Shown here one piece after another: positions 1 to 56,187 of a stretch of 56,187 nucleotides of DNA. A model generated the notes under the pieces. That model made no database searches. It worked only from the letters and a program-made list of their open reading frames with translations, and had not been told where the DNA came from. Source of the DNA: a virus; the IMG/VR virus record IMGVR_UViG_3300036852_000099, positions 1 to 56,187 of that record, one strand, 5' to 3'. Made by a program: the position numbers and the translations under genes. Numbering within the stretch: position 1 is the stretch's first letter; each line of letters begins with the position of its first letter.

Positions 1-431
1 GGTGTGTCGGCTAGCTGGCGACTGGCGTGGGCGGATAGGTGCGCTCGGAACTGGCGATCCGATGGCGCGTGGATCGGGTACAGGGTCGTTTTCAGGTTGT
101 CGTATACTCCCTCCTTGTCTAGTGCTGTGAATGTCAGTGATCGGGCGCTCTGGCGATTGGGTATCGTGACCCGTAGCAGGTGACGACTGGAGCGGGTGTG
201 TGCACCGTGCGCCTTGGTTCGTGTGATGGTCAGTAGCCCAGCACGGGTTAGGTCGAGTAGAACCTGCGTGTGGCTGACCAGAGGACTGATGCCGTACTGC
301 TCATGCAGGGTGTCACGGCTGATGCGCTGGGTTACCCATTCGTATATCTGTCCTCGATTGTCTAGGGTGGTGGATCGTTCGTGGGCAGGGATCTCCTGCA
401 TGGTCGTGGTGACTCGGTATACCTTACTCAT
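1..431 (-). CDS. Hypothetical protein, 5' part; continues across the genome junction
   Basis: The ATG at 431 follows a good ribosome site (AGGAG, 7 nt away), and the frame stays open to base 1. If the window is circular, base 1 joins base 56187 in frame (a CCG codon spans the join) and the ORF ends at 56130, giving 162 aa. Residues about 45-80 (ending ...LLDLTRAGLLTITR) resemble the helix-turn-helix and wing of a winged-helix DNA-binding domain, but the match is weak. It would be the first gene of the operon holding the XRE regulator and the primase-helicase. It starts just after the terminator of the DUF932 gene, so readthrough may supply its transcription. The function is unknown. Confidence 0.8.
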   Translation of the reverse strand, partial: MSKVYRVTTTMQEIPAHERSTTLDNRGQIYEWVTQRISRDTLHEQYGISPLVSHTQVLLDLTRAGLLTITRTKAHGAHTRSSRHLLRVTIPNRQSARSLTFTALDKEGVYDNLKTTLYPIHAPSDRQFRAHLSAHASRQLADT

Positions 432-450
432 CGCTGCTCCTGTGTTGTCG

Positions 451-494
451 CAAAGAAAAGCCCGACTTCCATTAAAACACGGAAGACGGGCTTC
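451..494 (-). terminator. Rho-independent terminator after the DUF932 gene
   Basis: Read on the minus strand, AAGCCCG-t-CTTCC pairs with GGAAG-t-CGGGCTT across a 10-nt loop and is followed by TTTTCTTT. This is a textbook intrinsic terminator 20 nt after the stop codon at 514. It lies directly before the gene starting at 431, so it may attenuate transcription into the replication operon. Confidence 0.85.
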
Positions 495-513
495 TGTCAA
501 GTTCAAGAAGGGA

Positions 514-1611
514 CTAGTTGCTGCTGAACGTCCGAGCCACTACGTAGGCCTTGGTGATGGTGGAGGCACGGTCACCAACGATGACACCAACCGCAGCGCT
601 TTCGATCTGGCCTTTGCGTTTGGTCTCGAATTCAGCGACTGCATTGTACCAGCCGAATGCCGTACCCTTCGCAGCGCGGGTGTCCATCCCTGTCCCGTCG
701 CCCTGGTACAGGGCATCGATCACGGAACGGGTCAACTGCACCTTCGCCTTTTTCTGCTCATATAGCTCCTCGTGCCGTTCCATGCTGACACCAGTGTAGG
801 ATGTCCACTCCGGATCGGGTGCAGGCGGCATCGGGTAGACCTGTTCAGTGAGCAGGGCGGCATCGCTACGCTGCAGCTTCTTATTGGCCAGCAGCAGCAG
901 AGCCTCGCGGGTTACCTCGGCAACTGTGGTGTAGTAGTCGTGGGTCTGGCGTAGCCACTTCTCCAGTTCGTCCAGTGCACCAGGGGTGTGGACGATGGCG
1001 TACTTGGGGCGGTTCGTTTCCTGTTCCAGTACGATATTCATCGTGTTCTGGCAGACGATCCGAACGTTGGTGCATCCGGTGTGGGCGGCTTTGTTGCTAT
1101 ACATCGGGCTGTGCAGGTAGAGGTACTGCTGAACCTCGTCGCCTTTCACGTCGAACGACTCCACCTTACTGGTGATGAAGAGTGTCTCACCCAAGCCTAG
1201 TACGCCCATCGTATCAATCGGTGTCTTCAGTTCACCACCGACATTGCCCCATGCCCGATCCACAACCTCAGCGGCCATCATGGGAGTGATGAGTTCGTAG
1301 TCGTGCCGGACGGGTGACCCGAAGATTCTGATCTGGTCGTCCTCTGGAACTGGCATCCGAACGATGATGCTATAGTCGGTGGGCATGGCGGCATCAGCAC
1401 CGCCGATATCGCCTGCGTTCTTCATCAGGTCGGATGCCCAGATGGTCAGTGCCACCTTGCGAACGTCGTAGTTGCCGACCTCTCCCAGCGCGTCTACCGC
1501 GTTCTTCTGCCCCATAGCGATGTAGCGGTTCTCGATGTCCCACCATGCAGGTGAGTCACCACCGTTGAAGAACCTCGCACCCAGGGCTGACTGTAGGATA
1601 TTAGCTGACAT
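514..1611 (-). CDS. DUF932 family phage/plasmid-like protein
   Basis: The 365-aa protein has the look of the DUF932 (phage/plasmid-like, TIGR03299) family: GETLFITSKVESFDV, then a Y-L-LHSPM segment, then a conserved G-C-T-N-VRIVCQNT block near residues 180-190. Members occur on phages and plasmids, often near replication genes; their biochemical role is not established. The gene has its own promoter at 1660-1688 and an intrinsic terminator at 451-494, so it can be a single-gene transcript. The ribosome site is GAGGAGC, 6 nt before the ATG. Confidence 0.85.
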   Translation of the reverse strand: MSANILQSALGARFFNGGDSPAWWDIENRYIAMGQKNAVDALGEVGNYDVRKVALTIWASDLMKNAGDIGGADAAMPTDYSIIVRMPVPEDDQIRIFGSPVRHDYELITPMMAAEVVDRAWGNVGGELKTPIDTMGVLGLGETLFITSKVESFDVKGDEVQQYLYLHSPMYSNKAAHTGCTNVRIVCQNTMNIVLEQETNRPKYAIVHTPGALDELEKWLRQTHDYYTTVAEVTREALLLLANKKLQRSDAALLTEQVYPMPPAPDPEWTSYTGVSMERHEELYEQKKAKVQLTRSVIDALYQGDGTGMDTRAAKGTAFGWYNAVAEFETKRKGQIESAAVGVIVGDRASTITKAYVVARTFSSN

Positions 1612-1659
1612 TTTAAGCTCCTCTGCTCTGCAGCGGTTTGCTGCTCTACTAGTACCTCC

Positions 1660-1688
1660 ATTTTACCACAGCTTCGCAGCGGAGTCAA
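1660..1688 (-). promoter_or_regulatory. Sigma70-type promoter of the DUF932 gene
   Basis: Minus strand: TTGACT (1683-1688), a 17-bp spacer, then TAAAAT (1660-1665) in the context TGTGGTAAAATGGA, which gives an extended -10 TGG. The same -10 context recurs at all other promoters called here. Confidence 0.85.
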
Positions 1689-1689
1689 G

Positions 1690-2038
1690 ACTGTAAACAT
1701 GTGCAAAAGCATCGGGCTGGGATAGTCCTGATCTATCGGACAGATAGCGCCTAATAAATCGACTGAATAGAACAGGCGTGTGTATCGGGCTGATCTATCG
1801 GCGGCTATTGGTTGGATACATCCACTGGATAGAGCGACGACCCTGATGTGTGTGTCAGGGTCGTCTATGAGGAGTAAAAATGCGTCTGAGTTCGGTGGGC
1901 AGTCGTGAGCTAGGGGATGGGACGGTAGGAGGGCATCGCCAGAAACCCTGACCGCTGAACGGTCTCGCCCAGCCCCTAAACCCAACAACTACCCCCATTA
2001 AAACACAAGCCGCGCTCCGACACAAGTATTCAAGGGGA
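1690..2038. other. Gene-free stretch with a perfect hairpin and a short direct repeat
   Basis: No convincing gene lies in these 350 bases. A perfect 11-bp inverted repeat (GACGACCCTGA / TCAGGGTCGTC, 8-nt GT-rich loop) sits at 1836-1865. CTGATCTATCGG occurs at 1728-1739 and again at 1790-1801. Neither strand has a T-tract after the hairpin, so it is not a clear terminator. It lies downstream of the long leftward operon ending at 2039 and could stabilise or end that transcript. Confidence 0.5.
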
Positions 2039-2632
2039 CTAGTAGTCCCGTTCCCACCTCCTAACATACAGCGTGTCAGTAGCAGGGTGGTAGGCGCAGG
2101 CCAGATAGCCCTCGTGCTCATAGTTCTGGTAGAACGGGTCGAAGTTCGAACCAGGGAATCTCCATCCGAACTTCTCTAGGGTGATGGTCTCAGTCCGGAC
2201 ATTGCGGTAGGTGGCGACTGGCGATATCGACTTCTCCTGCCCACGACGCTCCCAATCCTCACGCAGGAACAGCCGACCCATCACACGCCAGAACATGAAG
2301 GTAGGTGACTTGAACGCGGCCTTCCACAGTGCGATCACCCACTGCTGCCTGTACTCAGGGTCATCCAACTGGTCGATCACGTAGCGGTTAGGGAACAGGT
2401 ACAGCTTCAGCTTCTGCCAGCCTAGGATGGGGATATACACGACATCACCCTCGTTCCAGTGGGCTGGAATCTGGATATCAGGGTAGATTTGGATGCGGTG
2501 CTCGTTGACAGGACGTATCTTGGTGCTGTGGTTGATCTGTGGCCACTTTTCAGTTAGCTTGCCGTAGACTAGGTGGGCTACCAGCGCGTCCTCACTGATT
2601 AGCTCCATGATGGCCTTGTTGTAGTGCGTCAT
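2039..2632 (-). CDS. Hypothetical protein, last gene of the PurB operon
   Basis: The protein has 197 aa. The start at 2632 was chosen because ATG overlaps the upstream stop (ATGA) and GGGAG lies 7 nt before it; a longer in-frame start at 2671 lies inside the neighbour. The sequence is rich in aromatic residues and Trp (for example ILGWQKLKLYLFPN), with no transmembrane segment or motif I recognise. It ends the coupled operon that begins at 9312. The function is unknown. Confidence 0.75.
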   Translation of the reverse strand: MTHYNKAIMELISEDALVAHLVYGKLTEKWPQINHSTKIRPVNEHRIQIYPDIQIPAHWNEGDVVYIPILGWQKLKLYLFPNRYVIDQLDDPEYRQQWVIALWKAAFKSPTFMFWRVMGRLFLREDWERRGQEKSISPVATYRNVRTETITLEKFGWRFPGSNFDPFYQNYEHEGYLACAYHPATDTLYVRRWERDY

Positions 2633-3189
2633 GTGCGGACTCCCATCATGGTCATCAGCTGCACCCTGCACTCGTTGTTCATGTGGATACGGATGCTTTT
2701 GGTGTCGAAGTCTACCTTCTGGTTTATCAGGTCGTGGGCGATCACCTCAGTGGGTGACCCGTCCATCTTCCTGCGTTGCCACTCGGCTATTGGGATGGGC
2801 TTCCGCATGTATCCAGCTGCAAGGATATACGCGTGGTTCAGTGTTACCCAGGTGTGACCGTAGCAGTTCAGCACGGCTGTGAAAGCGTTAAGGAAAGGCT
2901 CGGACACACGCCAGGGGCGGACAGTCAGCCCTTGCTTTAGCTGTTCAACGACCATATCGCGACAGGCGAAGAACGCTAGCTCAACCACGCTGGCTGAGGT
3001 CGGTTCGCTAGGATCAGCTTCCTTAATGAACAGTGGCCCACGCCACACCGCTGGTGTCAGCCTGTGACCCACCCATCCGTGCTTACGTAGGTCGTCGTTG
3101 GTGAGCGGGTCACCCACTATCGGGTACAACGTCCGGAACTCGCCCATTTTGTCTGTCTGTTCAACCAGCATCACTTTGTACATCGGCAT
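2629..3189 (-). CDS. Hypothetical protein
   Basis: A 186-aa soluble protein with no recognised domain. The ribosome site is strong (AGGAGGTTAA then ATG). Its stop overlaps the next start by four bases, so the two are translationally coupled. The middle (residues 65-130) is predicted helical and the C-terminus is basic. The function is unknown; the operon context is shared with purB. Confidence 0.75.
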   Translation of the reverse strand: MPMYKVMLVEQTDKMGEFRTLYPIVGDPLTNDDLRKHGWVGHRLTPAVWRGPLFIKEADPSEPTSASVVELAFFACRDMVVEQLKQGLTVRPWRVSEPFLNAFTAVLNCYGHTWVTLNHAYILAAGYMRKPIPIAEWQRRKMDGSPTEVIAHDLINQKVDFDTKSIRIHMNNECRVQLMTMMGVRT

Positions 3190-3499
3190 TTAACCTCCTA
3201 TCTATCAGTCTACACACCGACTTGGCTACTTTGACGGGGATCGACGTACTCGGCTGTATGTCCCTGGTGTAGATGGGCAGGGGTATACTCATTCTCAAGT
3301 CCACCCCTAGCATGCTAACTGCACCCAGCAGCATCACCGGATACTTCCAGTGATCGTTGAAGTCCGGATTGTAACGCTGCCAGATGTACCCTGGTTGCAT
3401 GGTGATCGCTACCAGTCCGAACCTGTCGTAGATCAGCAGTTCCAGGAGACTGAGGCTAATCCTACAGTCGTCTGGCAGGTGTTCCACGATGGCGGTCAT
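3161..3499 (-). CDS. Hypothetical protein
   Basis: A 112-aa protein. The start at 3499 is fixed by AAAAGGAGGGAAG directly before the ATG; the frame is open much further upstream, but that part lies inside purB and the zinc-ribbon gene. It overlaps its downstream neighbour by 29 bases. A hydrophobic stretch at about residues 54-66 (YPVMLLGAVSMLG) might be a buried helix or a weak membrane segment. The function is unknown. Confidence 0.65.
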   Translation of the reverse strand: MTAIVEHLPDDCRISLSLLELLIYDRFGLVAITMQPGYIWQRYNPDFNDHWKYPVMLLGAVSMLGVDLRMSIPLPIYTRDIQPSTSIPVKVAKSVCRLIDRRLNADVQSDAG

Positions 3500-3791
3500 C
3501 TTCCCTCCTTTTGAGTCTGGCCTCACTGACTTTGGTGGAAAAGCACACCTTACACTCACTGCGCAGACCGTAGCGGCCTGCAGGCTTACCCTTACGGGTT
3601 CGACGGTAGAAATAGCGAGGGACTGCGGGGTACTCCAGCCCACAGCCCTTGCACTCGATAGTACGGGCACGACAGGATAGGCATACACGCTGCAGGTGCA
3701 GGTGTGGTCGCTCTGACAACCACCCTGCACTACCAGTGAACATGGCCTCCTCGTACTCGTTACCACAGGCACTGCAACTAGACATTGGCAT
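3462..3791 (-). CDS. Small zinc-ribbon protein
   Basis: A 109-aa protein with four CxxC knuckles (CSAC, CLSC, CKGC, CKVC), enough for two structural zinc sites, followed by a very basic tail. This suggests nucleic-acid binding. The start at 3791 uses the GAGGAAG within the end of purB, whose stop it overlaps; a second ATG lies at 3785. It is the gene directly after purB and is translationally coupled to it. The precise role is unknown. Confidence 0.7.
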   Translation of the reverse strand: MPMSSCSACGNEYEEAMFTGSAGWLSERPHLHLQRVCLSCRARTIECKGCGLEYPAVPRYFYRRTRKGKPAGRYGLRSECKVCFSTKVSEARLKRREDDRHRGTPARRL

Positions 3792-5175
3792 TGACTTCCT
3801 CTATAGCCCGAATGCAGGCTAACACGCAGGGTTCGATCACGTGGCGCTCGTTGAATGCCCCGTTCACATTCAAGCTGTCCGGCCAGCGCGATGCTATGAC
3901 GTGCCTCAGCGACTGCATGATGGGGTAGTTCTTCACTAACTCGCCTATGGTGTGGTGCAGCGTGGTGCGATCCGAGTGGCGTGTGCGTAGGGCATACGAC
4001 AGGATGGTGGATGACCACACCCGCGAGTCGTTGAATACGTCACTATCGTACTTCATCTTCAGGGCAGTGACCGCGTTATTCAGGCTGTCCAGCATGTAGG
4101 CCGTGATCGAGGATACCTGCTGCCAGACCACCCGACGCTGGGCTGAGTCGTCCAGGGTTCGCATGTCGATCTGGTCGGCTGTAATGCCCCATGCACCAGT
4201 ACACAGGCTGTGGACTAGCTGCGACAGTGACGACAGCTGCTCCCACGTGGCTGGGTTGTGCTTGTGCGGCATGGCCGATGACCCGACTACACCGGATTCG
4301 TCCCACCACTCGCCCTCACTGTACAGGAATCGGGCGGTGATGGCCAGTCGGTGAATAGCCGCTGCTACTCGGTCTATCAGTGCAAGTAAGGCGTACTCGT
4401 TGTGGCGCGGGGCAGTCTGGGTGGCGTGTTTGGCCAGTTCCATGACCGTTGGTGGTATACGCATGTGATCACACACGGATGCTAACACGTCGCGTTCGAA
4501 CAAGGTAGAGGATAGGTCTACCTCGCGACGGATGAAACGACGCTGGACGTGGCTCGTGCCAACTGCACCGCGCACCGACTTGGCCTGAACCTTGAACTTC
4601 TCCAGGTCGAGAAAGATGCCCTGGAACTCGACCATGTGACCCATCAGCCGGAAGCCCTGCGTGATAGGCTCGGCTACCTGCATGTGGGTGTAACCTCGGC
4701 ACGGGTAGTCCTTAGTTGCTGCCACCTGTCGTGCCATCATCCGCACAACCCGCCGGAGCAGGTGTCGAATCTCAGTGACAGTCTGGGCTATGCGAACCGA
4801 GTCGACCAGATCGACCACATCGCTGCTCGTCATATCCAGGTGTACAAGGTCGTGTGGCATCGAACCACCGTCCTTTTCAACTAGGCGGTGGACTGCCCCT
4901 TGTGCCAGTTGGCGCAGGGCTTCGACCTCGTGACCGACCTCGCGTTCGTGGGTACGGACTGCCCTTACTAGTGCGTCCAAGCCCAAGTCGAACCACTCAT
5001 CGTTGTACTCCAGCAAGGCTTCAGCGGTAGTGACGAATGACAGGTCGCTTATACCTGCATAGTGCTTGGACTGGCACAAGGCCACCATCGCCCAGACCTG
5101 CAGCATCAGGCTGTACCGTTGCCCGTCATCCCAGATGTTGTCCATGTCGTTGGTAGTGTAGCGGCTGGCGTTCAT
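3778..5175 (-). CDS. purB: Adenylosuccinate lyase (PurB-like)
   Basis: A 465-aa member of the fumarase/aspartase superfamily, close to the usual PurB length. PurB removes fumarate from adenylosuccinate (and from SAICAR). Visible motifs: HEVEAL near residue 82, TSSDVVD at 117-123, the catalytic THMQVAEP block with His164, the signature loop GSSAMPHKHNP at 298-308, and LDDSAQRR near 341. All positions expected for activity are present. The start at 5175 was chosen because ATG overlaps the upstream stop (ATGA) with AGGTGAGG 5 nt before; the frame stays open upstream to 5358, but that extension lies inside the neighbour. In a phage that also encodes PurZ, the natural role is to convert the dGMP-aspartate adduct to 2-amino-dAMP. 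That role is inferred; the family call is firm. Confidence 0.95.
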   Translation of the reverse strand: MNASRYTTNDMDNIWDDGQRYSLMLQVWAMVALCQSKHYAGISDLSFVTTAEALLEYNDEWFDLGLDALVRAVRTHEREVGHEVEALRQLAQGAVHRLVEKDGGSMPHDLVHLDMTSSDVVDLVDSVRIAQTVTEIRHLLRRVVRMMARQVAATKDYPCRGYTHMQVAEPITQGFRLMGHMVEFQGIFLDLEKFKVQAKSVRGAVGTSHVQRRFIRREVDLSSTLFERDVLASVCDHMRIPPTVMELAKHATQTAPRHNEYALLALIDRVAAAIHRLAITARFLYSEGEWWDESGVVGSSAMPHKHNPATWEQLSSLSQLVHSLCTGAWGITADQIDMRTLDDSAQRRVVWQQVSSITAYMLDSLNNAVTALKMKYDSDVFNDSRVWSSTILSYALRTRHSDRTTLHHTIGELVKNYPIMQSLRHVIASRWPDSLNVNGAFNERHVIEPCVLACIRAIEEVNANV

Positions 5176-5465
5176 ACCCTCACCTTGAAGCGGGGTACGA
5201 CGCACACCAAATAGCTCTGGCGCGGCATGTAGGGTGGGGATTCGACTACAACGACAAGACCACCCTCCCCCAAATCGCCCACGATCCTGCCCTCTGTCCA
5301 TACGTCCTCCGTCTGGCCTACGGTCTGGCCTCCACCGTCGATAGTGAGTACGTGGCATGGTTCAGTACTCCTAGCCCATGCCTGCCGCGCTGCATCGAAG
5401 AGGTTCGCACCGCCTTCTTTGCGCATAAACTCAGGTCGGTTGTCCGTGTGGTTTCCGTTGTTCAT
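5172..5465 (-). CDS. Hypothetical protein upstream of purB
   Basis: A 97-aa protein. Its second half (GRIVGDLGEGGLVVVVES) looks like a small beta-barrel of SH3 type, a weak inference. It is coupled at both ends by ATGA overlaps: to the gene before it and to purB after it. The function is unknown. Confidence 0.7.
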   Translation of the reverse strand: MNNGNHTDNRPEFMRKEGGANLFDAARQAWARSTEPCHVLTIDGGGQTVGQTEDVWTEGRIVGDLGEGGLVVVVESPPYMPRQSYLVCVVPRFKVRV

Positions 5466-5725
5466 TGTGTATCTCCTCTGTAGTTAACTAGGGTTACCTG
5501 ATACTGCACCATGTCACCTGTCCTGGTGTCCAGAATCTCCTCGGACAGTCTAGCATCACCCTCACTGGTGATGATCGGGTCTGACCACTGAACCGCCTCA
5601 GTTTGTGGGTGGATCAAGCGGATCACCTTTTCGGCATCCTCGAACCGAACCAGGGCGATGCCTGTTCCAGGTTCTTCGTCCGTTCGTCGCATTTGATAGT
5701 ACCAGTTGCTGCTTTGGTGTGCCAT
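5462..5725 (-). CDS. Hypothetical protein
   Basis: An 87-aa protein with no recognised motif; predicted mixed alpha/beta. Its ATG shares one base with the upstream stop (TAATG), and its own stop overlaps the next start. The reading frame is supported mainly by this tight operon packing. Confidence 0.65.
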   Translation of the reverse strand: MAHQSSNWYYQMRRTDEEPGTGIALVRFEDAEKVIRLIHPQTEAVQWSDPIITSEGDARLSEEILDTRTGDMVQYQVTLVNYRGDTQ

Positions 5726-5985
5726 TAAACCTCCACCGTTCCTATGTCCAGAAAGTACACGTCCTCAATAGGACACAGCAGATGGTGACGACGATCCATA
5801 GCTAGAACAGTAGCGTACCATCTACCCAGACAGCCGTTCCAGTATGGGCTTAGGTAGTACCCGCGTTCCGTGTCACCAGTCTCTATGTCCACGCACAGCA
5901 CCCTGAACATGTACCGTTCACCATTCCAGGGAATCAGATCAGGCCTAGGTTGCCACTCCCGATGCTTAGTCTGTGAGGTTTCCAT
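5725..5985 (-). CDS. Hypothetical protein
   Basis: An 86-aa protein rich in Tyr and Trp, with no recognised motif or membrane segment. It overlaps the upstream gene by 20 bases and the downstream gene by one. The function is unknown. Confidence 0.65.
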   Translation of the reverse strand: METSQTKHREWQPRPDLIPWNGERYMFRVLCVDIETGDTERGYYLSPYWNGCLGRWYATVLAMDRRHHLLCPIEDVYFLDIGTVEV

Positions 5986-6238
5986 CTTTGTCCCACTTTA
6001 TCAACAGTCCGGTGGTCGTGTGACCGACACCAGACCCGTCCGGATTCACGAACTTGAACCTGCAGCGATGACCCTGAACCATCATCTCCTCCTCAGTACC
6101 CTCGATCAGGGGTATACGATGACCGCCGATGTTCAGGTGGTCGCGGGTCGGTGGTGTCCTGTTTGCCAGACCTATGATAAGGTCAGGCTTGAGGACTACC
6201 CTCTTGGGCGGCTGGTCGTTCTGATGGGAGTCGTCCAT
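5966..6238 (-). CDS. Hypothetical protein
   Basis: A 90-aa protein. The N-terminal 20 residues are polar, followed by a probable small beta-rich domain (residues 30-85). It overlaps the HTH gene upstream by 56 bases, more than its neighbours do, so one of the two boundaries may be wrong. The function is unknown. Confidence 0.55.
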   Translation of the reverse strand: MDDSHQNDQPPKRVVLKPDLIIGLANRTPPTRDHLNIGGHRIPLIEGTEEEMMVQGHRCRFKFVNPDGSGVGHTTTGLLIKWDKDGNLTD

Positions 6239-6416
6239 GTGAGTCCCTTAACTCTAGATCGTACTTCTTGAATAGCTGGCTAACACGCTGGAAGGATATC
6301 CCGTACTCCTTCGCTGTCTGGCGTAGGGTGTGGCCAGCCATGTAAAAGTCGTGCATCTGTACTGCCCGTGCACGGTGGCGACTACGCTGGGCTTCCTGTC
6401 GGGTCATACGTGCCAC
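6183..6416 (-). CDS. Small helix-turn-helix DNA-binding protein
   Basis: A 77-aa protein with a GTG start at 6416 that shares a base with the upstream stop (TAGTG) and has GGAG 8 nt before it; an ATG at 6407 is the alternative. The segment GHTLRQTAKEYGISFQRV followed by SQLFKKY is a sigma-region-4/resolvase-like helix-turn-helix: R-Q-T-A helix, Gly turn, then recognition helix. It is probably a small regulator or DNA-binding accessory protein. Its target is unknown. Confidence 0.7.
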   Translation of the reverse strand: MARMTRQEAQRSRHRARAVQMHDFYMAGHTLRQTAKEYGISFQRVSQLFKKYDLELRDSHGRLPSERPAAQEGSPQA

Positions 6417-7024
6417 TATTCGTGCTCCAGTAGGCGCTTGGCCAGTTCCAGGGTGTGTCCGAATAGGTAGTCCCAAGCCACATCGACGTTGTAGGCGTAC
6501 TTGCCTGTGACCTCTGCAGCGGGTTTGCCCTGTGCCGACTGGATCACCGACCATGCCAAACTCACGTGGTTCAGGTCGAACTCACCATCGGGCTGGAGGG
6601 GCAGGTCACCATCCAATGCCCACGCGGTGTCAGACGTTCCATCGGGTGTGAACAGCCGACCTTCCTTTGTGGCTTGGTGGAAGGTGGCCTCAGTGCGGGT
6701 ATTGCCATCACCTGAGTTGTAGGGCTTCACACCCGCCTGCTCCAGGTAGTGATCGCCTAGTGCGCTGTAGGCATCACCTAGGTTAGCCCGTATCTCCTCC
6801 TCAGTAGGAACGTGGCCATGCAGCGCGTCTATTTCCGCCTGATGTGGATGGCGTGGGCGGGTGTCACCACGCAGGTGACGACTAAGGCGTGGGTCGTCCG
6901 GACGCAAGCGCTTGGTCTGGTGTTCAGGTTCATAGTCTGGCGTTGGTGTGTTCTCGGTGTTGCCCTCGTACACAGGCTCGGCGGGTTCAGTCGGCTGGTC
7001 GTCGTTCACTGGCATGTCGCTCAT
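6416..7024 (-). CDS. Hypothetical protein with a disordered N-terminus
   Basis: A 202-aa protein. Residues 1-65 are rich in Pro, Glu, Asp and Arg and look disordered; the C-terminal half (residues 75-202) is predicted helical and globular. Its start overlaps the upstream stop by four bases. No family is recognised. Confidence 0.7.
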   Translation of the reverse strand: MSDMPVNDDQPTEPAEPVYEGNTENTPTPDYEPEHQTKRLRPDDPRLSRHLRGDTRPRHPHQAEIDALHGHVPTEEEIRANLGDAYSALGDHYLEQAGVKPYNSGDGNTRTEATFHQATKEGRLFTPDGTSDTAWALDGDLPLQPDGEFDLNHVSLAWSVIQSAQGKPAAEVTGKYAYNVDVAWDYLFGHTLELAKRLLEHE

Positions 7025-7641
7025 TTTGTGCCTCCTATGGCATCAACTAACTCGCCACCATTTTCGATTTTGTGGCCTTTCGACGCGGCCATTGCGATCA
7101 GGAAGTCCCGCGTTAGGTGGCGATGACAGAACTTCCCTGGTTTACAGTAGCACTGCAAGACTATTGGGTAGTCAACGGCGATGATGTCCCAGAACCTCTG
7201 CGGTGTAGCTAGGTAGCGCCTATTCAGCAGTTCGCTGTACAGGTCGCGAAAGCCCTCCTCGCTTACTCGTTCGTACTTGGCGTAACGCGGATCAGTGTCA
7301 CCCGACCAACGCTTATAACCAGCTATGAGCCACCAGTCTGGTGCAAGCCAGGGGTAGTAGGCCTCGTCACCGACTGCGGCATCGCTGTATGTGACCGAGT
7401 AGATGAGGTATGGCTTCAGCGGATCAGACCAGGGCGCTACAGCCTGCCCATACTGGCATGTGTAGATTCGTTCGGTGACCTTGGCGGGGATACGCGGTGG
7501 CTGTCCCACGTTTGCAGCGCCTTTGCGCGGCTTCTGCTGCTGGGCTGGTCGGCTGTCACGGATACGGCTTTTGTCCATGATCTCGACCTCTGGCAGTTCC
7601 AGCCTGTCACGCGATTTGACGAACTTGCTAAAGTCTACCAT
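7021..7641 (-). CDS. DUF488-like protein with a CYCKPGKFCHR motif
   Basis: A 206-aa protein. The start at 7641 was chosen because GGAGGGG lies 6 nt before this ATG; an in-frame GTG at 7656 lacks a ribosome site. Near the C-terminus LQCYCKPGKFCHRHLTRDFL resembles the C-C-x(3)-C-H-R motif of DUF488-like proteins, whose chemistry is not established. The N-terminal 65 residues are polar and basic. Its position in the purB operon is the only functional hint. Confidence 0.65.
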   Translation of the reverse strand: MVDFSKFVKSRDRLELPEVEIMDKSRIRDSRPAQQQKPRKGAANVGQPPRIPAKVTERIYTCQYGQAVAPWSDPLKPYLIYSVTYSDAAVGDEAYYPWLAPDWWLIAGYKRWSGDTDPRYAKYERVSEEGFRDLYSELLNRRYLATPQRFWDIIAVDYPIVLQCYCKPGKFCHRHLTRDFLIAMAASKGHKIENGGELVDAIGGTK

Positions 7642-7643
7642 AG

Positions 7644-7868
7644 CTAACCCCTCCACAGGTCACTAGGTGGTGGTTCAGTCGGCACGACTGGTATGCGACG
7701 AACCTCCTCGATCCATCGGTACATGGCCACACCCACGTCCAGCCAGATGGCCATGACCAGTGACTTGATAAGCAGATGCACACCCAGCATCTCTAGTAGC
7801 AGGATGCCAGCCATCAGGTACAGCGATAGCAGTGCGTAGCGTAGCAGGATGCTGACCAGGGTTCTCAT
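7644..7868 (-). CDS. Small membrane protein
   Basis: A 74-aa protein with a long hydrophobic stretch from about residue 5 to 48 (for example LLSLYLMAGILLLEMLGVHL) that can form two transmembrane helices, then a Pro-rich cytoplasmic tail. It is translationally packed between its neighbours. Its role is unknown; it is too far from the lysis genes to call a holin. Confidence 0.65.
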   Translation of the reverse strand: MRTLVSILLRYALLSLYLMAGILLLEMLGVHLLIKSLVMAIWLDVGVAMYRWIEEVRRIPVVPTEPPPSDLWRG

Positions 7869-8272
7869 AGCTGCACCATGACGATAACCGACCTATCCTT
7901 ATCTACGTCCACCCTGATGTACTGGTGCAGCACGTCCTCCGATACGAACATCGACTCCCTACGGTCTACGCTGCCATCGTTCCACAGCAGGACTGTCGTA
8001 CCACTGGCTAGATTGCCATCCATCACATCCGGAATCAGCCGGATCGACACTAGGCGTTTGGTCATGCGAGGCTGGCGCATTAGTGTCTGATAGCCTGTGA
8101 ACACAGCCAGTTGTGCACGGACGCGGATGTACTCAGTCACTAGGTGATCCATCTGGTCGACTAAATCGGGCGATCCTGGAAGCCTAGCCTCCCAGGGTAC
8201 ACGTTCATCCACCCGCCTCAGTTTGTCCAGTAGGAGGTTCAGGTTCTGCTCCGGTGTGTTCATTCGGTTCAC
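7865..8272 (-). CDS. Hypothetical protein
   Basis: A 135-aa protein. The start is uncertain: GTG at 8272 has GGGAG 10 nt before it, while ATG at 8263 gives 132 aa. An N-terminal helical half is followed by a beta-rich half. It overlaps the zinc-ribbon gene upstream by 68 bases. No family is recognised. Confidence 0.6.
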   Translation of the reverse strand: MNRMNTPEQNLNLLLDKLRRVDERVPWEARLPGSPDLVDQMDHLVTEYIRVRAQLAVFTGYQTLMRQPRMTKRLVSIRLIPDVMDGNLASGTTVLLWNDGSVDRRESMFVSEDVLHQYIRVDVDKDRSVIVMVQL

Positions 8273-8780
8273 GTTCTCTCATCTCCCTTTGTAGTCTGGC
8301 TAGGGCGAGGACTTCCTCACCGTAGCGCTTAACAAACTCGACCACACTCATGTACTGGATCTCGGTTTCAGGTGCGCTGTTCATGACACGAGTAGTTCGT
8401 CCAGTGATGCGCGACAGGTCGCACACGTCCCAATCAGCCACGCCTAGTCCCTTAGCTGCTTCGCGGGTGGGTTGCACCAATCTAGGGTGTATGACGCACA
8501 GCCAGTCCTTCTTGATGCCGCGCTGCTCCAGTGGGTCTTTGAGCATCTCGACTGCCTTCATCAGGGTGTCATAGTCCAGCGACGGGCTGATGTGGCTGGC
8601 ACTGTCAGCCGTGCTGTAGTTTGGTGAGTCCAAGCGATACGCCTGCAACACACCATCGCCATCCCTGACTGGGTACGGGTTGGCCGACTTAGGTAGTGAC
8701 ACACCACAGTTGGTGCAAGTGTAGTCACCGCTGGGCGTTGGGACTAGGAAGCCCGTGTGACAGAACTGGCAGATCGTCAT
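8205..8780 (-). CDS. Zinc-ribbon protein
   Basis: A 191-aa protein. The N-terminus carries a classic zinc ribbon, CQFC at residues 4-7 and CTNC about 15 residues later. The central part (residues 70-150) is globular and unknown, and the C-terminus is Glu/Pro-rich and disordered. It is coupled by overlap to both neighbours. A role in nucleic-acid binding is inferred only from the zinc ribbon. Confidence 0.7.
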   Translation of the reverse strand: MTICQFCHTGFLVPTPSGDYTCTNCGVSLPKSANPYPVRDGDGVLQAYRLDSPNYSTADSASHISPSLDYDTLMKAVEMLKDPLEQRGIKKDWLCVIHPRLVQPTREAAKGLGVADWDVCDLSRITGRTTRVMNSAPETEIQYMSVVEFVKRYGEEVLALARLQREMREREPNEHTGAEPEPPTGQTEAGG

Positions 8781-9004
8781 CGGAGTTTGTTCCTCCCTGC
8801 TTGGGTGGCGTAGTAAGCATCCTCACGTTGGTAGCGGGTATGAGCCACATAGCCATACTGGAACAGCTGCTCCATGATCTCGACCACCTCTGGCGTACGC
8901 GCTGGGTAAGGCTCACCATAGTGATCCTGCAAGTTGATGCAGCGCTGCAGGTGGTCTTGCTGCAGGGGTGTCAGTTCGACTGGTTCACGCAGTTTGCCTG
9001 TCAT
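8777..9004 (-). CDS. Hypothetical small protein
   Basis: A 75-aa protein, mostly helical, with a possible winged-helix-like end (EIMEQLFQYGYVAHTRYQRE). ATGA overlaps join it to both neighbours. The function is unknown. Confidence 0.65.
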   Translation of the reverse strand: MTGKLREPVELTPLQQDHLQRCINLQDHYGEPYPARTPEVVEIMEQLFQYGYVAHTRYQREDAYYATQAGRNKLR

Positions 9005-9312
9005 TGACCATACACCTCGAATGGGTCACGAACGTCGAACGTCCGGACTGGTAGAATGTGGGCGCTGGGTGTGTCGAAGATGGTCGGGTCGTGCTGGACG
9101 ACTACCGTCATCAGTCGCTCGTTTAATCCAGGTGGTAACGGATGCATCGAGTCATACACGATCCACTGTCCACCTGTGTGGTCGTGCTCCAGGTATAGCT
9201 CGATATGGTCGGTCATGCCGAGGTAGGCCACCCACGAGGATGGGTCAAATCGGAGGATGGTAGGCGGTCTACCATGCACGTTAGAGACTTCGATCAGGAT
9301 AGGCTGTGGCAT
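9001..9312 (-). CDS. Hypothetical protein, first gene of the PurB operon
   Basis: A 103-aa protein, first in the leftward operon that runs to 2039, with AGGAG 9 nt before the ATG and a promoter at 9341-9369. The sequence is beta-rich with no recognised domain. It lies directly beside the repeat-rich candidate origin. Confidence 0.75.
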   Translation of the reverse strand: MPQPILIEVSNVHGRPPTILRFDPSSWVAYLGMTDHIELYLEHDHTGGQWIVYDSMHPLPPGLNERLMTVVVQHDPTIFDTPSAHILPVRTFDVRDPFEVYGQ

Positions 9313-9340
9313 TCGGACTGCTCCTTTCGTTTACGCTTCC

Positions 9341-9369
9341 ATTTTACCACACCTTGGCTGTCGCGTCAA
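9341..9369 (-). promoter_or_regulatory. Promoter of the leftward PurB operon
   Basis: Minus strand: TTGACG (9364-9369), a 17-bp spacer, TAAAAT (9341-9346), in the same TGTGGTAAAATGGA context as the other phage promoters. It drives the genes from 9312 down to about 2039. Confidence 0.85.
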
Positions 9370-9399
9370 TGACGGAACGGAAAGCCGGACTGAATAAGG

Positions 9400-9760
9400 G
9401 ATCGTGCACGGCTGGTCGGTGTCTAGGTTGCTCCCCGTGCAAAGGCCGTAGCAGACCGTAGCAAAAGTTCGCATATACGCGTAGCAGAGTTTACATAGGT
9501 TCGTAGCAAGCTCCCCGTGCAAAGCACCCCCTAAAGGGAGGAAGAAAAGAGGTAGACACAAAGCGCGGCGTTCACCGGAAGATAGCAGGTCGTAGGACGC
9601 TGCTGCTTATCTACCGAGTGTACTACCGCTGGGCGCTCGGATCGCTGGGAACGTCAAGCTATGCACGGGGCTTGCTACGGTCATGCACGGCGAAAAGGCG
9701 TGTTCTGCTACGGTTCTGCTACAAGGGGCGTAGCAGCGTGTTCTATGCCTGTTCTGCTAG
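9400..9760. repeat. Iteron-like repeat cluster, candidate replication origin
   Basis: The CGTAGCA 7-mer occurs at 9447, 9457, 9480, 9502 and 9729 on the plus strand and inverted (TGCTACG) at 9673 and 9706; the first four are spaced 10, 23 and 22 bp, close to whole helical turns. GCTCCCCGTGCAAAG repeats at 9430-9444 and 9510-9524. The composite CGTAGCAAGC-CCCGTGCA (about 9502-9521) has a near-perfect inverted partner at 9661-9679. GTTCTGCTA occurs at 9702, 9713 and 9751. No gene fits here. Ordered direct and inverted repeats between two leftward operons fit an origin with initiator sites; that role is inferred. From 9761 to 9907 I see nothing else. Confidence 0.6.
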
Positions 9761-9907
9761 ACACAAACGGAGGGGTATTCTGGGGCTGGGAGGGGTATAC
9801 GGGTCAAGCCAGTGATCGGAATATGGACGGACGACCCCCCTGACACTTTCGGCTGGTGCTCTCCCCCACTCCACCCCGCATGCAGTCACGTGTCACGGAA
9901 ACACACG

Positions 9908-9942
9908 AAGGCGCTCTCGGCCAGTTGTGACCGGAGCGCCTT
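9908..9942 (-). terminator. Hairpin after the gene at 9972-10343
   Basis: A 9-bp perfect stem, AAGGCGCTC / GAGCGCCTT, extended by CGG/CCG after a one-base bulge. On the minus strand it is followed by CGTGTGTTTCC, a weak T-tract. It probably ends the leftward transcript before the repeat cluster. Confidence 0.6.
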
Positions 9943-9971
9943 GTCGCGTTGAACGGAAGTACCGCCGGAGG

Positions 9972-10343
9972 TCAGCGCGGGTGCTTCTTGTTGCGGCGTT
10001 GCTTCCCATCGTGGCGACGGATGTCCGCTGCACCTGAACCCGTGCCGCGATCCACTGACCTGCTCTGCTTTTGGTGGGTCTTGTAGTGGGTGTGGCGCTG
10101 GCTAGGTTTGATCCAGATCGTCATCACGGGGTAGGTGTCGGCGGTGTGGCTAACCTCCAGGTTCAGCCCTGCGATGAGGTAGTTGATGTCGCTGATCTCG
10201 CCCTCCGTGAGGCCACGTGGGTCGCGGGTGCTGACCATGTACCCTCCTGGTGTCCGGATGTCGTCGAAGACACGGGCTATCTTGCCCACACCTACCACCT
10301 CATCCACGATACCCTGCAGTGTCCACTTCGTTTGTGCGTCCAT
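9972..10343 (-). CDS. Hypothetical protein with a basic C-terminus
   Basis: A 123-aa protein. ATG at 10343 is preceded by AAAGGATCGCCAAG, a variant of the start-associated sequence used by many genes in this region. The C-terminal 45 residues are very rich in Lys, Arg and His and could bind nucleic acid. No family is recognised. It is probably co-transcribed with 10407-10916. Confidence 0.7.
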   Translation of the reverse strand: MDAQTKWTLQGIVDEVVGVGKIARVFDDIRTPGGYMVSTRDPRGLTEGEISDINYLIAGLNLEVSHTADTYPVMTIWIKPSQRHTHYKTHQKQSRSVDRGTGSGAADIRRHDGKQRRNKKHPR

Positions 10344-10364
10344 CTTGGCGATCCTTTCCAATAG

Positions 10365-10389
10365 GGGTGGGGTCGAAATTGCCCCACCC
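10365..10389 (-). promoter_or_regulatory. Intercistronic hairpin just before a ribosome site
   Basis: An 8-bp perfect stem (GGGTGGGG / CCCCACCC, 9-nt loop) ends a few bases before the ribosome site of the gene at 10343. The same arrangement, with different stem sequences, precedes eight other genes. Confidence 0.6.
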
Positions 10390-10406
10390 GTGTATCCCTG
10401 GTTGAA

Positions 10407-10916
10407 CTAGAAGCCCATCGACTCCAGCCATGCGCTGGTAGTGTCCTCAGTGCGGACGGTGGGTTCTTTGCCACCGAACTGGTACATTCCGGTGATCTGC
10501 AGGTGCTTGGGGAATGACCCGATGGGGCTGGTGTAGGTGATGCCTTTGGCGATCTTTTCGACTGCCTTGACTGAACCACCGACCATCGTGGCCAGATTCT
10601 GGAAGCTCATGCCATCCTCACGGGCGGCACGGATGGTGCTGACCTGCGAGTCCGTGTATTTGCGTCCGGCTTGGGTCTGTTCCCATTGGGCGGCTACACT
10701 GGCATATCGGGCTTTCCCAGCTTCAGCGACCTGCCCACATTCCTGCAGGGTCTTGGTCGATTCGTGACCTGCGATCACCAGCGACATGTACGGGCGATCC
10801 TGGTACGGGTTGAAGAGGGTCTCGCCTGTGTAGTGGGTGTACAGGCGGTGCATGGCCTCGGTGCTCATTTTCTTGAGGCTCTGCGCTGAGTGGGTGGTGT
10901 TGAACTTGCGTGACAT
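10407..10916 (-). CDS. Hypothetical protein with a helix-turn-helix-like segment
   Basis: A 169-aa protein. Residues about 88-128 (YTDSQVSTIRAAREDGMSFQ, then NLATMVGGSVKAVEKIAKG) resemble a helix-turn-helix with a degenerate turn, so it may bind DNA. ATG at 10916 has AGGAGACATCGCCA before it and its own promoter at 10965-10994. The function is unknown. Confidence 0.7.
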   Translation of the reverse strand: MSRKFNTTHSAQSLKKMSTEAMHRLYTHYTGETLFNPYQDRPYMSLVIAGHESTKTLQECGQVAEAGKARYASVAAQWEQTQAGRKYTDSQVSTIRAAREDGMSFQNLATMVGGSVKAVEKIAKGITYTSPIGSFPKHLQITGMYQFGGKEPTVRTEDTTSAWLESMGF

Positions 10917-10936
10917 TGGCGATGTCTCCTACTGAT

Positions 10937-10950
10937 GAGGCGGTTGCCTC
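10937..10950 (-). promoter_or_regulatory. 5'-leader hairpin of the gene at 10916
   Basis: A 5-bp stem GAGGC / GCCTC with a 4-nt loop lies between the promoter and the ribosome site. Confidence 0.5.
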
Positions 10951-10964
10951 TATTCGATATTTCT

Positions 10965-10994
10965 ATTATACCACATATTGGCATATCGAGTCAA
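10965..10994 (-). promoter_or_regulatory. Promoter of the gene at 10916
   Basis: Minus strand: TTGACT (10989-10994), an 18-bp spacer, TATAAT (10965-10970), with the extended -10 TGTGGTATAATAGAAAT. Confidence 0.85.
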
Positions 10995-11020
10995 GTATTC
11001 TGGGGTGAGCGTAGGGAGAT

Positions 11021-11050
11021 CTTAACATGGCGTTCTATACTCTGTTCTAT
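11021..11050. repeat. Degenerate copy of the CTTAACA / GTTCTAT element
   Basis: Contains one CTTAACA (11021) followed by GTTCTAT at 11032 and again at 11044, here in direct rather than inverted order. It lies upstream of the promoter at 10965-10994, as the intact copies do for theirs. Confidence 0.5.
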
Positions 11051-11098
11051 GTGGTGGGGGATGGGCGGTTGGAAGTCCCGCCCTGGTCGTGTGTACCC

Positions 11099-11473
11099 CT
11101 AGCGGATGGGCGTTCCACGCTGCACTGTTGCTCCCAATGGGCGATACTGGTCGTCGCAGGTGAACTCGACTTTGACGTGGCCTTTCATGTTCATGGATGT
11201 GTATATCGTCCAGTCCAGCACCACCAGCCGATTCTCAGCCAGTTGGCGCTTCATGATGGCGATCTCGCGTTCTACCTTGGTGGGGTCGAAGCTGTCCTGG
11301 AACGATAGGAAGCGGGTGATGGTCGTGAGGCTACGGGCTGACTCCCACTGATCGCAGTCGTCGTGTGCCTGTTCCCATGTGTGCCGGATGAGGGTCTGCA
11401 TGACCACACCATCGGTGGTGAGTTCCACGTTCAGCTGCCCATTTTCCATTACTACTACTGTTGCTTTGTTCAT
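11099..11473 (-). CDS. Hypothetical protein
   Basis: A 124-aa protein; ATG at 11473 has AAAGGACAAATCGCC directly before it. The frame runs a little further upstream, but that part is the leader hairpin. The sequence is mixed, with a beta-rich start (KATVVVMENGQLNVELT) and a helical middle. No domain is recognised. It is a single-gene cassette with promoter 11522-11551. Confidence 0.7.
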   Translation of the reverse strand: MNKATVVVMENGQLNVELTTDGVVMQTLIRHTWEQAHDDCDQWESARSLTTITRFLSFQDSFDPTKVEREIAIMKRQLAENRLVVLDWTIYTSMNMKGHVKVEFTCDDQYRPLGATVQRGTPIR

Positions 11474-11493
11474 GGCGATTTGTCCTTTGCTGT

Positions 11494-11507
11494 GCACCAG
11501 TGGGTGC
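11494..11507 (-). promoter_or_regulatory. 5'-leader hairpin of the gene at 11473
   Basis: Stem GCACC / GGTGC with a 4-nt loop, between the promoter and the ribosome site. Confidence 0.5.
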
Positions 11508-11521
11508 TATTCGATATTTCT

Positions 11522-11551
11522 ATTATACCACATCTGATGCCATCGTGTCAA
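11522..11551 (-). promoter_or_regulatory. Promoter of the gene at 11473
   Basis: Minus strand: TTGACA (11546-11551, perfect), an 18-bp spacer, TATAAT (11522-11527, perfect), with extended -10 TGG. Confidence 0.88.
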
Positions 11552-11556
11552 TCTAT

Positions 11557-11595
11557 CTTAACACACTCTTAACACGACGTTCTATTGCATAGAAC
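11557..11595. repeat. Operator-like element: CTTAACA pair plus GTTCTAT palindrome
   Basis: CTTAACAC at 11557 and 11568 (11-bp spacing), then the 17-bp palindrome GTTCTAT-tgc-ATAGAAC at 11579-11595. It lies just upstream of the promoter at 11522-11551. Near-identical elements lie upstream of two other cassette promoters. Confidence 0.65.
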
Positions 11596-11602
11596 AGTGG
11601 GC

Positions 11603-12028
11603 TTATCGCCCACCGAACATCCGCGCTACAGCGGCTTTGTACATCGCGCCACCGTCGCGGTGAATCTTTCGGCCATGCTTCCCAGCTGCCAGCCGATGCA
11701 CTGCGTCGAACGCGGGTGTGCCTGTGTCCGCTGCCCAATGGCCAGCTGCTTGCCAGACGCGGCCACGACCATCGACGGTGACCAGTTCCAGCCCAGCCGA
11801 TTCGCAGGTGGCATTGTAGCCGACCAGGGTCATGCACTTGTGGTACGCCATGCGACGACCCTCGGCGGTGTCGCTGAACGTCCACACGGCTGTTTCCCCG
11901 CCTGCCTTCGGGTATGACCCGACTTCCAGGTGTTTGCGTCCGTCCGAGTCGATCTCGACCAGCGACACTACCATGTCGGCCATGCCGAAGAACGTCTCGA
12001 ACTTGGCGATGCTTGTTGACTTTTCCAT
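11603..12028 (-). CDS. Hypothetical protein
   Basis: A 141-aa protein; ATG at 12028 follows AGGAGGATCGCCAA. The first half looks beta-rich (MADMVVSLVEIDSDGRKH), the second half helical and basic. No family is recognised. It is a single-gene cassette; a small hairpin (GTGGGC / GCCCAC) covers its stop codon. Confidence 0.7.
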   Translation of the reverse strand: MEKSTSIAKFETFFGMADMVVSLVEIDSDGRKHLEVGSYPKAGGETAVWTFSDTAEGRRMAYHKCMTLVGYNATCESAGLELVTVDGRGRVWQAAGHWAADTGTPAFDAVHRLAAGKHGRKIHRDGGAMYKAAVARMFGGR

Positions 12029-12047
12029 TTGGCGATCCTCCTACTAG

Positions 12048-12068
12048 GGGAGCGGTGAATCCGCTCCC
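12048..12068 (-). promoter_or_regulatory. 5'-leader hairpin of the gene at 12028
   Basis: An 8-bp perfect stem GGGAGCGG / CCGCTCCC with a 5-nt loop, placed between the promoter and the ribosome site. Confidence 0.65.
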
Positions 12069-12079
12069 ATCACTCTTCC

Positions 12080-12116
12080 ATTTTACCACAGCTTGGGGTC
12101 GGTGTCAACCCCAAGC
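12080..12116 (-). promoter_or_regulatory. Promoter with an inverted repeat around its -35 box
   Basis: Minus strand: TTGACA (12103-12108), a 17-bp spacer, TAAAAT (12080-12085). An 8-bp inverted repeat (GCTTGGGG / CCCCAAGC, 12091-12116) brackets the -35 box. It may be the terminator of the upstream gene overlapping this promoter, or an operator. Confidence 0.8.
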
Positions 12117-12128
12117 CTTAGGGGTTCG

Positions 12129-12692
12129 TTAGCGCAGCATCTCCAGCATGGTGGCCAGCGCAGCTACGCAGGCTTCCTCGATGGCCACGACCTGATCCAT
12201 GTCGTCATCGTCCAAGTCATCGTAATCGCTGGTGATGATGTCCGCCCACTGCTCTTCGGTCAACTCACCACTGCCAATCAGCTGGTCGATCATGCCACGC
12301 GCTTCATCGTTGGTGAGGTTGTGGCTGGCATTCCGCAGCATCTTCGATGACAGGTACGCGACTTGGCTGGGGTCGACGTTGAAATCAGCTGCTGCAGTGC
12401 TGTAGGCTTCCACGTACCAAGCCTCGGTCACTTCGCCTTCGCTGATGATCTGGTCGACCAGATTGGCGGCTGTCACCAGGGCGGCACGTTCCAGGTTGGT
12501 GGGCTTCACGTTGTCGATCTTGTCGTTCTGGTTCGTGGTGGGTGTCCACTTGTTGTTGGACACCCAGACCAGCAGACCCTTCGACACCAACGACGTGATC
12601 GTGTGGATGCTGATGCCAGTACGGTGGCTGACTGCGCCTTCATTCGTGGCGATGGTCATCACGTGCTGTTGTGCGGGTGTTAGCTTCTTCAT
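12129..12692 (-). CDS. Winged-helix-like regulator with an acidic C-terminus
   Basis: A 187-aa protein. Residues 4-50 (LTPAQQHVMTIATNEGAVSH, RTGISIHTITSLVSKGLLVW) fit a helix-turn-helix plus wing. The C-terminal part is strongly acidic (DYDDLDDDDMDQ). DNA binding is inferred from the fold pattern only; the acidic tail might instead mimic DNA or bind a partner. It is a single-gene cassette with promoter 12744-12773. Confidence 0.7.
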   Translation of the reverse strand: MKKLTPAQQHVMTIATNEGAVSHRTGISIHTITSLVSKGLLVWVSNNKWTPTTNQNDKIDNVKPTNLERAALVTAANLVDQIISEGEVTEAWYVEAYSTAAADFNVDPSQVAYLSSKMLRNASHNLTNDEARGMIDQLIGSGELTEEQWADIITSDYDDLDDDDMDQVVAIEEACVAALATMLEMLR

Positions 12693-12712
12693 GGCGATTT
12701 CTCCTATTCACG

Positions 12713-12729
12713 GAGCGGGATATCCGCTC
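12713..12729 (-). promoter_or_regulatory. 5'-leader hairpin of the gene at 12692
   Basis: A 6-bp stem GAGCGG / CCGCTC with a 5-nt loop between the promoter and the ribosome site. Confidence 0.6.
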
Positions 12730-12743
12730 TCTTATCTACTTCT

Positions 12744-12780
12744 ATTATACCACAGATTGGGGTCATCGCACAACCCCAAT
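12744..12780 (-). promoter_or_regulatory. Promoter with an inverted repeat around its -35 box
   Basis: Minus strand: TTGTGC (12768-12773), an 18-bp spacer, TATAAT (12744-12749), extended -10 TGG. A 7-bp inverted repeat ATTGGGG / CCCCAAT (12756-12780) brackets the -35 box, as at 12091-12116. Confidence 0.75.
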
Positions 12781-12792
12781 CTCTAGGGGTCT

Positions 12793-13108
12793 TTACGCGA
12801 TTGCGACTACGTACGTCTCGCCATCGCTGCCGACGATGCTGTTAGCCTGACCGCTCTCACGGACGATGGCCACCAGGGCGACTACGGCTTCACGCAGGGT
12901 CTCGAACTGCGCACTGCTGTCGAAGCCCAGCCGGAATGACTCGACCTCGTTCACCATCTCGTAGTAGCTCACCATGTCGAAGGTCGTGTGCTGAACCTGC
13001 CGCGACTGTTTCGATCCAGGTGGTGGCCTCTTCGCCTTCCTTGTTCCAGAAGAGGTTGATGGTGATGGTGCTGCTGGTCGTGTTGGTGAGGACTGTTACT
13101 GTGTTCAT
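12793..13108 (-). pseudogene. Hypothetical small gene split by an apparent frameshift
   Basis: The good start at 13108 (AGGAGAAATCGCCATG) opens a 72-aa frame ending at 12890. Its last 35 residues are Arg-rich and look out of frame. The overlapping frame ending at 12793 (from 12975, no ribosome site) looks like real protein (residues such as MVNEVESFRLGFDSSAQFET). A one-base shift near 12990-13010 would join them into about 105 aa. The cause may be a sequencing error, a real mutation or recoding; I see no slippery site. The function is unknown. Confidence 0.55.
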
Positions 13109-13129
13109 GGCGATTTCTCCTAACTATCC

Positions 13130-13148
13130 GAGGGCGGAAACCCCGCTC
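13130..13148 (-). promoter_or_regulatory. 5'-leader hairpin of the gene at 13108
   Basis: An imperfect stem GAGGGCGG / CCCCGCTC with a 3-nt loop between the promoter and the ribosome site. Confidence 0.5.
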
Positions 13149-13162
13149 TCTATCTTATTTCC

Positions 13163-13192
13163 ATTATACCACATATTGGGGTATTGAGTCAA
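13163..13192 (-). promoter_or_regulatory. Promoter of the gene at 13108
   Basis: Minus strand: TTGACT (13187-13192), an 18-bp spacer, TATAAT (13163-13168), context TGTGGTATAATGGAAAT. Confidence 0.85.
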
Positions 13193-13207
13193 GTAGTCTT
13201 CGGTGTT

Positions 13208-13246
13208 CTTAACAATCTCTTAACAGGACGTTCTATTCGATAGAAC
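13208..13246. repeat. Operator-like element: CTTAACA pair plus GTTCTAT palindrome
   Basis: CTTAACA at 13208 and 13219 (11-bp spacing), then GTTCTAT-tcg-ATAGAAC at 13230-13246, upstream of the promoter at 13163-13192. Same layout as 11557-11595 and 16601-16639. Confidence 0.65.
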
Positions 13247-13258
13247 AGGAACTCCGAA

Positions 13259-13279
13259 GGGTGCACCCTATATGCACCC
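13259..13279 (-). terminator. Hairpin after the methyltransferase gene
   Basis: A perfect 7-bp stem GGGTGCA / TGCACCC with a 7-nt loop, 15 nt after the stop at 13294. There is no T-tract, so the terminator role is uncertain. Confidence 0.4.
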
Positions 13280-13293
13280 ATATGTAATCGGAC

Positions 13294-13994
13294 TTAGCTG
13301 GAAAGGAGGTAGAGGCGCTCGGACACATCCTGGAACTTGTCCATGCTGTGGTCTAGTCCGAGGCTCATCTTGCTATTCATCTCGTGGAGGATCGTGGCTG
13401 GGACGGGGATATCACCATAGAACGAGGCCACTACCGTGTTACGCTTCGCCCACTGTTTCATGGCCATCCAGAAGCGTTTGTGGTTGAACTCGCGATTCAG
13501 GTACTGTGTACCCTTGGGCAGATATGGCGGGTCGACGTACACCATCATGCCTTCGGGCGGGTTGTTGTCCCACTGCGACCAGCTGCAGGCTACGAAGTCC
13601 ACGCCCTCTAGCAGCGGCTTCTGCTTCAGTAGTGACCGTTTCAGCGCTGCAGCGAAGTTGATGTTGCCCTTAGGATCACGGGCGTAGGTGTCGAACCACT
13701 TACCACCGAACGAACACCCGATGTCTATGAAGGCGACTGGTGTGGCATATCGGCCAGTAGGCTGTAGTCGGCCTCGCTGATGTGTTCAGGTGGAATCCAC
13801 CCACCCTGGATGGCTTTGTACAGGGCGATCAGGTACTGGTTGGCATCGCTGCCGATGCGTATACCACCCTGGATCTTCTCCATCACGACAGCCGACCCTA
13901 GGAATGGCTCTAGGTACGGACGACCAGCGCGTAGCTCGTTGATTATGGGTGCGTAGTGCTTTGACTGTCGGAACTTCCCGCCCATGTACCTCAT
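13294..13994 (-). pseudogene. D12-class DNA adenine methyltransferase, frameshifted
   Basis: The first frame (13994-13725) has the D12/Dam N-terminus: MRYMGGKFRQSKHYAPIINE, then YLEPFLGSAVV (AdoMet motif I). The family's next block, IGCSFGGKWFDTYAR, appears only in the second frame, which continues through the catalytic DPPY (VYVDPPYLPKGTQY) to a normal C-terminus at 13294. The break lies near 13740, where one base seems to be missing. Joined, the protein would be about 232 aa and complete. These enzymes add a methyl group to N6 of adenine in short sites. As read here, the gene makes only a fragment without the catalytic motif. A sequencing error is possible. The start overlaps the upstream stop (ATGA). 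Confidence 0.85.
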
Positions 13995-14350
13995 TCGGTA
14001 GCCCTCCCATCACCGATGCTGAGGCCATTCCTGAACCTGTCACGCAGGGATAGACTGTTAGCGCTGGTCTGTTCGTATAGGCAATACACCTGATCAGGGT
14101 AATGGCCGGACGCGTCTTTGCAGGTCGACTCAGCCAGTTCACGGGGCAGGTTTCGAATGACCGGATGGGCAGTCAGGTCGTCGTACAGATGCCACCATAC
14201 GGTGAACAGACCGACCTCGCTCGGTGGTTCTTTCGGCTGGGCTTTATACTCACGGGCTAGACCGATGGCGATCTGCATCTGCAGGTCTAGCTGCTTATTG
14301 GCGTAGTTCTCGCGCTGCATGCGCTCTAGTTCCTCACGTAGGGTCGGCAT
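13991..14350 (-). CDS. Hypothetical protein before the methyltransferase
   Basis: A 119-aa, mainly helical protein. ATG at 14350 has AGGAGGACACCGACC before it; the frame is open further upstream, but that part lies inside the neighbour. A Trp-rich segment (LFTVWWHLYDDL) stands out. The stop overlaps the methyltransferase start by four bases. No family is recognised. Confidence 0.65.
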   Translation of the reverse strand: MPTLREELERMQRENYANKQLDLQMQIAIGLAREYKAQPKEPPSEVGLFTVWWHLYDDLTAHPVIRNLPRELAESTCKDASGHYPDQVYCLYEQTSANSLSLRDRFRNGLSIGDGRATE

Positions 14351-14675
14351 GGTCGGTGTCCTCCTCTGTAGGGTGGTCGCTGGGTAGCGTATTCTCCAGC
14401 AGATTAATCTCTTCGACAGCAGCATCTAGGATGCGCTGGATTGTTAGTAGTTCAGTGTCATGGTGCAGGATAGGCTTCCAGTTGCCTGCAGCGAAGTCGT
14501 AGTACATCGGCTGTTTGGCTCGGTTGCGTGACTGTGAATCGCGGACTAGGTAGGAAAGACGACGTACAGCCCGTGAAATGTCGCGGGTTGCCTGCAGCAG
14601 GTAACGTAGGCGTTCGTTGGTGGTGAGGTTCTTGTGTTCTTCGACTAATTCTTCGATGGGTCGTTCGTCAGTCAT
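14334..14675 (-). CDS. Hypothetical helical protein
   Basis: A 113-aa protein with ATG at 14675 preceded by AGGAGACATCGCC. It is rich in Glu, Arg and Leu heptad-like spacing, with coiled-coil character at residues 5-45 and 80-105. It overlaps the next gene by 17 bases. The function is unknown. Confidence 0.7.
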   Translation of the reverse strand: MTDERPIEELVEEHKNLTTNERLRYLLQATRDISRAVRRLSYLVRDSQSRNRAKQPMYYDFAAGNWKPILHHDTELLTIQRILDAAVEEINLLENTLPSDHPTEEDTDHADPT

Positions 14676-14693
14676 GGCGATGTCTCCTATAAG

Positions 14694-14718
14694 AAGGGCG
14701 ATCCCCATGATCGCCCTT
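14694..14718 (-). promoter_or_regulatory. Strong intercistronic hairpin before a ribosome site
   Basis: A perfect 10-bp stem AAGGGCGATC / GATCGCCCTT with a 5-nt loop between the stop at 14744 and the ribosome site of the gene at 14675. It is followed on the minus strand by CTTATAG, so partial termination is also possible. Confidence 0.65.
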
Positions 14719-14743
14719 GTGCTAACTGGTCTGTGGGTGTGTA

Positions 14744-15979
14744 CTATTCCTGGTCGGGCAGTACGAAGTAGGTGTGGGCGGTCTGGCCGATGACAGTGCC
14801 TTTCCATTCGCTAGCACCAAACTGGCCACGATCACCTTCGACCCAATGGATCAGCGCGTCGTTGCCATCTTTGGACAGGCGGAGCAGGCGTTCACGGATC
14901 TCGGCCTCGTCGCCATCACCGTATAGCTCGGTTGCAGTGGCGACAGCCTCTTCAAACGCGGCATCTTCAGCGGCGGGGTCGATAGGCGCTGGTTCAGCCT
15001 TCGCCTTTTTCGCGGCGGCACGTTTGGGTTTCGGGGCGGGTTCGTCACCGTTGGCTTCAGCTGCTTCCTTGGGTACGCTTTTGGTTGGCGGCAGGATGCC
15101 GTGTGCACCCAGACCCTTCCGGACATCAGCGTAGATCAGCAGCTTGTTGAAATCGGGGAGTTCAGTCCAGTACGTACCCAGGGCTTCATTACCCTCGATG
15201 GACTCCACGATGAACGCTGCCAGATCGCCATTGTCGACGGGATATTTGCCGTAGTTGGCGACGACGTACGGTACAGCCAGGGCGATGGTCTGTGCACGTG
15301 GGCTGGGCTGTTTGTCCTTTTTCTCAGGACGCGGGGCTTTGGCCTTCTCAGGCACATAGTCGGCCAGCGCCTTGCGGATATCGGTGCGGACGATCTTCTG
15401 GCGGAATTCACCCTGATCGCCTGCTTTCAGTTCAGTCCAGTAGGAGATGACTCCGGTGTCCAGACCTGCGACTGTCGATTCGACCAGTGCCAACATCAGG
15501 TCGTCGTTGTCATAAGCGACACGGGCATCACCGCTCTGCGCTTCGTACTGCGACTTGAACGCTTCCACTGTGCGGCTGATGATCTGGCCACGAGGGGTCA
15601 TGCCACCGGACACCGCGCTGGTCGTGCCAGGGATGTAGGCACGGACGATGCTGTTACGGGTGATGTTGGTGAGGGCACGTCCGAGGTGGGCGGTGACATG
15701 CTGCACTGCGCCATCGACCTCGTTGTATTCACCGTGTGTGCTGATTTCCAGGATCGCCAGGGCATCGGTGATCACGCTCATCGCAACTGCGTCGTTGGCT
15801 GTGGTCGCTTTTTCCAGGGCGGTGGTGAGTTGTTGTTTCATGTCTGCCATTTTGGTTATCTGCTTTCTGCTGGTATGTCCAGCTGTAAAGAACTCGTGTG
15901 TGTATCGGGCTATCGTTGCGTCGTACATTGCTGCCAGGGATCGGGTTGGGTCGTATGGCCATGCTCCTTTTATGCTCAT
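14744..15979 (-). CDS. Repeat-containing protein of unknown function
   Basis: A 411-aa protein if it starts at 15979, 29-30 nt after the expected transcription start; ATG at 15850 would give 368 aa, and neither has a strong ribosome site. After an N-terminal helical domain there are three related units of about 70 residues: LMLALVESTVAGLDTGVISY with WTEL, LAAFIVESIEGNEALGTYWT, and IRERLLRLSKDGNDALIHWV. They are separated by Pro/Lys/Ala-rich linkers. The first two also share a following D-(I/V)-R-K-x-L. No family is recognised. Repeat number and linkers suggest a binding scaffold, which is a guess. Promoter at 16015-16043. Confidence 0.75.
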   Translation of the reverse strand: MSIKGAWPYDPTRSLAAMYDATIARYTHEFFTAGHTSRKQITKMADMKQQLTTALEKATTANDAVAMSVITDALAILEISTHGEYNEVDGAVQHVTAHLGRALTNITRNSIVRAYIPGTTSAVSGGMTPRGQIISRTVEAFKSQYEAQSGDARVAYDNDDLMLALVESTVAGLDTGVISYWTELKAGDQGEFRQKIVRTDIRKALADYVPEKAKAPRPEKKDKQPSPRAQTIALAVPYVVANYGKYPVDNGDLAAFIVESIEGNEALGTYWTELPDFNKLLIYADVRKGLGAHGILPPTKSVPKEAAEANGDEPAPKPKRAAAKKAKAEPAPIDPAAEDAAFEEAVATATELYGDGDEAEIRERLLRLSKDGNDALIHWVEGDRGQFGASEWKGTVIGQTAHTYFVLPDQE

Positions 15980-16014
15980 CGGGCGTTCGTCCTGTTGTTT
16001 TGTTCGACCTCTCT

Positions 16015-16079
16015 ATTTTACCACACCTTGGGTCAGTGCGCAATGGCCGCTGTGAAAGGTCGATGTCAGTGGCCATTGC
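16015..16079 (-). promoter_or_regulatory. Promoter with an inverted repeat at its -35 box
   Basis: Minus strand: TTGCGC (16038-16043), a 17-bp spacer, TAAAAT (16015-16020) in TGTGGTAAAATAG. A perfect 9-bp inverted repeat GCAATGGCC / GGCCATTGC (16040-16048 and 16071-16079) overlaps the -35 box. Confidence 0.75.
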
Positions 16080-16119
16080 AGTCAGTGGTGGGGTGACTCG
16101 CGCCACCCCTATCCCACGT

Positions 16120-16515
16120 TTATTCGACGTAGACGACGAAGCCACCGTGAACGAAGTACACCACGCGCTCACTGCCATCGGCTTCCATGACGATGGTCAC
16201 TGGTTCGATGGTGGATGCGTCCGGAATGCCCCATTCACCCAGGAGTCGACGTTCCTCTTCCAGCCAGTCGGCATCGAACTCGTGATCCACGACCAGGATA
16301 TCACCGTCGAATTTGAATCCGGCTTCCTCACCGAATTCGGCCATGATCGCGTTGTTCCAGACTTCCAGCTGTTCACGTTCCAGCATGATGGCGTAGCTGT
16401 TGCTGTAACCACCGTTGATCTCTTCCCACATCAGCGGGATGAACGCTGGCATTTTGTCGCCCACCAATGAATCGGCGGCTGACACTTCGATGAAGGTTTG
16501 TGTTGATTTCTGCAT
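16120..16515 (-). CDS. Hypothetical acidic protein
   Basis: A 131-aa protein. ATG at 16515 follows AGGAGAAATCGCC; the open frame upstream is the leader. It is strongly acidic (FDGDILVVDHEFDADWLEEE), with no recognised motif. Small acidic early phage proteins are often inhibitors of host or defence proteins, but nothing here proves that. It is a single-gene cassette next to the divergent promoter region of the structural operon. Confidence 0.7.
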   Translation of the reverse strand: MQKSTQTFIEVSAADSLVGDKMPAFIPLMWEEINGGYSNSYAIMLEREQLEVWNNAIMAEFGEEAGFKFDGDILVVDHEFDADWLEEERRLLGEWGIPDASTIEPVTIVMEADGSERVVYFVHGGFVVYVE

Positions 16516-16533
16516 GGCGATTTCTCCTATCTG

Positions 16534-16551
16534 GGAGGGGAAGCCCCCTCC
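16534..16551 (-). promoter_or_regulatory. 5'-leader hairpin of the gene at 16515
   Basis: A 7-bp perfect stem GGAGGGG / CCCCTCC with a 4-nt loop between the promoter and the ribosome site. Confidence 0.6.
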
Positions 16552-16566
16552 TCTATCGATATTTCT

Positions 16567-16595
16567 ATTATACCACACCCTGAATCCGGTGTCAA
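16567..16595 (-). promoter_or_regulatory. Promoter of the gene at 16515
   Basis: Minus strand: TTGACA (16590-16595), a 17-bp spacer, TATAAT (16567-16572), extended -10 TGG. A consensus sigma70 promoter. Confidence 0.9.
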
Positions 16596-16600
16596 GTTAT

Positions 16601-16639
16601 CTTAACAAACTCTTAACATGGCGTTCTATCCCATAGAAC
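16601..16639. repeat. Operator-like element: CTTAACA pair plus GTTCTAT palindrome
   Basis: CTTAACA at 16601 and 16612 (11-bp spacing), then GTTCTAT-ccc-ATAGAAC at 16623-16639. It lies between the leftward promoter at 16567-16595 and the rightward promoter at 16722-16751, so it could act on both. Confidence 0.65.
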
Positions 16640-16657
16640 AGAGGGGTCACTTCGTGT

Positions 16658-16679
16658 GGTACACATCCGAACGTGTACC
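16658..16679. repeat. Inverted repeat in the divergent control region
   Basis: A perfect 7-bp inverted repeat GGTACAC / GTGTACC with an 8-bp centre, between the two divergent promoters. It is a possible operator, or a hairpin. Confidence 0.45.
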
Positions 16680-16721
16680 GCTCTATGGGTGTGTCCGTCA
16701 ACAGGCACACCGATGTGCTCC

Positions 16722-16751
16722 TTGACAGGGGTACACGGGGCGTGGTTTAAT
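16722..16751 (+). promoter_or_regulatory. Rightward promoter of the structural operon
   Basis: TTGACA (16722-16727), an 18-bp spacer, TTTAAT (16746-16751) with extended -10 TGG, about 30 bp before the first structural gene. The -10 box is weaker than in the leftward promoters. Confidence 0.7.
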
Positions 16752-16783
16752 GGTGGGATAGGCTTTGTACCGCGAGGTTTGCC

Positions 16784-17473
16784 GTGTCCGATCACCCTCC
16801 ACGCCAATACTGCACTGAACCCAGACGCGATGGGTCACGATGCCATCAGCCACCAATGGCGAATGGTAAGTGTCACGTGCACGGAGGTGACCCGCTGGAT
16901 CGCCAGTACATCGCAGCACAAGCCAAGGGCAGACACGGGTCGTATATCCCTGCCAGTCTGATCGAGATGTACAACTCGGCACGACTGGACGAACGGCTAC
17001 TCAGCCTTGAGGACGATATCGCCCTGATCGACACCCGAATTGCCTACCTCCTTTTAAGGATAGGTGAGGGCGAAACACCTGCAGCGTGGGAACGCGTACG
17101 GGTGATCGCGGGTAAGCTGCTGGATGCCAACCGCAAAATCGAGGCCAGCCGTATAGACGAGGCCATCGGTGAGCTAGAGGATGCGATATGTGCACCGCAA
17201 GACAGCCGCGCTGATTGGGAGGAGATAGCAAAACTCCAGGAGCAGCGACGGAAGCTGTCTGAAAGCCAGCGCAAATACGAGATAGAACAGGAACGCATGA
17301 TACCAGCCGAGGCTGTCCTGGAACAGGCACGGCTACTACTAGACTCGATAAGGCGGAATGTCGATGACCCTGAGGTACTCACCCGAATCCAAGCTGACTT
17401 CCAAGCAGCGCTTAGGTCAGTCCCTAGTGGAGGGTTTGTCGCCATCGAAACATCGCAACTATCAGAGTCCTGA
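16784..17473 (+). CDS. Probable terminase small subunit
   Basis: A 229-aa protein with a GTG start and GAGG 6 nt before it. The N-terminus has CTEPRRDGSRCHQPP followed by GKCHVHGG, a Cys/His knuckle found in many phage proteins encoded directly before the large terminase. The rest is helical with coiled-coil stretches (residues 70-190), as expected for an oligomeric DNA-recognition subunit. It overlaps the large terminase gene by about 116 bases. The role rests mainly on position and architecture. Confidence 0.65.
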   Translation: MSDHPPRQYCTEPRRDGSRCHQPPMANGKCHVHGGDPLDRQYIAAQAKGRHGSYIPASLIEMYNSARLDERLLSLEDDIALIDTRIAYLLLRIGEGETPAAWERVRVIAGKLLDANRKIEASRIDEAIGELEDAICAPQDSRADWEEIAKLQEQRRKLSESQRKYEIEQERMIPAEAVLEQARLLLDSIRRNVDDPEVLTRIQADFQAALRSVPSGGFVAIETSQLSES

Positions 17474-18848
17474 AGGCATAGTAGCCTTCGCCCATGACGT
17501 GATCGGACTGGACGGGTCAACCAAGAGCAAGACTCTAGCACCCTACCAAGCCGATATCCTCAGCCAGTTCGCACGAGACAAGCGTCTGGCAGTCCGAGGA
17601 TTACACGGCATCGGCAAGACCGCCATCGCATCGTGGGTGGTGCTGTGGGCGCTGTCAGTGTTCGAAGGCGATGTGAAGGTTGTGACCACAGCCAGCGCAT
17701 GGAGGCAGTTAACGCATTACCTCTGGCCGGAGATACGCAAATGGGCGCAGGTCTGCAAGTGGGAGGTCATGGACAATGGGGTACAGATCCGATACGGCAA
17801 GGAACTACTGGAGTACTCGATCAAACTGAACGCCAAAGAAGCCTTCCCTGTTGCGTCGAACAACCCCTCCCTTATTGAGGGTGCGCATGCCTCTACGCTG
17901 GTGTACGTGTTCGATGAGGCGAAGGCGATTCCGGACGAAACGTGGGACTCAGCCGAGGGTGCGTTCTCGACAGGCAACTGCTACGCACTAGCGATATCCA
18001 CACCAGGGGACGCAACTGGTCGATTCTACGACATCCACAGCCGGAAGGCGGGGTATGAGGATTGGGGTATACGGCACGTCACACTAGACGAAGCCATAGC
18101 TGCTGGGCGGGTCGACGCAGATTGGGCAGAAAAGCGGCGGATACAGTGGGGCGAGAACAGTCCGGTGTACCTGAACCGCGTATTAGGCGAGTTCAGTAAG
18201 AACGACCCGCATGCCCTCATCCCGCTGCAGTGGGTGGAGGAGTCCAACAACCTCTGGCATGAGATGGGTGGCAAAGGCAAGAAGGAAGACAGCCTGACAT
18301 ACGGCTTGGACGTTGCGTGGCAGGGCGATGACAAGTCCAGCCTAGCCCGTAAGCGGGGTGTCGTGGTCGAGTCCCTGGAGATGTACGGAAACTACGACCC
18401 GATGGAACTGGCTGGAATGGCCATAGTCCAGATGGCTGGCGATAAGGAGTCCGCCATAGCAGTCGACTCCAACGGCATCGGTGCAGGGGTATACGCACGA
18501 CTGAACGAACTCGGCTACAACGCAGTACCCTGTAACGTGTCCGAGGGTACAGATGAAAGGGACGAGTCTGGCGAGTTAGGGTTCTTCAACCTGCGATCCT
18601 TCATTTGGTGGAGGATGCGCGAGTTGCTCGACCCGAAGAACCCAGACCGCATAGCCCTCCCTCCTGATGATGGTCTTACTGGCGACCTGACTGCTCCGAA
18701 GTGGTCACCGACTAGTAAGGGTCTGATCAGGGTAGAGGGCAAGGAAGACATCAAAAAGCGGCTGAAACGGTCAACCGACTCAGCTGATGCAGTGGGTCTG
18801 GCAATCTACGCGGATATTGAAACACAGGCATGGACGGAGATATGGTAG
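17358..18848 (+). CDS. Terminase large subunit
   Basis: A 496-aa packaging motor. The ATPase half has Walker A GLHGIGKT (residues 81-88) and Walker B VYVFDE (182-187). The nuclease half has the expected acidic positions: TYGLDVAW, IAVDSNG and DSADAVGLAIY. It cuts and pumps DNA into the prohead with the small subunit and portal. The start is uncertain: ATG at 17358 or 17364 share the AAGGCGG site, and GTG at 17427 would reduce the overlap with the small subunit. It overlaps the portal fusion gene by 19 bases. Confidence 0.93.
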   Translation: MSMTLRYSPESKLTSKQRLGQSLVEGLSPSKHRNYQSPEGIVAFAHDVIGLDGSTKSKTLAPYQADILSQFARDKRLAVRGLHGIGKTAIASWVVLWALSVFEGDVKVVTTASAWRQLTHYLWPEIRKWAQVCKWEVMDNGVQIRYGKELLEYSIKLNAKEAFPVASNNPSLIEGAHASTLVYVFDEAKAIPDETWDSAEGAFSTGNCYALAISTPGDATGRFYDIHSRKAGYEDWGIRHVTLDEAIAAGRVDADWAEKRRIQWGENSPVYLNRVLGEFSKNDPHALIPLQWVEESNNLWHEMGGKGKKEDSLTYGLDVAWQGDDKSSLARKRGVVVESLEMYGNYDPMELAGMAIVQMAGDKESAIAVDSNGIGAGVYARLNELGYNAVPCNVSEGTDERDESGELGFFNLRSFIWWRMRELLDPKNPDRIALPPDDGLTGDLTAPKWSPTSKGLIRVEGKEDIKKRLKRSTDSADAVGLAIYADIETQAWTEIW

Positions 18849-21800
18849 AAAACGCACTGCTACAGCCATCTGCTATCCTCCCCTTCGATCCGGATGCTAT
18901 CACCAGGGCAGTCCAGAACCCTGAAGACGGGGATGGTGAGCGCTACGTCATCATGAACGACGACTTAGTGCCGTATTCAACCTACAGGTCGAGCTTCCAC
19001 ACTGCGTGGGAGCGGTCACTGTCTGGCCTGCAGGTTAGTGAGCAGGCTAAGCAGCAGGCATACGCGATATCCGCTGCAGCATTCGCAGCTACTCAGTACC
19101 GCTGTCTGACCATATCGCAAGTCCCTGGTGTGATAGTCGACCAGTCCAAGAACGATCCGGTGGAGTGGCATCCGCTTATTGGGTTCATGCCCTATATGGG
19201 GAAGCTCATGTGGCAGATCGAAGTGTCGCTGCTGATTTGGGGCGTATGCTACCTCAAGAAGGTGTACAACCGCTACGGCTACCCATCGAGCCTCTGCTGG
19301 GTGCATCCTGAGGATATCACGCCACAAACCGACCAGTACGATGAAGTGTACGAGTACTACGAACGCATGAGCGGCGTGGCCATCAAGCGTCATCAGATGG
19401 TGGAAATTCGGACGTTCGACCCTGACAGGTCACTGCAGGGGAAGTCGGCATATGAAGTCGCCATGTCCCACATCACTACTGAGCGCAATCTCGTGATGCA
19501 TGCTGGGTCGTTCTTCTTTAACTCAGCGCGTCCCGATGGCATCCTGGTTTCGAAGACCCGACTGGATAAGGAGGGTAAGCTCAAGGCCAAGAAGGATTGG
19601 GAGCAGTTCAAAGGGTCTGGTAACGCGTGGCAGACTTTCGTGTCGGGTGGCGATTGGGACTGGATACCCATCACGATTCCACCTGTCGACTTGGCCATGA
19701 CTGAACTGAAGGACGGGTCACAGAAGGACGTATGCGCTATCTTCCGGACTAACGGCGCTCTGATCGGTCTGGCCAGCGTCTCCGACCCGCTATCGGCGGG
19801 GTCTACACTGGCGACAGTTAAGCGGAATCACGTCGAAGCTGTCACCCTGCCAGAGTACAACGACATCGCCCACGACATGAACACGCAGTGGCTCTGGACT
19901 GACTTTGACGAGAAGAACTACTACACCCTGATAGCCAACGAAGCCGACATGCCGATCTTGTCGGATGTGTCAGGGGAAATGTCCACAGTTGCAGTGAACC
20001 TGACTAACCCGCTCAACCCTGTGGTCGACTACGACGAAGCGCGTAAGTTCATGAACCTATCACCCCGCGAGGGGTACATAGGTCGACCACCGGATCAGTC
20101 ACTGGCTATGGTCAACGGTACACTGATCACGGTTAACGAGGGTCGGCAGTTCCTGAGTCTTGAACCGTACCAGATTGACATGCTGAAGACACCAGACGGT
20201 AAGCTGATCCGAGCGTCTGATCTCGGCAAGTACCTGGATGCCACGATGGAACTGATAGTAAGCCCACCTGCTCCCCCAGCCGGAGGCGGATTCGGTGGTG
20301 GGTTCGGTCTGACAGGTGGTCAGCCCATGCTCCCATCCGGTGGACAACCACAGCCACCCACTGCACCGACACCGAATAACCCTTACGACGCATTCCGGCT
20401 TCCACTGTCGAACTCGCGTTCTGGCAGCGGGTGTGCAGTCGTGCTGCAGTTCAGTGGTGATGAGTTGGTGAGGTCTATCCAGACCATCCTCAAGACCCAA
20501 CTGCCAGACAGCATCGCCCATGTCTGGTGTGATCCTAAGGACTTCCACCTTACACTGTACCAGTGCGAGGTATGCTCGATGGCTCAGGAAACCGAGCTAT
20601 ACTCAGCCCTGAATGTGACCAAACCTCTCCCCGTCATGGTGAAGGGTACTACCTCCTTCCAGCAGGACGGGTATATGGTCTTGGTGCTGCAGATCGAACC
20701 ATCCGAAGAGTTAGTGGCGCTGCAGTCGAAGATCTACGAGAAGGCTGAGTCGATTGGGATCACCAGTTCATCGGACTACAGCGAACCGTCGAAGTGGAAG
20801 CCCCACATCACCGTAGCCTACCTTGATCCGGAGACACCCATCGAGGAGTCGTTGTTCAATGTCCAAGTTCAGCCAACCGCCATCGCAGTTACTAAATCGG
20901 AGTACCAGCCTACTTACACCAAAGATATCGCTGCTGCACCTAAAGAGGAAGTGGGTCGAGGACGCAGGTCGAATACACCCTACGTGGAGGTTGCAGTCGA
21001 CTTCGCCAATAACGCCTTCCTTAAGACCGCACAGCGTGTACTGTCTCATTGGGCGGCGACGGAGGGAGGCATAGAGGTCAACTGGTATGACCCAGCCACC
21101 TTGCGTATGCCCCTGATAGAGATGCAGAACCTCACCTCCATGCAGGCGGCACGGGCTATGGAACTGGTGTCCTCGGCTGGTATGGCCAGGGCAGATGTGT
21201 ACACGGGTGAATACGCGATCCGCGACGGTCAAATAGGCGTGGTGGTTGCAGCGACTGATGAGGTCGACAACATCCGTAGTGCAGCGATGCTGCAACTGGA
21301 CGAATTAGCAGATACCTTCCATGCCGAGGGATGGTCACCGTTTGTGCCACTAGGGGCGATCCAGGGCGAGTCCGAGGCTCGGAGTCTATGGGCTTCCGAT
21401 GGTTATCCGCTGGTACTGTCGGCTATTACCATGTACACGGGTACACTGCGTCGTGGGCGCTGGGAGTTGCGCCACAAGACGCAGGTATCAAAGGAACTGG
21501 TCAACTGGCAGCGGGTAGTAGAGCGCAAAGGTCGCGATCACTGGTTCACACCAGAATACGCAGGTCAGCTGGTGTCGGACTTCGTACGGTCAGCCCTGCA
21601 AGACACCGATGCCACTATCGATGAGGTATTCGCACGGGCTAAGGAGATCGAAGAGTCCGGCCTGACCTACGTCGATCCTGATATCGAACCCACACCAGAG
21701 GAGGCGCTGGAGTATTGGCGCAACTACGACGAGGCTAAGGCCGACATAGGGCAGGACTGGTACTCGTACATGACTAGGGTTCTACCGGATATCTTGTCGT

Positions 21801-23284
21801 GGATCAAGACGGAGACCAAGCCATCCTCGGTGACCGAGGTTTTGGCACGACACCACGATAAACTCCGCGACGATTGGGTAGGGACGGAGGAGAATCCTGG
21901 TGCACTGTACTCGGTGGTTCTGGCAGGCATGGCGGCTGGGAACGAGGCACTAGTTAAGGGTGTCAGCATGAACCCTGAAAGCCGCGTTGCAAAGGTCGGT
22001 GTGGCCATCGAGTGGGATCTCCTGTCCACACAGGCTCGTGACTTTGCCAGACAGTACACCTACAAACTCATCAAGGGTATCGACGCGACGACTGCCAGGA
22101 TGGTGCAGGGGATATTCGATGAGTGGACTACTACAGGCAAGCCATTCACGGAACTGGCCAAGGCGCTGGAGGTCGTGTTCAAGGATAAACAACGCGCTGC
22201 ACAGATAGCCCAGACCGAGGGTATACGGGTCTATAACGAGGGCGCATTCAAACGCTGGACGGATGTGGGTGTTAAACGGGCTAAATGGCGCACAGTCCAG
22301 GATGGCATCGTCTGTCGGGTATGCAAGCCACTGAATGGTCAGGTGGCTGACATGAAGACAGGCTGGATCAGCCCATCGCGTAAGGGCGGGTTCAAGACCT
22401 ACACCACCTCAGCCCATAGCGGGTGCAGGTGCTTCCGGACACCAGACACGACGGGCATACTGGAGGATGTTAAACAGGATTACAAGCCCGTAAAGGTCGT
22501 AGCCCCAGCACCACCGCCGATGCAGGTTTCGTCCGAGTTCGTCGCTCCGACACCCGCACGGGTAGCAGGTCTGGATGCCTACCGTGATCTTAACACAGAT
22601 GAGCCGACTGGCCGAATCCGCCAACCTGGAGATCCGGTACTAGGCGAGATTTACAAGCGGAACGGCTACGATGGTAGGCCGAATGTGGTAACGCCAGAGA
22701 CTATCGACCAGCTACGGGCGGATGGTCATAGGATCGTCTATCGTGGTGTCACTGATGCCAAGTTCGCTGAGCAGTTCAGGGACGGGGAGTACTTCCCTGG
22801 TCTAGGGATATACGGCAATGGGACATACACGGCAGTGGGCAGCGATGCCGACAACCACACCGATGCTCTGGACACAGCCCGTGAGTATGCTACCGAGCAG
22901 GGGTACGTGATGCGCATGGCGATCCATAAGGATGCTAAGATCGTCACCCTGAAGGAGATCCAGCAGATGGCGCAGGACGAGCTAGAGGCCTCGGCGGAAA
23001 GAGTACGGCAGGCTAGGAAAGCCGTGTACGCAGTACCCCACGACCACCCTGATGCAGCTGCTCTGGAGGCGACATTCCAGAGTGAGAAGGCCAGGGACAA
23101 CGACGTGCATAGGCTGGTGATGGATGAAGGCAGATATGCCTCCATCATGGGCTACGATGGTGTACTGGTCGAACGCAACTCAGCAGCGGGTCAAGGTATA
23201 GGCGACTACTTGGTGATGCTGAACCGAACCGCCATAGCAGTAGATACGAGAAACTGGAATGGGAAAGTGAGCTATAACGACTAA
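18830..23284 (+). CDS. Portal / tandem 2H phosphoesterase / MuF / ADP-ribosyltransferase-like fusion
   Basis: One 1,484-aa ORF. Residues 1-475: phage portal. 478-517: Gly/Pro linker. 530-700: 2H phosphoesterase (LigT-like) with both motifs, H573-L-T and H659-I-T. About 716-846: a second 2H-like unit whose two His are replaced (R759, F838), so probably inactive. About 1010-1205: MuF minor head domain, with C1162-x-x-C1165 and HSGCRC at the end. About 1260-1475: a region like phage ADP-ribosyltransferases: YRG at 1304-1306, GIYGNGTYTA near 1326-1335, then KDAKIVT and GIGDYLVMLN. The portal ring would sit at the DNA entry vertex with MuF inside the head. The extra domains may be cleaved and injected; that is inferred. 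The ART call is less certain than the rest. Confidence 0.85.
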   Translation: MDGDMVENALLQPSAILPFDPDAITRAVQNPEDGDGERYVIMNDDLVPYSTYRSSFHTAWERSLSGLQVSEQAKQQAYAISAAAFAATQYRCLTISQVPGVIVDQSKNDPVEWHPLIGFMPYMGKLMWQIEVSLLIWGVCYLKKVYNRYGYPSSLCWVHPEDITPQTDQYDEVYEYYERMSGVAIKRHQMVEIRTFDPDRSLQGKSAYEVAMSHITTERNLVMHAGSFFFNSARPDGILVSKTRLDKEGKLKAKKDWEQFKGSGNAWQTFVSGGDWDWIPITIPPVDLAMTELKDGSQKDVCAIFRTNGALIGLASVSDPLSAGSTLATVKRNHVEAVTLPEYNDIAHDMNTQWLWTDFDEKNYYTLIANEADMPILSDVSGEMSTVAVNLTNPLNPVVDYDEARKFMNLSPREGYIGRPPDQSLAMVNGTLITVNEGRQFLSLEPYQIDMLKTPDGKLIRASDLGKYLDATMELIVSPPAPPAGGGFGGGFGLTGGQPMLPSGGQPQPPTAPTPNNPYDAFRLPLSNSRSGSGCAVVLQFSGDELVRSIQTILKTQLPDSIAHVWCDPKDFHLTLYQCEVCSMAQETELYSALNVTKPLPVMVKGTTSFQQDGYMVLVLQIEPSEELVALQSKIYEKAESIGITSSSDYSEPSKWKPHITVAYLDPETPIEESLFNVQVQPTAIAVTKSEYQPTYTKDIAAAPKEEVGRGRRSNTPYVEVAVDFANNAFLKTAQRVLSHWAATEGGIEVNWYDPATLRMPLIEMQNLTSMQAARAMELVSSAGMARADVYTGEYAIRDGQIGVVVAATDEVDNIRSAAMLQLDELADTFHAEGWSPFVPLGAIQGESEARSLWASDGYPLVLSAITMYTGTLRRGRWELRHKTQVSKELVNWQRVVERKGRDHWFTPEYAGQLVSDFVRSALQDTDATIDEVFARAKEIEESGLTYVDPDIEPTPEEALEYWRNYDEAKADIGQDWYSYMTRVLPDILSWIKTETKPSSVTEVLARHHDKLRDDWVGTEENPGALYSVVLAGMAAGNEALVKGVSMNPESRVAKVGVAIEWDLLSTQARDFARQYTYKLIKGIDATTARMVQGIFDEWTTTGKPFTELAKALEVVFKDKQRAAQIAQTEGIRVYNEGAFKRWTDVGVKRAKWRTVQDGIVCRVCKPLNGQVADMKTGWISPSRKGGFKTYTTSAHSGCRCFRTPDTTGILEDVKQDYKPVKVVAPAPPPMQVSSEFVAPTPARVAGLDAYRDLNTDEPTGRIRQPGDPVLGEIYKRNGYDGRPNVVTPETIDQLRADGHRIVYRGVTDAKFAEQFRDGEYFPGLGIYGNGTYTAVGSDADNHTDALDTAREYATEQGYVMRMAIHKDAKIVTLKEIQQMAQDELEASAERVRQARKAVYAVPHDHPDAAALEATFQSEKARDNDVHRLVMDEGRYASIMGYDGVLVERNSAAGQGIGDYLVMLNRTAIAVDTRNWNGKVSYND

Positions 23285-23523
23285 TGAGTATTAATGTGGC
23301 CGAGAGTAGGGAACTAGCCCAGCTGACCAACATGCCAGTGTTCGTGGCCGACGTTGCGCGGGTGAATGCCCTGAGGCAGCAGTCGGAGGAGCACAGCCAG
23401 ATCAGCCAGTTCAGCCCTGAGGTTAGGGCGTGGGTGTTAACTGCCAGACGCGAGATGCAAATGTCCGCTGAGGAACGTAACACCGAACTCGATAAGCACC
23501 TGGAGGCCAGTCGTGGCGAATAA
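23284..23523 (+). CDS. Hypothetical small head-region protein
   Basis: A 79-aa, mostly helical, soluble protein. Its ATG shares a base with the stop of the portal fusion (TAATG), so it is translationally coupled. No domain is recognised. Confidence 0.65.
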   Translation: MSINVAESRELAQLTNMPVFVADVARVNALRQQSEEHSQISQFSPEVRAWVLTARREMQMSAEERNTELDKHLEASRGE

Positions 23524-23959
23524 GCCCGTAAACTTCAGCTATCGGATGCGGCTGTCGGGTTTCAACGAACTCCGCGAGAAGCTGGACGAGTCGCGTTTCC
23601 AGGTGCTGATGTACGGCCTGCTGGGTAGGCTTGGGGCTATGATGGAGGAAGATTCCAACGGGTATCCTCCTCAACCTAAACCCCGAAACCCACGACGTAA
23701 GGCATACCGGAGGACTGGTCGGTTAGGGGCTAGCCTCACCACAGAGGTTGTGATCGAACCTGAGATCTATGCGGTGAGGCTAGGTTCTAACGTCGTATAC
23801 TCCCCACTTGTGTGGGCATTACCAGACGACGAGCCTATAGGACAGGCGTGGATGCACCAGGGTGTCTGGACTCCACTGGCGACCAGCGTACTGGACAACA
23901 TCGACAAGTATGCTGAATACGCTGAGTCGGAAATCTACCTGTACTTAGAGGGTGGTTGA
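23513..23959 (+). CDS. HK97 gp10-like neck/tail-completion protein
   Basis: A 148-aa protein with a GTG start overlapping the previous gene by 11 bases. The RRTGRLGASLTTEVV segment followed by YAVRLGSNVVYSPLVW fits the HK97 gp10 / phage neck-protein pattern (R-T-G-x-L-x-x-S, then a strand and V-x-Y-A/S). Its place before rather than after the capsid gene is unusual for this family, so the role is tentative. Confidence 0.55.
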   Translation: MANKPVNFSYRMRLSGFNELREKLDESRFQVLMYGLLGRLGAMMEEDSNGYPPQPKPRNPRRKAYRRTGRLGASLTTEVVIEPEIYAVRLGSNVVYSPLVWALPDDEPIGQAWMHQGVWTPLATSVLDNIDKYAEYAESEIYLYLEGG

Positions 23960-23960
23960 T

Positions 23961-26357
23961 ATGAAGACTAATATCCGTGTACTAGGGTACGCTACCGAGG
24001 CTAACACGATCACCGGACTGATCCGAGGGTACGTGTGTATTTGGGGTAGTCTAACCCACCGTGACAGCTACGGCACATTCTTTGACCGCGCTGCACCACC
24101 CGATATGGCGCTGGACTTCCTACCCCGCCCTATCATGTACGAACACTCAGCAGATGGGTTCGTTCGTAAGGAGATCGTTGGTGCAGTGACCCGCGTCTAC
24201 TTTGACGATGTGGGTGTGGCCTTCGAGGGTCACCTGTACAGGTCGTCACCGTTCTTCCAGAAGATGGTGACTGAAGTCCTGCGTGGAGAGTTGAAGACCT
24301 CCTCCTCCACTGCAGAGCATACCGCTGATTTTGATGAGGATGGTCGATTCCGGACGTGGGTGCTGCATGAACTCAGCCTTACCAAGTACCCCTCCGAGGA
24401 ACTAATGCCTGCAGTTGAGATTGTGAGATCTATACTCGCCCTAGGCGGGTTTAATCTACCCGATGGTACAGGATCGCGAGAAGGGCGGGATGCCCTTAGT
24501 CCACGTGCCAGCGGATTAACCGTTCGAATGACAACTAGGAGTACATCTACCATGCGAACCCTACAGGAACTCCTCGCGGCTATGGCCGCAGGTGAGGAAG
24601 TTGCCCTGGAAGAGTTGATGGCAGCGCTGGCATCGGAATACGGACTGGACGCTGTAGAAGCGGCCATGACGCAGGCATCGCAAGAACCTGCATCCGAGGA
24701 AGCGCCACCTACCGAACTCTCTGATGTGGCTGTCGATGACGCAGTAGCGACTGAAATCCAGACTATCATCACCGAGTTGGAAGCCATCGCAGGTACGGTT
24801 GAGACTGCACCAGAAGTCGACCCTACTGCCCTGTCGGATATCCAGACCCGCATGAAGGCTCTGGCTAGTAAGACTAAGAAACCTTCCACCAAGGTCGAAC
24901 CCAAACGCGGGTCGACCCAAGCAGAGTTGGTTCAGCGTATGCTGCAGACGCTGGCCACGACTCGTTCGAAAGAGCAGCGTAGTAAGCAGGGTGAAGCACC
25001 TGCTGGAGGTCACAATCCCGTGCCAGTCCGAACCAAACCCACTGAACAGACTCAGGTCACCGTGTCTGACCAGTTCCAGCACTTGAATGCAGCGGACATG
25101 GCCTTGGGCTACATGCTGCTGGACAGTGCCAGCAAAGTTCCGAAGAACATGAGGTCAGAGTACCCCGTAGTCTCGGAAGAGTACATGAAGGCGCTGTCCT
25201 ATAAGACCGCGCTGGCCATCAAAGCCGGAGACCCTGTGGCTACCAACTACGCGGTACGCTCCCGCTTCCCTTTCAAGAATCCGGAGGAAGTGTTCCAGTC
25301 GGATGTTAAACGTGCCAACGAGGTAATGAGTGGCGCTAGTGGTCAGGGTGGTGAGTGGATTCACGAACTGCAGGGTACTACCCTGTGGGAGTACATCCGC
25401 CAGGAAACACCCCTGTACCAGCGCATGCTCAGCATGGGCATGGACGAGCAGGAACTCCCGCAGGGGTTCAACTCGGAAAGCATCCCGCTGGAGGGCAGCG
25501 ATCCTACTTGGTACGTGGCAGGCGGGGCGGCAAACGTCGATGCCAACTCTGGCGCGGCTACACCGACCTACGCATCGTCCAAGTTCGGTACTAGTGAGCA
25601 GTCGGTCACAGTGGCTAAGCTCAGCACTGCGATGTTCTTCCAGCGTGAGTTGGAGGAAGACAGCATCATCAACATCGTCCAGGAAGCGAATCGTAAGATC
25701 CGCATTTCCGCCCTGGAACAGATGGAGTACATCCTCCTGAATGGTGACACCGCTGCTGGTGCGAACACCAACATCAACATTATCGATGGCACTCCGGCGG
25801 CAGCACCGTCGAAGCCATCGTACATGCTGCTCAACGGCTTGCTGAAACTGCCATTGGTGACCAACACTGCCAATGCCTACAACATCAGCACCGAGTTTGC
25901 GGACACCGACTTCCTGAGCATGTTGGCGCTGCTCCCTGGTAAATATCGCCAGGATCGTACGAAGTTGCTGTTCATCCTGGACTCGGACACTGCGCTGGCA
26001 GCGGCCAACATCCCGACCTTCAAGACCCGCGACACCTACAACCCAGCCACGCTGGAAGAGGGTACACTGATGAAGGTCTGGAAGATCGACATTATCGAAT
26101 CTGGCCAGATGCCTCTGGCGAATGCCAGCGGGTTTGTGTCGGCTACCCCTGGTAACAACATCTACGGACGTATCGCCCTGGTACGGCCTGATCAGTGGGC
26201 ATCGCGCTGGAAGCGTCGTATCCAGACCGACGTATTCTACGACAGCTATGCGGATTCCACCCGCATCACTGCCCACATGCGGTGGGGTCTGGCTTATCGT
26301 GACAGTGAAGCGGCTGTGGTTGGGTACGGCGTACCGCTGTCCCTGGTCGAAGCCTAG
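23961..26357 (+). CDS. Prohead protease / scaffold / major capsid protein fusion
   Basis: A 798-aa protein. ATG at 23961 has GAGGGTGG 6 nt before it; an in-frame GTG at 23952 is less likely. Residues 1-175 are an HK97-type (S78) prohead protease: catalytic His in MYEHS and Ser in LKTSSSTAE. Residues about 195-365 are helical, Ala/Glu-rich and low in complexity, like a scaffold/delta domain. Residues about 365-798 are an HK97-fold major capsid protein (for example FFQRELEEDSIINIVQ, MEYILLNGD, and a C-terminal YGVPLSLVEA). In most phages these are two or three genes. Self-cleavage during maturation would release the capsid subunit. Confidence 0.85.
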   Translation: MKTNIRVLGYATEANTITGLIRGYVCIWGSLTHRDSYGTFFDRAAPPDMALDFLPRPIMYEHSADGFVRKEIVGAVTRVYFDDVGVAFEGHLYRSSPFFQKMVTEVLRGELKTSSSTAEHTADFDEDGRFRTWVLHELSLTKYPSEELMPAVEIVRSILALGGFNLPDGTGSREGRDALSPRASGLTVRMTTRSTSTMRTLQELLAAMAAGEEVALEELMAALASEYGLDAVEAAMTQASQEPASEEAPPTELSDVAVDDAVATEIQTIITELEAIAGTVETAPEVDPTALSDIQTRMKALASKTKKPSTKVEPKRGSTQAELVQRMLQTLATTRSKEQRSKQGEAPAGGHNPVPVRTKPTEQTQVTVSDQFQHLNAADMALGYMLLDSASKVPKNMRSEYPVVSEEYMKALSYKTALAIKAGDPVATNYAVRSRFPFKNPEEVFQSDVKRANEVMSGASGQGGEWIHELQGTTLWEYIRQETPLYQRMLSMGMDEQELPQGFNSESIPLEGSDPTWYVAGGAANVDANSGAATPTYASSKFGTSEQSVTVAKLSTAMFFQRELEEDSIINIVQEANRKIRISALEQMEYILLNGDTAAGANTNINIIDGTPAAAPSKPSYMLLNGLLKLPLVTNTANAYNISTEFADTDFLSMLALLPGKYRQDRTKLLFILDSDTALAAANIPTFKTRDTYNPATLEEGTLMKVWKIDIIESGQMPLANASGFVSATPGNNIYGRIALVRPDQWASRWKRRIQTDVFYDSYADSTRITAHMRWGLAYRDSEAAVVGYGVPLSLVEA

Positions 26358-26372
26358 TACAGGAGAACTGAC

Positions 26373-26723
26373 ATGCCCTTAATCCTTAAGAATGGCGCGA
26401 GGGGGAGCATCCGTGCTCCCAAGCGTGAATTCGCGGTCAACGGCGCTATCACCATCAAACGTGGTACGGCTGAACTGACCAAGACGGGCAGCTTGGGTGC
26501 GTATACCCTTGCTGCACCGCTAGCTTCGGATGAGGGGTCTCGGCTGGTAATTCAGGCCATGACCGCCTTCGCCCACACCGTGACCCTCACACCAGGCTTC
26601 GACGGTGCTGGTTCTGGACGCGACGTGGCCACCTTCGGAGGCGCTGTGGGAGACTGCCTATCCCTCCGTGCCTCCGGTGGCAAGTGGATGGTCGAGTCCG
26701 TTCGTAATGTGACCTTCGCCTAA
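26373..26723 (+). CDS. Putative capsid decoration protein
   Basis: A 116-aa beta-rich protein with AGGAG 9 nt before the ATG, directly after the major capsid gene. Its size, Gly/Ala/Thr-rich composition and position fit a head decoration protein; there is no specific family match. Confidence 0.5.
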   Translation: MPLILKNGARGSIRAPKREFAVNGAITIKRGTAELTKTGSLGAYTLAAPLASDEGSRLVIQAMTAFAHTVTLTPGFDGAGSGRDVATFGGAVGDCLSLRASGGKWMVESVRNVTFA

Positions 26724-26730
26724 TAGCGTA

Positions 26731-26763
26731 GGTCTGATGTTTCTAATATCCGTCTAACAGACC
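26731..26763 (+). promoter_or_regulatory. Intergenic hairpin in the head operon
   Basis: A 6-bp inverted repeat GGTCTG / CAGACC with a 21-nt loop in the 64-bp gap after the decoration gene. It may affect expression of the genes after the capsid; there is no T-tract. Confidence 0.3.
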
Positions 26764-26787
26764 GATTAGTAAGAGGACAACTGACAA

Positions 26788-27450
26788 ATGGCAAAGAAAT
26801 ACACAGTCACTCGCGGCTATCGTGGTAAAGACACTGGAAACCGCTATATTGCCCCTGGTGACTACAACGAAGACGATCCGGCCTTGTTCGGGCTGGGTGA
26901 GTCCCTGGTCGAATTGGGACGGGCGCGTAGTTTTGGTGAACCTGCCACACTCGCCACCATTCCGGTTGACCGTGACTTGTCCGGTAAGCCCATCGAACTG
27001 CACCTGCCAGAAAACCAGCTGGTGACCGATCCGGTGCGGCCTATCTACGACCAGTTCCCGAATAACGCGGATGCCTCGCAGGTGATCCAGCCGTTCGAAT
27101 ACGGGGCAGCTGTTCCAGCGGTTACAGCTGGGAATGAGGGATTGATCGGTGGAAACATCGAGGTCAAGACCGCAGTCGAAGCAGCGGCTGAACTGGAGCA
27201 GGCTCGTGACCTGAAGACGGTGGCAGCGGACGAACGCGCAGCGGCAAAGGCGAACCTGGAAGGAAGCGAAGCGCCTAACACGGGCGGCAAGGTTTCCGAA
27301 GACGAAGGAGCGTCAGCGGTGGACTACGACGACATGAGTCTCGAACTCCTACGGGAGCATGCGGGTGCGCTGCAGTTGGAGCTTAAGGGTAACGAATCCC
27401 GCGCTCAACTGATCAAGAAGATCAAAGATCACGTAGAGCCACTGGAGTAA
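26788..27450 (+). CDS. Hypothetical head protein with a C-terminal SAP/Rho-N-like motif
   Basis: A 220-aa protein with AAGAGGAC before the ATG. An N-terminal beta-rich part is followed by an Ala/Glu-rich linker. The last 45 residues (MSLELLREHAGALQLELKGN then ESRAQLIKKI) match the helix-extended-helix SAP / Rho N-terminal-like pattern common at the ends of phage head-tail connector proteins. It is probably a connector or capsid accessory protein. Confidence 0.55.
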   Translation: MAKKYTVTRGYRGKDTGNRYIAPGDYNEDDPALFGLGESLVELGRARSFGEPATLATIPVDRDLSGKPIELHLPENQLVTDPVRPIYDQFPNNADASQVIQPFEYGAAVPAVTAGNEGLIGGNIEVKTAVEAAAELEQARDLKTVAADERAAAKANLEGSEAPNTGGKVSEDEGASAVDYDDMSLELLREHAGALQLELKGNESRAQLIKKIKDHVEPLE

Positions 27451-27457
27451 TCGAACC

Positions 27458-28303
27458 GTGACTGACTACACCTTCTTTGTCGACGTACAAAAGAATATGA
27501 ACACCGACCTGGAAGAGGACGCATTCAAAGAACGGGTGCGCGATCTGATCAGGGAGGTGTCCGTATTGGTGGAAACGCGGTGTGACAGACGATTCGACCA
27601 TCGGATCGAGACACTGTACCACAACTCCCGCCATATCGACAGGGGAGGTGATGTCACCAACGATGGACTCACACTGATGCTGAAGGACGACCTGCAGGAG
27701 GTCACTCAGGTGATGGGCAATGGGTCGCTGGTCGACCCGACCTATTACGGCGTGATGCCCTCGTCCAAGACCGTAGCACACCCGTTCCACTATGGGGCGG
27801 AGATGGTGGTAGCCAACTCGTACTGGTCATCGTACATAGGCACACCAGCTAGCAGGTCACTGGCCGTTACTGGTATATGGGGATGGGGAGGCACATGGAA
27901 ACGTCACAGTACAGTAGCAACTGAAATAGCCGACGATGGCGTATTCCTGGACTTGTCCAGCTATGCTAAGCTCGACTACGGCAAGATCCTCCGGATTGGG
28001 ACTGAGTACCTGGAGATAGACGACGAGGGTCTTCCCGACCCTGCTCCAAGTGGCGTATCAGTTGTCCGAGGCGTTAACGGGTCGACACCTGCAGTACACC
28101 TGGAGACAACTCCGGTGTACGTGTTCGTGCCACACCCACTGGTGACCCGACTGGTGAAGCGGCTGGTGCTATGGCAGTCAGCCTTAGATGACAGTCCACT
28201 ATTCGGCAGTGTCACGCTGGGTGATCAGACGACACCCGTCGACCTATCTGCAGCACCAAAGGACGTGAAGGATCTCCTGATCCTGCTGGAGCGTAAGAAC
28301 TAA
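27458..28303 (+). CDS. Head-tail connector (adaptor-like) protein
   Basis: A 281-aa protein with a GTG start 8 nt after the previous stop. The helical N-terminus (FKERVRDLIREVSVLVETRC) resembles gp6/gp15-type adaptor proteins that dock on the portal ring, followed by a beta-rich insertion. Its position between the capsid and tail-tube genes supports the role. Its stop overlaps the next start (TAATG). Confidence 0.55.
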   Translation: MTDYTFFVDVQKNMNTDLEEDAFKERVRDLIREVSVLVETRCDRRFDHRIETLYHNSRHIDRGGDVTNDGLTLMLKDDLQEVTQVMGNGSLVDPTYYGVMPSSKTVAHPFHYGAEMVVANSYWSSYIGTPASRSLAVTGIWGWGGTWKRHSTVATEIADDGVFLDLSSYAKLDYGKILRIGTEYLEIDDEGLPDPAPSGVSVVRGVNGSTPAVHLETTPVYVFVPHPLVTRLVKRLVLWQSALDDSPLFGSVTLGDQTTPVDLSAAPKDVKDLLILLERKN

Positions 28304-28800
28304 TGGTGAACCCTAACTTCGAGCAGCTGGTCACGGATAGACTCGCTGCAGCTGGTTTGGATATGGGTCTGAAGGCTACCTGGAACGTTCCACCCAAACG
28401 CAGGATACAGCAGGAGGAACTACCGTGCGCGTATACCCTTATAGGGGCGGTCTACCAGCCAGTGATCCGGACGCAGGGACAGCTATCCTACGGTAGGATG
28501 TACGTTCAGCGGATACTGCTCAAGCCCTTCGACGGGTCACCTGATAAGATGGACGCTGGCAATGAGGCCATGCTGGAAGTCATCGAGTGGTCGTCCAAAG
28601 TGCACTTTTACTACCACGAAAGGCCTCAGCTGTCGACCAGTACCCTGCCTAAACTGAACGGGTGCAAGATGGTCGAACGTACGGAGGATAGTGGGACAGT
28701 GTACCGCACTGCTCCAGGTGGTGCGACGTACACGGCAATAGACGTGGTGCTATTCGTCCTCATGGCGGCTAGCATTCAGACAGTGAGTATACCTTACTAA
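28303..28800 (+). CDS. Putative tail terminator / head-tail joining protein
   Basis: A 165-aa alpha/beta protein coupled to the adaptor gene and placed just before the tail tube gene, the usual spot for a tail terminator (gpU-like). No decisive motif is seen, so the call rests on position and size. Confidence 0.45.
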   Translation: MVNPNFEQLVTDRLAAAGLDMGLKATWNVPPKRRIQQEELPCAYTLIGAVYQPVIRTQGQLSYGRMYVQRILLKPFDGSPDKMDAGNEAMLEVIEWSSKVHFYYHERPQLSTSTLPKLNGCKMVERTEDSGTVYRTAPGGATYTAIDVVLFVLMAASIQTVSIPY

Positions 28801-28821
28801 GATAGTGATGAGGTGGCCTAA

Positions 28822-29700
28822 ATGGCAAAGACTAGATCGAAACGAGGTAGTGTAGTCGGCATCCAGTACGCCCAAGCGTGGCTGGTCGACTCGAACGGGT
28901 ACATGATGGGAACAGTGGGTGAGGGTGCTGCTAACGACACCACCACACACGCGCTGCTCCTGCGTAATCCCAAGAGCGCTCAGTTGCCTGCCCCAGCCCG
29001 TGTGAAAGTACCCCTTCGAGGTGGTAATCGCTGGCTTGGTCAGGTGATGTTCGGTGCTGATGACATTGGTGACTTTTCGCTGAATCTGGCTGATCTGGAC
29101 GCAGACTTCCATGCGATGGCAGGTCAACAGGTCGTAGATGGTGTAACCAATAGCCGCTGGTATCGTGTGTCCGACAACATGAACCTCACCAACCTGCCTC
29201 AGTGTGGTCTGCTTATGTCGGCCATTTGGCAGGATCGCGAGGATGGCGGTGATTCGGAGAACCTCTGGATCAACTACATCGTACCCCGCGCACAGGTATC
29301 ACCCAGCTTCCCAGCACTGGCGTATCAGGCTGAGTCGGAGGTGATCTACACGATCTCCCCTGCGTATGCCTCCCGTGAGCCAACTGGCAAGACATTCGCA
29401 TCGGGGTCGATGGGGCTGAAGGATGGCAAGTGCCTGATGTATGCCATCATCACACCCAAGCCGCTGGCACTCACCACCTACGTGGGCGATGGCACAGAGG
29501 TTAACTTCACGCTGGGATACAAACCCAGCAGCAGCATCGTGACTCTCAACGCAGCTGCAGTCGAGTTCGCTCGGCAGGGTACGCTGCAGGCACTCACATC
29601 GGCATCGACCAGCACAGCCGAAGCGGTAATGGCCGCAGCGGGTTCAGCTGGTAATCGCAATGTGGCGATGTACGAGACCGACTTCGAAGCTGTCGCCTAA
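28822..29700 (+). CDS. Major tail tube protein
   Basis: A 292-aa, beta-rich protein located just before the tail chaperone genes, as in other siphoviruses. The C-terminal 85 residues (from about TTYVGDGTEVNFTLGYKPSS) look like an added Ig-like or beta-sandwich domain, often found on tail tubes. Tube identity is inferred from order and composition. Confidence 0.6.
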   Translation: MAKTRSKRGSVVGIQYAQAWLVDSNGYMMGTVGEGAANDTTTHALLLRNPKSAQLPAPARVKVPLRGGNRWLGQVMFGADDIGDFSLNLADLDADFHAMAGQQVVDGVTNSRWYRVSDNMNLTNLPQCGLLMSAIWQDREDGGDSENLWINYIVPRAQVSPSFPALAYQAESEVIYTISPAYASREPTGKTFASGSMGLKDGKCLMYAIITPKPLALTTYVGDGTEVNFTLGYKPSSSIVTLNAAAVEFARQGTLQALTSASTSTAEAVMAAAGSAGNRNVAMYETDFEAVA

Positions 29701-29736
29701 TCCCTGGTGACAGCAGTATACGACGAGGACTAGAGT

Positions 29737-30171
29737 ATGGCAATCGACTTCATTGAACTGGAACACCTGATCGATGTGCGGGTCGGCACTAAGTCCAGCG
29801 ATCCTGAACAGCCTCACCAGTGGCCTGATCTGGATCTGTTTGGCCAGACTTATGTCCGGCCTGCTACCACGATGGGGCTACCCAACAATCCAGGGCACTT
29901 CATCGTACTGCCCAATGGGTACAGTGGTGAGAAGACCGTCGAACTCCGGAAGTACCTCGCTGGTCGTCCAGCGCTCCAGGGTTCAGACGTGGCCACACCC
30001 ATCACGGCTGAGGAGGCCGCATCCCTGCCACCTGCTGAGTTGACTACCGAGTTCAAGCAGGTCAGCTTCCCCATCGAATCGAACGTGCCTACTGAGGGGT
30101 CGGTGGATGAGGAGTCGTTTCCGTCCACCCCTGCAGAAAAGCTGGGTAATGGGGGCAAGCGGCGACTGTGA
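29737..30171 (+). CDS. Hypothetical tail-region protein
   Basis: A 144-aa protein. The first 85 residues appear globular and the C-terminal 60 are rich in Pro, Glu and Ser. It lies between the tail tube and chaperone genes, so it may be a tail assembly accessory. The function is unknown. Confidence 0.6.
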   Translation: MAIDFIELEHLIDVRVGTKSSDPEQPHQWPDLDLFGQTYVRPATTMGLPNNPGHFIVLPNGYSGEKTVELRKYLAGRPALQGSDVATPITAEEAASLPPAELTTEFKQVSFPIESNVPTEGSVDEESFPSTPAEKLGNGGKRRL

Positions 30172-30731
30172 TCACACCCTGCTACGAGGGGCAGGCGATA
30201 TTCACTACCACATTCCGGTCATTCGGCACTGATGCTGATGCTCGGCGCATCCACAAGGCTGTAGCGGGTAGTACCCCGCTGCAGTCGGATGAGAACAACG
30301 AAGTGAATATCCTAGCCCTGCTGTTATCGACCACCCTGAGCATCGAGTGGATGCCTGAACTAACGGATGAGGTAGCCAGTCTGAAGGCGTTCTGGGATTG
30401 GGTCAACACCCACTTCATCCTTCGCAGGGATGAGGAGGGGTACATCCTGGAACTGTCCACCGACCCTACCATAGGGACGCAGGTCTGGCGTAAGTTCAGT
30501 CGTATGGTGGGCAATCAGGCTCAACGCGGCTGGTACGACGTATTCTCGGACAACCAGAAGATCTACCCACCATCACCGGAGATGGCCAAGGCAGCAGACC
30601 TGCCAGAAGACCTGAAAAGCGATCCGGATTTTTTAGCCGAAGGAAGTCAGCCCGTCGACGGTTCAGGAACAGGTGCTACGAGCACGTCCTCGCAGTTAGA
30701 GGACTTGCAGCTAGTAGTACAGCCGAAGTAG
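30168..30731 (+). CDS. Tail assembly chaperone (G-type, unshifted product)
   Basis: A 187-aa protein with a GTG start overlapping the previous stop. It lies directly before the tape measure gene and contains a slippery heptamer at 30629-30635, the classic layout for lambda gpG-like chaperones that coat the tape measure during tail assembly. The residues after the slippery site (Ser/Thr/Gly-rich) form the terminal tail of the short product. Confidence 0.75.
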   Translation: MITPCYEGQAIFTTTFRSFGTDADARRIHKAVAGSTPLQSDENNEVNILALLLSTTLSIEWMPELTDEVASLKAFWDWVNTHFILRRDEEGYILELSTDPTIGTQVWRKFSRMVGNQAQRGWYDVFSDNQKIYPPSPEMAKAADLPEDLKSDPDFLAEGSQPVDGSGTGATSTSSQLEDLQLVVQPK

Positions 30732-30916
30732 TACCGCCTGAGTTCAACCATGACGAGGAGATGGCTTGGACTGGCTTCCTGGTGATGGAGGCGACTGGTA
30801 GATGGCCTACCCTGGAGGAGGTTAGAGCCATACAGCCGACTTTCCGCGACGACATCCAGACGGTGATCTACCAGATTAACCGACAGGCTCGATTCATAGA
30901 CGATGAGGGCGACTAA
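30168..30916 (+). CDS. Tail assembly chaperone GT fusion by -1 frameshift
   Basis: At T-TTT-TTA (30629-30635) a -1 slip puts ribosomes in a frame that stays open to the stop at 30914-30916. The product is 249 aa: 156 from the first frame plus 93 more. The added part (RRRFRNRCYEHVLAVRGL, then STAEVVPPEFNHDEEMAW) looks like a T-domain. No ATG with a ribosome site starts this second frame, so frameshifting is its only clear means of expression. Its stop overlaps the tape measure start. Confidence 0.85.
30629..30635 (+). promoter_or_regulatory. -1 ribosomal frameshift site TTTTTTA
   Basis: In the zero frame the codons read GAT TTT TTA, so the heptamer fits X XXY YYZ exactly. It is the only in-frame site of this kind I found near the end of the G frame. 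Confidence 0.85.
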
Positions 30917-33372
30917 TGGCTCGTGACGTTAATGTAGACCTTAACCTAACAGCGCAAGACACCAGTGCGATTGACTTCCTGGAGGATCTTAATGCGCGTG
31001 TGAACCTGACCACTAAGGCTATAGTCGCTGCACAAAAGGCGGGTGGTATTCGCGCTATAGTCGCGGATTCCGAGGTTAAGAAGGTGATCGCCCTCACCAA
31101 AGAAGTGAACGACTTAACAGCCGAGTACGAGCAGTTGACTACCCAACTGATGGAACTCAGCAGCACCGATCCAGGGTTCGCGGAAATGTCGCAAAAAGCC
31201 GAGATCCTGGAAGGCAAGATCAGGGACATCACCAAAGAGATCCAGAAAGTACCAAACAAGCTGGGCGGCAGTCCACAGGATGCCTTCGACGTGGGACTCC
31301 CTGACACTACCCTGTCAGCCATATCAGGGTTGTCAGGCGGTCTGGGCAATCAGCAGCTGGCTGACCTGACTGGTAATGCCAGCGCTATTCTGGCAGTGGT
31401 AGATGCAGCGGGTAAGCTAGCACCAGCGTTAACTAATGCCCCTGGTATCTTTGGTGCAGTGGCCACGCAGGGTGCAGCTATGCTAGCGCCACTCGGCGCG
31501 ACAGCGGCGGGTTTTGGTGCAGTTCTGGCAGTAGCAGCGCCAATAGCAGTGGTGCTGGGTGTTGTGGCATTCGCGGTGTCGAAGTTCAACGAAAGCTTAG
31601 AGGGTAGTAAGAAGCAGCTATCCAATGCACTGGTCGCACAGGAGAACTACTACGCAGCGCTGGACGAACTGACTACCGAGGAGGTTGAGGCCGCAGTCGA
31701 AAAGCTGGAGGGTTCAACCGACACCCTCCGGAAGCAGCGCGAAGAGACTGCGAACGCGATACAGGCTACGTGGGATCAGGCTGTGGCGCAGTTCGGTGAG
31801 GCTGGCGCGAGGGCGCTGGAGGCGGCTGGCCAGCTTCCACTAGGCGACCTGCGTACGCGGCTGGGCGAGTTGGATACCCAGATAGACCAGAATACACAGA
31901 CTACCCTGCGTTATAACCAGGGTCTAGCCAGTAATGCCTTCGCAGCTAACGATGCGGCCAAAGCCGAGGAGGAACTAGCAGCGACCAGGGCAGCAGCAAT
32001 CGAGGATATCGCAGCGCTGCAGGATCAGCAGTTGGCCTTGCAGACTGCCTACGACGACCAGACTCTAACGCAGCAGCAGGACAGGCACATTCAGGAAACC
32101 AGAGAACAGGAGGATTTCTGGGCTAATCGGCTACGCAGCAACAAGGCTAATGAAGATGCTATAGCCAAGATCGAGGAAGCTGGCCAGGAACGGCTAGCGG
32201 CTATACACCAGCAGGGTGTCGACAAGATTGCAGCGATAGACAGCCAGATATCAGAACTAGGCGCATCCCTGGATAAGTTGGGTAACGACACCCGCAAAGC
32301 CATCGACAAGATCAACGCTGACTTTATGCGATCTGAGATCGAGTCGATCCAGGAACAGCACGAAACTGAAGCCAAACTGGACAAGGATTACAATAAGAAA
32401 CGCGCTAGGTTGCTGCAGTCCCTAGCGAATGACCTCCTGGATGCCGAAGCCGCTAACGATGTAGTCGCGTTCATAGCCCGTAAACGTGCGGGTGATGAGC
32501 AGGTGAAGCAACTAGCGGAGGATAAGTCCAGTGAGGATGAAGAACGCCAGAAGGCTTATGAAAAGGAACGTGCACTCGCTGAGGAACAACGTGCGCAGAG
32601 GATCGCGGATGCGATTGCAGCAGCTGATGAGCGACGTGCCGATATCGAGGAGCAGCGTCAGGAACAGCTTGCGCTTCGTGCTGAAACACTCGCAGCTATC
32701 CAGCAGCAGAAGGATGCCGAAGCCCAGCGAATACAGGACACCGTAGATGCCACACAGAAGGCATACGATGACCGCATCAAACTCGAAGACGACCAGCGAA
32801 AGATCCGCCTGCAGCGGGAGCAGGACGACTACGACCTAGCCGAGAAACGCAGGGCGGACGGGCTGAAAAAGCAAATGGACGAGATCAACGCTAAGATAGC
32901 ACTAGAACAGAAGGCCGCAGGGGTCGTGGGCAGCGCGTTTGTAGCTATGGCCAACGACACTGGTGCAGCTGTGGTCAGTGCCATCAACCGAATCAGGGCA
33001 GCAGCTAACAGCATAGGCAGCGGGTCATCCTCTGCAGGTGGGCAGGGCGGCGCATCCTTCTCCAGTGGTGGAGGGTTCGGTGGTGGATCGGCTAACGCAG
33101 GCATCACAGGTAAACCCAAGATCGCCTTCGACGCAGGTGGCGATATCAAGCGTCCGACTGTGGCGCTGATGGGTGAGAACCTGCGTCCTGGTGAGATAGA
33201 AAGCGTGTTCAAATGGAAACCCAGCGAGGGCATGAAGCACATGGCTGACAACAGCGTGTCAGTTCAGGCCAATATCACGGTAGTAGCTGGCGAGGATGTC
33301 GAACAAAAGATCGAACGTGGCCTAATAGCAGCGGCCAGGGGTATAGGACGAGCACGGAGGGCAAGTGGCTGA
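30916..33372 (+). CDS. Tape measure protein
   Basis: An 818-aa protein that sets tail length. A helical N-terminus is followed by a hydrophobic segment at about residues 160-225 (many Ala, Gly, Val, Leu), then long charged coiled-coil stretches (about 250-680) and a Gly/Ser-rich hinge near 700-730. Size, composition and position after the frameshifted chaperones make the call firm. No peptidase or lysozyme domain is seen. It overlaps the next gene by 8 bases. Confidence 0.88.
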   Translation: MARDVNVDLNLTAQDTSAIDFLEDLNARVNLTTKAIVAAQKAGGIRAIVADSEVKKVIALTKEVNDLTAEYEQLTTQLMELSSTDPGFAEMSQKAEILEGKIRDITKEIQKVPNKLGGSPQDAFDVGLPDTTLSAISGLSGGLGNQQLADLTGNASAILAVVDAAGKLAPALTNAPGIFGAVATQGAAMLAPLGATAAGFGAVLAVAAPIAVVLGVVAFAVSKFNESLEGSKKQLSNALVAQENYYAALDELTTEEVEAAVEKLEGSTDTLRKQREETANAIQATWDQAVAQFGEAGARALEAAGQLPLGDLRTRLGELDTQIDQNTQTTLRYNQGLASNAFAANDAAKAEEELAATRAAAIEDIAALQDQQLALQTAYDDQTLTQQQDRHIQETREQEDFWANRLRSNKANEDAIAKIEEAGQERLAAIHQQGVDKIAAIDSQISELGASLDKLGNDTRKAIDKINADFMRSEIESIQEQHETEAKLDKDYNKKRARLLQSLANDLLDAEAANDVVAFIARKRAGDEQVKQLAEDKSSEDEERQKAYEKERALAEEQRAQRIADAIAAADERRADIEEQRQEQLALRAETLAAIQQQKDAEAQRIQDTVDATQKAYDDRIKLEDDQRKIRLQREQDDYDLAEKRRADGLKKQMDEINAKIALEQKAAGVVGSAFVAMANDTGAAVVSAINRIRAAANSIGSGSSSAGGQGGASFSSGGGFGGGSANAGITGKPKIAFDAGGDIKRPTVALMGENLRPGEIESVFKWKPSEGMKHMADNSVSVQANITVVAGEDVEQKIERGLIAAARGIGRARRASG

Positions 33373-33823
33373 TTACGACTATGGCGGCAGTTGGCGATGG
33401 GCGTTCGGTCACATAGACCCTGGTGACTTGGATACGACCTACGACATCACCGCTTTTACCAGGGCAGCGGATATGCCCGATATCCTGGACTGGCTCGAAC
33501 CTGGAAACGGGAGCGACCTATTCGATGATGTGGCTGTAGTTCAGGAGGCGATGGACGGTTCGCTGGGTGGACAGGGCGGAGGGCAGGTGGTCTGGCCTTT
33601 GGTGGGTATTACCCCGCTGATGGCCGACTGGCTAGCTACGAACCGCTTCGATGGGCGAAAGAAAAGTGCACCTGCGACCATCATGACCTTCGACTCCACC
33701 CAGGGGTGGGTGATCCTGCACTGCACAGCCGGATGGCCAAAGAGCATAGCCTCCCTGCGTAGGGTAGGCGTGATATTCGAGGAATTCCCGATCACCTTCA
33801 CTGACTGCAGAGAGGCTGTCTGA
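33365..33823 (+). CDS. Tail protein after the tape measure
   Basis: A 152-aa protein with a GTG start. It lies where distal tail or tail-tip assembly proteins are usually encoded. The sequence is Trp-rich and mixed, with no diagnostic motif. The tail role comes from position only. Confidence 0.5.
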   Translation: MADYDYGGSWRWAFGHIDPGDLDTTYDITAFTRAADMPDILDWLEPGNGSDLFDDVAVVQEAMDGSLGGQGGGQVVWPLVGITPLMADWLATNRFDGRKKSAPATIMTFDSTQGWVILHCTAGWPKSIASLRRVGVIFEEFPITFTDCREAV

Positions 33824-36800
33824 TGGTACTCATCACCGTAGACGACAAAGCCAGATATCGCACACCAGGACGACACCGGACACAAGCCGTGTTAAACGCA
33901 GTGCCTATGGTGATCACTGCCAGTGCACAGATCAACCAAGCCACGTTCACCTACCCACTAGGCGAGTTGACTGTCGACAATACCTTCGGTGATTGGGGTA
34001 CGTCTGTGTCTGGTCAGATGTTCGCTATCGGGACGACTCCAGGTGGTACGGATGTGACCTACGGCGTACTGCGTAGGACACCGACCAGCACGAAGCTGTA
34101 CCTGGATGCTAAAAGTCAGGGTGATCCAGGGTACGCTAGGGATATACACCAGCCACTAGCCAACGACCAGTACATCACCGTCTTCAAGTACAGACCTCCT
34201 TGGGGTTTGTTGTCCAGTATTCGGGGCGGGGTGTTCTACAAGCAGTGGGACGTGCCGTACGCGGGGCAGGGTGCGAACCCTGAACCGATAGTGAGAATGG
34301 GCGAGTGGCGACAGGGCTTCGTGGACGAGACCACTGGACTGCTACGGCTACCCTTCACTGTTGACCCGTACTTGTGGAACAAGTCGCTATCCTCCATACT
34401 CTGGACAGTGGACGGTGGAACGATAGCAGTAGGTGACGACGATGATGCCACCATCGAGGTCGACTTCGAACCAGGGTTCTATGAGGTTCGCTGCAGGGTA
34501 ATCGACAACAAAGGCAAGGTCAGGACGGGCTATCGGTATGTCTGGGCTAACACCAGCGATCCAGACGACGTAGATGCCCCATTCTCCTATGCCCATGACG
34601 TGAGGATCACCACAGATAGGCGTGACCCGTTCGGACGCACGATGACGCTGGAGGTCGACGGGCAGCTAGAACAGGACGAGCTCTTTCCAGGGCAGGCATT
34701 CCTGTTGACCGAGTACTCCACCTTCGACGGGGAGACGCTGGACAACGACTCTCATTTGGTGAAGTCGTTCGTTGGATACTCTACCGAACTAGGAATTAAG
34801 TCGAACTGGCGAGGCAAGACGACCACCATCAGCCTAGCGTCACCTACTACGGTGTCCAAGCTAGTCCCGACTGCCAGCCAGCAGATCACCGAATCCCGCA
34901 CACCCAAAAACTGGTCGGAATGTACCAGCCTATTGTCTAATGCGGTAGGTGCAGCGTGGTACATAGCCGTATACCACTCCCCATTCCTGGTCGACGGGCA
35001 TGACTTCACCTTCGACCCGTACCTGCTGCTAATGCGTAGGAAGATGCACGTATTCCAGCAGCGCGATATAGGCAGTCAGCTACAGTCGCTGAACCTTCTG
35101 ATGAGGGGTAATATCGGGTGCAAGTCGTCCGGCCTTATCCGTATGGTGCGTAATCCCAACGACCTTCAGAACGACGATAGAGATCTGCTGGAGGAACTGT
35201 GGACTATCGAACCAACCGACGTGATCGGTGAGATCACTATACCAGTCAACTACAGGAATAGCGTGGGGCAGGTGTCCGGATTCGCCTACTCCTACAATGG
35301 TGGGTCGGAGAGCACCCCGTATGCCTCCCTAGCACCAGGGTACGCCCAAGCGCAGGGGTCGGAGCAGGATCAGATGACCGCCTTCACGGTCATACACGGA
35401 ACTGACAGTCAGCAGCGGGTCAACGAGATAACAGGTCACCAGTTCGCAGCGGACAACCCGAAGCACCCTAATATCAGCATCCGCATCGACAGGAACATCG
35501 ACATATTCGAACCCTGCGACCAGGACGCGTGGACTATCCTGGATATCCCAGCCGACTATGACCCGCTGAACGTAGGCTGGCCAGACAAGCGCATGATACC
35601 AGTAGCCGTGACCACTAGCTGGTCGTTCGACAGGGGTACGGTGGTCAAGGAGATGACCGTAGAGTTCCAGTTCCAGTCCTACGGCGTTCCAGGGGTCACA
35701 GTACCAGTGAACCGAGGCGGGGCTAACAACTGGTTGTTCACCAAGTGGAATCCAGGAGTGTACGACCCGTACAAGGTACGATTCCCAGACATGGACGTAG
35801 ACCTGTCCTTCCTAGTGGCGTGGAACTCAGACGGTAAGCTGGGCAGGACTCTGAACCCACTCGATGACAACGTGATCTGGTCTAGGTTGACTGGCATCAC
35901 GGGTAGGGTTAGGGACTTCTGCTTCAACTGGCACAGTGCCTATTTCACCGACCCAACCGATCCACTCAGGGCGTGGGTCATAGCAGATGACGGTCTGACC
36001 ATCCGCATCTACTACACGTTCGACCTGCTGGTTGATAAGCCGACATGGGAGGTTCAGGCCACCTTCACTGCAGCGGACACCTACAAAGGACGGGCTAGGA
36101 TAGTTGGAAGCAAAGAGGAGTCTGGGTTTGCCATAGCAGCATGGAAGACCGCGAAGGGTGTAACCTACACCAGGACAACCAACACAGGCACGACCTGGAG
36201 CGGTGTCGGTTCTCTGCTGCAGACCTTTGACGACCCTGACAGAGACAACAACTACCTAGGGTTAGCAGTGTACGACGAAACTCAAGCCATACTAGCCCCA
36301 GATGGGAACGTGAATGCCCTGGATGGTAAGTACGACTGGAAGCTATACGTTGCCACGACCAAGGGCGGGGCGTTCAGCCTGATAGCCAATGAAGAGGCCG
36401 ACGAACGCTGCATCCCTGACTGTGTACTATTGGTGGACGATACCGAGGGGTTCGTTGGAACTGAAGTACCTGAACCACCCGACCCACCCACCCCACTGTC
36501 CATCGTCACCTTTGGTGTGGGCGGATATCCTAACTTCAGCATCAACGGTGCAGGGACTACAGCGGGTCTTGGTAACCCACAACCAGCCGCGTATAGTAGT
36601 GCCAACCTATCTGGCGGAGCGGTTCAGGTTGGTGTCACGGTGGAAGTCGACCTGGATGCTGACTACATCTTCGCCAGTGCGGTCTGGGATGCCTTTCCAG
36701 ATGGCGATGTGTTCGTAGGGTCGGACATCTTCGATGCCACCTACAGATCCACCATCAGGGCATACGACGTGGATGGTGTACTGGTCGGTGAGTACATAGA

Positions 36801-37353
36801 GGAAAACACGACTGGCTTCATCAGGGAAATAGACGCAGATATCCTGGAAGTCACCGAGCCTGTACGGGAGTTGCACATCGGACATAGCCTGTCATGGCTG
36901 TCGGACTCCGGATCGGGCATAGCCTACGTGTGGATAGACAACATCGACATCACAGCGACGCAGATCACCAGACAGTACAAGCGCACATTCAAGCACTTCA
37001 CCACTGCGGGGGCATGGGACGACAGATCACCCAATGACGTGGTACTGCCAGCCCAGCATTATGGTGCAGGGAACTTCGCAGGGTCAAATACCTCGTTGTC
37101 CATCCTAGGGGCGGATGAGGATGGGTACGTCTACCTCCTTAACACGGGTACTGGAGGAGCGTCCTGGTCTAGGGTAGGCAGGTCACCCGCTGCTGGACTA
37201 AAGAAGGGGTCGGGTGGTGTGCTGATCCTCTTTGGGTACGGCAACTTGGGCATATCAGACGACTCTGGTAGGAACGTGTACAGTAGACTAGGCAACTGGT
37301 CGACCAAAGTAGGAGACGTAGCCAAGATCGAAGGGGTAGCAGGTGTACTATGA
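33823..37353 (+). CDS. Tail hub / tip protein with a PKD-like domain
   Basis: A 1,176-aa beta-rich protein. Residues about 190-250 look like a PKD/Ig domain (WTVDGG, then FEPGFYEVRCRVIDNKGKVR). The N-terminal 600 residues probably form the hub. Residues 600-850 contain repeated W/Y-rich blades that could be a propeller, and a Pro-rich linker (PEPPDPPTP) near 883-891 separates a C-terminal beta domain. Large proteins here normally form the tail tip that meets the cell. Confidence 0.65.
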   Translation: MVLITVDDKARYRTPGRHRTQAVLNAVPMVITASAQINQATFTYPLGELTVDNTFGDWGTSVSGQMFAIGTTPGGTDVTYGVLRRTPTSTKLYLDAKSQGDPGYARDIHQPLANDQYITVFKYRPPWGLLSSIRGGVFYKQWDVPYAGQGANPEPIVRMGEWRQGFVDETTGLLRLPFTVDPYLWNKSLSSILWTVDGGTIAVGDDDDATIEVDFEPGFYEVRCRVIDNKGKVRTGYRYVWANTSDPDDVDAPFSYAHDVRITTDRRDPFGRTMTLEVDGQLEQDELFPGQAFLLTEYSTFDGETLDNDSHLVKSFVGYSTELGIKSNWRGKTTTISLASPTTVSKLVPTASQQITESRTPKNWSECTSLLSNAVGAAWYIAVYHSPFLVDGHDFTFDPYLLLMRRKMHVFQQRDIGSQLQSLNLLMRGNIGCKSSGLIRMVRNPNDLQNDDRDLLEELWTIEPTDVIGEITIPVNYRNSVGQVSGFAYSYNGGSESTPYASLAPGYAQAQGSEQDQMTAFTVIHGTDSQQRVNEITGHQFAADNPKHPNISIRIDRNIDIFEPCDQDAWTILDIPADYDPLNVGWPDKRMIPVAVTTSWSFDRGTVVKEMTVEFQFQSYGVPGVTVPVNRGGANNWLFTKWNPGVYDPYKVRFPDMDVDLSFLVAWNSDGKLGRTLNPLDDNVIWSRLTGITGRVRDFCFNWHSAYFTDPTDPLRAWVIADDGLTIRIYYTFDLLVDKPTWEVQATFTAADTYKGRARIVGSKEESGFAIAAWKTAKGVTYTRTTNTGTTWSGVGSLLQTFDDPDRDNNYLGLAVYDETQAILAPDGNVNALDGKYDWKLYVATTKGGAFSLIANEEADERCIPDCVLLVDDTEGFVGTEVPEPPDPPTPLSIVTFGVGGYPNFSINGAGTTAGLGNPQPAAYSSANLSGGAVQVGVTVEVDLDADYIFASAVWDAFPDGDVFVGSDIFDATYRSTIRAYDVDGVLVGEYIEENTTGFIREIDADILEVTEPVRELHIGHSLSWLSDSGSGIAYVWIDNIDITATQITRQYKRTFKHFTTAGAWDDRSPNDVVLPAQHYGAGNFAGSNTSLSILGADEDGYVYLLNTGTGGASWSRVGRSPAAGLKKGSGGVLILFGYGNLGISDDSGRNVYSRLGNWSTKVGDVAKIEGVAGVL

Positions 37354-38201
37354 GTCTTGACGAATTCCGCATTGAGGACATGTTCGCTTCGGTATTCGGT
37401 GACTCGATCCGAAGCGACATCCCCATGAGGCTGGGTAACCCGATAACAGGGGCAGTCAGCATACCCATCGAGGAGATAGGCGTTCCAGGGATGGTGTGGG
37501 TTCACGGTATAGCTGGCCAGAACCTCGCGCCTAGTGGCGAGGAAAGCCTATCGGATGACGACAAGACCTCTGCCACTGCTGCTCTGCTGAAACCCAACAA
37601 GATATCTCCAGGTATGCTGGTGTATGGTGCTCCTGTGTTGGTGGAACTCAGCAAGGGCATGTACAGCGTGACCGACTTGGACGGTGTAGCAGCGGTTGAG
37701 TTTTTCCACGACTTCAGGGAGTTGGAGCAGCGGTCAACAGATATCAGCCAGTTCGACACCCTGCTGACCAGACCGACCAAGATACCCTCGTTGTCAGTGG
37801 AGATATCAGAGGCGTTCGTTACACTGGCCGACGTAGCCTACCACATACCCAACATCAAGGTAGACCTGACCAGCTATGTGCCAACCAGCGTATTCCTGCC
37901 AGACGCGATAGCAGTCAGGCTGGATGTTGACCCTGTAACCTCCCTGGTGACAGTCGTGGCAGGCACTCCCTTTGACAACGGCGCACACATGGACAACTTC
38001 GCATCCTACGACAAGGACATCACACCAGGGTGCTTCATGTCCTCATGGGTGAAGTTAGTGCGGGATATGACCGTAATCCTGATTGACGATATCCTCCATG
38101 CCCAGGAGGTCTACAGTAAAGGAAGCACTACCGCATCGGCGGAGGTGTACAGTTGTAATGCGCCTATTTATTGGCGCGGGAAGGTTATCGTTCACCCATG
38201 A
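37350..38201 (+). CDS. Tail protein, probable tip accessory
   Basis: A 283-aa protein overlapping the hub gene by four bases. Predicted alpha/beta with no recognised domain; its place between hub and fibre genes suggests a fibre-attachment or tip component. The next gene begins inside its last codons. Confidence 0.55.
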   Translation: MSLDEFRIEDMFASVFGDSIRSDIPMRLGNPITGAVSIPIEEIGVPGMVWVHGIAGQNLAPSGEESLSDDDKTSATAALLKPNKISPGMLVYGAPVLVELSKGMYSVTDLDGVAAVEFFHDFRELEQRSTDISQFDTLLTRPTKIPSLSVEISEAFVTLADVAYHIPNIKVDLTSYVPTSVFLPDAIAVRLDVDPVTSLVTVVAGTPFDNGAHMDNFASYDKDITPGCFMSSWVKLVRDMTVILIDDILHAQEVYSKGSTTASAEVYSCNAPIYWRGKVIVHP

Positions 38202-38830
38202 CCGAACCACTATCACACGCGAGTATACCGCCCATAGGGTGGCACGGATCACGGCTGACAGGCGGGTTGCTGGCCTCGATTGGTATGCCGGAGATCACGG
38301 GGCAGCTGTATGAGGCCACCGACTCTGGAGAGGTGTACAGGGCTAAGCCCGACCTCAGCGGTTGGGATCTACTGTTCCCTGTTGGAATCACGACTACTCC
38401 AGGGTTCACGGGGATACAGTCCAGACGTACCCCGAATCAGGTAATAGCGAACAACACCAACACGACCATCAACCACACCAGTGACACACTGGCCTACGAC
38501 TATGGCACTATCAAGGGCGCTGCAGCAGTCTTTACCATCCCAGCGGGTAAGGGAGGAATATGGCAGATTAGTGCAGCGTTGAGGTTGGGGTCGGCCTCCT
38601 CCCCTGGTGCAGTGTACATCGACATCCAGAACTCAGTAGGCGCGGCGGCTGGGTTCGTGGACTTCGACGGGGCTATAACCGACCCTACTCAGGACTTCGG
38701 TATCGCCTTTACCGGACAACTAGAACTACCAGCAGCGGCCACGTTCAACCTGCGTGTGTACCAGAACACAGGCAACAACGTCACCCTGGAAACCTACCGC
38801 ATCACCGCCAATCTGGTAGGAGTATCGTAA
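38198..38830 (+). CDS. Receptor-binding-like tail fibre protein with a C1q/TNF-like head
   Basis: A 210-aa protein. ATG at 38198 overlaps the previous stop (ATGA); the frame is open further upstream without a good start. The N-terminal part carries the LYEATDSGEVYRAKPD motif shared by the following fibre genes. The C-terminal 120 residues (FTIPAGKGGIWQISAALRLG onward) resemble a C1q/TNF-like jelly roll, a trimeric fold used in phage receptor-binding heads. Confidence 0.6.
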   Translation: MTEPLSHASIPPIGWHGSRLTGGLLASIGMPEITGQLYEATDSGEVYRAKPDLSGWDLLFPVGITTTPGFTGIQSRRTPNQVIANNTNTTINHTSDTLAYDYGTIKGAAAVFTIPAGKGGIWQISAALRLGSASSPGAVYIDIQNSVGAAAGFVDFDGAITDPTQDFGIAFTGQLELPAAATFNLRVYQNTGNNVTLETYRITANLVGVS

Positions 38831-39129
38831 TGACCGACTTTTGTGACCTGCCCAGCCTTGATCTGAAGTACGGACATAGGGCTAATCGTCCAGATGCACC
38901 GACCAGCGTCAAGGATGCGTACTGGTGCACAGACTCGCGGCAGATGTTCGTATCCGACCTCAACCTTACATGGCGGGATGTGGGGCTGTTACGCTACACC
39001 CTGATAGACCAGCCTATAGATGTACACGCATTCTCGCAGGTACAGTGGACTAGGGAGATTACCATCAGCGGGGCGGGGCAGATCAACGTCGAGCCTGATG
39101 GCGAGTTCTTCATCTTAGGAGCATCATGA
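38830..39129 (+). CDS. Small tail fibre accessory protein
   Basis: A 99-aa protein. Its middle (AYWCTDSRQMFVSDLNLTWR) aligns with the N-terminal motif of the neighbouring fibre proteins, so it may be a short anchor or connector. Coupled to both neighbours by overlaps. Confidence 0.55.
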   Translation: MTDFCDLPSLDLKYGHRANRPDAPTSVKDAYWCTDSRQMFVSDLNLTWRDVGLLRYTLIDQPIDVHAFSQVQWTREITISGAGQINVEPDGEFFILGAS

Positions 39130-40049
39130 CAGCGATATACCGCCCAGACCTTATCACCCTGGAACGAACCACCCTTAGCGCTGCTGAGTTGAACGCGCTA
39201 ATCGAGACTGGCTACGCAGGCATCTACGCCAAGACCAATGGTAAGTGGTATGGCAGATACGCAGGGGTGGAAACACCCCTATTCGGGTCACTAGTGGTTC
39301 AGGATGTGGACGGAAACACGGTAAGCGGCGTGGCCACCGTGACAGTTCCACGCAGGACGCTATCGGACGATGGCAACAACAAGGTATCCCTGCGACTGAT
39401 GCCCTCACCAGCCGTGCGTAAAAGCGCATGGATCAATGGCGAGGGTACTGGCTGGCAGTTGGCAGGCATCACTGCTCCGACTGCGACGGGTACAGCGGCG
39501 AATGCCAACTCCACCGACTCGGCCTTCGTGCGGTTGACCCAAGCTGCAGCAGCTAACGCCATCGGCGGCATAGCCTCGGCTACTTACAACTACTGGCGAC
39601 CATCACATAGCCCAGCGATGTACGCACTGATCAAGAACGCTAGTGCAGTCGACGCAGCATACAGGGCGCAGGTCGGTTTCAGCAGCGCACTACTCCCAGC
39701 GGCATCCGACACTATCAACCCGACCTTGAGCGCATTCTGGCGATGTTCGACGCTGGCAGGCGACACCACCTGGAAGTTCGTCACGTCTGGTGCAAGCGGT
39801 ATGGACGTGGTGGATTCGGGCATCCCTATGGCTCTGAATGCAGCGTTCTTGTTAGGGGTTAGGTTCGAGTTCAACGTCCCTATCGGTGTAATCTCGACGG
39901 ACTATGGCGCGACGTTCGATGAAGTGCCAGCGGTAGGGTCTAACAACCCGCTATCGACCACCGATATTGGCTATGCCTGCAGGATCATGACGACCACGAC
40001 GACTGCTAAGCCGATAGAGATCAGTCGTGTATACTTCGAGGCGGACTAA
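39126..40049 (+). CDS. Tail fibre / receptor-binding protein, paralogue A
   Basis: A 307-aa protein. The N-terminal motif GIYAKTNGKWYGRYAGVETP matches the neighbouring fibre genes; the C-terminal 220 residues are beta-rich and end ISRVYFEAD, as does the next protein (ISHIFYEAD). It is likely a laminin-G-like or jelly-roll binding head. Receptor unknown. Confidence 0.6.
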   Translation: MTAIYRPDLITLERTTLSAAELNALIETGYAGIYAKTNGKWYGRYAGVETPLFGSLVVQDVDGNTVSGVATVTVPRRTLSDDGNNKVSLRLMPSPAVRKSAWINGEGTGWQLAGITAPTATGTAANANSTDSAFVRLTQAAAANAIGGIASATYNYWRPSHSPAMYALIKNASAVDAAYRAQVGFSSALLPAASDTINPTLSAFWRCSTLAGDTTWKFVTSGASGMDVVDSGIPMALNAAFLLGVRFEFNVPIGVISTDYGATFDEVPAVGSNNPLSTTDIGYACRIMTTTTTAKPIEISRVYFEAD

Positions 40050-40051
40050 CT

Positions 40052-40978
40052 ATGGACTTAGGCAACTTCGCCCATGACCGCGTAATCCTGAAAGACCTCG
40101 GCGCTCCGCCTGCCACACCAGGAGCAGACCACGAGACTATCTACTCGGACGATGGCAGGTGGTATACCAAATCGGACGCTGGTCTTATAGTGCCTATGGG
40201 GATGTACCAGTTCGAAGAGGCGGACGGGTACGCAGTGGTAGGTCAGACCCTGGAACTAGGCAAAGACCAAGTATACCAGATATCCGGAACTAACCCGCGA
40301 CTAGATGCCTCGCCTGCACCCTGGTTGCGTCGACAGGGCGGATATGTGGCTACTGGTGCAGCTATCAACGAGACTGGCGTAGGGGCGGCATCCGTGCTGG
40401 GTGGTCTGACTGCTGTCAACAACGCTGCAGGGTCGTACTGCGCTTTCAGCACTACCCTGACCACAGTGCAGAACGTAGGCATATCCGCACCCACGTTCAA
40501 CCAAGCTAACACCAGCAATCGCATACGCTTCTATGCTAAGGTCAACTTCAGCGCACTATTCAACCCTGGTACGTTTGCTGTCCCTGACTCTGGTAAGGGC
40601 TGGATCGGGATGTTCAGCACCGCACCCGACCCAGCTACTAGTGTGGTAACGGGTATACACGGGTTCGGTGTTCGACCTGGACTAGTAGGTGGGGCGGATA
40701 CCGAACTGCGCTGGATCACCTGTGATGGCACTAACCTGAACTACGACTCCTTATTCACTATGGGTGTCGACACATCCATCGACGTGGAGATACTCATCGA
40801 GTACGATCCTGTAGCAGGCGAGGTATACTTCAACGTTAATGGCATAGAACACACCGAGGACACCTGGATACCAGCCGTTAACACCAACATGGGGATATTT
40901 GCCAGATGCCGACCAAACACCAACTCTACTGTTGCGGCATTCTGGGGTATTAGTCACATCTTCTACGAGGCCGACTAG
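40052..40978 (+). CDS. Tail fibre / receptor-binding protein, paralogue B
   Basis: A 308-aa protein with the same plan as the gene before it: the TIYSDDGRWYTKSDAGLIVP motif, a beta-rich body and the same type of C-terminal end. The segment DVEILIEYDPVAGEVYFNVN resembles lectin-like sandwich folds. A tandem duplication followed by divergence is inferred. Confidence 0.6.
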   Translation: MDLGNFAHDRVILKDLGAPPATPGADHETIYSDDGRWYTKSDAGLIVPMGMYQFEEADGYAVVGQTLELGKDQVYQISGTNPRLDASPAPWLRRQGGYVATGAAINETGVGAASVLGGLTAVNNAAGSYCAFSTTLTTVQNVGISAPTFNQANTSNRIRFYAKVNFSALFNPGTFAVPDSGKGWIGMFSTAPDPATSVVTGIHGFGVRPGLVGGADTELRWITCDGTNLNYDSLFTMGVDTSIDVEILIEYDPVAGEVYFNVNGIEHTEDTWIPAVNTNMGIFARCRPNTNSTVAAFWGISHIFYEAD

Positions 40979-40986
40979 GTAGGGGA

Positions 40987-41016
40987 TTGTGTAGAACGCC
41001 CGATCTGTGGTAAAAT
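40987..41016 (+). promoter_or_regulatory. Rightward promoter before the lysis region
   Basis: TTGTGT (40987-40992), an 18-bp spacer, TAAAAT (41011-41016) within CTGTGGTAAAATGGAAG, the same core seen at the leftward promoters. It would start transcription about 10 nt before the first ATG considered for the next gene. Confidence 0.65.
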
Positions 41017-41032
41017 GGAAGGAAGAGGTAGT

Positions 41033-41461
41033 ATGCTGATGAAACCGAGACGACTTAGGAACGTAGTACGGCACGTGAACCGAGTAGCTGCAGTGATACA
41101 CCTACTCGTCGCACTGGTCGTGCTACTGCACCCATCCAAACCTAGCGAGTTCATTGTGTCAGTGTTGGGTGGATACTTCAGTACCCAAGCTCTGTCGTTC
41201 CTAATAGCTATGGCAGGGGTTAGGTGGGCGATATGGCCGATGACCTCATCCTGGTTGATGCTCTGTTGCCTGCCCATGCTGGTGCTTGCAGCATTCAATA
41301 CCGCATACCTGTTGATTGAAGAAACGCAGTCACTATGGCCTCCTATTGTGTACTACGGCTGTGGTGTCATCGTAATATCAGTTAACTGGTACTATCTACT
41401 GGAGACTGCAGGTGGAAGATTTGACGTTCCTATCGTTCCAAGTTCCGACACCCACACCTGA
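41033..41461 (+). CDS. Four-helix membrane protein, possible holin
   Basis: A 142-aa protein from ATG 41033 (GAAGAGG upstream); the frame also opens at 41015. Four hydrophobic segments: VIHLLVALVVLL, FIVSVLGGYFSTQALSFLIA, LMLCCLPMLVLAAFNTAYLL and YYGCGVIVISVNWYYLL. The N-terminus is basic. It lies at the start of the lysis region and could be a holin or holin partner. It overlaps the next gene by 50 bases. Confidence 0.6.
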   Translation: MLMKPRRLRNVVRHVNRVAAVIHLLVALVVLLHPSKPSEFIVSVLGGYFSTQALSFLIAMAGVRWAIWPMTSSWLMLCCLPMLVLAAFNTAYLLIEETQSLWPPIVYYGCGVIVISVNWYYLLETAGGRFDVPIVPSSDTHT

Positions 41462-42056
41462 TCTAGACCCGACTAATATCGGGTCGGTCATAACAGCCGT
41501 AAGTGTGATCGCGATTTTCATCGCCAATCTTATCATCCAATACAAGGCTGGTAAGAAGGAGATACCCAACCAGTCAAAAGATGTAGTAGATGTGGTGAAC
41601 GAGAATAAGCACCTAAAGGAGAAGGTGGACAGTCTACTGGCAGCTAACACCAAGCTGCTGTCCATGACGAACCTCGGCACGATAGTCTGCATCGAGGACG
41701 ACCCGAATGACACCGACCTGCTACGCAGGCAGCTGAAACGGATCGGGCTGGCCAATCCGGTGGTGTGGTTCGATAGTCTGGAGATGGCCTACATCTTCAT
41801 TGGTGAAAACGCGGTGCTGTTCATCATGGTCGACGTTAGCATGATAAGCAATGGCTTCCGATTTCTAGAGACGCTGAAGGACAACCCTGACACCAGGGAT
41901 ACACCCATCATACTGGTGTCAGGGACGCAGGTGGAGGACATCACAGGATACCGGAAGGGTGCTATAGGCTACTGTGAAAAGCCAGTAAACATCGAGAAGC
42001 TGCTGAATGTACTGAACCTTCACGGGTTCGACATGAGTATAAGGATGGTACTATGA
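41412..42056 (+). CDS. Membrane-anchored CheY-like receiver protein
   Basis: A 214-aa protein with a GTG start and GGAG 7 nt before it. Residues 24-43 form one transmembrane helix, 50-85 a short coiled coil, and 88-210 a response-regulator receiver domain. All key positions are there: acidic pocket E95-D96-D97, phospho-acceptor D141 (IMVDVSM), Ser170 (LVSGTQ) and Lys190 before Pro (CEKPVN). No output domain or kinase is present in the window. A receiver of this kind normally takes a phosphate from a histidine kinase. Coupling to membrane and lysis genes suggests control of lysis timing or interference with host signalling; both are inference. Confidence 0.85.
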   Translation: MEDLTFLSFQVPTPTPDLDPTNIGSVITAVSVIAIFIANLIIQYKAGKKEIPNQSKDVVDVVNENKHLKEKVDSLLAANTKLLSMTNLGTIVCIEDDPNDTDLLRRQLKRIGLANPVVWFDSLEMAYIFIGENAVLFIMVDVSMISNGFRFLETLKDNPDTRDTPIILVSGTQVEDITGYRKGAIGYCEKPVNIEKLLNVLNLHGFDMSIRMVL

Positions 42057-43177
42057 CAGGAACAGAGAACAGATTCGGGTACAACTACCTAGCCGTGCCT
42101 GATGTGGTGGAGGAAATGCGACATGCCCGTGCTGCAAGGCTGGGTGGTGGTCTGTTCTTCCAGAACAACCTCGATTTTGCCTGTGCATTTAAAGCGGATG
42201 ACCCGCGTAGGAACGTCGTACTACGGAACTGGCCAGATCGGGCTGTACCAGCCGACCCTGAAAAGTGGCTACGGGATGCCCAGCGACTAGGGGAGGGAGG
42301 GCTGATCGTCCAGACCTGTAACGAGGTAGGACTGACCAATGCTAATATCGCCTTCCACGAGTGGTTGCTGGAGCGGATCAAACGCGACAACATCAAGACT
42401 AACTTCGGCATACTGGCGCAGTCCGTAGGGACACCCGACCCTGACCACGACTGGCCACGTGCTGAGAAGATCCTCAAACTAGCCGATGACCTGCGTGATC
42501 GAGTCAAGCTGATCCTTCACGAGTACTACGGGGCGGTGGTCACGTCTGGGTTTCATGGTGGAAACCCGACCCTGATACAGGAGGAAACGTGGCCTAAGAA
42601 CACCGAAGGCATCACCATGTGGCACTGTGGCAGGTACAAGTTCCTCAAAAAGTACCTGAAGTCGAAGGGTCGTCCGCTGCTCCCCATTATCATCGGGGAG
42701 TTCAATGCCGACTTCACCAGCGATATCGGGCTGTGGCTGTCGCGTCTGAAGAGCACAAAAGGCCAGTACGATATCGTGGACGGGTGGCGCGATCTAGTCG
42801 ACCAGTGGCGTAGTTGGTGGCCTATGTGGGACGCTGCTACTGCCCTGATGAAACAAGCGGCCTATGCCGACCAGTACATCTACACGGACGAGGAAATCGA
42901 GACCATCCTGATGTACTGTCGCTGGAACGATGGCTCGTGGGGTACGTACCAGACCAACCCCGAAGTCGACAAGCAGATGGAAGCCTATCGCAGTCCAGCC
43001 CGTATACCCCCCACAACTCCTCCGGACGAGCCACCGGACGAGCCTGATCCTACCGATCCTCCGCCTGTCCTAGGTGGTAAGTTAGTGTTTAATCTGGAGG
43101 TGACCGTTCCATTAGACAACCCGACCAGTGTATCGGCCAAGATTAGTAATGTCAAAGTAGAAAAGGATAGTAAGTAA
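42053..43177 (+). CDS. Clan GH-A-like glycosidase, candidate endolysin
   Basis: A 374-aa protein. It has the pattern of a TIM-barrel retaining glycosidase: CNEVGL with N90-E91 as acid/base pair, HEYYG at 156-160, and IIIGEFN with E216 as nucleophile. A Pro/Asp/Glu-rich linker (about 316-340) precedes a small beta domain at the C-terminus, perhaps for wall or surface binding. It lies between membrane-protein genes, so a role in cell-wall lysis is likely; a tail-borne glycan enzyme is the alternative. There is no signal peptide. Confidence 0.65.
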   Translation: MTGTENRFGYNYLAVPDVVEEMRHARAARLGGGLFFQNNLDFACAFKADDPRRNVVLRNWPDRAVPADPEKWLRDAQRLGEGGLIVQTCNEVGLTNANIAFHEWLLERIKRDNIKTNFGILAQSVGTPDPDHDWPRAEKILKLADDLRDRVKLILHEYYGAVVTSGFHGGNPTLIQEETWPKNTEGITMWHCGRYKFLKKYLKSKGRPLLPIIIGEFNADFTSDIGLWLSRLKSTKGQYDIVDGWRDLVDQWRSWWPMWDAATALMKQAAYADQYIYTDEEIETILMYCRWNDGSWGTYQTNPEVDKQMEAYRSPARIPPTTPPDEPPDEPDPTDPPPVLGGKLVFNLEVTVPLDNPTSVSAKISNVKVEKDSK

Positions 43178-43630
43178 ATGAATCCAGAACAACTCTTGCA
43201 GGTACTCCTACAGCTGCTCACGGATGCCACCTACATCCCTGCAGCGGGGCTGGGTATCGTAGCATTCACCAACGTGATCAAGTTCGTACTTACCAAAGTA
43301 GGCTTCACTCTGCCAGACATGGCACAGGTCATCATCGCGTTGGTGGTGCAGTTCATCGTATGGTCAGCGTGGATGCTCTTCACCCGACTCGGCCTAATCG
43401 ACCAGTTCACTCAGTGGTACGACGCAGCGGTGACAGTGGTCATGGCGCTATTCCCACTGCTCGGCGGCACATTCGCAGCGCATAAGATCTACCAAGCTTC
43501 GAAAGCCCAGCCAGCTACGGTGTCCGGTGTTATTGGTGCGCAGACTGTGGAGGTTGGGGGATCGGGCGCTGTACCTATCCTCGGCTACAGCGTCCCGAAA
43601 AAGAAGGAGATGCGACGCTACTCTGACTAG
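43178..43630 (+). CDS. Putative holin
   Basis: A 150-aa membrane protein with three hydrophobic segments (about residues 17-38, 46-68 and 83-100) and a basic C-terminal end (PKKKEMRR). It follows the glycosidase gene directly and closes the rightward operon. This fits a class I holin or a related phage LL-H-type holin; no unique motif. Confidence 0.6.
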   Translation: MNPEQLLQVLLQLLTDATYIPAAGLGIVAFTNVIKFVLTKVGFTLPDMAQVIIALVVQFIVWSAWMLFTRLGLIDQFTQWYDAAVTVVMALFPLLGGTFAAHKIYQASKAQPATVSGVIGAQTVEVGGSGAVPILGYSVPKKKEMRRYSD

Positions 43631-43634
43631 AAGC

Positions 43635-43655
43635 AGCGTCGTCTGACGTTTCCTT
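43635..43655 (+). terminator. Weak terminator-like hairpin between convergent operons
   Basis: AGCGTC / GACGTT stem with a 4-nt loop followed by TCCTT, in the 33-bp gap between the rightward and leftward operons. The stem includes a wobble pair and the T-run is short. Confidence 0.3.
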
Positions 43656-43663
43656 AGTACCGC

Positions 43664-44443
43664 TTAAGCGTCCGTCTTGCCATCCGTGAGGACGGGCTGG
43701 ATGGACGCTTCCTCGCGCTTTTTGGCCAGACCGCGCATCGTCTGGATCATCACATCCCTGGAGGGGTACTTACCTCGCCACACCTGCTTGTCCACGTCGA
43801 AGAACCGTAAACCCTCCCAATCAACGTACTCCTCATCCAGGATCTCATGAGGTAGTTTGGGGCGCATTCCGTCGTCCAGCATCTTCACCATGTCAGCCAG
43901 TGACTCTACCATGATGTAGGGTTGGCCAGCTACGCGGCGGTTGGCGATGGCCATCGCTTCTTGTTTCTGGATGCGTTTGGTTCGGAATATCCGTGCCACA
44001 GTGTAGATCGTACCCATCAGTGGCAGTAGGAAGGGCAGGATCACAACCCGCGCTTCGATGATAGGCGTGAGTACCCCTACCCAATAGTCACTGACACCAG
44101 CCGACAGGTTAAACTCAGGGGTATGGAAGACGATGTACCCAACCTGCGTGAATAGACTGGCAACAGCGGTCATAGCGAACGCGGCTATCAGTGACAACAC
44201 TTCCTTCAGGTCGGTGGTATGGGCGATGAACCTGGAACTCATCAGCATACCCACGTCGATGGCGACTGCGATTAGTGCGCCTTTGAAGTACCACAGACGC
44301 AGCGCTACCTCCTCCACAGGCGGTGTACCCTCGAACATGAACGCAGCAGTCCACGTCGAATGCTCAAAGGTGGCGATGGCTATGGCCAAGTACAGGAACT
44401 CGAACGGGTCAAACAAGTGCTTCAGCGATCTAAATACCCACAC
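43664..44443 (-). CDS. Integral membrane protein of unknown function
   Basis: A 259-aa protein with a GTG start after AAGGAGAATCGCC, the same start-associated sequence as the accessory cassettes. Four transmembrane segments lie in residues 15-150, followed by a soluble 110-residue C-terminal domain. A promoter at 44480-44508 makes it a single-gene transcript. Possible roles are membrane exclusion or uptake; nothing specific is seen. Confidence 0.7.
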   Translation of the reverse strand: MWVFRSLKHLFDPFEFLYLAIAIATFEHSTWTAAFMFEGTPPVEEVALRLWYFKGALIAVAIDVGMLMSSRFIAHTTDLKEVLSLIAAFAMTAVASLFTQVGYIVFHTPEFNLSAGVSDYWVGVLTPIIEARVVILPFLLPLMGTIYTVARIFRTKRIQKQEAMAIANRRVAGQPYIMVESLADMVKMLDDGMRPKLPHEILDEEYVDWEGLRFFDVDKQVWRGKYPSRDVMIQTMRGLAKKREEASIQPVLTDGKTDA

Positions 44444-44479
44444 GGCGATTCTCCTTTTAGTTGTTGGTCTAGTGCCTCT

Positions 44480-44508
44480 ATTTTACCACATCTTGCGTTT
44501 CGTGTCAA
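44480..44508 (-). promoter_or_regulatory. Promoter of the membrane protein at 44443
   Basis: Minus strand: TTGACA (44503-44508), a 17-bp spacer, TAAAAT (44480-44485) with extended -10 TGG. The -35 box begins just after the helicase stop codon. Confidence 0.85.
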
Positions 44509-44509
44509 C

Positions 44510-45949
44510 CTACGCTTCGGTTTGTGTCAAGTTAGGATCTTTAAACACGGACAGCACGTAACCCACCACATCCGCCTTTGCAGCTAGCGCTCGGTCAATG
44601 TGCACGTCGATGGTAGCACGGGCTAGTAGGTGGATGAAGGTGATCGGGTGTTTTTGCCCTGGTCGGTGCAGTCGCGCCATCGACTGGTCGTACAGTCCGA
44701 GACTCTGCTCTTTGCTGTAGTAGATACCGTACCTAGCGCGGCTGAGGTCGATAGACTCCGATCCTGCCCTAGTCTGGACTGCGATCAGGTCGATGCTTTC
44801 ATCGTTCCACGCAGCGAGGTCTTTGACCTGCCCTGACACCTCGCCAGTTCGGTAGCCTAGCTTCGTCGCTGCAGCGCGGATATCTGCCAGTTCCTCGGTG
44901 TAACGGGCGAATACGACAGTGGGTGCATGGGTGAACCTGTCCTTACCAGGGACTATGACGCGAGGGATATCCTGCAGCACTTCGATCAGTGCGTCCTGTT
45001 TGGCAGTGGATATCCTGGTAATGTCCATGCCATCAGGCTGGAAGTACCCTCCGGTGACCTGCTGCAGGCGTAGCATCTTGGTGAGGGCGTTGTTCATGGT
45101 CATAGTCTCACCACTCTGCAGTCGTGCCACCATATCCCTCTGCAGCGCGTTGTACACCCGTCTGGCCTCCTTCTCCAGGTCGAACCGCTTATCCAGATGC
45201 ATGACGGGTGGCAGGTCGAGTACGTCGTCCGAATCGACGTATACCGAGTTTGCACCTATCTCGGCGCGGAGGTAGTCCAGATTACGATAGCCTATCACTT
45301 GGTGGTTGTTGAACCCGCCCATGATGGCGTATTTGGCCATGAACTTGCTGTAGTTCGTCCCAAACACGGTAGGGTCTAGGAACTTGAAGATGCTGTACAC
45401 CCCTAGCGGACTACTGGCCATTGGTGAACCAGTGAGGGCGATCCGGTGTCTCGACCTGTTCTTACGGGCGAAGTTAGTGCAGAACTTCGAGATCTTCGTT
45501 CCAGGGTGGCTGATATGGTGAGCCTCGTCCAGCACCACGCAGTCCCACTTAGTCTTGAGGATCAGCGCTCCGAGTTCTTTGCGCCATGCTGATTCGTAGT
45601 TCGTCACAACCAGCACCCGCTCCTGACCACGAACTGACAGCACGTTCTTCAGGAACTCAGCCTTATCAGTGGACGTACCATCCTTCAGGTTTATGATCGT
45701 CCAGTGGTGTGGGCTGTGGACTGCGAACTGCTTCTCCCACAACCCCTCGATCATGGAGGCGTGTAGCCCTATCATGAGTACCAGCTTGTGACCTGCAGCG
45801 TTCAGCGTGTCCACCGTCACCTTGCTTTTGCCTGCACCCATGCCCAGGAATATCCCTGCACCCTGCCTACTCAGGGCATACTCAAGTGCGGTCTTCTGGT
45901 GTTCCCAGGGTTTCGTCTTGAATTCGTAGGATTTCAGTAAGTCCGACAT
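44510..45949 (-). CDS. SF2 (SNF2-type) helicase
   Basis: A 479-aa DNA-dependent ATPase. Motif I is LGMGAGKS, motif II LDEAHH, motif III LTGSPM; the C-terminal lobe has TRAGSESIDLSRA (motif V) and QSMARLHRPGQ (motif VI). The RLHRPGQ form is typical of SNF2 proteins. It could remodel forks or protein-DNA complexes in replication or recombination. Last gene of the leftward replication operon; it overlaps the VRR-NUC gene by 68 bases, a common phage pairing. Confidence 0.92.
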   Translation of the reverse strand: MSDLLKSYEFKTKPWEHQKTALEYALSRQGAGIFLGMGAGKSKVTVDTLNAAGHKLVLMIGLHASMIEGLWEKQFAVHSPHHWTIINLKDGTSTDKAEFLKNVLSVRGQERVLVVTNYESAWRKELGALILKTKWDCVVLDEAHHISHPGTKISKFCTNFARKNRSRHRIALTGSPMASSPLGVYSIFKFLDPTVFGTNYSKFMAKYAIMGGFNNHQVIGYRNLDYLRAEIGANSVYVDSDDVLDLPPVMHLDKRFDLEKEARRVYNALQRDMVARLQSGETMTMNNALTKMLRLQQVTGGYFQPDGMDITRISTAKQDALIEVLQDIPRVIVPGKDRFTHAPTVVFARYTEELADIRAAATKLGYRTGEVSGQVKDLAAWNDESIDLIAVQTRAGSESIDLSRARYGIYYSKEQSLGLYDQSMARLHRPGQKHPITFIHLLARATIDVHIDRALAAKADVVGYVLSVFKDPNLTQTEA

Positions 45950-46232
45950 ACTCTCCCCTAATAGCTATAGCCTCTGCCTCATCAGCAGTTCGAATTAAAC
46001 CGATACGTGCACCTGCAGCTTTCCATTCCAGCAGCTTCATGCACTGAGCGATGGTCGGGTGGTCGTCATAGCTCTTTTTGGCCTCCATAGCGAAAGCCCG
46101 ACCCTGGTACGATCCAACGAGGTCTGGTTCACCCAGACGCGAGAAGGGTGAGCCGTGAATCTTGATCACGACACACCCCAATTTCTTTAATCGCGCCAGG
46201 GCAGCATCGACCACTGCCTTTTCTAGCGGCAT
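45882..46232 (-). CDS. VRR-NUC domain nuclease
   Basis: A 116-aa stand-alone VRR-NUC protein: GEPDLVG (catalytic Asp), then AMEAKKS (E-x-K), then a conserved Gln in PTIAQ and WKAAGARIGLI. These PD-(D/E)XK-fold nucleases act on branched or flapped DNA. It is complete and lies beside the SNF2 helicase. Confidence 0.88.
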   Translation of the reverse strand: MPLEKAVVDAALARLKKLGCVVIKIHGSPFSRLGEPDLVGSYQGRAFAMEAKKSYDDHPTIAQCMKLLEWKAAGARIGLIRTADEAEAIAIRGEYVGLTEILRIQDETLGTPEDRT

Positions 46233-46963
46233 TAGACCTCCGCTGGCACTTTACGCCATGCACCCAAGCTACGGGCTAGTACCAGGAGGCAATTCTCCAT
46301 GTCAGGGTACACCCACGTATCCAGGTCATGCGCTTCGACGTGCTTGGCTAGTTCGTCCTTGTCACCCCACACCACGACTGTCTTGCCCAGCGACTTGGCC
46401 ATCTCGATCTCACGGATAGTACCAAATCCGCGTTTGTCGGTCATGTTGACCACCATGCCCTGACAGCTGGCCAGTGCAGCGCGGTTGATCTGGCTGATGA
46501 AGACCCTAGGCAGCGGTTGGTTGTGTCCTACCTGGAAGGCGGTAGACGGGTCATAGCTGGTGATGCCATAGTTGGCCAAGGTCGACTTGGCGTGTTTCCT
46601 CCAGGTCTTGGCGTATAGCTCATCAACCGCGTCGATGCTCCCTGCCAGATAGACGGTAGGATGTGGGTGCTGCTCGTCGCCTAGGATCGGGATTTCCTCA
46701 CTGCCCCATGACCCATCCAGCAGCATCTTCCCGATTAGGCCGTAGTTCAGCACGTCCAAGAACGTATCCTCGATACCCTCGAAGTTAGGGGCGTATGCCC
46801 CTGGTCGGGTGAGGTTTAGCAGGCGGTGGATTTTGTCAGTCAGCCGGACTGCCACACCGTATACACCAGTCTTACTGATGTTGTCACTGCCATAGTCGGC
46901 ATTCTTGCGCTCCATCAGGTCGAGCGCGTCCTTGATGATCTTCTCAGCGGCGGCTTTGTTCAT
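46232..46963 (-). CDS. DUF1599 / nucleoside deoxyribosyltransferase-like fusion
   Basis: A 243-aa protein. ATG at 46963 follows AAAGGGAAC; the frame is open much further upstream, but that part lies inside neighbours. Residues 1-90 match DUF1599 (nucleotide-modification-associated domain 1): MERKNADYGSDN, then LTDKIHRLLNL, then DTFLDVLNYGLI, a helical fold reminiscent of MazG-type NTP pyrophosphatases. Residues 102-232 match the nucleoside 2-deoxyribosyltransferase fold: VYLAGSID and GFGTIREIEMAKSLGK, whose Glu fits the catalytic position. That family moves or removes the base of deoxynucleosides or dNMPs. Set in the PurZ operon, it is the best candidate for dNTP pool editing. Substrate unknown. 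Confidence 0.75.
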   Translation of the reverse strand: MNKAAAEKIIKDALDLMERKNADYGSDNISKTGVYGVAVRLTDKIHRLLNLTRPGAYAPNFEGIEDTFLDVLNYGLIGKMLLDGSWGSEEIPILGDEQHPHPTVYLAGSIDAVDELYAKTWRKHAKSTLANYGITSYDPSTAFQVGHNQPLPRVFISQINRAALASCQGMVVNMTDKRGFGTIREIEMAKSLGKTVVVWGDKDELAKHVEAHDLDTWVYPDMENCLLVLARSLGAWRKVPAEV

Positions 46964-47144
46964 CGTTCTGTTCCCTTTCATGTGACTCGTAGCAGTGTGC
47001 GTGAATGTCCTGGTCGTGCACCCAGGAGTATGCGATCTGGTCGACGTGCACATCGACTTCGTGCTTGCAGTAGGGGCAGATTGGGAATACGCTGTCGAAC
47101 ATGCCCTCATCGCCCTTGTCCCACATATCTCCGATGTTTATCAC
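46944..47144 (-). CDS. Small Cys/His (zinc-finger-like) protein
   Basis: A 66-aa protein with a GTG start overlapping the dUTPase stop. CPYC followed by HEVDVH and HAHC gives a possible zinc site. It overlaps the start of the DUF1599 fusion. The function is unknown. Confidence 0.6.
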   Translation of the reverse strand: MINIGDMWDKGDEGMFDSVFPICPYCKHEVDVHVDQIAYSWVHDQDIHAHCYESHEREQNDEQSRR

Positions 47145-47629
47145 TTTCCTGTACTCCCAAACCCAGCGCTACCACGCTCGGTGTCCTTAGTCGCGTACTG
47201 GAACGCGTCGATTGGCATGAACTCCCACTGCACTGGAATCACCAGATGGTGGAAAAGTATCTGAGCCAGCCTAGTCCCTTTCGGTACTATGACCGTCTTG
47301 CCGTTGGGATTGGACACACCGATGAATAGCTCACCTGTGTACCCCTGGTCGATTATGCCCTCCTGCACCTGCAGATGCCACGTGCGAAAGGTCGAACTGC
47401 GATTGGTGATCCGGCCATACACCCCATCGGGCATCCGGATATGCACCCCTGTGTGAACGTCCACAAAGCTCCCTGGAGGGATCTCGATGTGTTCGATGGT
47501 GTGCAGGTCGTAGCCTGCATCACCCTTATACTTCCGTGTAGGCTGGCACGTGTCCAGATTGGCAGGGGCGAATATGACCGGAGGCGGCGCTAGCACCCAC
47601 AGCGCAAATCGCCTGAGTAGTTGCCTCAC
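47141..47629 (-). CDS. dut: dUTPase
   Basis: A 162-aa trimeric-type dUTPase with all five motifs: DAGYDL (37-42), GRITNRSS (72-79), GIIDQGYTGEL (91-101), GTRLAQILF (118-126) and RGSAGFGSTG (152-161). It hydrolyses dUTP to dUMP and pyrophosphate, keeping uracil out of DNA and feeding dTMP synthesis. The GTG start overlaps the PurZ stop, so the two are translationally coupled. Confidence 0.95.
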   Translation of the reverse strand: MRQLLRRFALWVLAPPPVIFAPANLDTCQPTRKYKGDAGYDLHTIEHIEIPPGSFVDVHTGVHIRMPDGVYGRITNRSSTFRTWHLQVQEGIIDQGYTGELFIGVSNPNGKTVIVPKGTRLAQILFHHLVIPVQWEFMPIDAFQYATKDTERGSAGFGSTGK

Positions 47630-48723
47630 AGGTCTTCCCCTGTCTCGACTACCTGAAATCCCTCGCCACCTGTGCCGACCAGCGACACCGGAGTACCAAA
47701 CCGCGCTTCCACGTAGTCGATGAATGCACGGGCGGTCTGGCTGAGTTCATGCTCCAGGGTCTTGCCACGATCCTGAGGACTGATGTAGTCCATGAAGGTG
47801 ATCGCGATGGAAGTAGGTGCGTTTAACAGCACTGACTGGTCGACCAAATCCTCGTCCCACCGACCAACACGGCGTACCTTTTTGGTGACGGTGGTCTTTT
47901 CCACGACTGTCTCACCAATTAACTCCGACAGTTGATCCCACGTTACCTCATCCTTCAGGTCACCACTGTTCCCAGCCACACGGATAGGGTAGGTGCGGCA
48001 TACCAGCATTACCTGATCCACGTGCTGGGGCGGGATGCCAGCATCAGCGGCCATCTGTGCGGCGTTCGTGCCGTTGCTGGTCACATATGGCCACTGGCCA
48101 TGAATAAGGTCGAGACCACTGCCCTGTGTACCCTCCAGGAGGATATCTTGGCCGAGGTTGCGCTGCTGCTGCAGGTAGCGCGGGGTGTCGTCGTGGAGGC
48201 ACTGCGACAGCTTACTGCCATCGCTGAACTCAACATCACCCTCCTGTTTGATGTACTCGGCAACAGTCAGGAACTTCAGCGGATCGCGCATCAGGCGATC
48301 ACGTCGTGCTGCACCGACACCCTTACCAGTCGAACCGATACGCTGGTGTAGCTCACCCTGTACACCTCCTTCCTCGTCCATGTGCCATTGGGATATCACC
48401 CCACAGCGGCTGTCCACGATCAGGCGGTGGGTGAAATACGGGTCGATTTCCAGTATCTCGTTAACTTCGCGTTTCAGGATGTCCATCTCGATCAGACCAC
48501 CCCGACCAATCACCAGGATCGCGTTAGGGTTCACCCAGCCACATGGGACAGTCTGCATGACCCGCTTCACACCCTGGTGCATGAAAGTGTGACCTGCGTT
48601 CGTGCCACCCGTCCGGACATGGACATTGTAGCGATCCGCGATATAGGCCACGATTACACCCTTGCCCTCCGACCCAAACTGCCCTCCGACTAGTGCGAGG
48701 ACGTGTCCTGTTCCTTTAGCCAT
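47626..48723 (-). CDS. purZ: PurZ: 2-aminoadenylosuccinate synthetase
   Basis: A 365-aa member of the adenylosuccinate synthetase family, shorter than bacterial PurA (about 430). The P-loop reads GGQFGSEGKG: Ser18 stands where PurA has its catalytic Asp. This substitution is the reported mark of phage PurZ, which joins dGMP and aspartate (using ATP or dATP) on the way to 2-amino-dAMP. Other family motifs remain: GGTNAGHT with catalytic His45, GSTGKGVGAA, LEGTQGSGLD and a C-terminal SLVGTGGEGF. GGAG lies 8 nt before the ATG. It sits directly after the DNA polymerase and is coupled to dut. The call is firm; the base in the virion DNA still has to be measured. Confidence 0.95.
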   Translation of the reverse strand: MAKGTGHVLALVGGQFGSEGKGVIVAYIADRYNVHVRTGGTNAGHTFMHQGVKRVMQTVPCGWVNPNAILVIGRGGLIEMDILKREVNEILEIDPYFTHRLIVDSRCGVISQWHMDEEGGVQGELHQRIGSTGKGVGAARRDRLMRDPLKFLTVAEYIKQEGDVEFSDGSKLSQCLHDDTPRYLQQQRNLGQDILLEGTQGSGLDLIHGQWPYVTSNGTNAAQMAADAGIPPQHVDQVMLVCRTYPIRVAGNSGDLKDEVTWDQLSELIGETVVEKTTVTKKVRRVGRWDEDLVDQSVLLNAPTSIAITFMDYISPQDRGKTLEHELSQTARAFIDYVEARFGTPVSLVGTGGEGFQVVETGEDL

Positions 48724-48728
48724 TGTCT

Positions 48729-50483
48729 TTACTCCGTCATTAGTTGATAGGGCTGGAGTTCGCTCCAGCGTTTGCCGACTGAAACATCCACCTTAAACCG
48801 TACCTTCCACTCCTGGTCGGGCGGTGGTGGGATAGTGACCATAGTCTCTGCAGCGGCATCGATCAGCCAGGGCTTATCCTCCGGTATCTCCATTACTAGA
48901 CTGTCGTGAACGTGTAGTAGTTGGTGTAGACCCTCACCACGCAGGTTGCGCCACACGTTAGTAGCAGCAATCCGCATCATCTCGGCCACACCACCCTGAA
49001 TCAGGCCAGAACTGGCCGTGTTCTCGTAGTTGTGCTCATCGAATCGGCGCAGTCGTCCAGTGAACATCTGGATATACCCGTCGCGCTTGGCAGCACCCAG
49101 ACAGGCTTGGTACAGCCGCTTCATTTCGGGGTGCACCTTGTGGTACTGGTTCAGGTACTCCCTAGCCTGTTTGATGCTAACCTTCAGGTCATTCGCCAGT
49201 GCCTTGTCGCCTATGCCGTACTGCATCGAGAAGTTCAGCCGCTTTGCAGCGTCATAGTCGATGTTGACCCACGCGGCGGTTTCCTTATGGACGTTTACAC
49301 CGTTGTTGATCATGCGCAGCATATTGGTGGCGTTGGCGTAGTGTGCGCCTAGGTAGATCTCCGCCTGCTTATAGTCGGCCACCACGAACAGGTGACCAGG
49401 ACGAGCCACGAAGACCTTCTTGATGCCAGATCGCGGGTCGTTGATGTCGTCTTTGATCTGGCGTGGGATCGCCTGCAGGTTAGGCTCACTGCAGGACAAC
49501 CGACCCGTAGCCGTACCTGTCAGGTTCAGGTTAGGGTGGATCACCCCATCAGCATCCGCATGCTCCAGGAAGGCCTCGTAGTAGGCACTCTTCATTTTCA
49601 CATGGCGACGGTATCGGATGATCTCGTCTACTCCAGGTTTGTCGAGCGTTTCCAGGATATCAACAGCACTGCTACTCACACCAAAGAGAGCCTGCACCTG
49701 CTTGGGGCTGTTAGGGTTGACCGGATAGCCGACTATACGAGCCAGCGCGATCTCGGCCTCCTTCTTTCCGTCGATACTGTCGTGTATGCTCTGGCGTGTT
49801 TGTCGTTTGTCCAGCAGCATACCCCTGCGCTCAATGTCCACTACAGCCAGTTCGAAGACGTTAGTCTCCTGCCACAGCCGATACAGCCCAGAGTCCGCTA
49901 GCTTTTCAGCGTAGAAATCACGGAGTCGTCTGGTGTACAGTACGTCGTCCTCGGCATAGGCACTGACCATACTGGCAGGCAACTTCCACATCTGGCCTTT
50001 GTCACCTACGTGCATACTGGCACGGCGCTTGGTGTAGCCTGCTGCTTTCAGTGCGGCCAGCAGTTCTTCGGATTCATCCGCTGCAGTTGGGTCGATGTAC
50101 TTACGGGCGAGGTACTTCAGGGCGTGGCTGTGTTCATTCTCGTTGTACAGGTGGGCAGCTAACATCGCGTCCTCTATCCTGGTCGGGAACGCGAATCCTT
50201 CATTCAGCAGGTACTTGATATCGAACTTACCATTCCAGAACAGCAGGGTCTTGGGCAGTGCCAGTGCCATGCGCAGCGCGTCCATCTGGCGTGGGTCAAG
50301 GTTCTCGCCTTCCCCATGCCGGAATGGGAAGTAGTAGGACTCATTATCAGCTTCTATGGCGATACCGCAGATCAGGTCACCACCATAGGTGTCCAGTCCT
50401 GTTGTTTCCAAGTCAACAGTGATACGTTCGCAGTCCCAAACGTGCACCATCGCATCATAGAAGTTGTCGCTATTTACCAGCAT
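48729..50483 (-). CDS. Family A DNA polymerase, DpoZ-like candidate
   Basis: A 584-aa polymerase. ATG at 50483 has AAAGGAC before it. The 3'-5' exonuclease is intact: DLETTGLD (D24, E26), NGKFD (88) and YAEDD (176-180). The polymerase domain has TGRLSCSEPNLQAIP (327-340), motif A VVADYKQAE (D370), the O-helix KRLNFSMQYG (414-423) and motif C HVHDSLV (D527), where Ser528 replaces the usual Glu of HDE. It lacks a 5' nuclease. It lies directly before purZ. Polymerases in this position in known Z phages form the DpoZ group; membership here needs a tree. Confidence 0.92.
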   Translation of the reverse strand: MLVNSDNFYDAMVHVWDCERITVDLETTGLDTYGGDLICGIAIEADNESYYFPFRHGEGENLDPRQMDALRMALALPKTLLFWNGKFDIKYLLNEGFAFPTRIEDAMLAAHLYNENEHSHALKYLARKYIDPTAADESEELLAALKAAGYTKRRASMHVGDKGQMWKLPASMVSAYAEDDVLYTRRLRDFYAEKLADSGLYRLWQETNVFELAVVDIERRGMLLDKRQTRQSIHDSIDGKKEAEIALARIVGYPVNPNSPKQVQALFGVSSSAVDILETLDKPGVDEIIRYRRHVKMKSAYYEAFLEHADADGVIHPNLNLTGTATGRLSCSEPNLQAIPRQIKDDINDPRSGIKKVFVARPGHLFVVADYKQAEIYLGAHYANATNMLRMINNGVNVHKETAAWVNIDYDAAKRLNFSMQYGIGDKALANDLKVSIKQAREYLNQYHKVHPEMKRLYQACLGAAKRDGYIQMFTGRLRRFDEHNYENTASSGLIQGGVAEMMRIAATNVWRNLRGEGLHQLLHVHDSLVMEIPEDKPWLIDAAAETMVTIPPPPDQEWKVRFKVDVSVGKRWSELQPYQLMTE

Positions 50484-50501
50484 GGTCGTGTCCTTTGGGT
50501 A

Positions 50502-50523
50502 GGGGTGGTGGCTGTCCCACCCC
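50502..50523 (-). promoter_or_regulatory. Intercistronic hairpin before the polymerase ribosome site
   Basis: A 7-bp perfect stem GGGGTGG / CCACCCC with an 8-nt loop between the DUF669 stop (50532) and the polymerase ribosome site. Same placement as the leader hairpins at 10-16.5 kb. Confidence 0.6.
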
Positions 50524-50531
50524 AATAGAGG

Positions 50532-51272
50532 CTAGTTCTCGACTGTTCCGGCTTCGCCTGCACCGAACTCATCATCCTGGTATTCTTCATCCAGTCCGGT
50601 GGTTTCCAGTTCATCCTCACGGACAGGATCGACGGGAGGCGGGGCTTGATGCACGGGTTCGGTTTTTCCAGGACGCTGGCGCGGTGGCCGACGCGGGGCT
50701 TCCGGAGACGCTGGAGCGGGTGCTCCAGGGGCGGAGGGCGGAGGCGGCATCGCAGGTCTGGGAGCGGGCGGCTGTGTCGGCTGGGTCGGCGCGGGTGGAA
50801 GCATACCGCCCATGCCACCGATGTGCTTTTTGCCGAGTTCGCTGTAGGGCAGCACCTGATCGATATCTGCCTGACCACGACCCTGGAACTCACGATGCTT
50901 AATCGTGATGAAGACCATGCGGTTCAGGGCATCGGGGATGCTGAATTTCAGACGACGCTCACCAGGGGCTACCAGTCCGACTGCGACGAGGCACTGTTGC
51001 AAGCGCCACATCGCCTTTTCGGACAGTACCGCGTGGAGTGACAGAACCTCACCTATCGAGTTCTGGCCAGACGGATCAGCAGCAGCGAGGATGGTGAAGT
51101 CCCACACCAGCTTCGGGTCGCCATTCTTGGTTTCGCCCTTTTCGATCTGGGCTACCTTCGCGACATACGTACCCTCAGGTACGAGGTTTTCCTCCGGCAT
51201 TTCGAAGTCGAAATCGAGGTTCTGTGGGGTGGCAGCTGCACCACCGTTAGCAAACGGGTCATTGAAAGTCAC
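50532..51272 (-). CDS. DUF669-type protein, probable ssDNA-binding protein
   Basis: A 246-aa protein. The N-terminal 150 residues fit DUF669, an OB-fold-like family that replaces SSB in many phages (for example VPEGTYVAKVAQIEKGETKN). Then comes a long Pro-rich linker and an acidic tail (ETTGLDEEYQDDEFGAGEAG), the layout of SSB proteins that recruit partners with an acidic end. It lies between the RecA-like ATPase and the polymerase. Confidence 0.75.
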   Translation of the reverse strand: MTFNDPFANGGAAATPQNLDFDFEMPEENLVPEGTYVAKVAQIEKGETKNGDPKLVWDFTILAAADPSGQNSIGEVLSLHAVLSEKAMWRLQQCLVAVGLVAPGERRLKFSIPDALNRMVFITIKHREFQGRGQADIDQVLPYSELGKKHIGGMGGMLPPAPTQPTQPPAPRPAMPPPPSAPGAPAPASPEAPRRPPRQRPGKTEPVHQAPPPVDPVREDELETTGLDEEYQDDEFGAGEAGTVEN

Positions 51273-51316
51273 GATTCATTACTCCTGTTGTGTTTGGTCT
51301 ATTAATCGGTCAGATA

Positions 51317-52291
51317 CTACGCAGGAGACCCTTCGGTGTCCTGCAGCAAATCGTAGATATTCGCGAATGACGGGTTATCTACGCGAAGCCCAAGTTGAAT
51401 GGGAAACTGCGTACCACGTGTCTTGGCGAAGTACAGTCCGACAGGCTGAGTCAGGAAGCTGACCATAGCCTCGCCAGTAGCCTCGTTCAGTACGGTCTTG
51501 TACGAGTACCACACGTGATCGAAAAAGCCCATGATCGTGTTGCCGACCTTGGGTGTGAAGTCGGGCTTGTAGCCCAGCACGATGGGCGATTCGTCGCCCT
51601 TAGGCCGCGTGGTTTCAGTCCGTACCAGGGCGGTCACTACCACGTTGTAGGGGATCTCGCGCATCTTGCGGAAGATGCTGGTGAGTCGTTTGGTCACCTT
51701 ACCGTGATCCTCCACCCATACGTCGTACTGGTCAGTCCGCTTTTTGTTGCCGACCATCGCAGCAGCGACGACATCCTCAGTACCAAGGTTCAGGAACTCA
51801 GTACCGGAGTCTAGTACCAGGGTCTTCACTGGCTCAAGCCAGGGGTTAACGTGGTAGTTCCGACCAGCCAGCATCCAGATGATGTCCTCCATGCGATCCA
51901 GACGGTTGCGGTTGTGCCAGGGGTGATCCGGATCAGGGATATACTCATTCAGGTCGAACCGCAGGATGCGATCGGACGGTTGAACCGACAGCATACCGGA
52001 CTCCACATTGGTGAAGGCCACATCACCGATTTCCTCGGCACTAGCGCCAAAGGTGGTCTTGCCACTACCCTGCAGGCCGTACAGGAGCGCTTTCAGGTAG
52101 GCCTCCTCGCGGCGGTGGGGCTTGGGCGCTACAATCTTGGGTGCTTGCATGGCCGATCCTCTGGCCAGCATCTCCAGTGCTGCAGCGAACTCAGGCGTGG
52201 CATCCGGTGGCGGCAGGGTCACTGGTTGTTCAGGCTCTACCGCTGGTGTCACGGCTGGCTGTTCCTCGCCCACCTTAGTCTTACTTGGCAT
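51317..52291 (-). CDS. Sak4-like RecA-fold ATPase (AAA_24)
   Basis: A 324-aa protein. ATG at 52291 has AAGGAGGACGAGA before it. After a Pro-rich N-terminus, Walker A is GLQGSGKTT (72-80) and Walker B LVLDSGTEF. The pattern fits phage Sak4-type single-strand annealing recombinases, which act with an SSB encoded nearby; DUF669 is the next gene and an exonuclease the one before. Confidence 0.78.
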   Translation of the reverse strand: MPSKTKVGEEQPAVTPAVEPEQPVTLPPPDATPEFAAALEMLARGSAMQAPKIVAPKPHRREEAYLKALLYGLQGSGKTTFGASAEEIGDVAFTNVESGMLSVQPSDRILRFDLNEYIPDPDHPWHNRNRLDRMEDIIWMLAGRNYHVNPWLEPVKTLVLDSGTEFLNLGTEDVVAAAMVGNKKRTDQYDVWVEDHGKVTKRLTSIFRKMREIPYNVVVTALVRTETTRPKGDESPIVLGYKPDFTPKVGNTIMGFFDHVWYSYKTVLNEATGEAMVSFLTQPVGLYFAKTRGTQFPIQLGLRVDNPSFANIYDLLQDTEGSPA

Positions 52292-53384
52292 TCTCGTCCT
52301 CCTTATAAGCGTACATTGTACCAAACATCCCACGTGTGTCCATGCCCTCTAACTCGGCCATGCACAGCAGGTTCATGCGACAGTGCGCACAGTTGAACAC
52401 TGACATTGATCGGACTGCACCTCCCTTTCGTCGTCCACTTAAGCCAATCTCCTTCATGGCGGGTAGGACAACCTTCTCCCATATCGCTTTCAGTCTCCCA
52501 GCGCCACGATAGGTGACATCCAACTGGAAGAACTTCTTACCTGCTAGCTTCATCAGCATGTCACCGTACTCGGATGGGTCAAGCCCAGCCTCGACCAGTG
52601 CAGCGCTGTAGGTAGCCCAATCGGTCACTATGTCGGAACGCGACATGCTCTGGAAGCCGTGTTTATCCGGCTTGTTGAGTTTGGGTTTCTTGGGTGTAAC
52701 CGACCTGATCTGCAGCATGGCCGTAGCAGTCGCGTTGATGCCGTGCTGCTGGAGGATGTACTGGTAGATCGCAGTCTGAATGTCGTACTCAGCGCCTTCC
52801 GCTGGTGTGATCTGGGCTTTGGTCTTGAAGTCGACCACCATGACCATCCCTGTGTGCTTTTCGCGGACGACCAGATCAATATGGCAGGTCATCCCTTGCC
52901 AGTCGAACACCCGTTCCACGATGGGTTCACCATCGTACATCACCACCTCCCAGCCGTTACCGAGGTAGCGTATAGTCCTGGTGTAGACCTCCTGCGCACG
53001 TTCAACCAGAGGGAGCAGCGACACCCCGATGATGTCGTCTGGATCGAACCCGTCCGGATTCGCGTCCATGATCTCCATCAACTCGCCTAGGCGGTCTGTC
53101 TCATCCTCGTAGTCCATCTTCACATCCCGCCATGACGGGAGGATCGCGTCAGCCCATGCCTCGATAGCCGTAAGGCCTATGGTGTGGGCGTTAACGGCTG
53201 GCAGGTGCAGCACCTTGAAGTAGGCTTCTAGCCCAGCGTGTATGGCTGAACCCAAGTCCATCTTCAGAACGGGCATCAGTGGCTCGATGCGACGTTTATA
53301 GGCCAGTTCCCACTGGTACTCACATCGCGAGTGGGTGTTGATCTCCGAATAGGAAATCGGGCGTTTCTTGGGTTTGCTGGTCAC
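52281..53384 (-). CDS. Cas4/RecB-like exonuclease with an Fe-S cluster motif
   Basis: A 367-aa protein with a GTG start at 53384 that overlaps the upstream stop and has AAGGAGG 7 nt before it. PD-(D/E)XK nuclease core: GSAIHAGLEA (His49), HIDLVV, VVDFKTKAQ (D-x-K) and QTAIYQYIL. One Cys near the N-terminus (SRCEYQW, C21) and three at the end (CAHCRMNLLC) are spaced for a 4Fe-4S cluster as in Cas4 and AddB. It probably makes single-strand ends for Sak4/DUF669 recombination. Confidence 0.88.
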   Translation of the reverse strand: MTSKPKKRPISYSEINTHSRCEYQWELAYKRRIEPLMPVLKMDLGSAIHAGLEAYFKVLHLPAVNAHTIGLTAIEAWADAILPSWRDVKMDYEDETDRLGELMEIMDANPDGFDPDDIIGVSLLPLVERAQEVYTRTIRYLGNGWEVVMYDGEPIVERVFDWQGMTCHIDLVVREKHTGMVMVVDFKTKAQITPAEGAEYDIQTAIYQYILQQHGINATATAMLQIRSVTPKKPKLNKPDKHGFQSMSRSDIVTDWATYSAALVEAGLDPSEYGDMLMKLAGKKFFQLDVTYRGAGRLKAIWEKVVLPAMKEIGLSGRRKGGAVRSMSVFNCAHCRMNLLCMAELEGMDTRGMFGTMYAYKEDENAK

Positions 53385-53854
53385 AGTCCAGCCTCCTTCA
53401 TGCGGTCTACCCACTTGGGGTCGGTTGTTAGTAGGGTACGGGCGATTTCGGGTACGTCAGCCAGCTGCAGGTCACCCTTACGCATCTTGGCTATCATGCC
53501 CTTCACCCGCATGTCGTGACCTGGAACAAACAAGCTGGCAGTCAGGCCACCACACCCGCAGTGACACTGGCGAGTAGGCTTAGGCTTGATGCCGAGTTCT
53601 CGGTCTAGTTTGAAGTTGAAGCTGTCGTTCTCGTCCCGACCCTTATCGACCATGCGTGACTTGAATGTACCAGGGTCGATAGGCGGTGGCAGGGGTGGCA
53701 GTTCGTCACCAGGGAATAGCTCCCGTGATGCACCGACATACTTAAATGTCCAGTTGCCGATCCTGCAGATGTGGTGTCCGTCTTCCTCACCGACTAACTC
53801 GGCGGTGCGTTTACCACATACTGGAAAGGGGAATGCGACGGTGCGTTGTGTCAT
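53381..53854 (-). CDS. Hypothetical protein with a CHCGCGG motif
   Basis: A 157-aa protein with GGAGG and CGCCAG before the ATG. Near residues 95-120, CHCGCGG is followed by LFVPGHDMRVKGMI; I have seen similar stretches in phage and bacterial small proteins, without a known role. The Cys cluster may bind zinc. First gene of the operon that runs through purZ to the helicase at 44510. Confidence 0.7.
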   Translation of the reverse strand: MTQRTVAFPFPVCGKRTAELVGEEDGHHICRIGNWTFKYVGASRELFPGDELPPLPPPIDPGTFKSRMVDKGRDENDSFNFKLDRELGIKPKPTRQCHCGCGGLTASLFVPGHDMRVKGMIAKMRKGDLQLADVPEIARTLLTTDPKWVDRMKEAGL

Positions 53855-53887
53855 CTGGCGTTTCCTCCGTTGTCTAAATGCGCCTCT

Positions 53888-53916
53888 ATTTTACCACAGC
53901 TTGTTTCGTTTGTCAA
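53888..53916 (-). promoter_or_regulatory. Promoter of the replication / PurZ operon
   Basis: Minus strand: TTGACA (53911-53916), a 17-bp spacer, TAAAAT (53888-53893), context TGTGGTAAAATAGAG. It serves the genes from 53854 down to 44510. Confidence 0.88.
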
Positions 53917-53929
53917 GGTGTCGCCTATA

Positions 53930-55816
53930 CTAGTGAGCTACGACCTTGTAAGAACCGTCATCCCGCTTCACCATCTTGCCCTTCTCGACCAGTTGCCGCA
54001 GGCGTTTGCTGGCTGTCGATGGTGGCAGTCCTAGTGCAGCTGTTACATCCTTACTACGAACTACGCCACCCTGCTGCACAGCTAGCTGCATGACAGCGGC
54101 TTCGTCCGTGTTCACGTCCACCGATGCAGGTGTCCGGTCATCCGTTATGCCGGATATGTCGACCTTTAGCACGTCCTCCACTGTCACGGTGTAGGTTGAG
54201 GTCTGTGTTTCGTCCACTAGGGTCGGAATGCTGATGTCCATCGACAGGGTGACTGGCAGCAGTCCTGGTGACATCTTGCCGTGCCTGAGTACCCTTACCT
54301 TATTGTCCTCTCCCTCTATGGCGCGGATTTGGATGCCAAACTCCAGCCATGCGTTGAGGAATGCGCTGCCCCATGCGTCTTGGCGTTCGATGCCACCGTT
54401 CTTGTCATTGACTTTGGCGCTGGACTTTCGGGTATGGTGCAGCACCAGGAAGGTCACACCGTAGCGTTCCCTGATCTGTTTCAGCCGTACCATCTTCTGA
54501 GCAGCTGCACTCATGTAGTCGTCAGCATCTGCGAAGGCGTACAGTGGGTCTAGGGCTACGAACGTGTACCCCTTCACCCTGATTAGCTCCTCCAGCATGT
54601 CCATGTCACCATCGTCAGCAAAGGACAGCAGGTAGTTGGCAGTCCACACATCGACCTGTGGGTTGATAGGCAAGTCCATCTCCCACACCCCTGGATCGAC
54701 CTCACGCGGGTTGTAGCGGTGGTTGTCAGCCACCATATTGGTGTAGATCGCCATGTAGCGCTGCTTCAGTAGTGCAGCACCGTCCTCGGCTTGGATCAGT
54801 AGTGCGCGGCCTTGTTTGGTCTTGTATGCCCCTAGGAATGGGTAGCCCGTGCCTATAGCGACGCAGATGCTGATCATGATCCAGGTCTTGTATGTCCCTG
54901 GTGGGGCTACCATCAGACTGGTCGAGGCCTTTGGCATCCAGCCTTCGATCATCCACTGTATCTCGTTAACTGCACCGAACAAGTCCACCATCGGTGTGAC
55001 CAGGGCATCAAGCGATGGTCGTTGGGGTGCTGCAGGGCTGTTATCCTGCCCTGGATTAACAGCTTCCTTTGTGTACACCGACTGCACACACTTCTCCACC
55101 TGTGACCAGGGGAAGCCGTTCTGGTCAGTCCGGTCATACCAGCCACGCAGGATCACCAGCGCTATATCGCGGGGTGTCCGTATGGAGGCCAAGTACCCAG
55201 CCAGCCGAGTTGCGTCGCTGTCACGACTGCCAGACTTCGAACCCTCGGATAGCAGCGTGGCCACCCAATTGGTCTGGTCGTTCTCTTCGGGTTGGTTTGC
55301 CAGCCGAGTCATGATGAGGTCGTATAGGCCACGTGGTAGTTCAGGCATGTCGCCTTCACTAGCGTAGGCGTACACTGCACCGGACGAGTGGACAGAGGGA
55401 GGTAGGATGATGAAACCACCATCAGCACGTACATCTGCACCCTGCAGGAACTTCACGCGGTTTGGTATGGTGTCGGCATAGTCGGGATAGCGATAGTACA
55501 GGTGGTATCCCTTGCCACTGCCAGACACAGCTATCTGCTGGGTTCGGTAGCCCATCAGTGAGGGCATGGCCTTTTCAGGGTCGTCCACGTCCACGACTAC
55601 GATGCCGGACACCCGACCCGTGATCGCGCCGATGTTGTAACGCGGGTTTTCAGTCCACCACTGGCGGATCTCATCCTCGGTGCTTTTCCTGGTCTGGTAC
55701 TCACGCCACGTCTCCAGGGCGGGTGCTTTGCCCCTAGGCTGGGCGGGTATTACGTTGTATCCTAGTGAGTGGTAGTGTAGGGCGATCTCAAGGTTGCTGG
55801 GTGATTTGCTGGCCAT
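53930..55816 (-). CDS. Primase-polymerase / RepA-like helicase
   Basis: A 628-aa replication protein. The N-terminal prim-pol domain has VVVDVDDP (D76, D78) and the SGSGKGYHLYYR block (His105). The central AAA_25/RepA-like helicase has Walker A APPGTYKT (304-311), Walker B FVALDPLYAF and VLHHTRKS. The last 70 residues (VRSKDVTAALGLPPSTASKR) form a winged helix. It can prime and unwind DNA at the fork and may recognise the origin through the last domain. It overlaps the XRE gene by 29 bases. Confidence 0.9.
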   Translation of the reverse strand: MASKSPSNLEIALHYHSLGYNVIPAQPRGKAPALETWREYQTRKSTEDEIRQWWTENPRYNIGAITGRVSGIVVVDVDDPEKAMPSLMGYRTQQIAVSGSGKGYHLYYRYPDYADTIPNRVKFLQGADVRADGGFIILPPSVHSSGAVYAYASEGDMPELPRGLYDLIMTRLANQPEENDQTNWVATLLSEGSKSGSRDSDATRLAGYLASIRTPRDIALVILRGWYDRTDQNGFPWSQVEKCVQSVYTKEAVNPGQDNSPAAPQRPSLDALVTPMVDLFGAVNEIQWMIEGWMPKASTSLMVAPPGTYKTWIMISICVAIGTGYPFLGAYKTKQGRALLIQAEDGAALLKQRYMAIYTNMVADNHRYNPREVDPGVWEMDLPINPQVDVWTANYLLSFADDGDMDMLEELIRVKGYTFVALDPLYAFADADDYMSAAAQKMVRLKQIRERYGVTFLVLHHTRKSSAKVNDKNGGIERQDAWGSAFLNAWLEFGIQIRAIEGEDNKVRVLRHGKMSPGLLPVTLSMDISIPTLVDETQTSTYTVTVEDVLKVDISGITDDRTPASVDVNTDEAAVMQLAVQQGGVVRSKDVTAALGLPPSTASKRLRQLVEKGKMVKRDDGSYKVVAH

Positions 55817-56129
55817 TGGTGACTAGCTCCTCTTGTGCGTCTGTCCATACCCAATCGCCCTCGCCTGCCAGTAGTGCGAATATCTGATCCTGGTCGTACA
55901 GGTCAGAGTACAGGGCGATAGTCGGGATCTTGAACACCTTCGAATATGCGTGTAGTTCCTGGAATGTAGGCTTGCGGGTGGCAGGTATAGACTCGTGCCT
56001 GCTAATGGTGCTAACGTCTACCACCGTCCCGCTGTGCATGGACATCAACACAGCCAGTTCAGGCTGGGTAAGGCGCATGCACTTTCGTAACAGGGCGATG
56101 TTGTACCTGTTTCGTGGTTCTTTCGGCAT
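55788..56129 (-). CDS. XRE-family helix-turn-helix regulator
   Basis: A 113-aa protein with GAGGAG and ATG at 56129. Residues 10-70 (LRKCMRLTQPELAVLMSMHS, VVDVSTISRHES) match the XRE/Cro fold, with a slightly longer turn before the recognition helix. The rest is helical. It may control this operon or the early promoters; alone it does not show lysogeny. It overlaps the primase-helicase gene. Confidence 0.8.
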   Translation of the reverse strand: MPKEPRNRYNIALLRKCMRLTQPELAVLMSMHSGTVVDVSTISRHESIPATRKPTFQELHAYSKVFKIPTIALYSDLYDQDQIFALLAGEGDWVWTDAQEELVTNGQQITQQP

Positions 56130-56187
56130 TTAGGACTCCTCAATGGTGATAAGGCCCGTCTGTACCAGCAGATCGACCACTTCCTCC
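56130..56187 (-). CDS. 3' end of the junction-spanning gene
   Basis: The last 18 codons and stop (...LLVQTGLITIEES) of the ORF that starts at 431 when the window is joined end to end. Its stop abuts the XRE ATG region by one base. Confidence 0.75.
   Translation of the reverse strand, partial: EEVVDLLVQTGLITIEES

What the first reader, a model, noticed from the sequence alone, without database searches (positions are those of the whole stretch)
3778..5175. Phage-encoded adenylosuccinate lyase to complete the Z pathway
In described Z phages the lyase step after PurZ is left to the host PurB. Here a full-length PurB with all signature motifs sits in an early-looking operon, about 13 kb from purZ across the circular join. 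A phage copy may prefer the dGMP-aspartate adduct or free the phage from a limiting host enzyme.
Basis: partly seen in the sequence, partly recalled or inferred. Interest (0 to 1): 0.88.

Follow-up and report, generated by a model that had tools for sequence, protein, structure and literature searches.

The report
Phage-encoded PurB-like lyase, Z-DNA pathway
This phage, which appears to replace the A in its DNA with 2-aminoadenine (Z), carries its own copy of the enzyme for the second step of making Z, a step usually credited to the bacterial host; other Z-phages turn out to do the same, including cultured ones whose copies already carry that name in public records.

Summary
At 3778-5175 (-) lies an intact 465-aa adenylosuccinate-lyase-like protein (TIGR00928 E 7.5e-44; AlphaFold pLDDT 89, best structural matches all PurB) that keeps the catalytic residues and most phosphate contacts. 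The same genome has a Ser-type PurZ, a family-A polymerase and a DutZ-like protein. It most likely releases fumarate from the PurZ product to give dZMP; this is inferred, no assay exists. In IMG/VR, 7 of 50 PurZ-bearing records carry PurB and 44 of 80 PurB-bearing records carry PurZ/PurA (32 Ser-type), against 0 of 50 random records for each. Trees imply repeated recruitment; 28 records of the window's close PurZ relatives show none. The window enzyme is extremely diverged (at most 26% identity) and below NCBI's PurB cut-off, so 'PurB-like' is the safe name. Preference for the Z precursor is untested, and no Z-specific residue signature was found. A solid, moderate finding: a diverged member of a little-described class.

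The parts
3778..5175 (-). PurB-like adenylosuccinate lyase, 465 aa
   Evidence: TIGR00928 E 7.5e-44, Lyase_1 E 3e-19; catalytic residues kept; AF2 model pLDDT 89, top structural matches all adenylosuccinate lyases
9341..9369 (-). sigma70-type extended -10 promoter (TTGACG-N-TGTGGTAAAAT) heading the gene run that contains the lyase
   Evidence: pattern search, 11 of 12 such sites on the minus strand; repeat family D1
5172..5465 (-). small gene whose stop overlaps the lyase start codon (ATGA)
   Evidence: ORF list; no credible Pfam match
3462..3791 (-). small Cys-rich protein overlapping the lyase 3' end
   Evidence: ORF list; no Pfam match
47626..48723 (-). PurZ, 2-amino-adenylosuccinate synthetase (Ser at the PurA Asp13 position, GSEGKG)
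   Evidence: NF038379 E 4.7e-72 (under cut-off); groups with Ser-type PurZ and apart from PurA, SH-aLRT 100
48729..50525 (-). family-A DNA polymerase with 3'-5' exonuclease, candidate DpoZ
   Evidence: Pfam DNA_pol_A E 1.3e-62; NF038380 DpoZ_1 200 bits, under cut-off 500
47141..47629 (-). DutZ-like dUTPase-fold protein
   Evidence: dUTPase E 8.7e-26; 40% over 136 columns to Ghobes gp55, taken here to be its DutZ
46232..47110 (-). DUF1599 plus nucleoside deoxyribosyltransferase-like domain (DmtZ-like candidate)
   Evidence: Pfam Nuc_deoxyrib_tr E 3e-6 and DUF1599 E 5e-4, both under cut-off; E 0.012 to Ghobes gp53
53888..53916 (-). same promoter type upstream of the purZ/polymerase operon

Best explanation
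The gene encodes a catalytically competent PurB-type lyase that the phage uses for the second step of its Z pathway. PurZ joins aspartate to dGMP; this lyase then splits fumarate off the resulting N6-succino-2-amino-2'-deoxyadenylate to give dZMP, which kinases take to dZTP for the phage polymerase. It acts by the general acid-base beta-elimination of the fumarase/aspartase superfamily (Ser on the mobile loop as base, His164 as acid) in a homotetramer. Shown here: presence, fold, conserved catalytic residues, the PurZ gene set in the same genome, and non-random co-occurrence of PurB with PurZ in viruses. Inferred: activity, substrate, oligomeric state and benefit.
For: Family and fold. SaPurB positions R4, Y5, H68, S94, H141, Q212, S262, S263, K268, N270, E275, R301, S306, R310 are all kept (roles from PMC2917274). 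Ser-type PurZ, polymerase, DutZ-like and NDT-like genes in one operon. PurB in 7/50 PurZ records against 0/50 random records, p 0.012; PurZ/PurA in 44/80 PurB records (32 Ser-type) against 0/50, p 1e-12. In G031 and G037 the order is purZ, purB, DmtZ/DutZ-like fusion; in G033 the two open frames lie about 60 bp apart. Annotated in Hiyaa, Galactica, Ghobes, Archimedes and MaF61, all with PurZ.
Against: Score is under NCBI's PurB equivalog cut-off (150 vs 326 bits). Longest branch in the tree (3.76 changes per column). Three changes beside the active site are rare or unique among 141 aligned PurBs (SaPurB R139Y, G142M, D302T). No PurB in 28 records of its nearest PurZ relatives, though many are fragments. 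The lyase is in a different operon from purZ. PurB/PurZ closeness is not above chance over all records (8 within 2 kb, about 8 expected). The 80-record PurB set was found with an alignment rich in Z-phage PurBs, so 44/80 overstates the true rate. No activity data.
Confidence: 0.78

Rival explanations
1. An auxiliary purine gene: the lyase boosts ordinary adenylosuccinate or SAICAR cleavage to raise host purine flux, and its presence beside PurZ is incidental.
For: Bacterial PurB acts on both substrates (PMC2917274). 36 of 80 PurB-bearing viral records show no PurZ/PurA and 12 carry Asp-type PurA instead.
Against: No other purine-synthesis gene among the window proteins scanned; strong PurZ association against random viral records; PurB sits inside the Z gene cluster in several phages.
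Confidence: 0.12
2. A different member of the fumarase/aspartase superfamily acting on another adduct, for example in a further base modification, rather than on the PurZ product.
For: Extreme divergence; structural scores for CMLE and fumarate lyase (Z about 33) are nearly as high as for PurB; unusual residues next to the catalytic His and in the HKRNP motif.
Against: PurB profile scores far above CMLE and argininosuccinate lyase (150 vs 64 and 25 bits); the residues reported to contact the AMP phosphate (R4, Y5, S306, R310) are all kept.
Confidence: 0.06
3. A decaying or inactive copy.
For: Long branch and rare substitutions.
Against: Intact frame of 465 codons; catalytic residues fixed despite about 75-80% sequence divergence, which argues for maintained selection.
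Confidence: 0.04

Closest known systems
PurB-like adenylosuccinate lyases of Streptomyces phages (Hiyaa gp76, Galactica gp75) and Gordonia phages (Ghobes gp36, Archimedes gp38)
   Same: Fumarase-superfamily lyase in phages that also encode Ser-type PurZ; catalytic motifs kept
   Different: Only 23-25% identical to the window protein; different branches of the PurB tree; already labelled PurB-like in GenBank
Cellular PurB / ADSL (EC 4.3.2.2)
   Same: Fold (VIA Z about 34-35 over 410-430 residues), catalytic residues, AMP-phosphate contacts
   Different: At most 26% identity in the tree set; under the TIGR00928 cut-off; SaPurB D69 reads E (0 of 73 cellular sequences), R269 reads H, G142 reads M
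Described Z-DNA pathway of PurZ0 phages (PurZ0, DutZ, DmtZ, DpoZ-1; PMC12884076)
   Same: The window has PurZ, a DutZ-like protein, an NDT-like domain and a PolA-family polymerase together
   Different: PMC12884076 never mentions PurB or a lyase; PMC12783734 calls the lyase bacterial; here it is phage-encoded

Membership tests
PurB (adenylosuccinate lyase) | Fumarase/aspartase superfamily fold | tested here: met
   AF2 pLDDT 89, pTM 0.90; Foldseek top 49 rows all adenylosuccinate lyases; VIA Z 35.0, rmsd 3.5, 432 residues to 5nx9
PurB (adenylosuccinate lyase) | Catalytic residues (SaPurB H68, H141, S262, K268, E275) | tested here: met
   All present; roles from PMC2917274
PurB (adenylosuccinate lyase) | AMP-phosphate contacts (R4, Y5, S306, R310) | tested here: met
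   All present; the further human R303 contact (PMC6301967) is His here
PurB (adenylosuccinate lyase) | NCBIfam TIGR00928 equivalog cut-off 326 bits | tested here: not met
   150 bits; hence 'PurB-like', not 'PurB'. Other Z-phage lyases also fall short (G031, G033, G037)
PurB (adenylosuccinate lyase) | Cleaves SAMP and SAICAR | not testable with these tools
   needs assay
PurZ | Ser/Gly instead of Asp13 | tested here: met
   GSEGKG
PurZ | Grouping with PurZ, not PurA | tested here: met
   SH-aLRT 100
PurZ | NF038379 cut-off 300 bits | tested here: not met
   242.7 bits
DpoZ | NF038380 cut-off 500 bits | tested here: not met
   199.9 bits; best called a PolA-family polymerase
DutZ | Homology to a characterised DutZ | tested here: met
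   40% over 136 columns to Ghobes gp55; that gp55 is the DutZ of PMC12884076 is inferred from its place and fold; activity not tested
DmtZ | Homology to characterised DmtZ | tested here: inconclusive
   E 0.012 to Ghobes gp53; NDT fold family by Pfam, under cut-off

The most novel reading that the evidence does not exclude
Z-phages have repeatedly recruited lyases and tuned them to the 2-amino-2'-deoxy substrate, so that the phage enzyme works poorly on host SAMP and SAICAR and frees Z synthesis from host PurB; the window enzyme would be the most diverged case.
Probability: 0.3. Interest if true: 0.7.

Novelty: new variant of a known kind. Interest (0 to 1): 0.5.

Why it matters
The lyase is the step that descriptions of the Z pathway leave to the host. 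Finding it repeatedly encoded by Z-phages, in cultured phages too, suggests that host PurB is sometimes limiting or unsuited. It gives a testable question with phages already in laboratories (Hiyaa, Ghobes) and candidate enzymes for making Z-DNA precursors.

Tried and rejected
1) Z-specific residue signatures. SaPurB D69 to E occurs in 16 of 68 viral and 0 of 73 cellular PurBs, but more often in viruses with Asp-type PurA (7/12) than in Z-phages (6/37), so it is not Z-specific. The HKRNP Arg/Lys is lost in 18 of 38 Z-phage lyases against 4 of 73 cellular, but not significantly more than in other viral PurBs (p 0.13), and in human ADSL it contacts the phosphate (PMC6301967). These counts ignore shared ancestry, and the cellular set is the 80 loci nearest to the window protein. 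2) Closeness of purB to purZ as a statistical argument: not above chance overall. 3) PurB hits in Listeria, Staphylococcus, Enterococcus and human-fecal 'phage' records: no annotation, many short or unverified, treated as probable bacterial DNA. Microcystis MaAM05 lies among bacterial-looking genes and has no PurZ. 4) Close relatives of the window lyase in IMG/VR: none. 5) Start at 5358 (526 aa): rejected in favour of 5175.

Full report
WHAT IS THERE. The minus strand at 3778-5175 encodes 465 aa matching Lyase_1 (E 3e-19) and NCBIfam purB (E 7.5e-44, 150 bits, under the 326-bit cut-off). phmmer against the PDB lists adenylosuccinate lyases first. The AlphaFold2 model from 49 aligned sequences has pLDDT 89 and pTM 0.90; the first 49 Foldseek rows are all adenylosuccinate lyases and VIA-align gives Z 35.0 to ADSL 5nx9. 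Related superfamily members such as CMLE score nearly as well (Z 32.9), so the fold alone does not fix the reaction; sequence does better (CMLE 64 bits, argininosuccinate lyase 25 bits).

ACTIVE SITE. With Staphylococcus PurB numbering (roles from PMC2917274), the window protein keeps R4, Y5, H68, S94, H141, Q212, S262, S263, K268, N270, E275, R301, S306 and R310. It departs at D69 (E), R139 (Y), G142 (M), R269 (H) and D302 (T). The C-terminal phosphate motif RTLDDSAQRR resembles eukaryotic ADSL (RSLDDSAIRR in Schistosoma). I therefore expect an active enzyme on a nucleotide 5'-monophosphate; activity itself is not shown.

CONTEXT. The record is a 56,187-base IMG/VR virus. A minus-strand frame runs across its ends, consistent with a circular map. 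Eleven of twelve promoters of the TTGAC-N-TGTGGTAAAAT/TATAAT type are on the minus strand; one at 9341-9369 heads the run of small overlapping genes that contains the lyase, another at 53888-53916 lies upstream of the replication operon with polymerase, PurZ, DutZ-like and DUF1599/NDT-like genes. PurZ has Ser in place of Asp13 and groups with Ser-type PurZ, apart from PurA, at SH-aLRT 100. All 80 PurZ loci fetched from IMG/VR are Ser-type as well.

IS IT KNOWN? Papers held here say the same: PMC12783734 names the lyase bacterial, and PMC12884076 never mentions PurB; no paper found describes a phage PurB in this role, though most subscription papers are not in that library. GenBank annotation is ahead of the papers: Streptomyces phages Hiyaa, Galactica, Keanu and Spocter, and Gordonia phages Ghobes, Archimedes, Frizzle and Sapo carry 'PurB-like adenylosuccinate lyase' or similar, and Flavobacterium phage MaF61 has a 'putative adenosuccinate lyase'. 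All of these have a PurZ-family gene, Ser-type where I read the motif. PurB-like hits did not extend to the Arthrobacter, Vibrio and Microbacterium PurZ phages.

CO-OCCURRENCE. Starting from PurZ, 7 of 50 IMG/VR records carry PurB. Starting from PurB, 44 of 80 carry PF00709, 32 with Ser-type and 12 with Asp-type motifs. Fifty records drawn with an arbitrary 14-mer gave 0 for each gene; p = 0.012 and 1e-12. The first test is the cleaner one, since the PurB search alignment was rich in Z-phage sequences. Records may be fragments, so true rates may be higher. In G031 and G037 the order is purZ, purB, DmtZ/DutZ-like fusion, and in G033 the purZ and purB open frames are about 60 bp apart. Across all 37 records, however, closeness is not above chance.

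ORIGIN. On the PurZ tree the PurB label needs 10 changes, at least 5 forced by starred branches; on the PurB tree the Z-phage label needs 13, at least 7 forced. So lyases were gained (or lost) repeatedly. The window sits among PurZ relatives with no detected PurB and its lyase has the longest branch of all; its placement, loosely with Z-phage record L144, is unsure.

MECHANISM. PurZ makes N6-succino-2-amino-dAMP from dGMP and aspartate; the lyase removes fumarate to give dZMP; kinases and the phage polymerase follow. The first and last steps rest on published Z biology; the lyase step is inferred from family, residues and co-occurrence. Whether it prefers the Z precursor is open: the two candidate residue signatures examined were not Z-specific.

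VERDICT. Observation confirmed; interpretation partly supported. The gene is a new, strongly diverged and apparently independent case of a class (phage-encoded PurB-like lyase in PurZ phages) that is visible in public annotation but, in the papers I could search, not described.

Noticed in passing
18830-23284 (+): 1484-aa protein joining a portal domain, a 2'-5' RNA ligase-like (2H phosphodiesterase) domain and a Mu F-like minor head domain.
   Followed up: no
41412-42056 (+): Response-regulator receiver domain in the structural-gene region (E 8e-10).
   Followed up: no
46232-47110 (-): DUF1599 fused to a nucleoside deoxyribosyltransferase-like domain, next to the DutZ-like gene; may be a new arrangement of a DmtZ-like enzyme.
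   Followed up: partly
L277, L280, L283, L290, L311: Large-phage clade of PurZ-like proteins with a GSSGKG motif, all in records with PurB; L283 has a long insert that looks intein-like.
   Followed up: partly
L270-L276, L300-L304: Twelve PurB-bearing viral records carry Asp-type PurA rather than PurZ, hinting at a separate use of the PurA-PurB pair by viruses.
   Followed up: no
1660-1688, 9341-9369, 10965-16595, 44480-44508, 53888-53916 (-): A family of near-identical promoters, TTGAC-N-TGTGGTAAAAT or TATAAT, almost all on the minus strand.
   Followed up: partly

Follow-up and report, generated by a model that had tools for sequence, protein, structure and literature searches.

A gene of a 56,187-base IMG/VR virus record (the whole of which, analysed at full length, we call the window) raises the question of whether a phage can hold a phosphorylation-dependent receiver at the host membrane as part of its lysis module. 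The initial annotation, made from the sequence by itself, had proposed a membrane-tethered, CheY-like receiver lying in the lysis region. How phages tune their lysis time to the state of the host is an old question, usually answered by holin/antiholin genetics. A phosphorylation domain within the lysis cassette would, if real, let the signalling or energy state of the host act directly on lysis. Here, we describe the protein and its neighbours, the related receivers of other phages and the roles that such receivers might play.

The receiver protein and its neighbours

The open reading frame is a real gene (Table 1); it overlaps the preceding gene by 50 nt, and its stop codon and the start codon of the next gene share the sequence ATGA. 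The single transmembrane helix initially annotated was borne out as the only strong hydrophobic helix of the protein (hydropathy 2.39). Its N-terminal flank has no Lys or Arg and four Asp or Glu, its C-terminal flank has four Lys or Arg and two Asp or Glu, and because of these charges the receiver is predicted to be cytoplasmic. The coiled coil that had also been annotated is likely, and supported if not strongly: helices are predicted at residues 54-64 and 66-84, but their heptad score (by a simple scoring of our own) was matched by 17 of 500 shuffles.

Table 1. Coordinates of the receiver gene, its parts and its neighbours in the window
Feature	Position	Strand	Remarks
Small membrane protein	41015..41461	+	~3-4 hydrophobic helices
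Ribosome-binding site	41401..41404	+	GGAG, for GTG start, 7 nt spacing; from sequence
Fused TM, helical linker and receiver protein	41412..42056	+	214 aa
Transmembrane (TM) helix	41478..41534	+	residues 23-41; predicted N-out/C-in
Helical, coiled-coil-like linker	41571..41663	+	residues 54-84
Receiver domain	41676..42017	+	residues 89-202; D141 codon 41832-41834
Presumed glycosidase/endolysin	42053..43177	+	motif resemblance only
Holin-like protein	43178..43630	+	small; several hydrophobic helices

Residues 91-201 matched PF00072 (E = 7.7e-10; 39.4 bits versus a cut-off of 30.2), the one match to this family in the whole record, and PDB entry 3heb matched the receiver at 1e-9. Structure prediction, which had been suggested as a check, gave the full (beta-alpha)5 order, mostly with pLDDT values of 80-94 over the domain, when the model was built from an 8-row alignment (single-sequence prediction was poor, pLDDT 38), and the modelled receiver matched the structures of DivK, Rcp1 and CheY. 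A viral protein structure, A0A6J7WWP8 (227 aa), also matched, with 185 aligned columns. Alignment with Escherichia coli CheY placed D141, S170 and K190 opposite D57, T87 and K109. The claim that every phosphorylation residue is present therefore stood for these three residues, but the acid pair is E95/D96 and not the two aspartates first reported. The active site is complete and apparently active, as judged from these residues.

Although the receiver resembles CheY, DivK and Rcp1 in its fold and active-site residues, those proteins are host encoded and soluble, have cognate kinases and lack a TM anchor. The predicted anchor argues against a CheY role in chemotaxis, as it speaks against free diffusion to the motor. 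We rejected a PhoB/OmpR-type regulator, since the protein ends soon after the receiver, with no DNA-binding output domain. We also rejected the cREC of jumbo phages, a divergent receiver linked to NAD/ADP-ribose enzymes (PMC7824862): the window receiver is a classical PF00072 match, an annotated cREC ranked 28th by fold (E 0.066), and no NAD/ADP-ribose enzyme was recognised nearby. A search for a cellular origin returned only weak generic matches.

The initial annotation had placed the gene between a four-helix membrane protein and a glycosidase. The multi-helix membrane protein was recovered upstream, in the slot held by the upstream membrane protein in phages PB15 and XX1924, with no detectable sequence similarity to that of PB15. 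The downstream gene, on the other hand, had no match in Pfam, PHROGs, NCBIfam or PDB, so that its glycosidase label is unproven, and no better endolysin candidate emerged among the other window open reading frames tested. Family searches with the holin-like protein also gave no match. As none of the three neighbours has a convincing family match, the lysis label is, in the window phage, one of anatomy. The record as a whole carries terminase, portal and capsid matches; its receiver, glycosidase and terminase had no close relatives in viral_contigs, and a direct search of annotated phages with the receiver and glycosidase found none at threshold.

Receivers beside lysis genes in Alteromonas phages

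Searching with successive receivers led to Alteromonas phages of several families (V22, A5, V19, PB15, XX1924, R8W, H4/4 and R9Y1-3). All single-domain receivers inspected in annotated complete phage genomes adjoined lysis-type genes, and all annotated isolate carriers infect Alteromonas. The earlier statement that phage receivers are rare holds for annotated phages. Directly upstream of the receiver lies a gene for a small TM and helical protein, often with a 4-nt overlap (R8W, H4/4, R9Y2, PB15 and XX1924; in PB15 with the receiver start shifted upstream to 5992), and the genes beside it encode an endolysin, a holin or an Rz spanin. The proposed search for the same gene order thus succeeded.

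The myovirus V22 and the schitovirus A5 share a run of TM/helical protein, receiver, Rz spanin with a nested Rz1-like lipoprotein gene and 2-TM protein, which in A5 is followed by an annotated endolysin; IMG/VR relatives have this arrangement as well. As in the window, the TM/helical part stands directly before the receiver and the active-site residues are kept (V22 gp29-gp30-gp31, A5 gp10-gp12), with the Rz-like spanin gene next; unlike in the window, there are two separate genes, and the receivers are 21-28% identical to that of the window. The Rz1-like lipoprotein genes, which overlap the end of the Rz-like gene in these two phages (L004 4729-5028; L012 6723-7055), are missing from the deposited annotation.

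In PB15, the gene of a multi-helix membrane protein is followed by that of XhlA (phrog_937, 1.8e-16) and then by the receiver gene, after which come the genes of an M15-like endolysin (phrog_894, 1.6e-31) and a holin (phrog_3427, 2.6e-40); XX1924 keeps this order, but a phrog_1501 gene takes the place of the endolysin gene. This cassette comes near to the window order of membrane protein, helical and TM protein, receiver, lysis-type gene and small membrane protein. It differs in its XhlA-type partner with a C-terminal TM helix, in its separate receiver and in the residues that follow the last strand, KS instead of KP; window residues 1-87, unlike the PB15 partner, did not match XhlA models.

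In R8W and H4/4 (Autographiviridae, Foturvirus), the TM/helical protein and receiver, in that order, lie between an upstream holin (7e-14) and a downstream membrane protein, while in the siphoviruses R9Y1-3 the pair is followed by an endolysin (1.7e-37; R9Y3 by search match only). These phages have, like the window protein, an N-terminal TM helix and a further helix before a receiver, here adjoining a holin or endolysin, but encode them in two genes with a 4-nt overlap. R8W and R9Y2 have the gene pair in common (35% and 46% identity) and different downstream genes, so the pair behaves as a unit. In V19, a TM protein and receiver face genes judged by eye to be holin-like and DUF5675-like.

The two-gene form therefore occurs in three or more sequence groups of Alteromonas phages, and the window protein corresponds to a fusion of this unit, with its order unchanged. 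By the gene-fusion argument, joining in the window of products that are separate elsewhere suggests that the TM/helical and receiver products interact. We found no published case of a fused, membrane-fixed receiver; the initial statement that no membrane-fixed form in a lysis cassette was known stands for the fusion but not for the two-gene form. Similarly, the placement in a lysis region gains from the same gene order in unrelated phages, although the window's own presumed lysis genes lack family matches.

To put this proximity in proportion, we note that each of the 13 records checked has one receiver. Phage lysis genes often come after tail fibres, so part of the proximity could reflect a shared late position. 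In genomes of ~53-91 genes, a lone gene placed at random would fall within or next to a four-gene lysis cassette in ~5-10% of cases per lineage, and the joint chance over three sequence groups (V22/A5, PB15/XX1924 and R8W/R9Y) is ~4e-4, a rough value that ignores late-gene clustering and the incomplete sampling of phage receivers. V22 and A5 count here as one event, since they gained the region together by transfer (PMC10579305).

Additional viral scans, based on PB15/XX1924 and on mixed alignments, added nothing new. In one IMG/VR contig (L014 5001-5679), a receiver overlaps the gene of a helical protein with a C-terminal TM helix next to a tail-completion gene; we treat it as a lead and left it out of the lysis cases. 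Many receiver-bearing "phage" records that resemble bacterial chromosome, some of them inspected (LM 4-11-1, SA 1306, MD-2021a, faecal scaffolds and Pseudomonas phage Y11), were excluded. Stenotrophomonas phage Bhz63 has a different kind of protein at a distance from its lysis genes: a PhoP-like regulator of 239 aa, with a kinase-like gene after it.

V22 gp30 and A5 gp11, whose neighbours are given there as of unknown function, were published as CheY-like class II auxiliary metabolic genes belonging to a host-recognition module (PMC7289586, PMC10579305), and R8W gp48 as PhoB, with a suggested role in phosphate adaptation (PMC8228385); gp48, at 153 residues, is too short for a PhoB DNA-binding domain. 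The literature search, with subscription papers and preprints outside it, found no link between these receivers and lysis. A lysis role, if true, would correct these annotations.

Active site, selection and candidate roles

The acid pair, Asp, Ser/Thr and Lys were kept in 11 of 12 aligned receivers, at identities below 30% between groups. Active-site loss in homologues, which the initial annotation had named as evidence against itself, was found in V19 but not in the other 11: the V19 receiver (L026 3998-4450) lacks the Asp, Ser/Thr and Lys and is a pseudo-receiver within the usual gene pair, so phosphorylation is not always needed. The three closest receiver pairs gave dN/dS values of ~0.06-0.16, indicating that the phage receivers are probably under strong purifying selection; the receiver tree had long branches, and its groups were not firm. 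No histidine-kinase ATPase domain exceeded threshold in 13 records and no Hpt domain was found in eight, so phosphoryl groups would come from the host or from small molecules. Together, conservation and selection favour a working switch.

From their position and anatomy, we conclude that these receivers recur in lysis cassettes as a membrane-receiver component, with a putative lysis function that would probably consist in adjustment through host phosphodonors. The N-out TM helix and the helical linker would keep the receiver on the cytoplasmic side of the inner membrane, close to the holin and the rest of the lysis proteins. Either histidine kinases or acetyl phosphate, as host phosphodonors, might phosphorylate D141; phosphorylation could then shift the receiver surface and alter its self-association or its contacts with a holin, a spanin or an XhlA-like protein, and either change may adjust the timing of membrane opening. 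For the window protein, we put the chances as evenly balanced that it is a membrane-anchored cytoplasmic receiver of the phage lysis module, with host-phosphodonor input adjusting membrane opening. Since the same pairing occurs as adjacent genes in unrelated viruses, phage lysis may take input from host signalling. It is accordingly conceivable, and we say so tentatively, that in unrelated phage families a dedicated membrane-held receiver in the lysis cassette, fused in the window phage, reads the phosphorylation state of the host and gates the action of holin or spanin, which would be a new kind of lysis control.

Retention of the active site without a phage kinase would also be expected of a decoy that drains phosphoryl groups from host kinases of envelope-stress, chemotaxis or phosphate systems and so damps the late-infection host response. 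Membrane placement fits the interception of membrane kinases, relatives are already classed in papers as CheY- or PhoB-type auxiliary genes, and proximity to lysis genes would follow from late expression. However, such a decoy needs neither 4-nt coupling to a TM/helical gene nor endolysin, holin or spanin neighbours across several lineages, and V19 retains the gene although its active site is lost; we consider this explanation unlikely.

V19 bears in the opposite direction on phosphorylation-independent docking, in which the receiver fold, pseudo-receiver style, would only dock onto a lysis protein or keep an oligomer together: without Asp, Ser/Thr and Lys, it retains an open frame, a TM partner and its position facing lysis-like genes. 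The retention of every active-site residue in the remaining receivers, despite the divergence between groups, makes docking improbable. We give still less credence to the receiver as a passenger that moves with tail-fibre or host-recognition cassettes and has no lysis role. The horizontally moved host-recognition module common to V22 and A5 does include the receiver (PMC10579305), but the constant partners of the receiver in R8W, R9Y and PB15 are a TM/helical gene and lysis genes, and purifying selection of this strength is not what a passenger would show.

Other features of the window phage

A 1,484-aa open reading frame (18830-23284, plus strand) appears to be a fusion, as its start matches portal proteins and its end matches head-morphogenesis proteins. 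The product of the gene at 46232-47110 (minus strand) matches DUF1599 (nucleotide modification) and, weakly, nucleoside deoxyribosyltransferase. In addition, a PurZ-like adenylosuccinate synthetase (phrog_1211, 1.5e-73) adjoins a family A DNA polymerase and a dUTPase, and a Lyase_1 protein (adenylosuccinate-lyase-type superfamily) is encoded elsewhere (47626-50525 and 3778-5358, both minus strand); given these PurZ-like and Lyase_1 genes, the phage DNA may contain 2-aminoadenine.

Follow-up and report, generated by a model that had tools for sequence, protein, structure and literature searches.

A DUF1599-deoxyribosyltransferase fusion in a phage PurZ operon, a candidate two-step enzyme of the Z-phage nucleotide pool

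The window analyzed here is the whole source record, a linear virus contig of 56,187 bases. It encodes PurZ, which serves to make DNA in which 2-aminoadenine (Z) replaces adenine. Its minus strand carries a PurZ operon in which a family A polymerase, PurZ, a DutZ-like gene and a small ORF lie, on one strand, upstream of an open reading frame (P0001) that joins two domains:

46232-46963, minus strand: DUF1599-NDT (DmtZ-like) fusion P0001, 243 aa (Pfam, PHROG, AlphaFold2; independent fusions in L016 and L036).
46703-46963, minus strand: DUF1599/NMAD1 domain, N-terminal, residues 1-87 (Pfam, PHROG; three helices, predicted MazG-like fold).
46232-46660, minus strand: NDT/DmtZ-like domain, C-terminal, residues ~102-243 (Pfam, Foldseek, key residues, phmmer).
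46944-47144, minus strand: small ORF of 66 aa separating the fusion from the DutZ-like gene, without a confident family in Pfam or PHROG.
47141-47629, minus strand: dUTPase-family protein P0003, DutZ-like (PF00692, E = 8.7e-26; phage matches).
47626-48723, minus strand: PurZ, 2-amino-adenylosuccinate synthetase (phrog_1211, E = 1.5e-73).
48729-50525, minus strand: family A DNA polymerase, a DpoZ candidate (its matches to the NCBIfam DpoZ models fall short of the cut-off).

P0001 starts with ATG, has a ribosome-binding-like AAAGGG 9 bases upstream, and its stop codon overlaps the start of the next gene. Pfam places DUF1599/NMAD1 (PF07659) at residues 20-80 (E = 3.3e-4, 21.4 bits, below the curated cut-off of 25) and NDT (PF05014) at residues 104-203 (E = 3.3e-6, 27.6 bits, below the curated cut-off of 28.8), and phrog_1485, which also covers the fusions of L016 and L036, spans residues 3-88 (E = 2.4e-14). 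In the AlphaFold2 model (mean pLDDT 85.5), three helices are followed by a low-confidence linker at residues 90-97 and an alpha/beta domain. The same DUF1599-NDT fusion is present in two independent PurZ records, L016 and L036, both of which were recovered when either half of P0001 was used as a single-sequence phmmer query (E = 5e-19 to 1e-10), and in L009 and L010 the two halves are separate, neighboring genes. Because of these fusions, split genes and searches with each half, the two-domain reading is not due to chance; since L016 and L036 independently display the identical architecture, we also rejected an assembly artefact or a frameshift as its origin. Thus the fusion claimed in the initial annotation exists, with DUF1599 at residues ~1-87 and NDT at residues ~102-240, and it is located in the PurZ operon, as had been stated. 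No relatives of P0001 were found among bacterial genome contigs.

The PurZ of the window has Ser at the position of PurA Asp13 (motif GGQFGSEGKG), a residue that does not vary when the sequence is aligned with those of Ghobes, Wayne, Spocter and others. On a careful tree this PurZ falls within an environmental clade of 30 rows (bootstrap/SH-aLRT 100/98), and this clade pairs with the Ghobes/Wayne/Spocter (PurZ0) clade (95/96), so that the window stands beside PurZ0 and not inside it. The PurZ of phiVC8, SH-Ab and S-2L are found elsewhere in the tree, with that of Bacillus phage vB_BpsS-140. The nearest relatives are L009 and L010 (59% identical), in which PurZ is followed downstream by a dUTPase, a DNA methyltransferase-like gene, and then the adjacent DUF1599 and NDT genes.

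The conversion of dSMP to dZMP is thought to be carried out by the host. The window encodes a PurB-like lyase at 3778-5358 on the minus strand (TIGR00928, 150 bits, below the cut-off of 326), and a Lyase_1 gene is also present in Streptomyces phage Spocter and in 6 of 50 PurZ records; judged by its sequence, the lyase is a possible phage-encoded enzyme for this step. Two further genes lie on the plus strand, one for a 1484-aa protein that combines a phage portal with a 2'-5' RNA ligase-like domain and a Mu F-like domain (18830-23284), the other for a phage-encoded response-regulator receiver domain (41412-42056).

The joint outcome proposed here for the window, the removal of dATP and the supply of dGMP to PurZ, is that of DatZ and MazZ in S-2L and phiVC8. 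Searches of the whole linear contig with YfbR/DatZ (PF12917), DUF550/MazZ (PF04447), DUF5664, MazG and HD_3 gave no match at E<=1. With profiles built from S-2L, phiVC8 and SH-Ab, DatZ is recovered in all three and MazZ in two, S-2L and SH-Ab, and neither enzyme is detected in the window. The initial annotation, too, had found neither DatZ nor MazZ. Unlike S-2L and phiVC8, the window has no HD-domain or MazZ/DUF550 match, and the folds and chemistry differ. A YfbR/DatZ match above the cut-off was seen in 0 of 50 whole PurZ records.

The C-terminal half is best read, from its sequence, as DmtZ. DmtZ of PurZ0 phages is an NDT-family enzyme that converts dAMP to adenine and also transfers deoxyribose-5-phosphate from dAMP to Z (PMC12884076, Nucleic Acids Res., February 2026). 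It uses a triad of Tyr6, Asn77 and Glu103, with Asn replacing the usual Asp, and Asp12 is required for activity (PMC12884076). Residues Y105, D111, P139, N160 and E185 of the window protein correspond to Y6, D12, P57, N77 and E103 of Ghobes DmtZ, all five being kept; the same Tyr, Asp, Pro, Asn and Glu are kept in 47 of the 51 NDTs at PurZ loci, the exceptions being L040, L034, L020 and L051. In the NDTs of L105 and L107, whose fetched regions lack PurZ and which are two outgroups only, Ser and Asp occupy the D12 and N77 positions. Among the fetched loci, phmmer matched the NDT half to the Spocter DmtZ-DutZ (E = 8.5e-6) and to the characterized Wayne DmtZ-DutZ (E = 7.4e-4); a phmmer search of the PDB with the L009 NDT gave no match. 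By Foldseek the predicted NDT half matches NDT, DNPH1 and MilB with probability 1.00 (E = 4.8e-5 to 1.1e-4), NDT and DNPH1 being among the structures proposed for comparison in the initial annotation. The T. brucei NDT comes first, and VIA-align Z scores reach 15.0 over ~130 residues. The fold of DmtZ has likewise been reported to match NDT, DNPH1 and MilB (PMC12884076).

Some other NDTs in the set depart from this pattern. Those at L020:8928-9593 and L034:9453-9974 lie 5' of purZ; where DmtZ has Asp12 they carry Lys, and where it has Asn77 they carry Asp, so their specificity likely differs from that of DmtZ. An apparent "MazG-NDT fusion" in Arthrobacter phage BaileyBlu, which arose from conflicting annotation, is actually one small NDT-like gene: the Baileybluvirus gene (L106:1501-1854, L105:8001-8354) is NDT-like by profile, although one record labels it "MazG-like pyrophosphatase" where others have "nucleoside deoxyribosyltransferase".

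The C-terminal half shares with DmtZ (Ghobes AOE44404; the N-terminal half of Wayne ALY10777) the NDT fold, the Tyr/Asn/Glu triad and the additional Asp and Pro, and, as with DmtZ of PurZ0 phages, it lies in a PurZ operon with a dUTPase-family gene adjoining, Wayne-type proteins being found by sequence. It differs from Ghobes and Wayne DmtZ in having an N-terminal DUF1599 partner instead of a C-terminal DutZ, and in accompanying a PurZ of a separate clade. The initial annotation had the second half removing the base from dAMP or dATP as part of a new way to bias the pool. The dAMP part fits DmtZ, but dATP is an unlikely substrate because Ghobes DmtZ is inactive on triphosphates (PMC12884076). 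Nor is the chemistry of this half new; it is already known, since DmtZ has been published for PurZ0 phages (PMC12884076).

DutZ, the partner of DmtZ in PurZ0 phages, is a dUTPase-family enzyme that hydrolyzes dATP and dGTP, and dmtZ is fused to dutZ in 77 of 85 dmtZ genes (PMC12884076). Of the 971 phage records that match P0003 of the window, the best 45 all come from phages of Gordonia, Streptomyces, Microbacterium and Arthrobacter and belong to those groups of actinobacterial phages in which PurZ0 occurs; among the matches listed, P0003 appears most like the DutZ of PurZ0 phages. It may thus share the role of MazZ, and because DutZ hydrolyzes both dATP and dGTP, part of the work of MazZ and DatZ may fall to P0003. 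The idea that the fusion replaces MazZ and DatZ is partly supported, but the fusion is probably not the sole replacement, the DutZ-like neighbor having been overlooked.

The DUF1599 half has invariant K20, G33, K44, R47, D66, D70 and Y74 in 16 sequences including that of the window, and E62 is nearly invariant. Predicted alone (pLDDT 87.2), the domain gave as its top five PDB rows in Foldseek AF_0060 (2p06), three dCTPase/RS21-C6 chains and S. solfataricus MazG. For AF_0060 the TM scores are 0.68/0.76, with the best Foldseek E of 1.4, which is weak, and helical bundles match easily; the VIA-align Z of 10.1 falls short of the caution level that applies to such bundles and can be reached by chance. 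In a profile comparison by hhalign, DUF1599 matched AF_0060 with E = 7.4e-5 and prob 62, as against 0.06-0.6 for control families. The AF_0060 query sequence is identical letter for letter to the 2p06 chain, and AF_0060 itself matches MazG-related proteins weakly. In the hhalign alignment, helix 3 of DUF1599 (E62, D66, D70, N73) is aligned with the acidic ExxxDxxxD...N of AF_0060, and the domain may have in common with the MazG-like all-alpha NTP pyrophosphatases (AF_0060/2p06, DCTPP1, MazG) its predicted three-helix fold. Helix 2 differs, however: the metal-binding EExxE of MazG is replaced by (D)KxxR, in which K44 and R47 are the invariant residues, making canonical Mg-dependent catalysis by DUF1599 doubtful. 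From the predicted fold, the AF_0060 alignment and this replacement, DUF1599 appears to be related to MazG, its active site having changed.

Among 89 PurZ loci, which are not phylogenetically independent, DUF1599 is found in 11, DUF5664 in 19 and a third family, gp51-like, in 41, with zero overlap. For the clade of the window (33 rows in a quick tree, 10 and 16 of them with DUF1599 and DUF5664), such non-overlap has a chance of 2e-4 if relatedness is ignored. On the careful tree, DUF1599 and DUF5664 must each have changed at least 6 times, and the three families swap places repeatedly: L042 (DUF1599) and L023 (DUF5664) are sisters (100/100), with the L023 DUF5664 upstream of the polymerase and outside the slot, and a second sister pair joins Wayne (DUF5664) to Spocter (gp51-like) (97/90). 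DUF1599 mostly occupies the operon slot of DUF5664, which is otherwise taken by DUF5664 or gp51-like. In L009, L010, L019, L035 and L042 it follows the dUTPase as a gene of its own, and in L044, L045 and L046 (11080-11808), immediately behind purZ, it forms a fusion with a dUTPase (DutZ-like) domain. The DUF5664 of Wayne hydrolyzes dATP and dGTP (PMC12884076). DUF5664 (PF18909), the dATP/dGTP pyrophosphohydrolase family of Wayne and SH-Ab 15497, usually has in common with DUF1599 the slot after PurZ(-DUT). The two are mutually exclusive, and by hhalign their sequences are not significantly homologous (prob 2.4, E = 0.019). The 57-kb L016 record carries the DUF1599-NDT fusion and gave neither a dUTPase nor a DUF5664 match, so, provided that the record is complete, the fusion would be the sole candidate dNTP-cleaving enzyme detected there.

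The gp51-like family, named after Ghobes gp51, lies 3' of purZ, where it is present in most of the PurZ0-type loci covered here, is unannotated and has no Pfam match; its members include L011:6082-6645, L014:7113-8426 and those at 39 more PurZ loci, e.g. L075:11020-11427. By hhalign it is distantly related to DUF1599 (prob 79, E = 1.6e-5, 47 columns), and its comparison with AF_0060 gave nothing.

In the non-Z phages L003, L004 and L005, in which no purZ was seen, a YfbR-like 5'-deoxynucleotidase gene lies directly 5' of DUF1599 (L003:2077-3067, L004:4476-10276, L005:1229-2587). In non-Z phage L007, DUF1599 adjoins thymidylate synthase, and L004 also carries thymidylate synthase and DNA polymerase III alpha. 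These neighbors fit a nucleotide-pool role for DUF1599. The earlier suggestion that the first half makes dGMP is plausible from the fold, the operon slot and the complementary distribution, and is weakened by the absence of EExxE.

Taken together, we give an even chance to P0001 being a two-step enzyme of the Z-phage nucleotide pool, in which a DUF1599 dNTP pyrophosphohydrolase feeds the fused DmtZ. The DUF1599 half would cleave dATP, and probably dGTP too, to the monophosphate; the dGMP would feed PurZ, and the dAMP would be supplied to the fused DmtZ, which would split it into adenine and deoxyribose-5-phosphate and could hand the latter to a free Z base to yield dZMP. We infer both activities, their order and any channeling from the domain make-up, the conserved residues, the predicted folds, the operon, the mutual exclusion of DUF1599 and DUF5664 and the lack of a DatZ or MazZ match. 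For the dAMP step, the argument is homology to a characterized enzyme; the dNTP-cleaving step is suggested by the fold, by the slot in common with a characterized pyrophosphohydrolase and by the logic of the fusion. DUF1599 is fused to an NDT or to a dUTPase domain, which parallels DmtZ-DutZ in Wayne: there a dNTP diphosphatase-type domain is joined to DmtZ so that dATP is converted to adenine in one chain, as the window protein would also do. Compared with the Wayne protein, the partner is the all-helical DUF1599 on the opposite side, and the DutZ-like protein is encoded separately.

This adjoining DutZ-like enzyme could do the job alone, and the main rival follows from it: only the NDT half would be catalytic, a degenerate MazG-like DUF1599 would bind nucleotide or hold the enzyme together as a mere binding or structural domain that tunes DmtZ, and the DutZ-like protein would make dAMP and dGMP. 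The loss of EExxE and the fact that, in PurZ0 phages, both hydrolyses are carried out by DutZ (PMC12884076) agree with this rival. Against it, the K/K/R/D/D/Y set is invariant across Z and non-Z phages, DUF1599 is a stand-alone gene in L009, L019 and L042 and excludes DUF5664, and L016 has DUF1599 with no dUTPase or DUF5664 match. We consider this rival less likely than the two-step enzyme, albeit the most serious of the alternatives. Housekeeping unrelated to Z, in which DUF1599 would give dUMP or dCMP for thymidylate synthesis, a role that it may also have in other phages, and the NDT half would sanitize damaged dNMPs like DNPH1, is quite improbable; the thymidylate synthase genes near DUF1599 in L004 and L007 and the fold match to DNPH1 would suit it, but the NDT half recurs with PurZ, lies in its operon and bears the DmtZ signature D111 and N160, which is missing from the two non-Z phage NDTs. 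Still less probable is a plain nucleoside 2'-deoxyribosyltransferase engaged in base salvage on unphosphorylated nucleosides, since the first rank of T. brucei NDT and the retained Pro common to transferases are outweighed by the homology to DmtZ with its common Asp/Asn pair and by the action of DmtZ on monophosphate (PMC12884076).

Returning to the two-step enzyme, we tentatively extend it, at somewhat less than even confidence, to a wider class: DUF1599 and gp51-like proteins may constitute an uncharacterized class of purine dNTP pyrophosphohydrolases with a MazG-like fold and a non-canonical KxxR / ExxxDxxxD site, interchangeable with DUF5664 and fused to DmtZ or DutZ, so that one polypeptide would take dATP to adenine or dZMP. 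DUF1599 is not mentioned in the main text of PMC12884076, and we found no other literature linking it to Z phages; the link is new as far as the literature found shows, as are the predicted MazG-like fold of DUF1599, the recurrence of the fusion, its split genes, the DUF1599-DutZ fusion and the exclusion of DUF5664.

Only part is known of how phages rid their nucleotide pool of adenine and so leave Z as the sole form to enter DNA. Our analysis takes DmtZ-like enzymes beyond the actinobacterial phages in cultivation, to environmental PurZ phages that form a sister clade, and it offers a testable function for DUF1599, whose sole label is "nucleotide modification associated", and for the unannotated gp51-like family beside purZ. 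DmtZ-type enzymes and dNTP pyrophosphohydrolases are also of use in building Z-containing DNA.

Follow-up and report, generated by a model that had tools for sequence, protein, structure and literature searches.

The PurZ0 synthetases of actinophages have been reported to use GTP, and the PurZ of phages S-2L and phiVC8 uses ATP. The dUTPase family of PurZ0 phages (DutZ) hydrolyses dATP and dGTP, as described together with the enzymology of DmtZ and DUF5664 (PMC12884076). That paper does not mention PurB and assigns the lyase step to the host, and one of its sentences reverses the ATP and GTP preferences of PurZ0 and PurZ, against its own introduction. Regarding replication, a helix-O Tyr-to-Phe substitution is the only change common to both characterised clades of the aminoadenine-selective polymerase DpoZ, and no single residue is likely to account for selectivity towards 2-aminoadenine (Z) (PMC8599892).

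Here we describe a purZ locus in a window of 56,187 nucleotides, the whole stretch of viral DNA that was analysed. An earlier note had read this locus as a PurZ with a diagnostic Asp-to-Ser change in a probable Z genome. Our best reading is likewise a PurZ-type enzyme, in a phage whose genome is probably of Z type, and it rests on more than the serine: the dGMP-pocket residues, a dUTPase of the PurZ0-phage type, a DmtZ-like domain, an encoded PurB and a co-inherited polymerase clade add to its basis. We infer, with a probability of about 0.8, that Z is synthesised by the phage for incorporation into its DNA; what we observed are the genes and their arrangement, the conservation of catalytic and pocket residues and the tree topologies, from which the reactions and the base composition of the virion are deduced.

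The purZ locus and its partner genes

The window probably covers the greater part of the genome of a tailed phage that has not been cultured. Neither a terminal repeat nor a tRNA was found in it, and a megablast comparison of positions 31200-56187 (25 kb) with known phages gave no match. The best matches of the terminase are to Streptomyces and Actinoplanes phages at 45%, the others being very mixed, and they indicate no firm host. No nucleotide kinase gene was recognised in a scan of the window's ORFs that took in part of the small ones. We also observed a 1484-aa ORF (18830-23284) that combines an N-terminal portal protein with a C-terminal head-morphogenesis/minor head protein, and, among structural and lysis genes, an ORF (41412-42056) whose product apparently has a response-regulator receiver-like domain behind a membrane segment, with PHROG matches to unknown families only. 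The features considered below are the following:

48729-50483, minus strand: family-A DNA polymerase with a 3'-5' exonuclease domain, 584 aa from an ATG
47626-48723, minus strand: purZ, ATG start, serine-type adenylosuccinate synthetase of 365 aa (predicted 2-amino-N6-succino-dAMP synthetase)
48658-48675, minus strand: GSEGKG motif, PurZ residues 17-22, with Ser18 in place of the catalytic Asp of PurA
47141-47629, minus strand: trimeric-type dUTPase, nearest to PurZ0-phage dUTPases (DutZ type); a dATP/dGTP diphosphatase by prediction
46944-47144, minus strand: ORF of 66 aa that overlaps both dut and the fusion gene; its product has a CxxC...HxxC pattern
46679-46963, minus strand: DUF1599-like, all-alpha N-terminal domain of the fusion gene; predicted dNTP pyrophosphatase
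46232-46663, minus strand: nucleoside deoxyribosyltransferase (NDT; DmtZ-like), C-terminal domain of the fusion gene
3778-5175, minus strand: purB-like adenylosuccinate lyase gene, 465 aa from an ATG at 5175

The product of 47626-48723 is, by sequence, beyond doubt an adenylosuccinate synthetase homologue, with matches far beyond chance to Pfam PF00709 (E 6e-59) and to PHROG 1211, '2-aminooxy adenylosuccinate synthetase' (E 1.5e-73). It scores 242.7 bits against the NCBIfam PurZ model NF038379, under the curated cut-off of 300 bits, and 291.5 bits against the archaeal-type PurA model, also under its cut-off. The earlier note had placed this ORF correctly and omitted its strand, which is minus. 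It had likewise described purZ as coupled to dut and directly preceded by the polymerase gene, and indeed the purZ stop and the GTG start of dut overlap by 4 nt, while 5 nt separate the stop of the upstream polymerase gene from the start of purZ. The small CxxC ORF and then the fusion gene follow dut, with overlaps throughout the run. The order PolA-PurZ-Dut recurs in loci of the clade to which the window PurZ belongs. In the sequence analysed around purZ, five clade loci show neither dut nor ndt (L015, L017, L022 and the near-identical L018 and L033), and a sixth (L026) has an NDT gene without dut.

When ranked by similarity against 950 phage records, the 25 best matches of the window dUTPase are, without exception, dUTPases of PurZ0 phages. 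The fusion gene (46232-46963, start at 46963) encodes 243 aa in all. A PDB sequence search with its product gave no match; the folded model of its NDT domain matches DNPH1, MilB and deoxyribosyltransferases. All six residues of Ghobes DmtZ that were compared are present in this domain (Y6, D12, P57, N77, G99 and E103), while conservation does not extend to W124 in the lid of DmtZ; Asp at position 12 is replaced by other letters in three chromosomal NDT controls. By alignment, the catalytic Asn lies in QINRAA and not in VVNMT. The same fusion occurs in L014 and L027, the two domains are separate in L001 and L002, and no record in the phage collection matches at least 80% of the fusion protein. 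Comparison of the DUF1599-like domain with the small gene that follows purZ in PurZ0 phages gave an hhalign probability of 35%, so that homology between the two is only suggestive.

Two observations on other phages concern the same domain family. Immediately behind purZ, many PurZ0 phages carry a gene that terminates in a conserved domain without a name, weakly DUF1599-like and with the pattern K..EYG..DL..G ... DDT..D..VY..M ... G.W (examples are L004:7082-7645, L007:7113-8465, L008:4436-5338 and IMG/VR relatives); this gene is possibly another pool enzyme. In L034, a large phage contig (158,946 bases), a single ORF (8080-8808) adjoining a serine-type purZ fuses a DUF1599-like domain to a dUTPase.

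The purB-like gene at 3778-5175 was absent from the earlier note. Its product scores 69 bits against PF00206 and 150 bits against TIGR00928, the latter under the cut-off of 326, and its best matches among solved structures are adenylosuccinate lyases. The motifs THMQ and GSSAMPHKHNP fit the TH.Q and GSSAMPHK.NP of the Lyase_1 fold, and we regard the product as a predicted, divergent PurB-like lyase. PurB is rare in phages: among annotated isolates it is found in all six Gordonia and five Streptomyces PurZ0 records and in one Microcystis phage, the remaining phage matches being mostly unannotated contigs. Among full records of the contigs grouped with the window's clade, many of which are partial, only one other has PurB (L032, whose placement is uncertain).

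Active site, phylogeny and polymerase

The P-loop of the window PurZ reads QFGSEGKG, as the earlier note had reported for its GSEGKG core, and Ser18 aligns with Asp13 of E. coli PurA (Asp14 counting the initiator Met). The other catalytic parts named in that note are also kept, the histidine of GHT being His45 and the substrate loop reading TTVT, as in S-2L and phiVC8; the loop is GATT in E. coli PurA and GTVT in Pyrococcus PurA. When compared to the S-2L PurZ contacts named in PMC8342488, all dGMP-pocket residues are identical with the sole exception of Cys204, which is Val214 here; Val also stands at this position in the Acinetobacter Z-phage SH-Ab 15497. The pocket Thr of PurA is Ser131. 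At the base-contact positions 305 and 308 of S-2L, occupied by Asn/Gln in S-2L and phiVC8, the window PurZ resembles PurA and the PurZ0 of actinophages in carrying Thr309 and Asp312; the latter residue is shared by 23 of 23 clade members. Since this Asp is kept as in PurA and PurZ0, and is not the Asn/Gln of S-2L and phiVC8, the predicted nucleotide donor is likely GTP, in contrast to the ATP of those two phages. The AlphaFold model (pLDDT 94) has its best solved-structure match in Pyrococcus PurA (5k7x, TM-score 0.87 on the query), followed by a second Pyrococcus entry (2d7u) and PurZ0 (7vf6).

No annotated phage in a collection of 50,697 records is closer to the window PurZ than about 38% identity; scans of IMG/VR recovered about 22 contigs at 44-59%. 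When placed in a tree, as the earlier note had suggested, the protein falls in a clade of its own, which is neither PurZ0 nor the PurZ of phiVC8 and S-2L. This clade has 18 of the 70 rows of the IQ-TREE phylogeny (bootstrap 97, SH-aLRT 92) and is all-viral save for one MAG-binned contig, which has the same phage gene order. PurZ0 (94/92; core 100/100) and PurZ together with Bacillus phage vB_BpsS-140 (100/96) form separate groups. AU tests rejected joining the window PurZ without its own clade to PurZ0 alone (p 0.0002, a value that concerns PurZ0 membership, a sister relation of the two clades being neither supported nor rejected) or to phiVC8/S-2L PurZ alone (p 0.0004). A common origin for every phage PurZ, to the exclusion of the chromosomal forms, was marginally disfavoured (p 0.029). 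The likening of the enzyme to that of S-2L and phiVC8 thus does not hold: the tree excludes it, the guanine-binding Asp is kept and no DatZ was found, a search of the window for DatZ-like or HD domains giving no match while the S-2L and phiVC8 controls were detected.

The PolA tree shows the same three groups as the PurZ tree. Polymerases of the window's clade form their own group (SH-aLRT 100), outside DpoZ-2 and possibly sister to the DpoZ-1 group (SH-aLRT 87); the DpoZ-1 model gives the window PolA 199.9 bits, with a cut-off of 500. The trees and AU tests assign the window PurZ, together with its polymerase, to a third lineage of phages distinct from PurZ0 and from phiVC8/S-2L PurZ. The helix-O gate residue of the window PolA is Tyr (RLNFSMQYGIG), as in every PolA of its clade except the aberrant one of L026. 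As Tyr is also found in Keanu and in many IMG/VR PurZ0 contigs, this residue is informative and not decisive. Given its retention, control of the nucleotide pool, and not choice by the polymerase, may be what favours Z.

Chromosomal paralogues and alternative readings

A scan of genome contigs with the serine-type pattern gave 285 confirmed relatives, and the best 80 of these are nearly all bacterial or archaeal genes that carry GSEGKG and lie outside the phage clades. The Asp-to-Ser change, put forward in the earlier note as diagnostic, thus marks a wider family and not phage Z genomes as such, and it is residues and partner genes taken together that make the case for Z. Serine-type paralogues that were inspected more closely lie in recurrent operons of their own. 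In one of these, found in bacteria and archaea (L122, L139, L106, L105, L102, L128, L138 and L156), an RNaseH_2 exonuclease gene, sometimes with a kinase-like domain, lies upstream of the PurZ-like gene and/or a DCD/dUTPase-fold gene lies downstream, followed in L139 and L106, where this was checked, by a deoxynucleoside kinase; this operon has the look of a cassette serving an unusual purine deoxynucleotide in cells. A second chromosomal form, of about 535-600 aa, begins with a P-loop kinase-like domain, which is fused to a PurZ-like domain of the serine type (L108:7242-9715, L119:7410-9646 and L147:7437-9047). A DUF7002 gene follows it in L108 and L119 (Sorangium and Terriglobus), and an ORF of similar size in L147; a literature search for DUF7002 found no paper.

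In the route that we propose, the DutZ-type dUTPase and the DUF1599-like domain would convert dATP and dGTP to dAMP and dGMP. PurZ, probably using GTP, would couple dGMP with Asp to form succino-2-amino-dAMP, from which the phage PurB would release fumarate to yield dZMP, and host kinases would raise dZMP to dZTP. The DmtZ-like domain would destroy dAMP, perhaps moving its deoxyribose phosphate onto free Z base, and the phage PolA would copy the genome from a pool rich in dZTP and poor in dATP. In its fullest form, to which we give roughly even odds, this is a third Z-DNA phage lineage of separate descent from an archaeal-type, GTP-using, serine-type synthetase, with its own polymerase clade that lacks the DpoZ Phe, a lyase of its own in this member, and, as the main means of making Z, control of the nucleotide pool by a fused dNTP-pyrophosphatase/DmtZ enzyme.

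The helix-O Tyr and the presence of pool enzymes also suit a variant of this explanation in which the polymerase is unselective and a mixed A/Z genome has its Z content set by pool control only, as has a precedent in S-2L, where dATP is removed by DatZ and the PrimPol is unselective (PMC8065100, PMC8342488). We consider this variant possible but unlikely, since the Tyr-to-Phe change is not universal even within the PurZ0 lineage and Z selectivity is not expected to hang on one residue (PMC8599892). That serine-type genes are common on bacterial and archaeal chromosomes, beside kinase, DCD/dUTPase-like and exonuclease genes, raises a different reading, namely a PurA paralogue of other function, for instance one making an unusual purine nucleotide that is kept out of phage DNA. 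The window, however, has partners of the PurZ0-phage type (DutZ-like, DmtZ-like, PolA and PurB), and the virtually all-viral membership of the clade, with phage gene order even in its MAG-binned contig, makes this improbable. An ordinary auxiliary PurA/PurB pair that boosts AMP supply during infection would account for two consecutive steps of AMP synthesis and for a Pyrococcus PurA as nearest solved structure; yet Ser replaces the catalytic Asp, the T-to-S and G-to-T pocket changes are of PurZ and not of PurA type, and the neighbouring enzymes would deplete dATP, so that we hold it to be very improbable.

If synthesis of Z for the phage's own DNA is the correct reading, Z-DNA occurs in at least three lineages of phages, each of which assembled its polymerase and pool enzymes separately; the one added here is known in this analysis from metagenomes only, and it offers a test case of whether Z-DNA can be made by a polymerase that lacks the Phe gate. 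The phage gene set could cover the path from dGTP to dZMP without a host lyase, which would be useful for Z-DNA production in cells.

Comparison with known systems

The likeness to PurZ0 (Ghobes, Wayne and Keanu; 7vf6) lies in the P-loop Ser and the guanine-type Asp in a T-F/M-x-D motif, and PurZ0 phages share the dUTPase and NDT partners, with PurB also in Gordonia and Streptomyces members. In contrast, identity is about 33-37%, the window PurZ and PolA lie outside the PurZ0 clade and DpoZ-1, respectively, and the window NDT is fused to a DUF1599-like domain whereas theirs is fused to DutZ or free-standing. The PurZ of phiVC8, S-2L and SH-Ab 15497, which occurs with DatZ/MazZ, shares the P-loop Ser, the dGMP-pocket residues and the TTVT loop, but has Asn or Gln (ATP type) where the window has Asp312 (GTP type), and no DatZ was found in the window. 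Archaeal PurA (Pyrococcus horikoshii, 5k7x) is the best structural match and shares the short archaeal-type fold and the guanine-binding Asp; it differs in its P-loop Asp, its GTT and GTVT pocket letters and its use of IMP. The catalytic Asp that defines PurA in GDEGKG is Ser18 here.

Chromosomal serine-type paralogues carry GSEGKG and most pocket residues and often adjoin a DCD/dUTPase-fold gene, but they occupy separate tree branches, in operons with RNaseH_2/kinase, DCD and dNK genes or as a kinase fusion with DUF7002. The window PolA resembles DpoZ as a polymerase with a 3'-5' exonuclease adjoining purZ, and differs in belonging to neither DpoZ-1 nor DpoZ-2, in its helix-O Tyr in place of Phe and in scoring under the NCBIfam DpoZ cut-offs. 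As a whole, the gene set would work like that of a PurZ0 phage but falls outside the PurZ0, PurZ and DpoZ clades.
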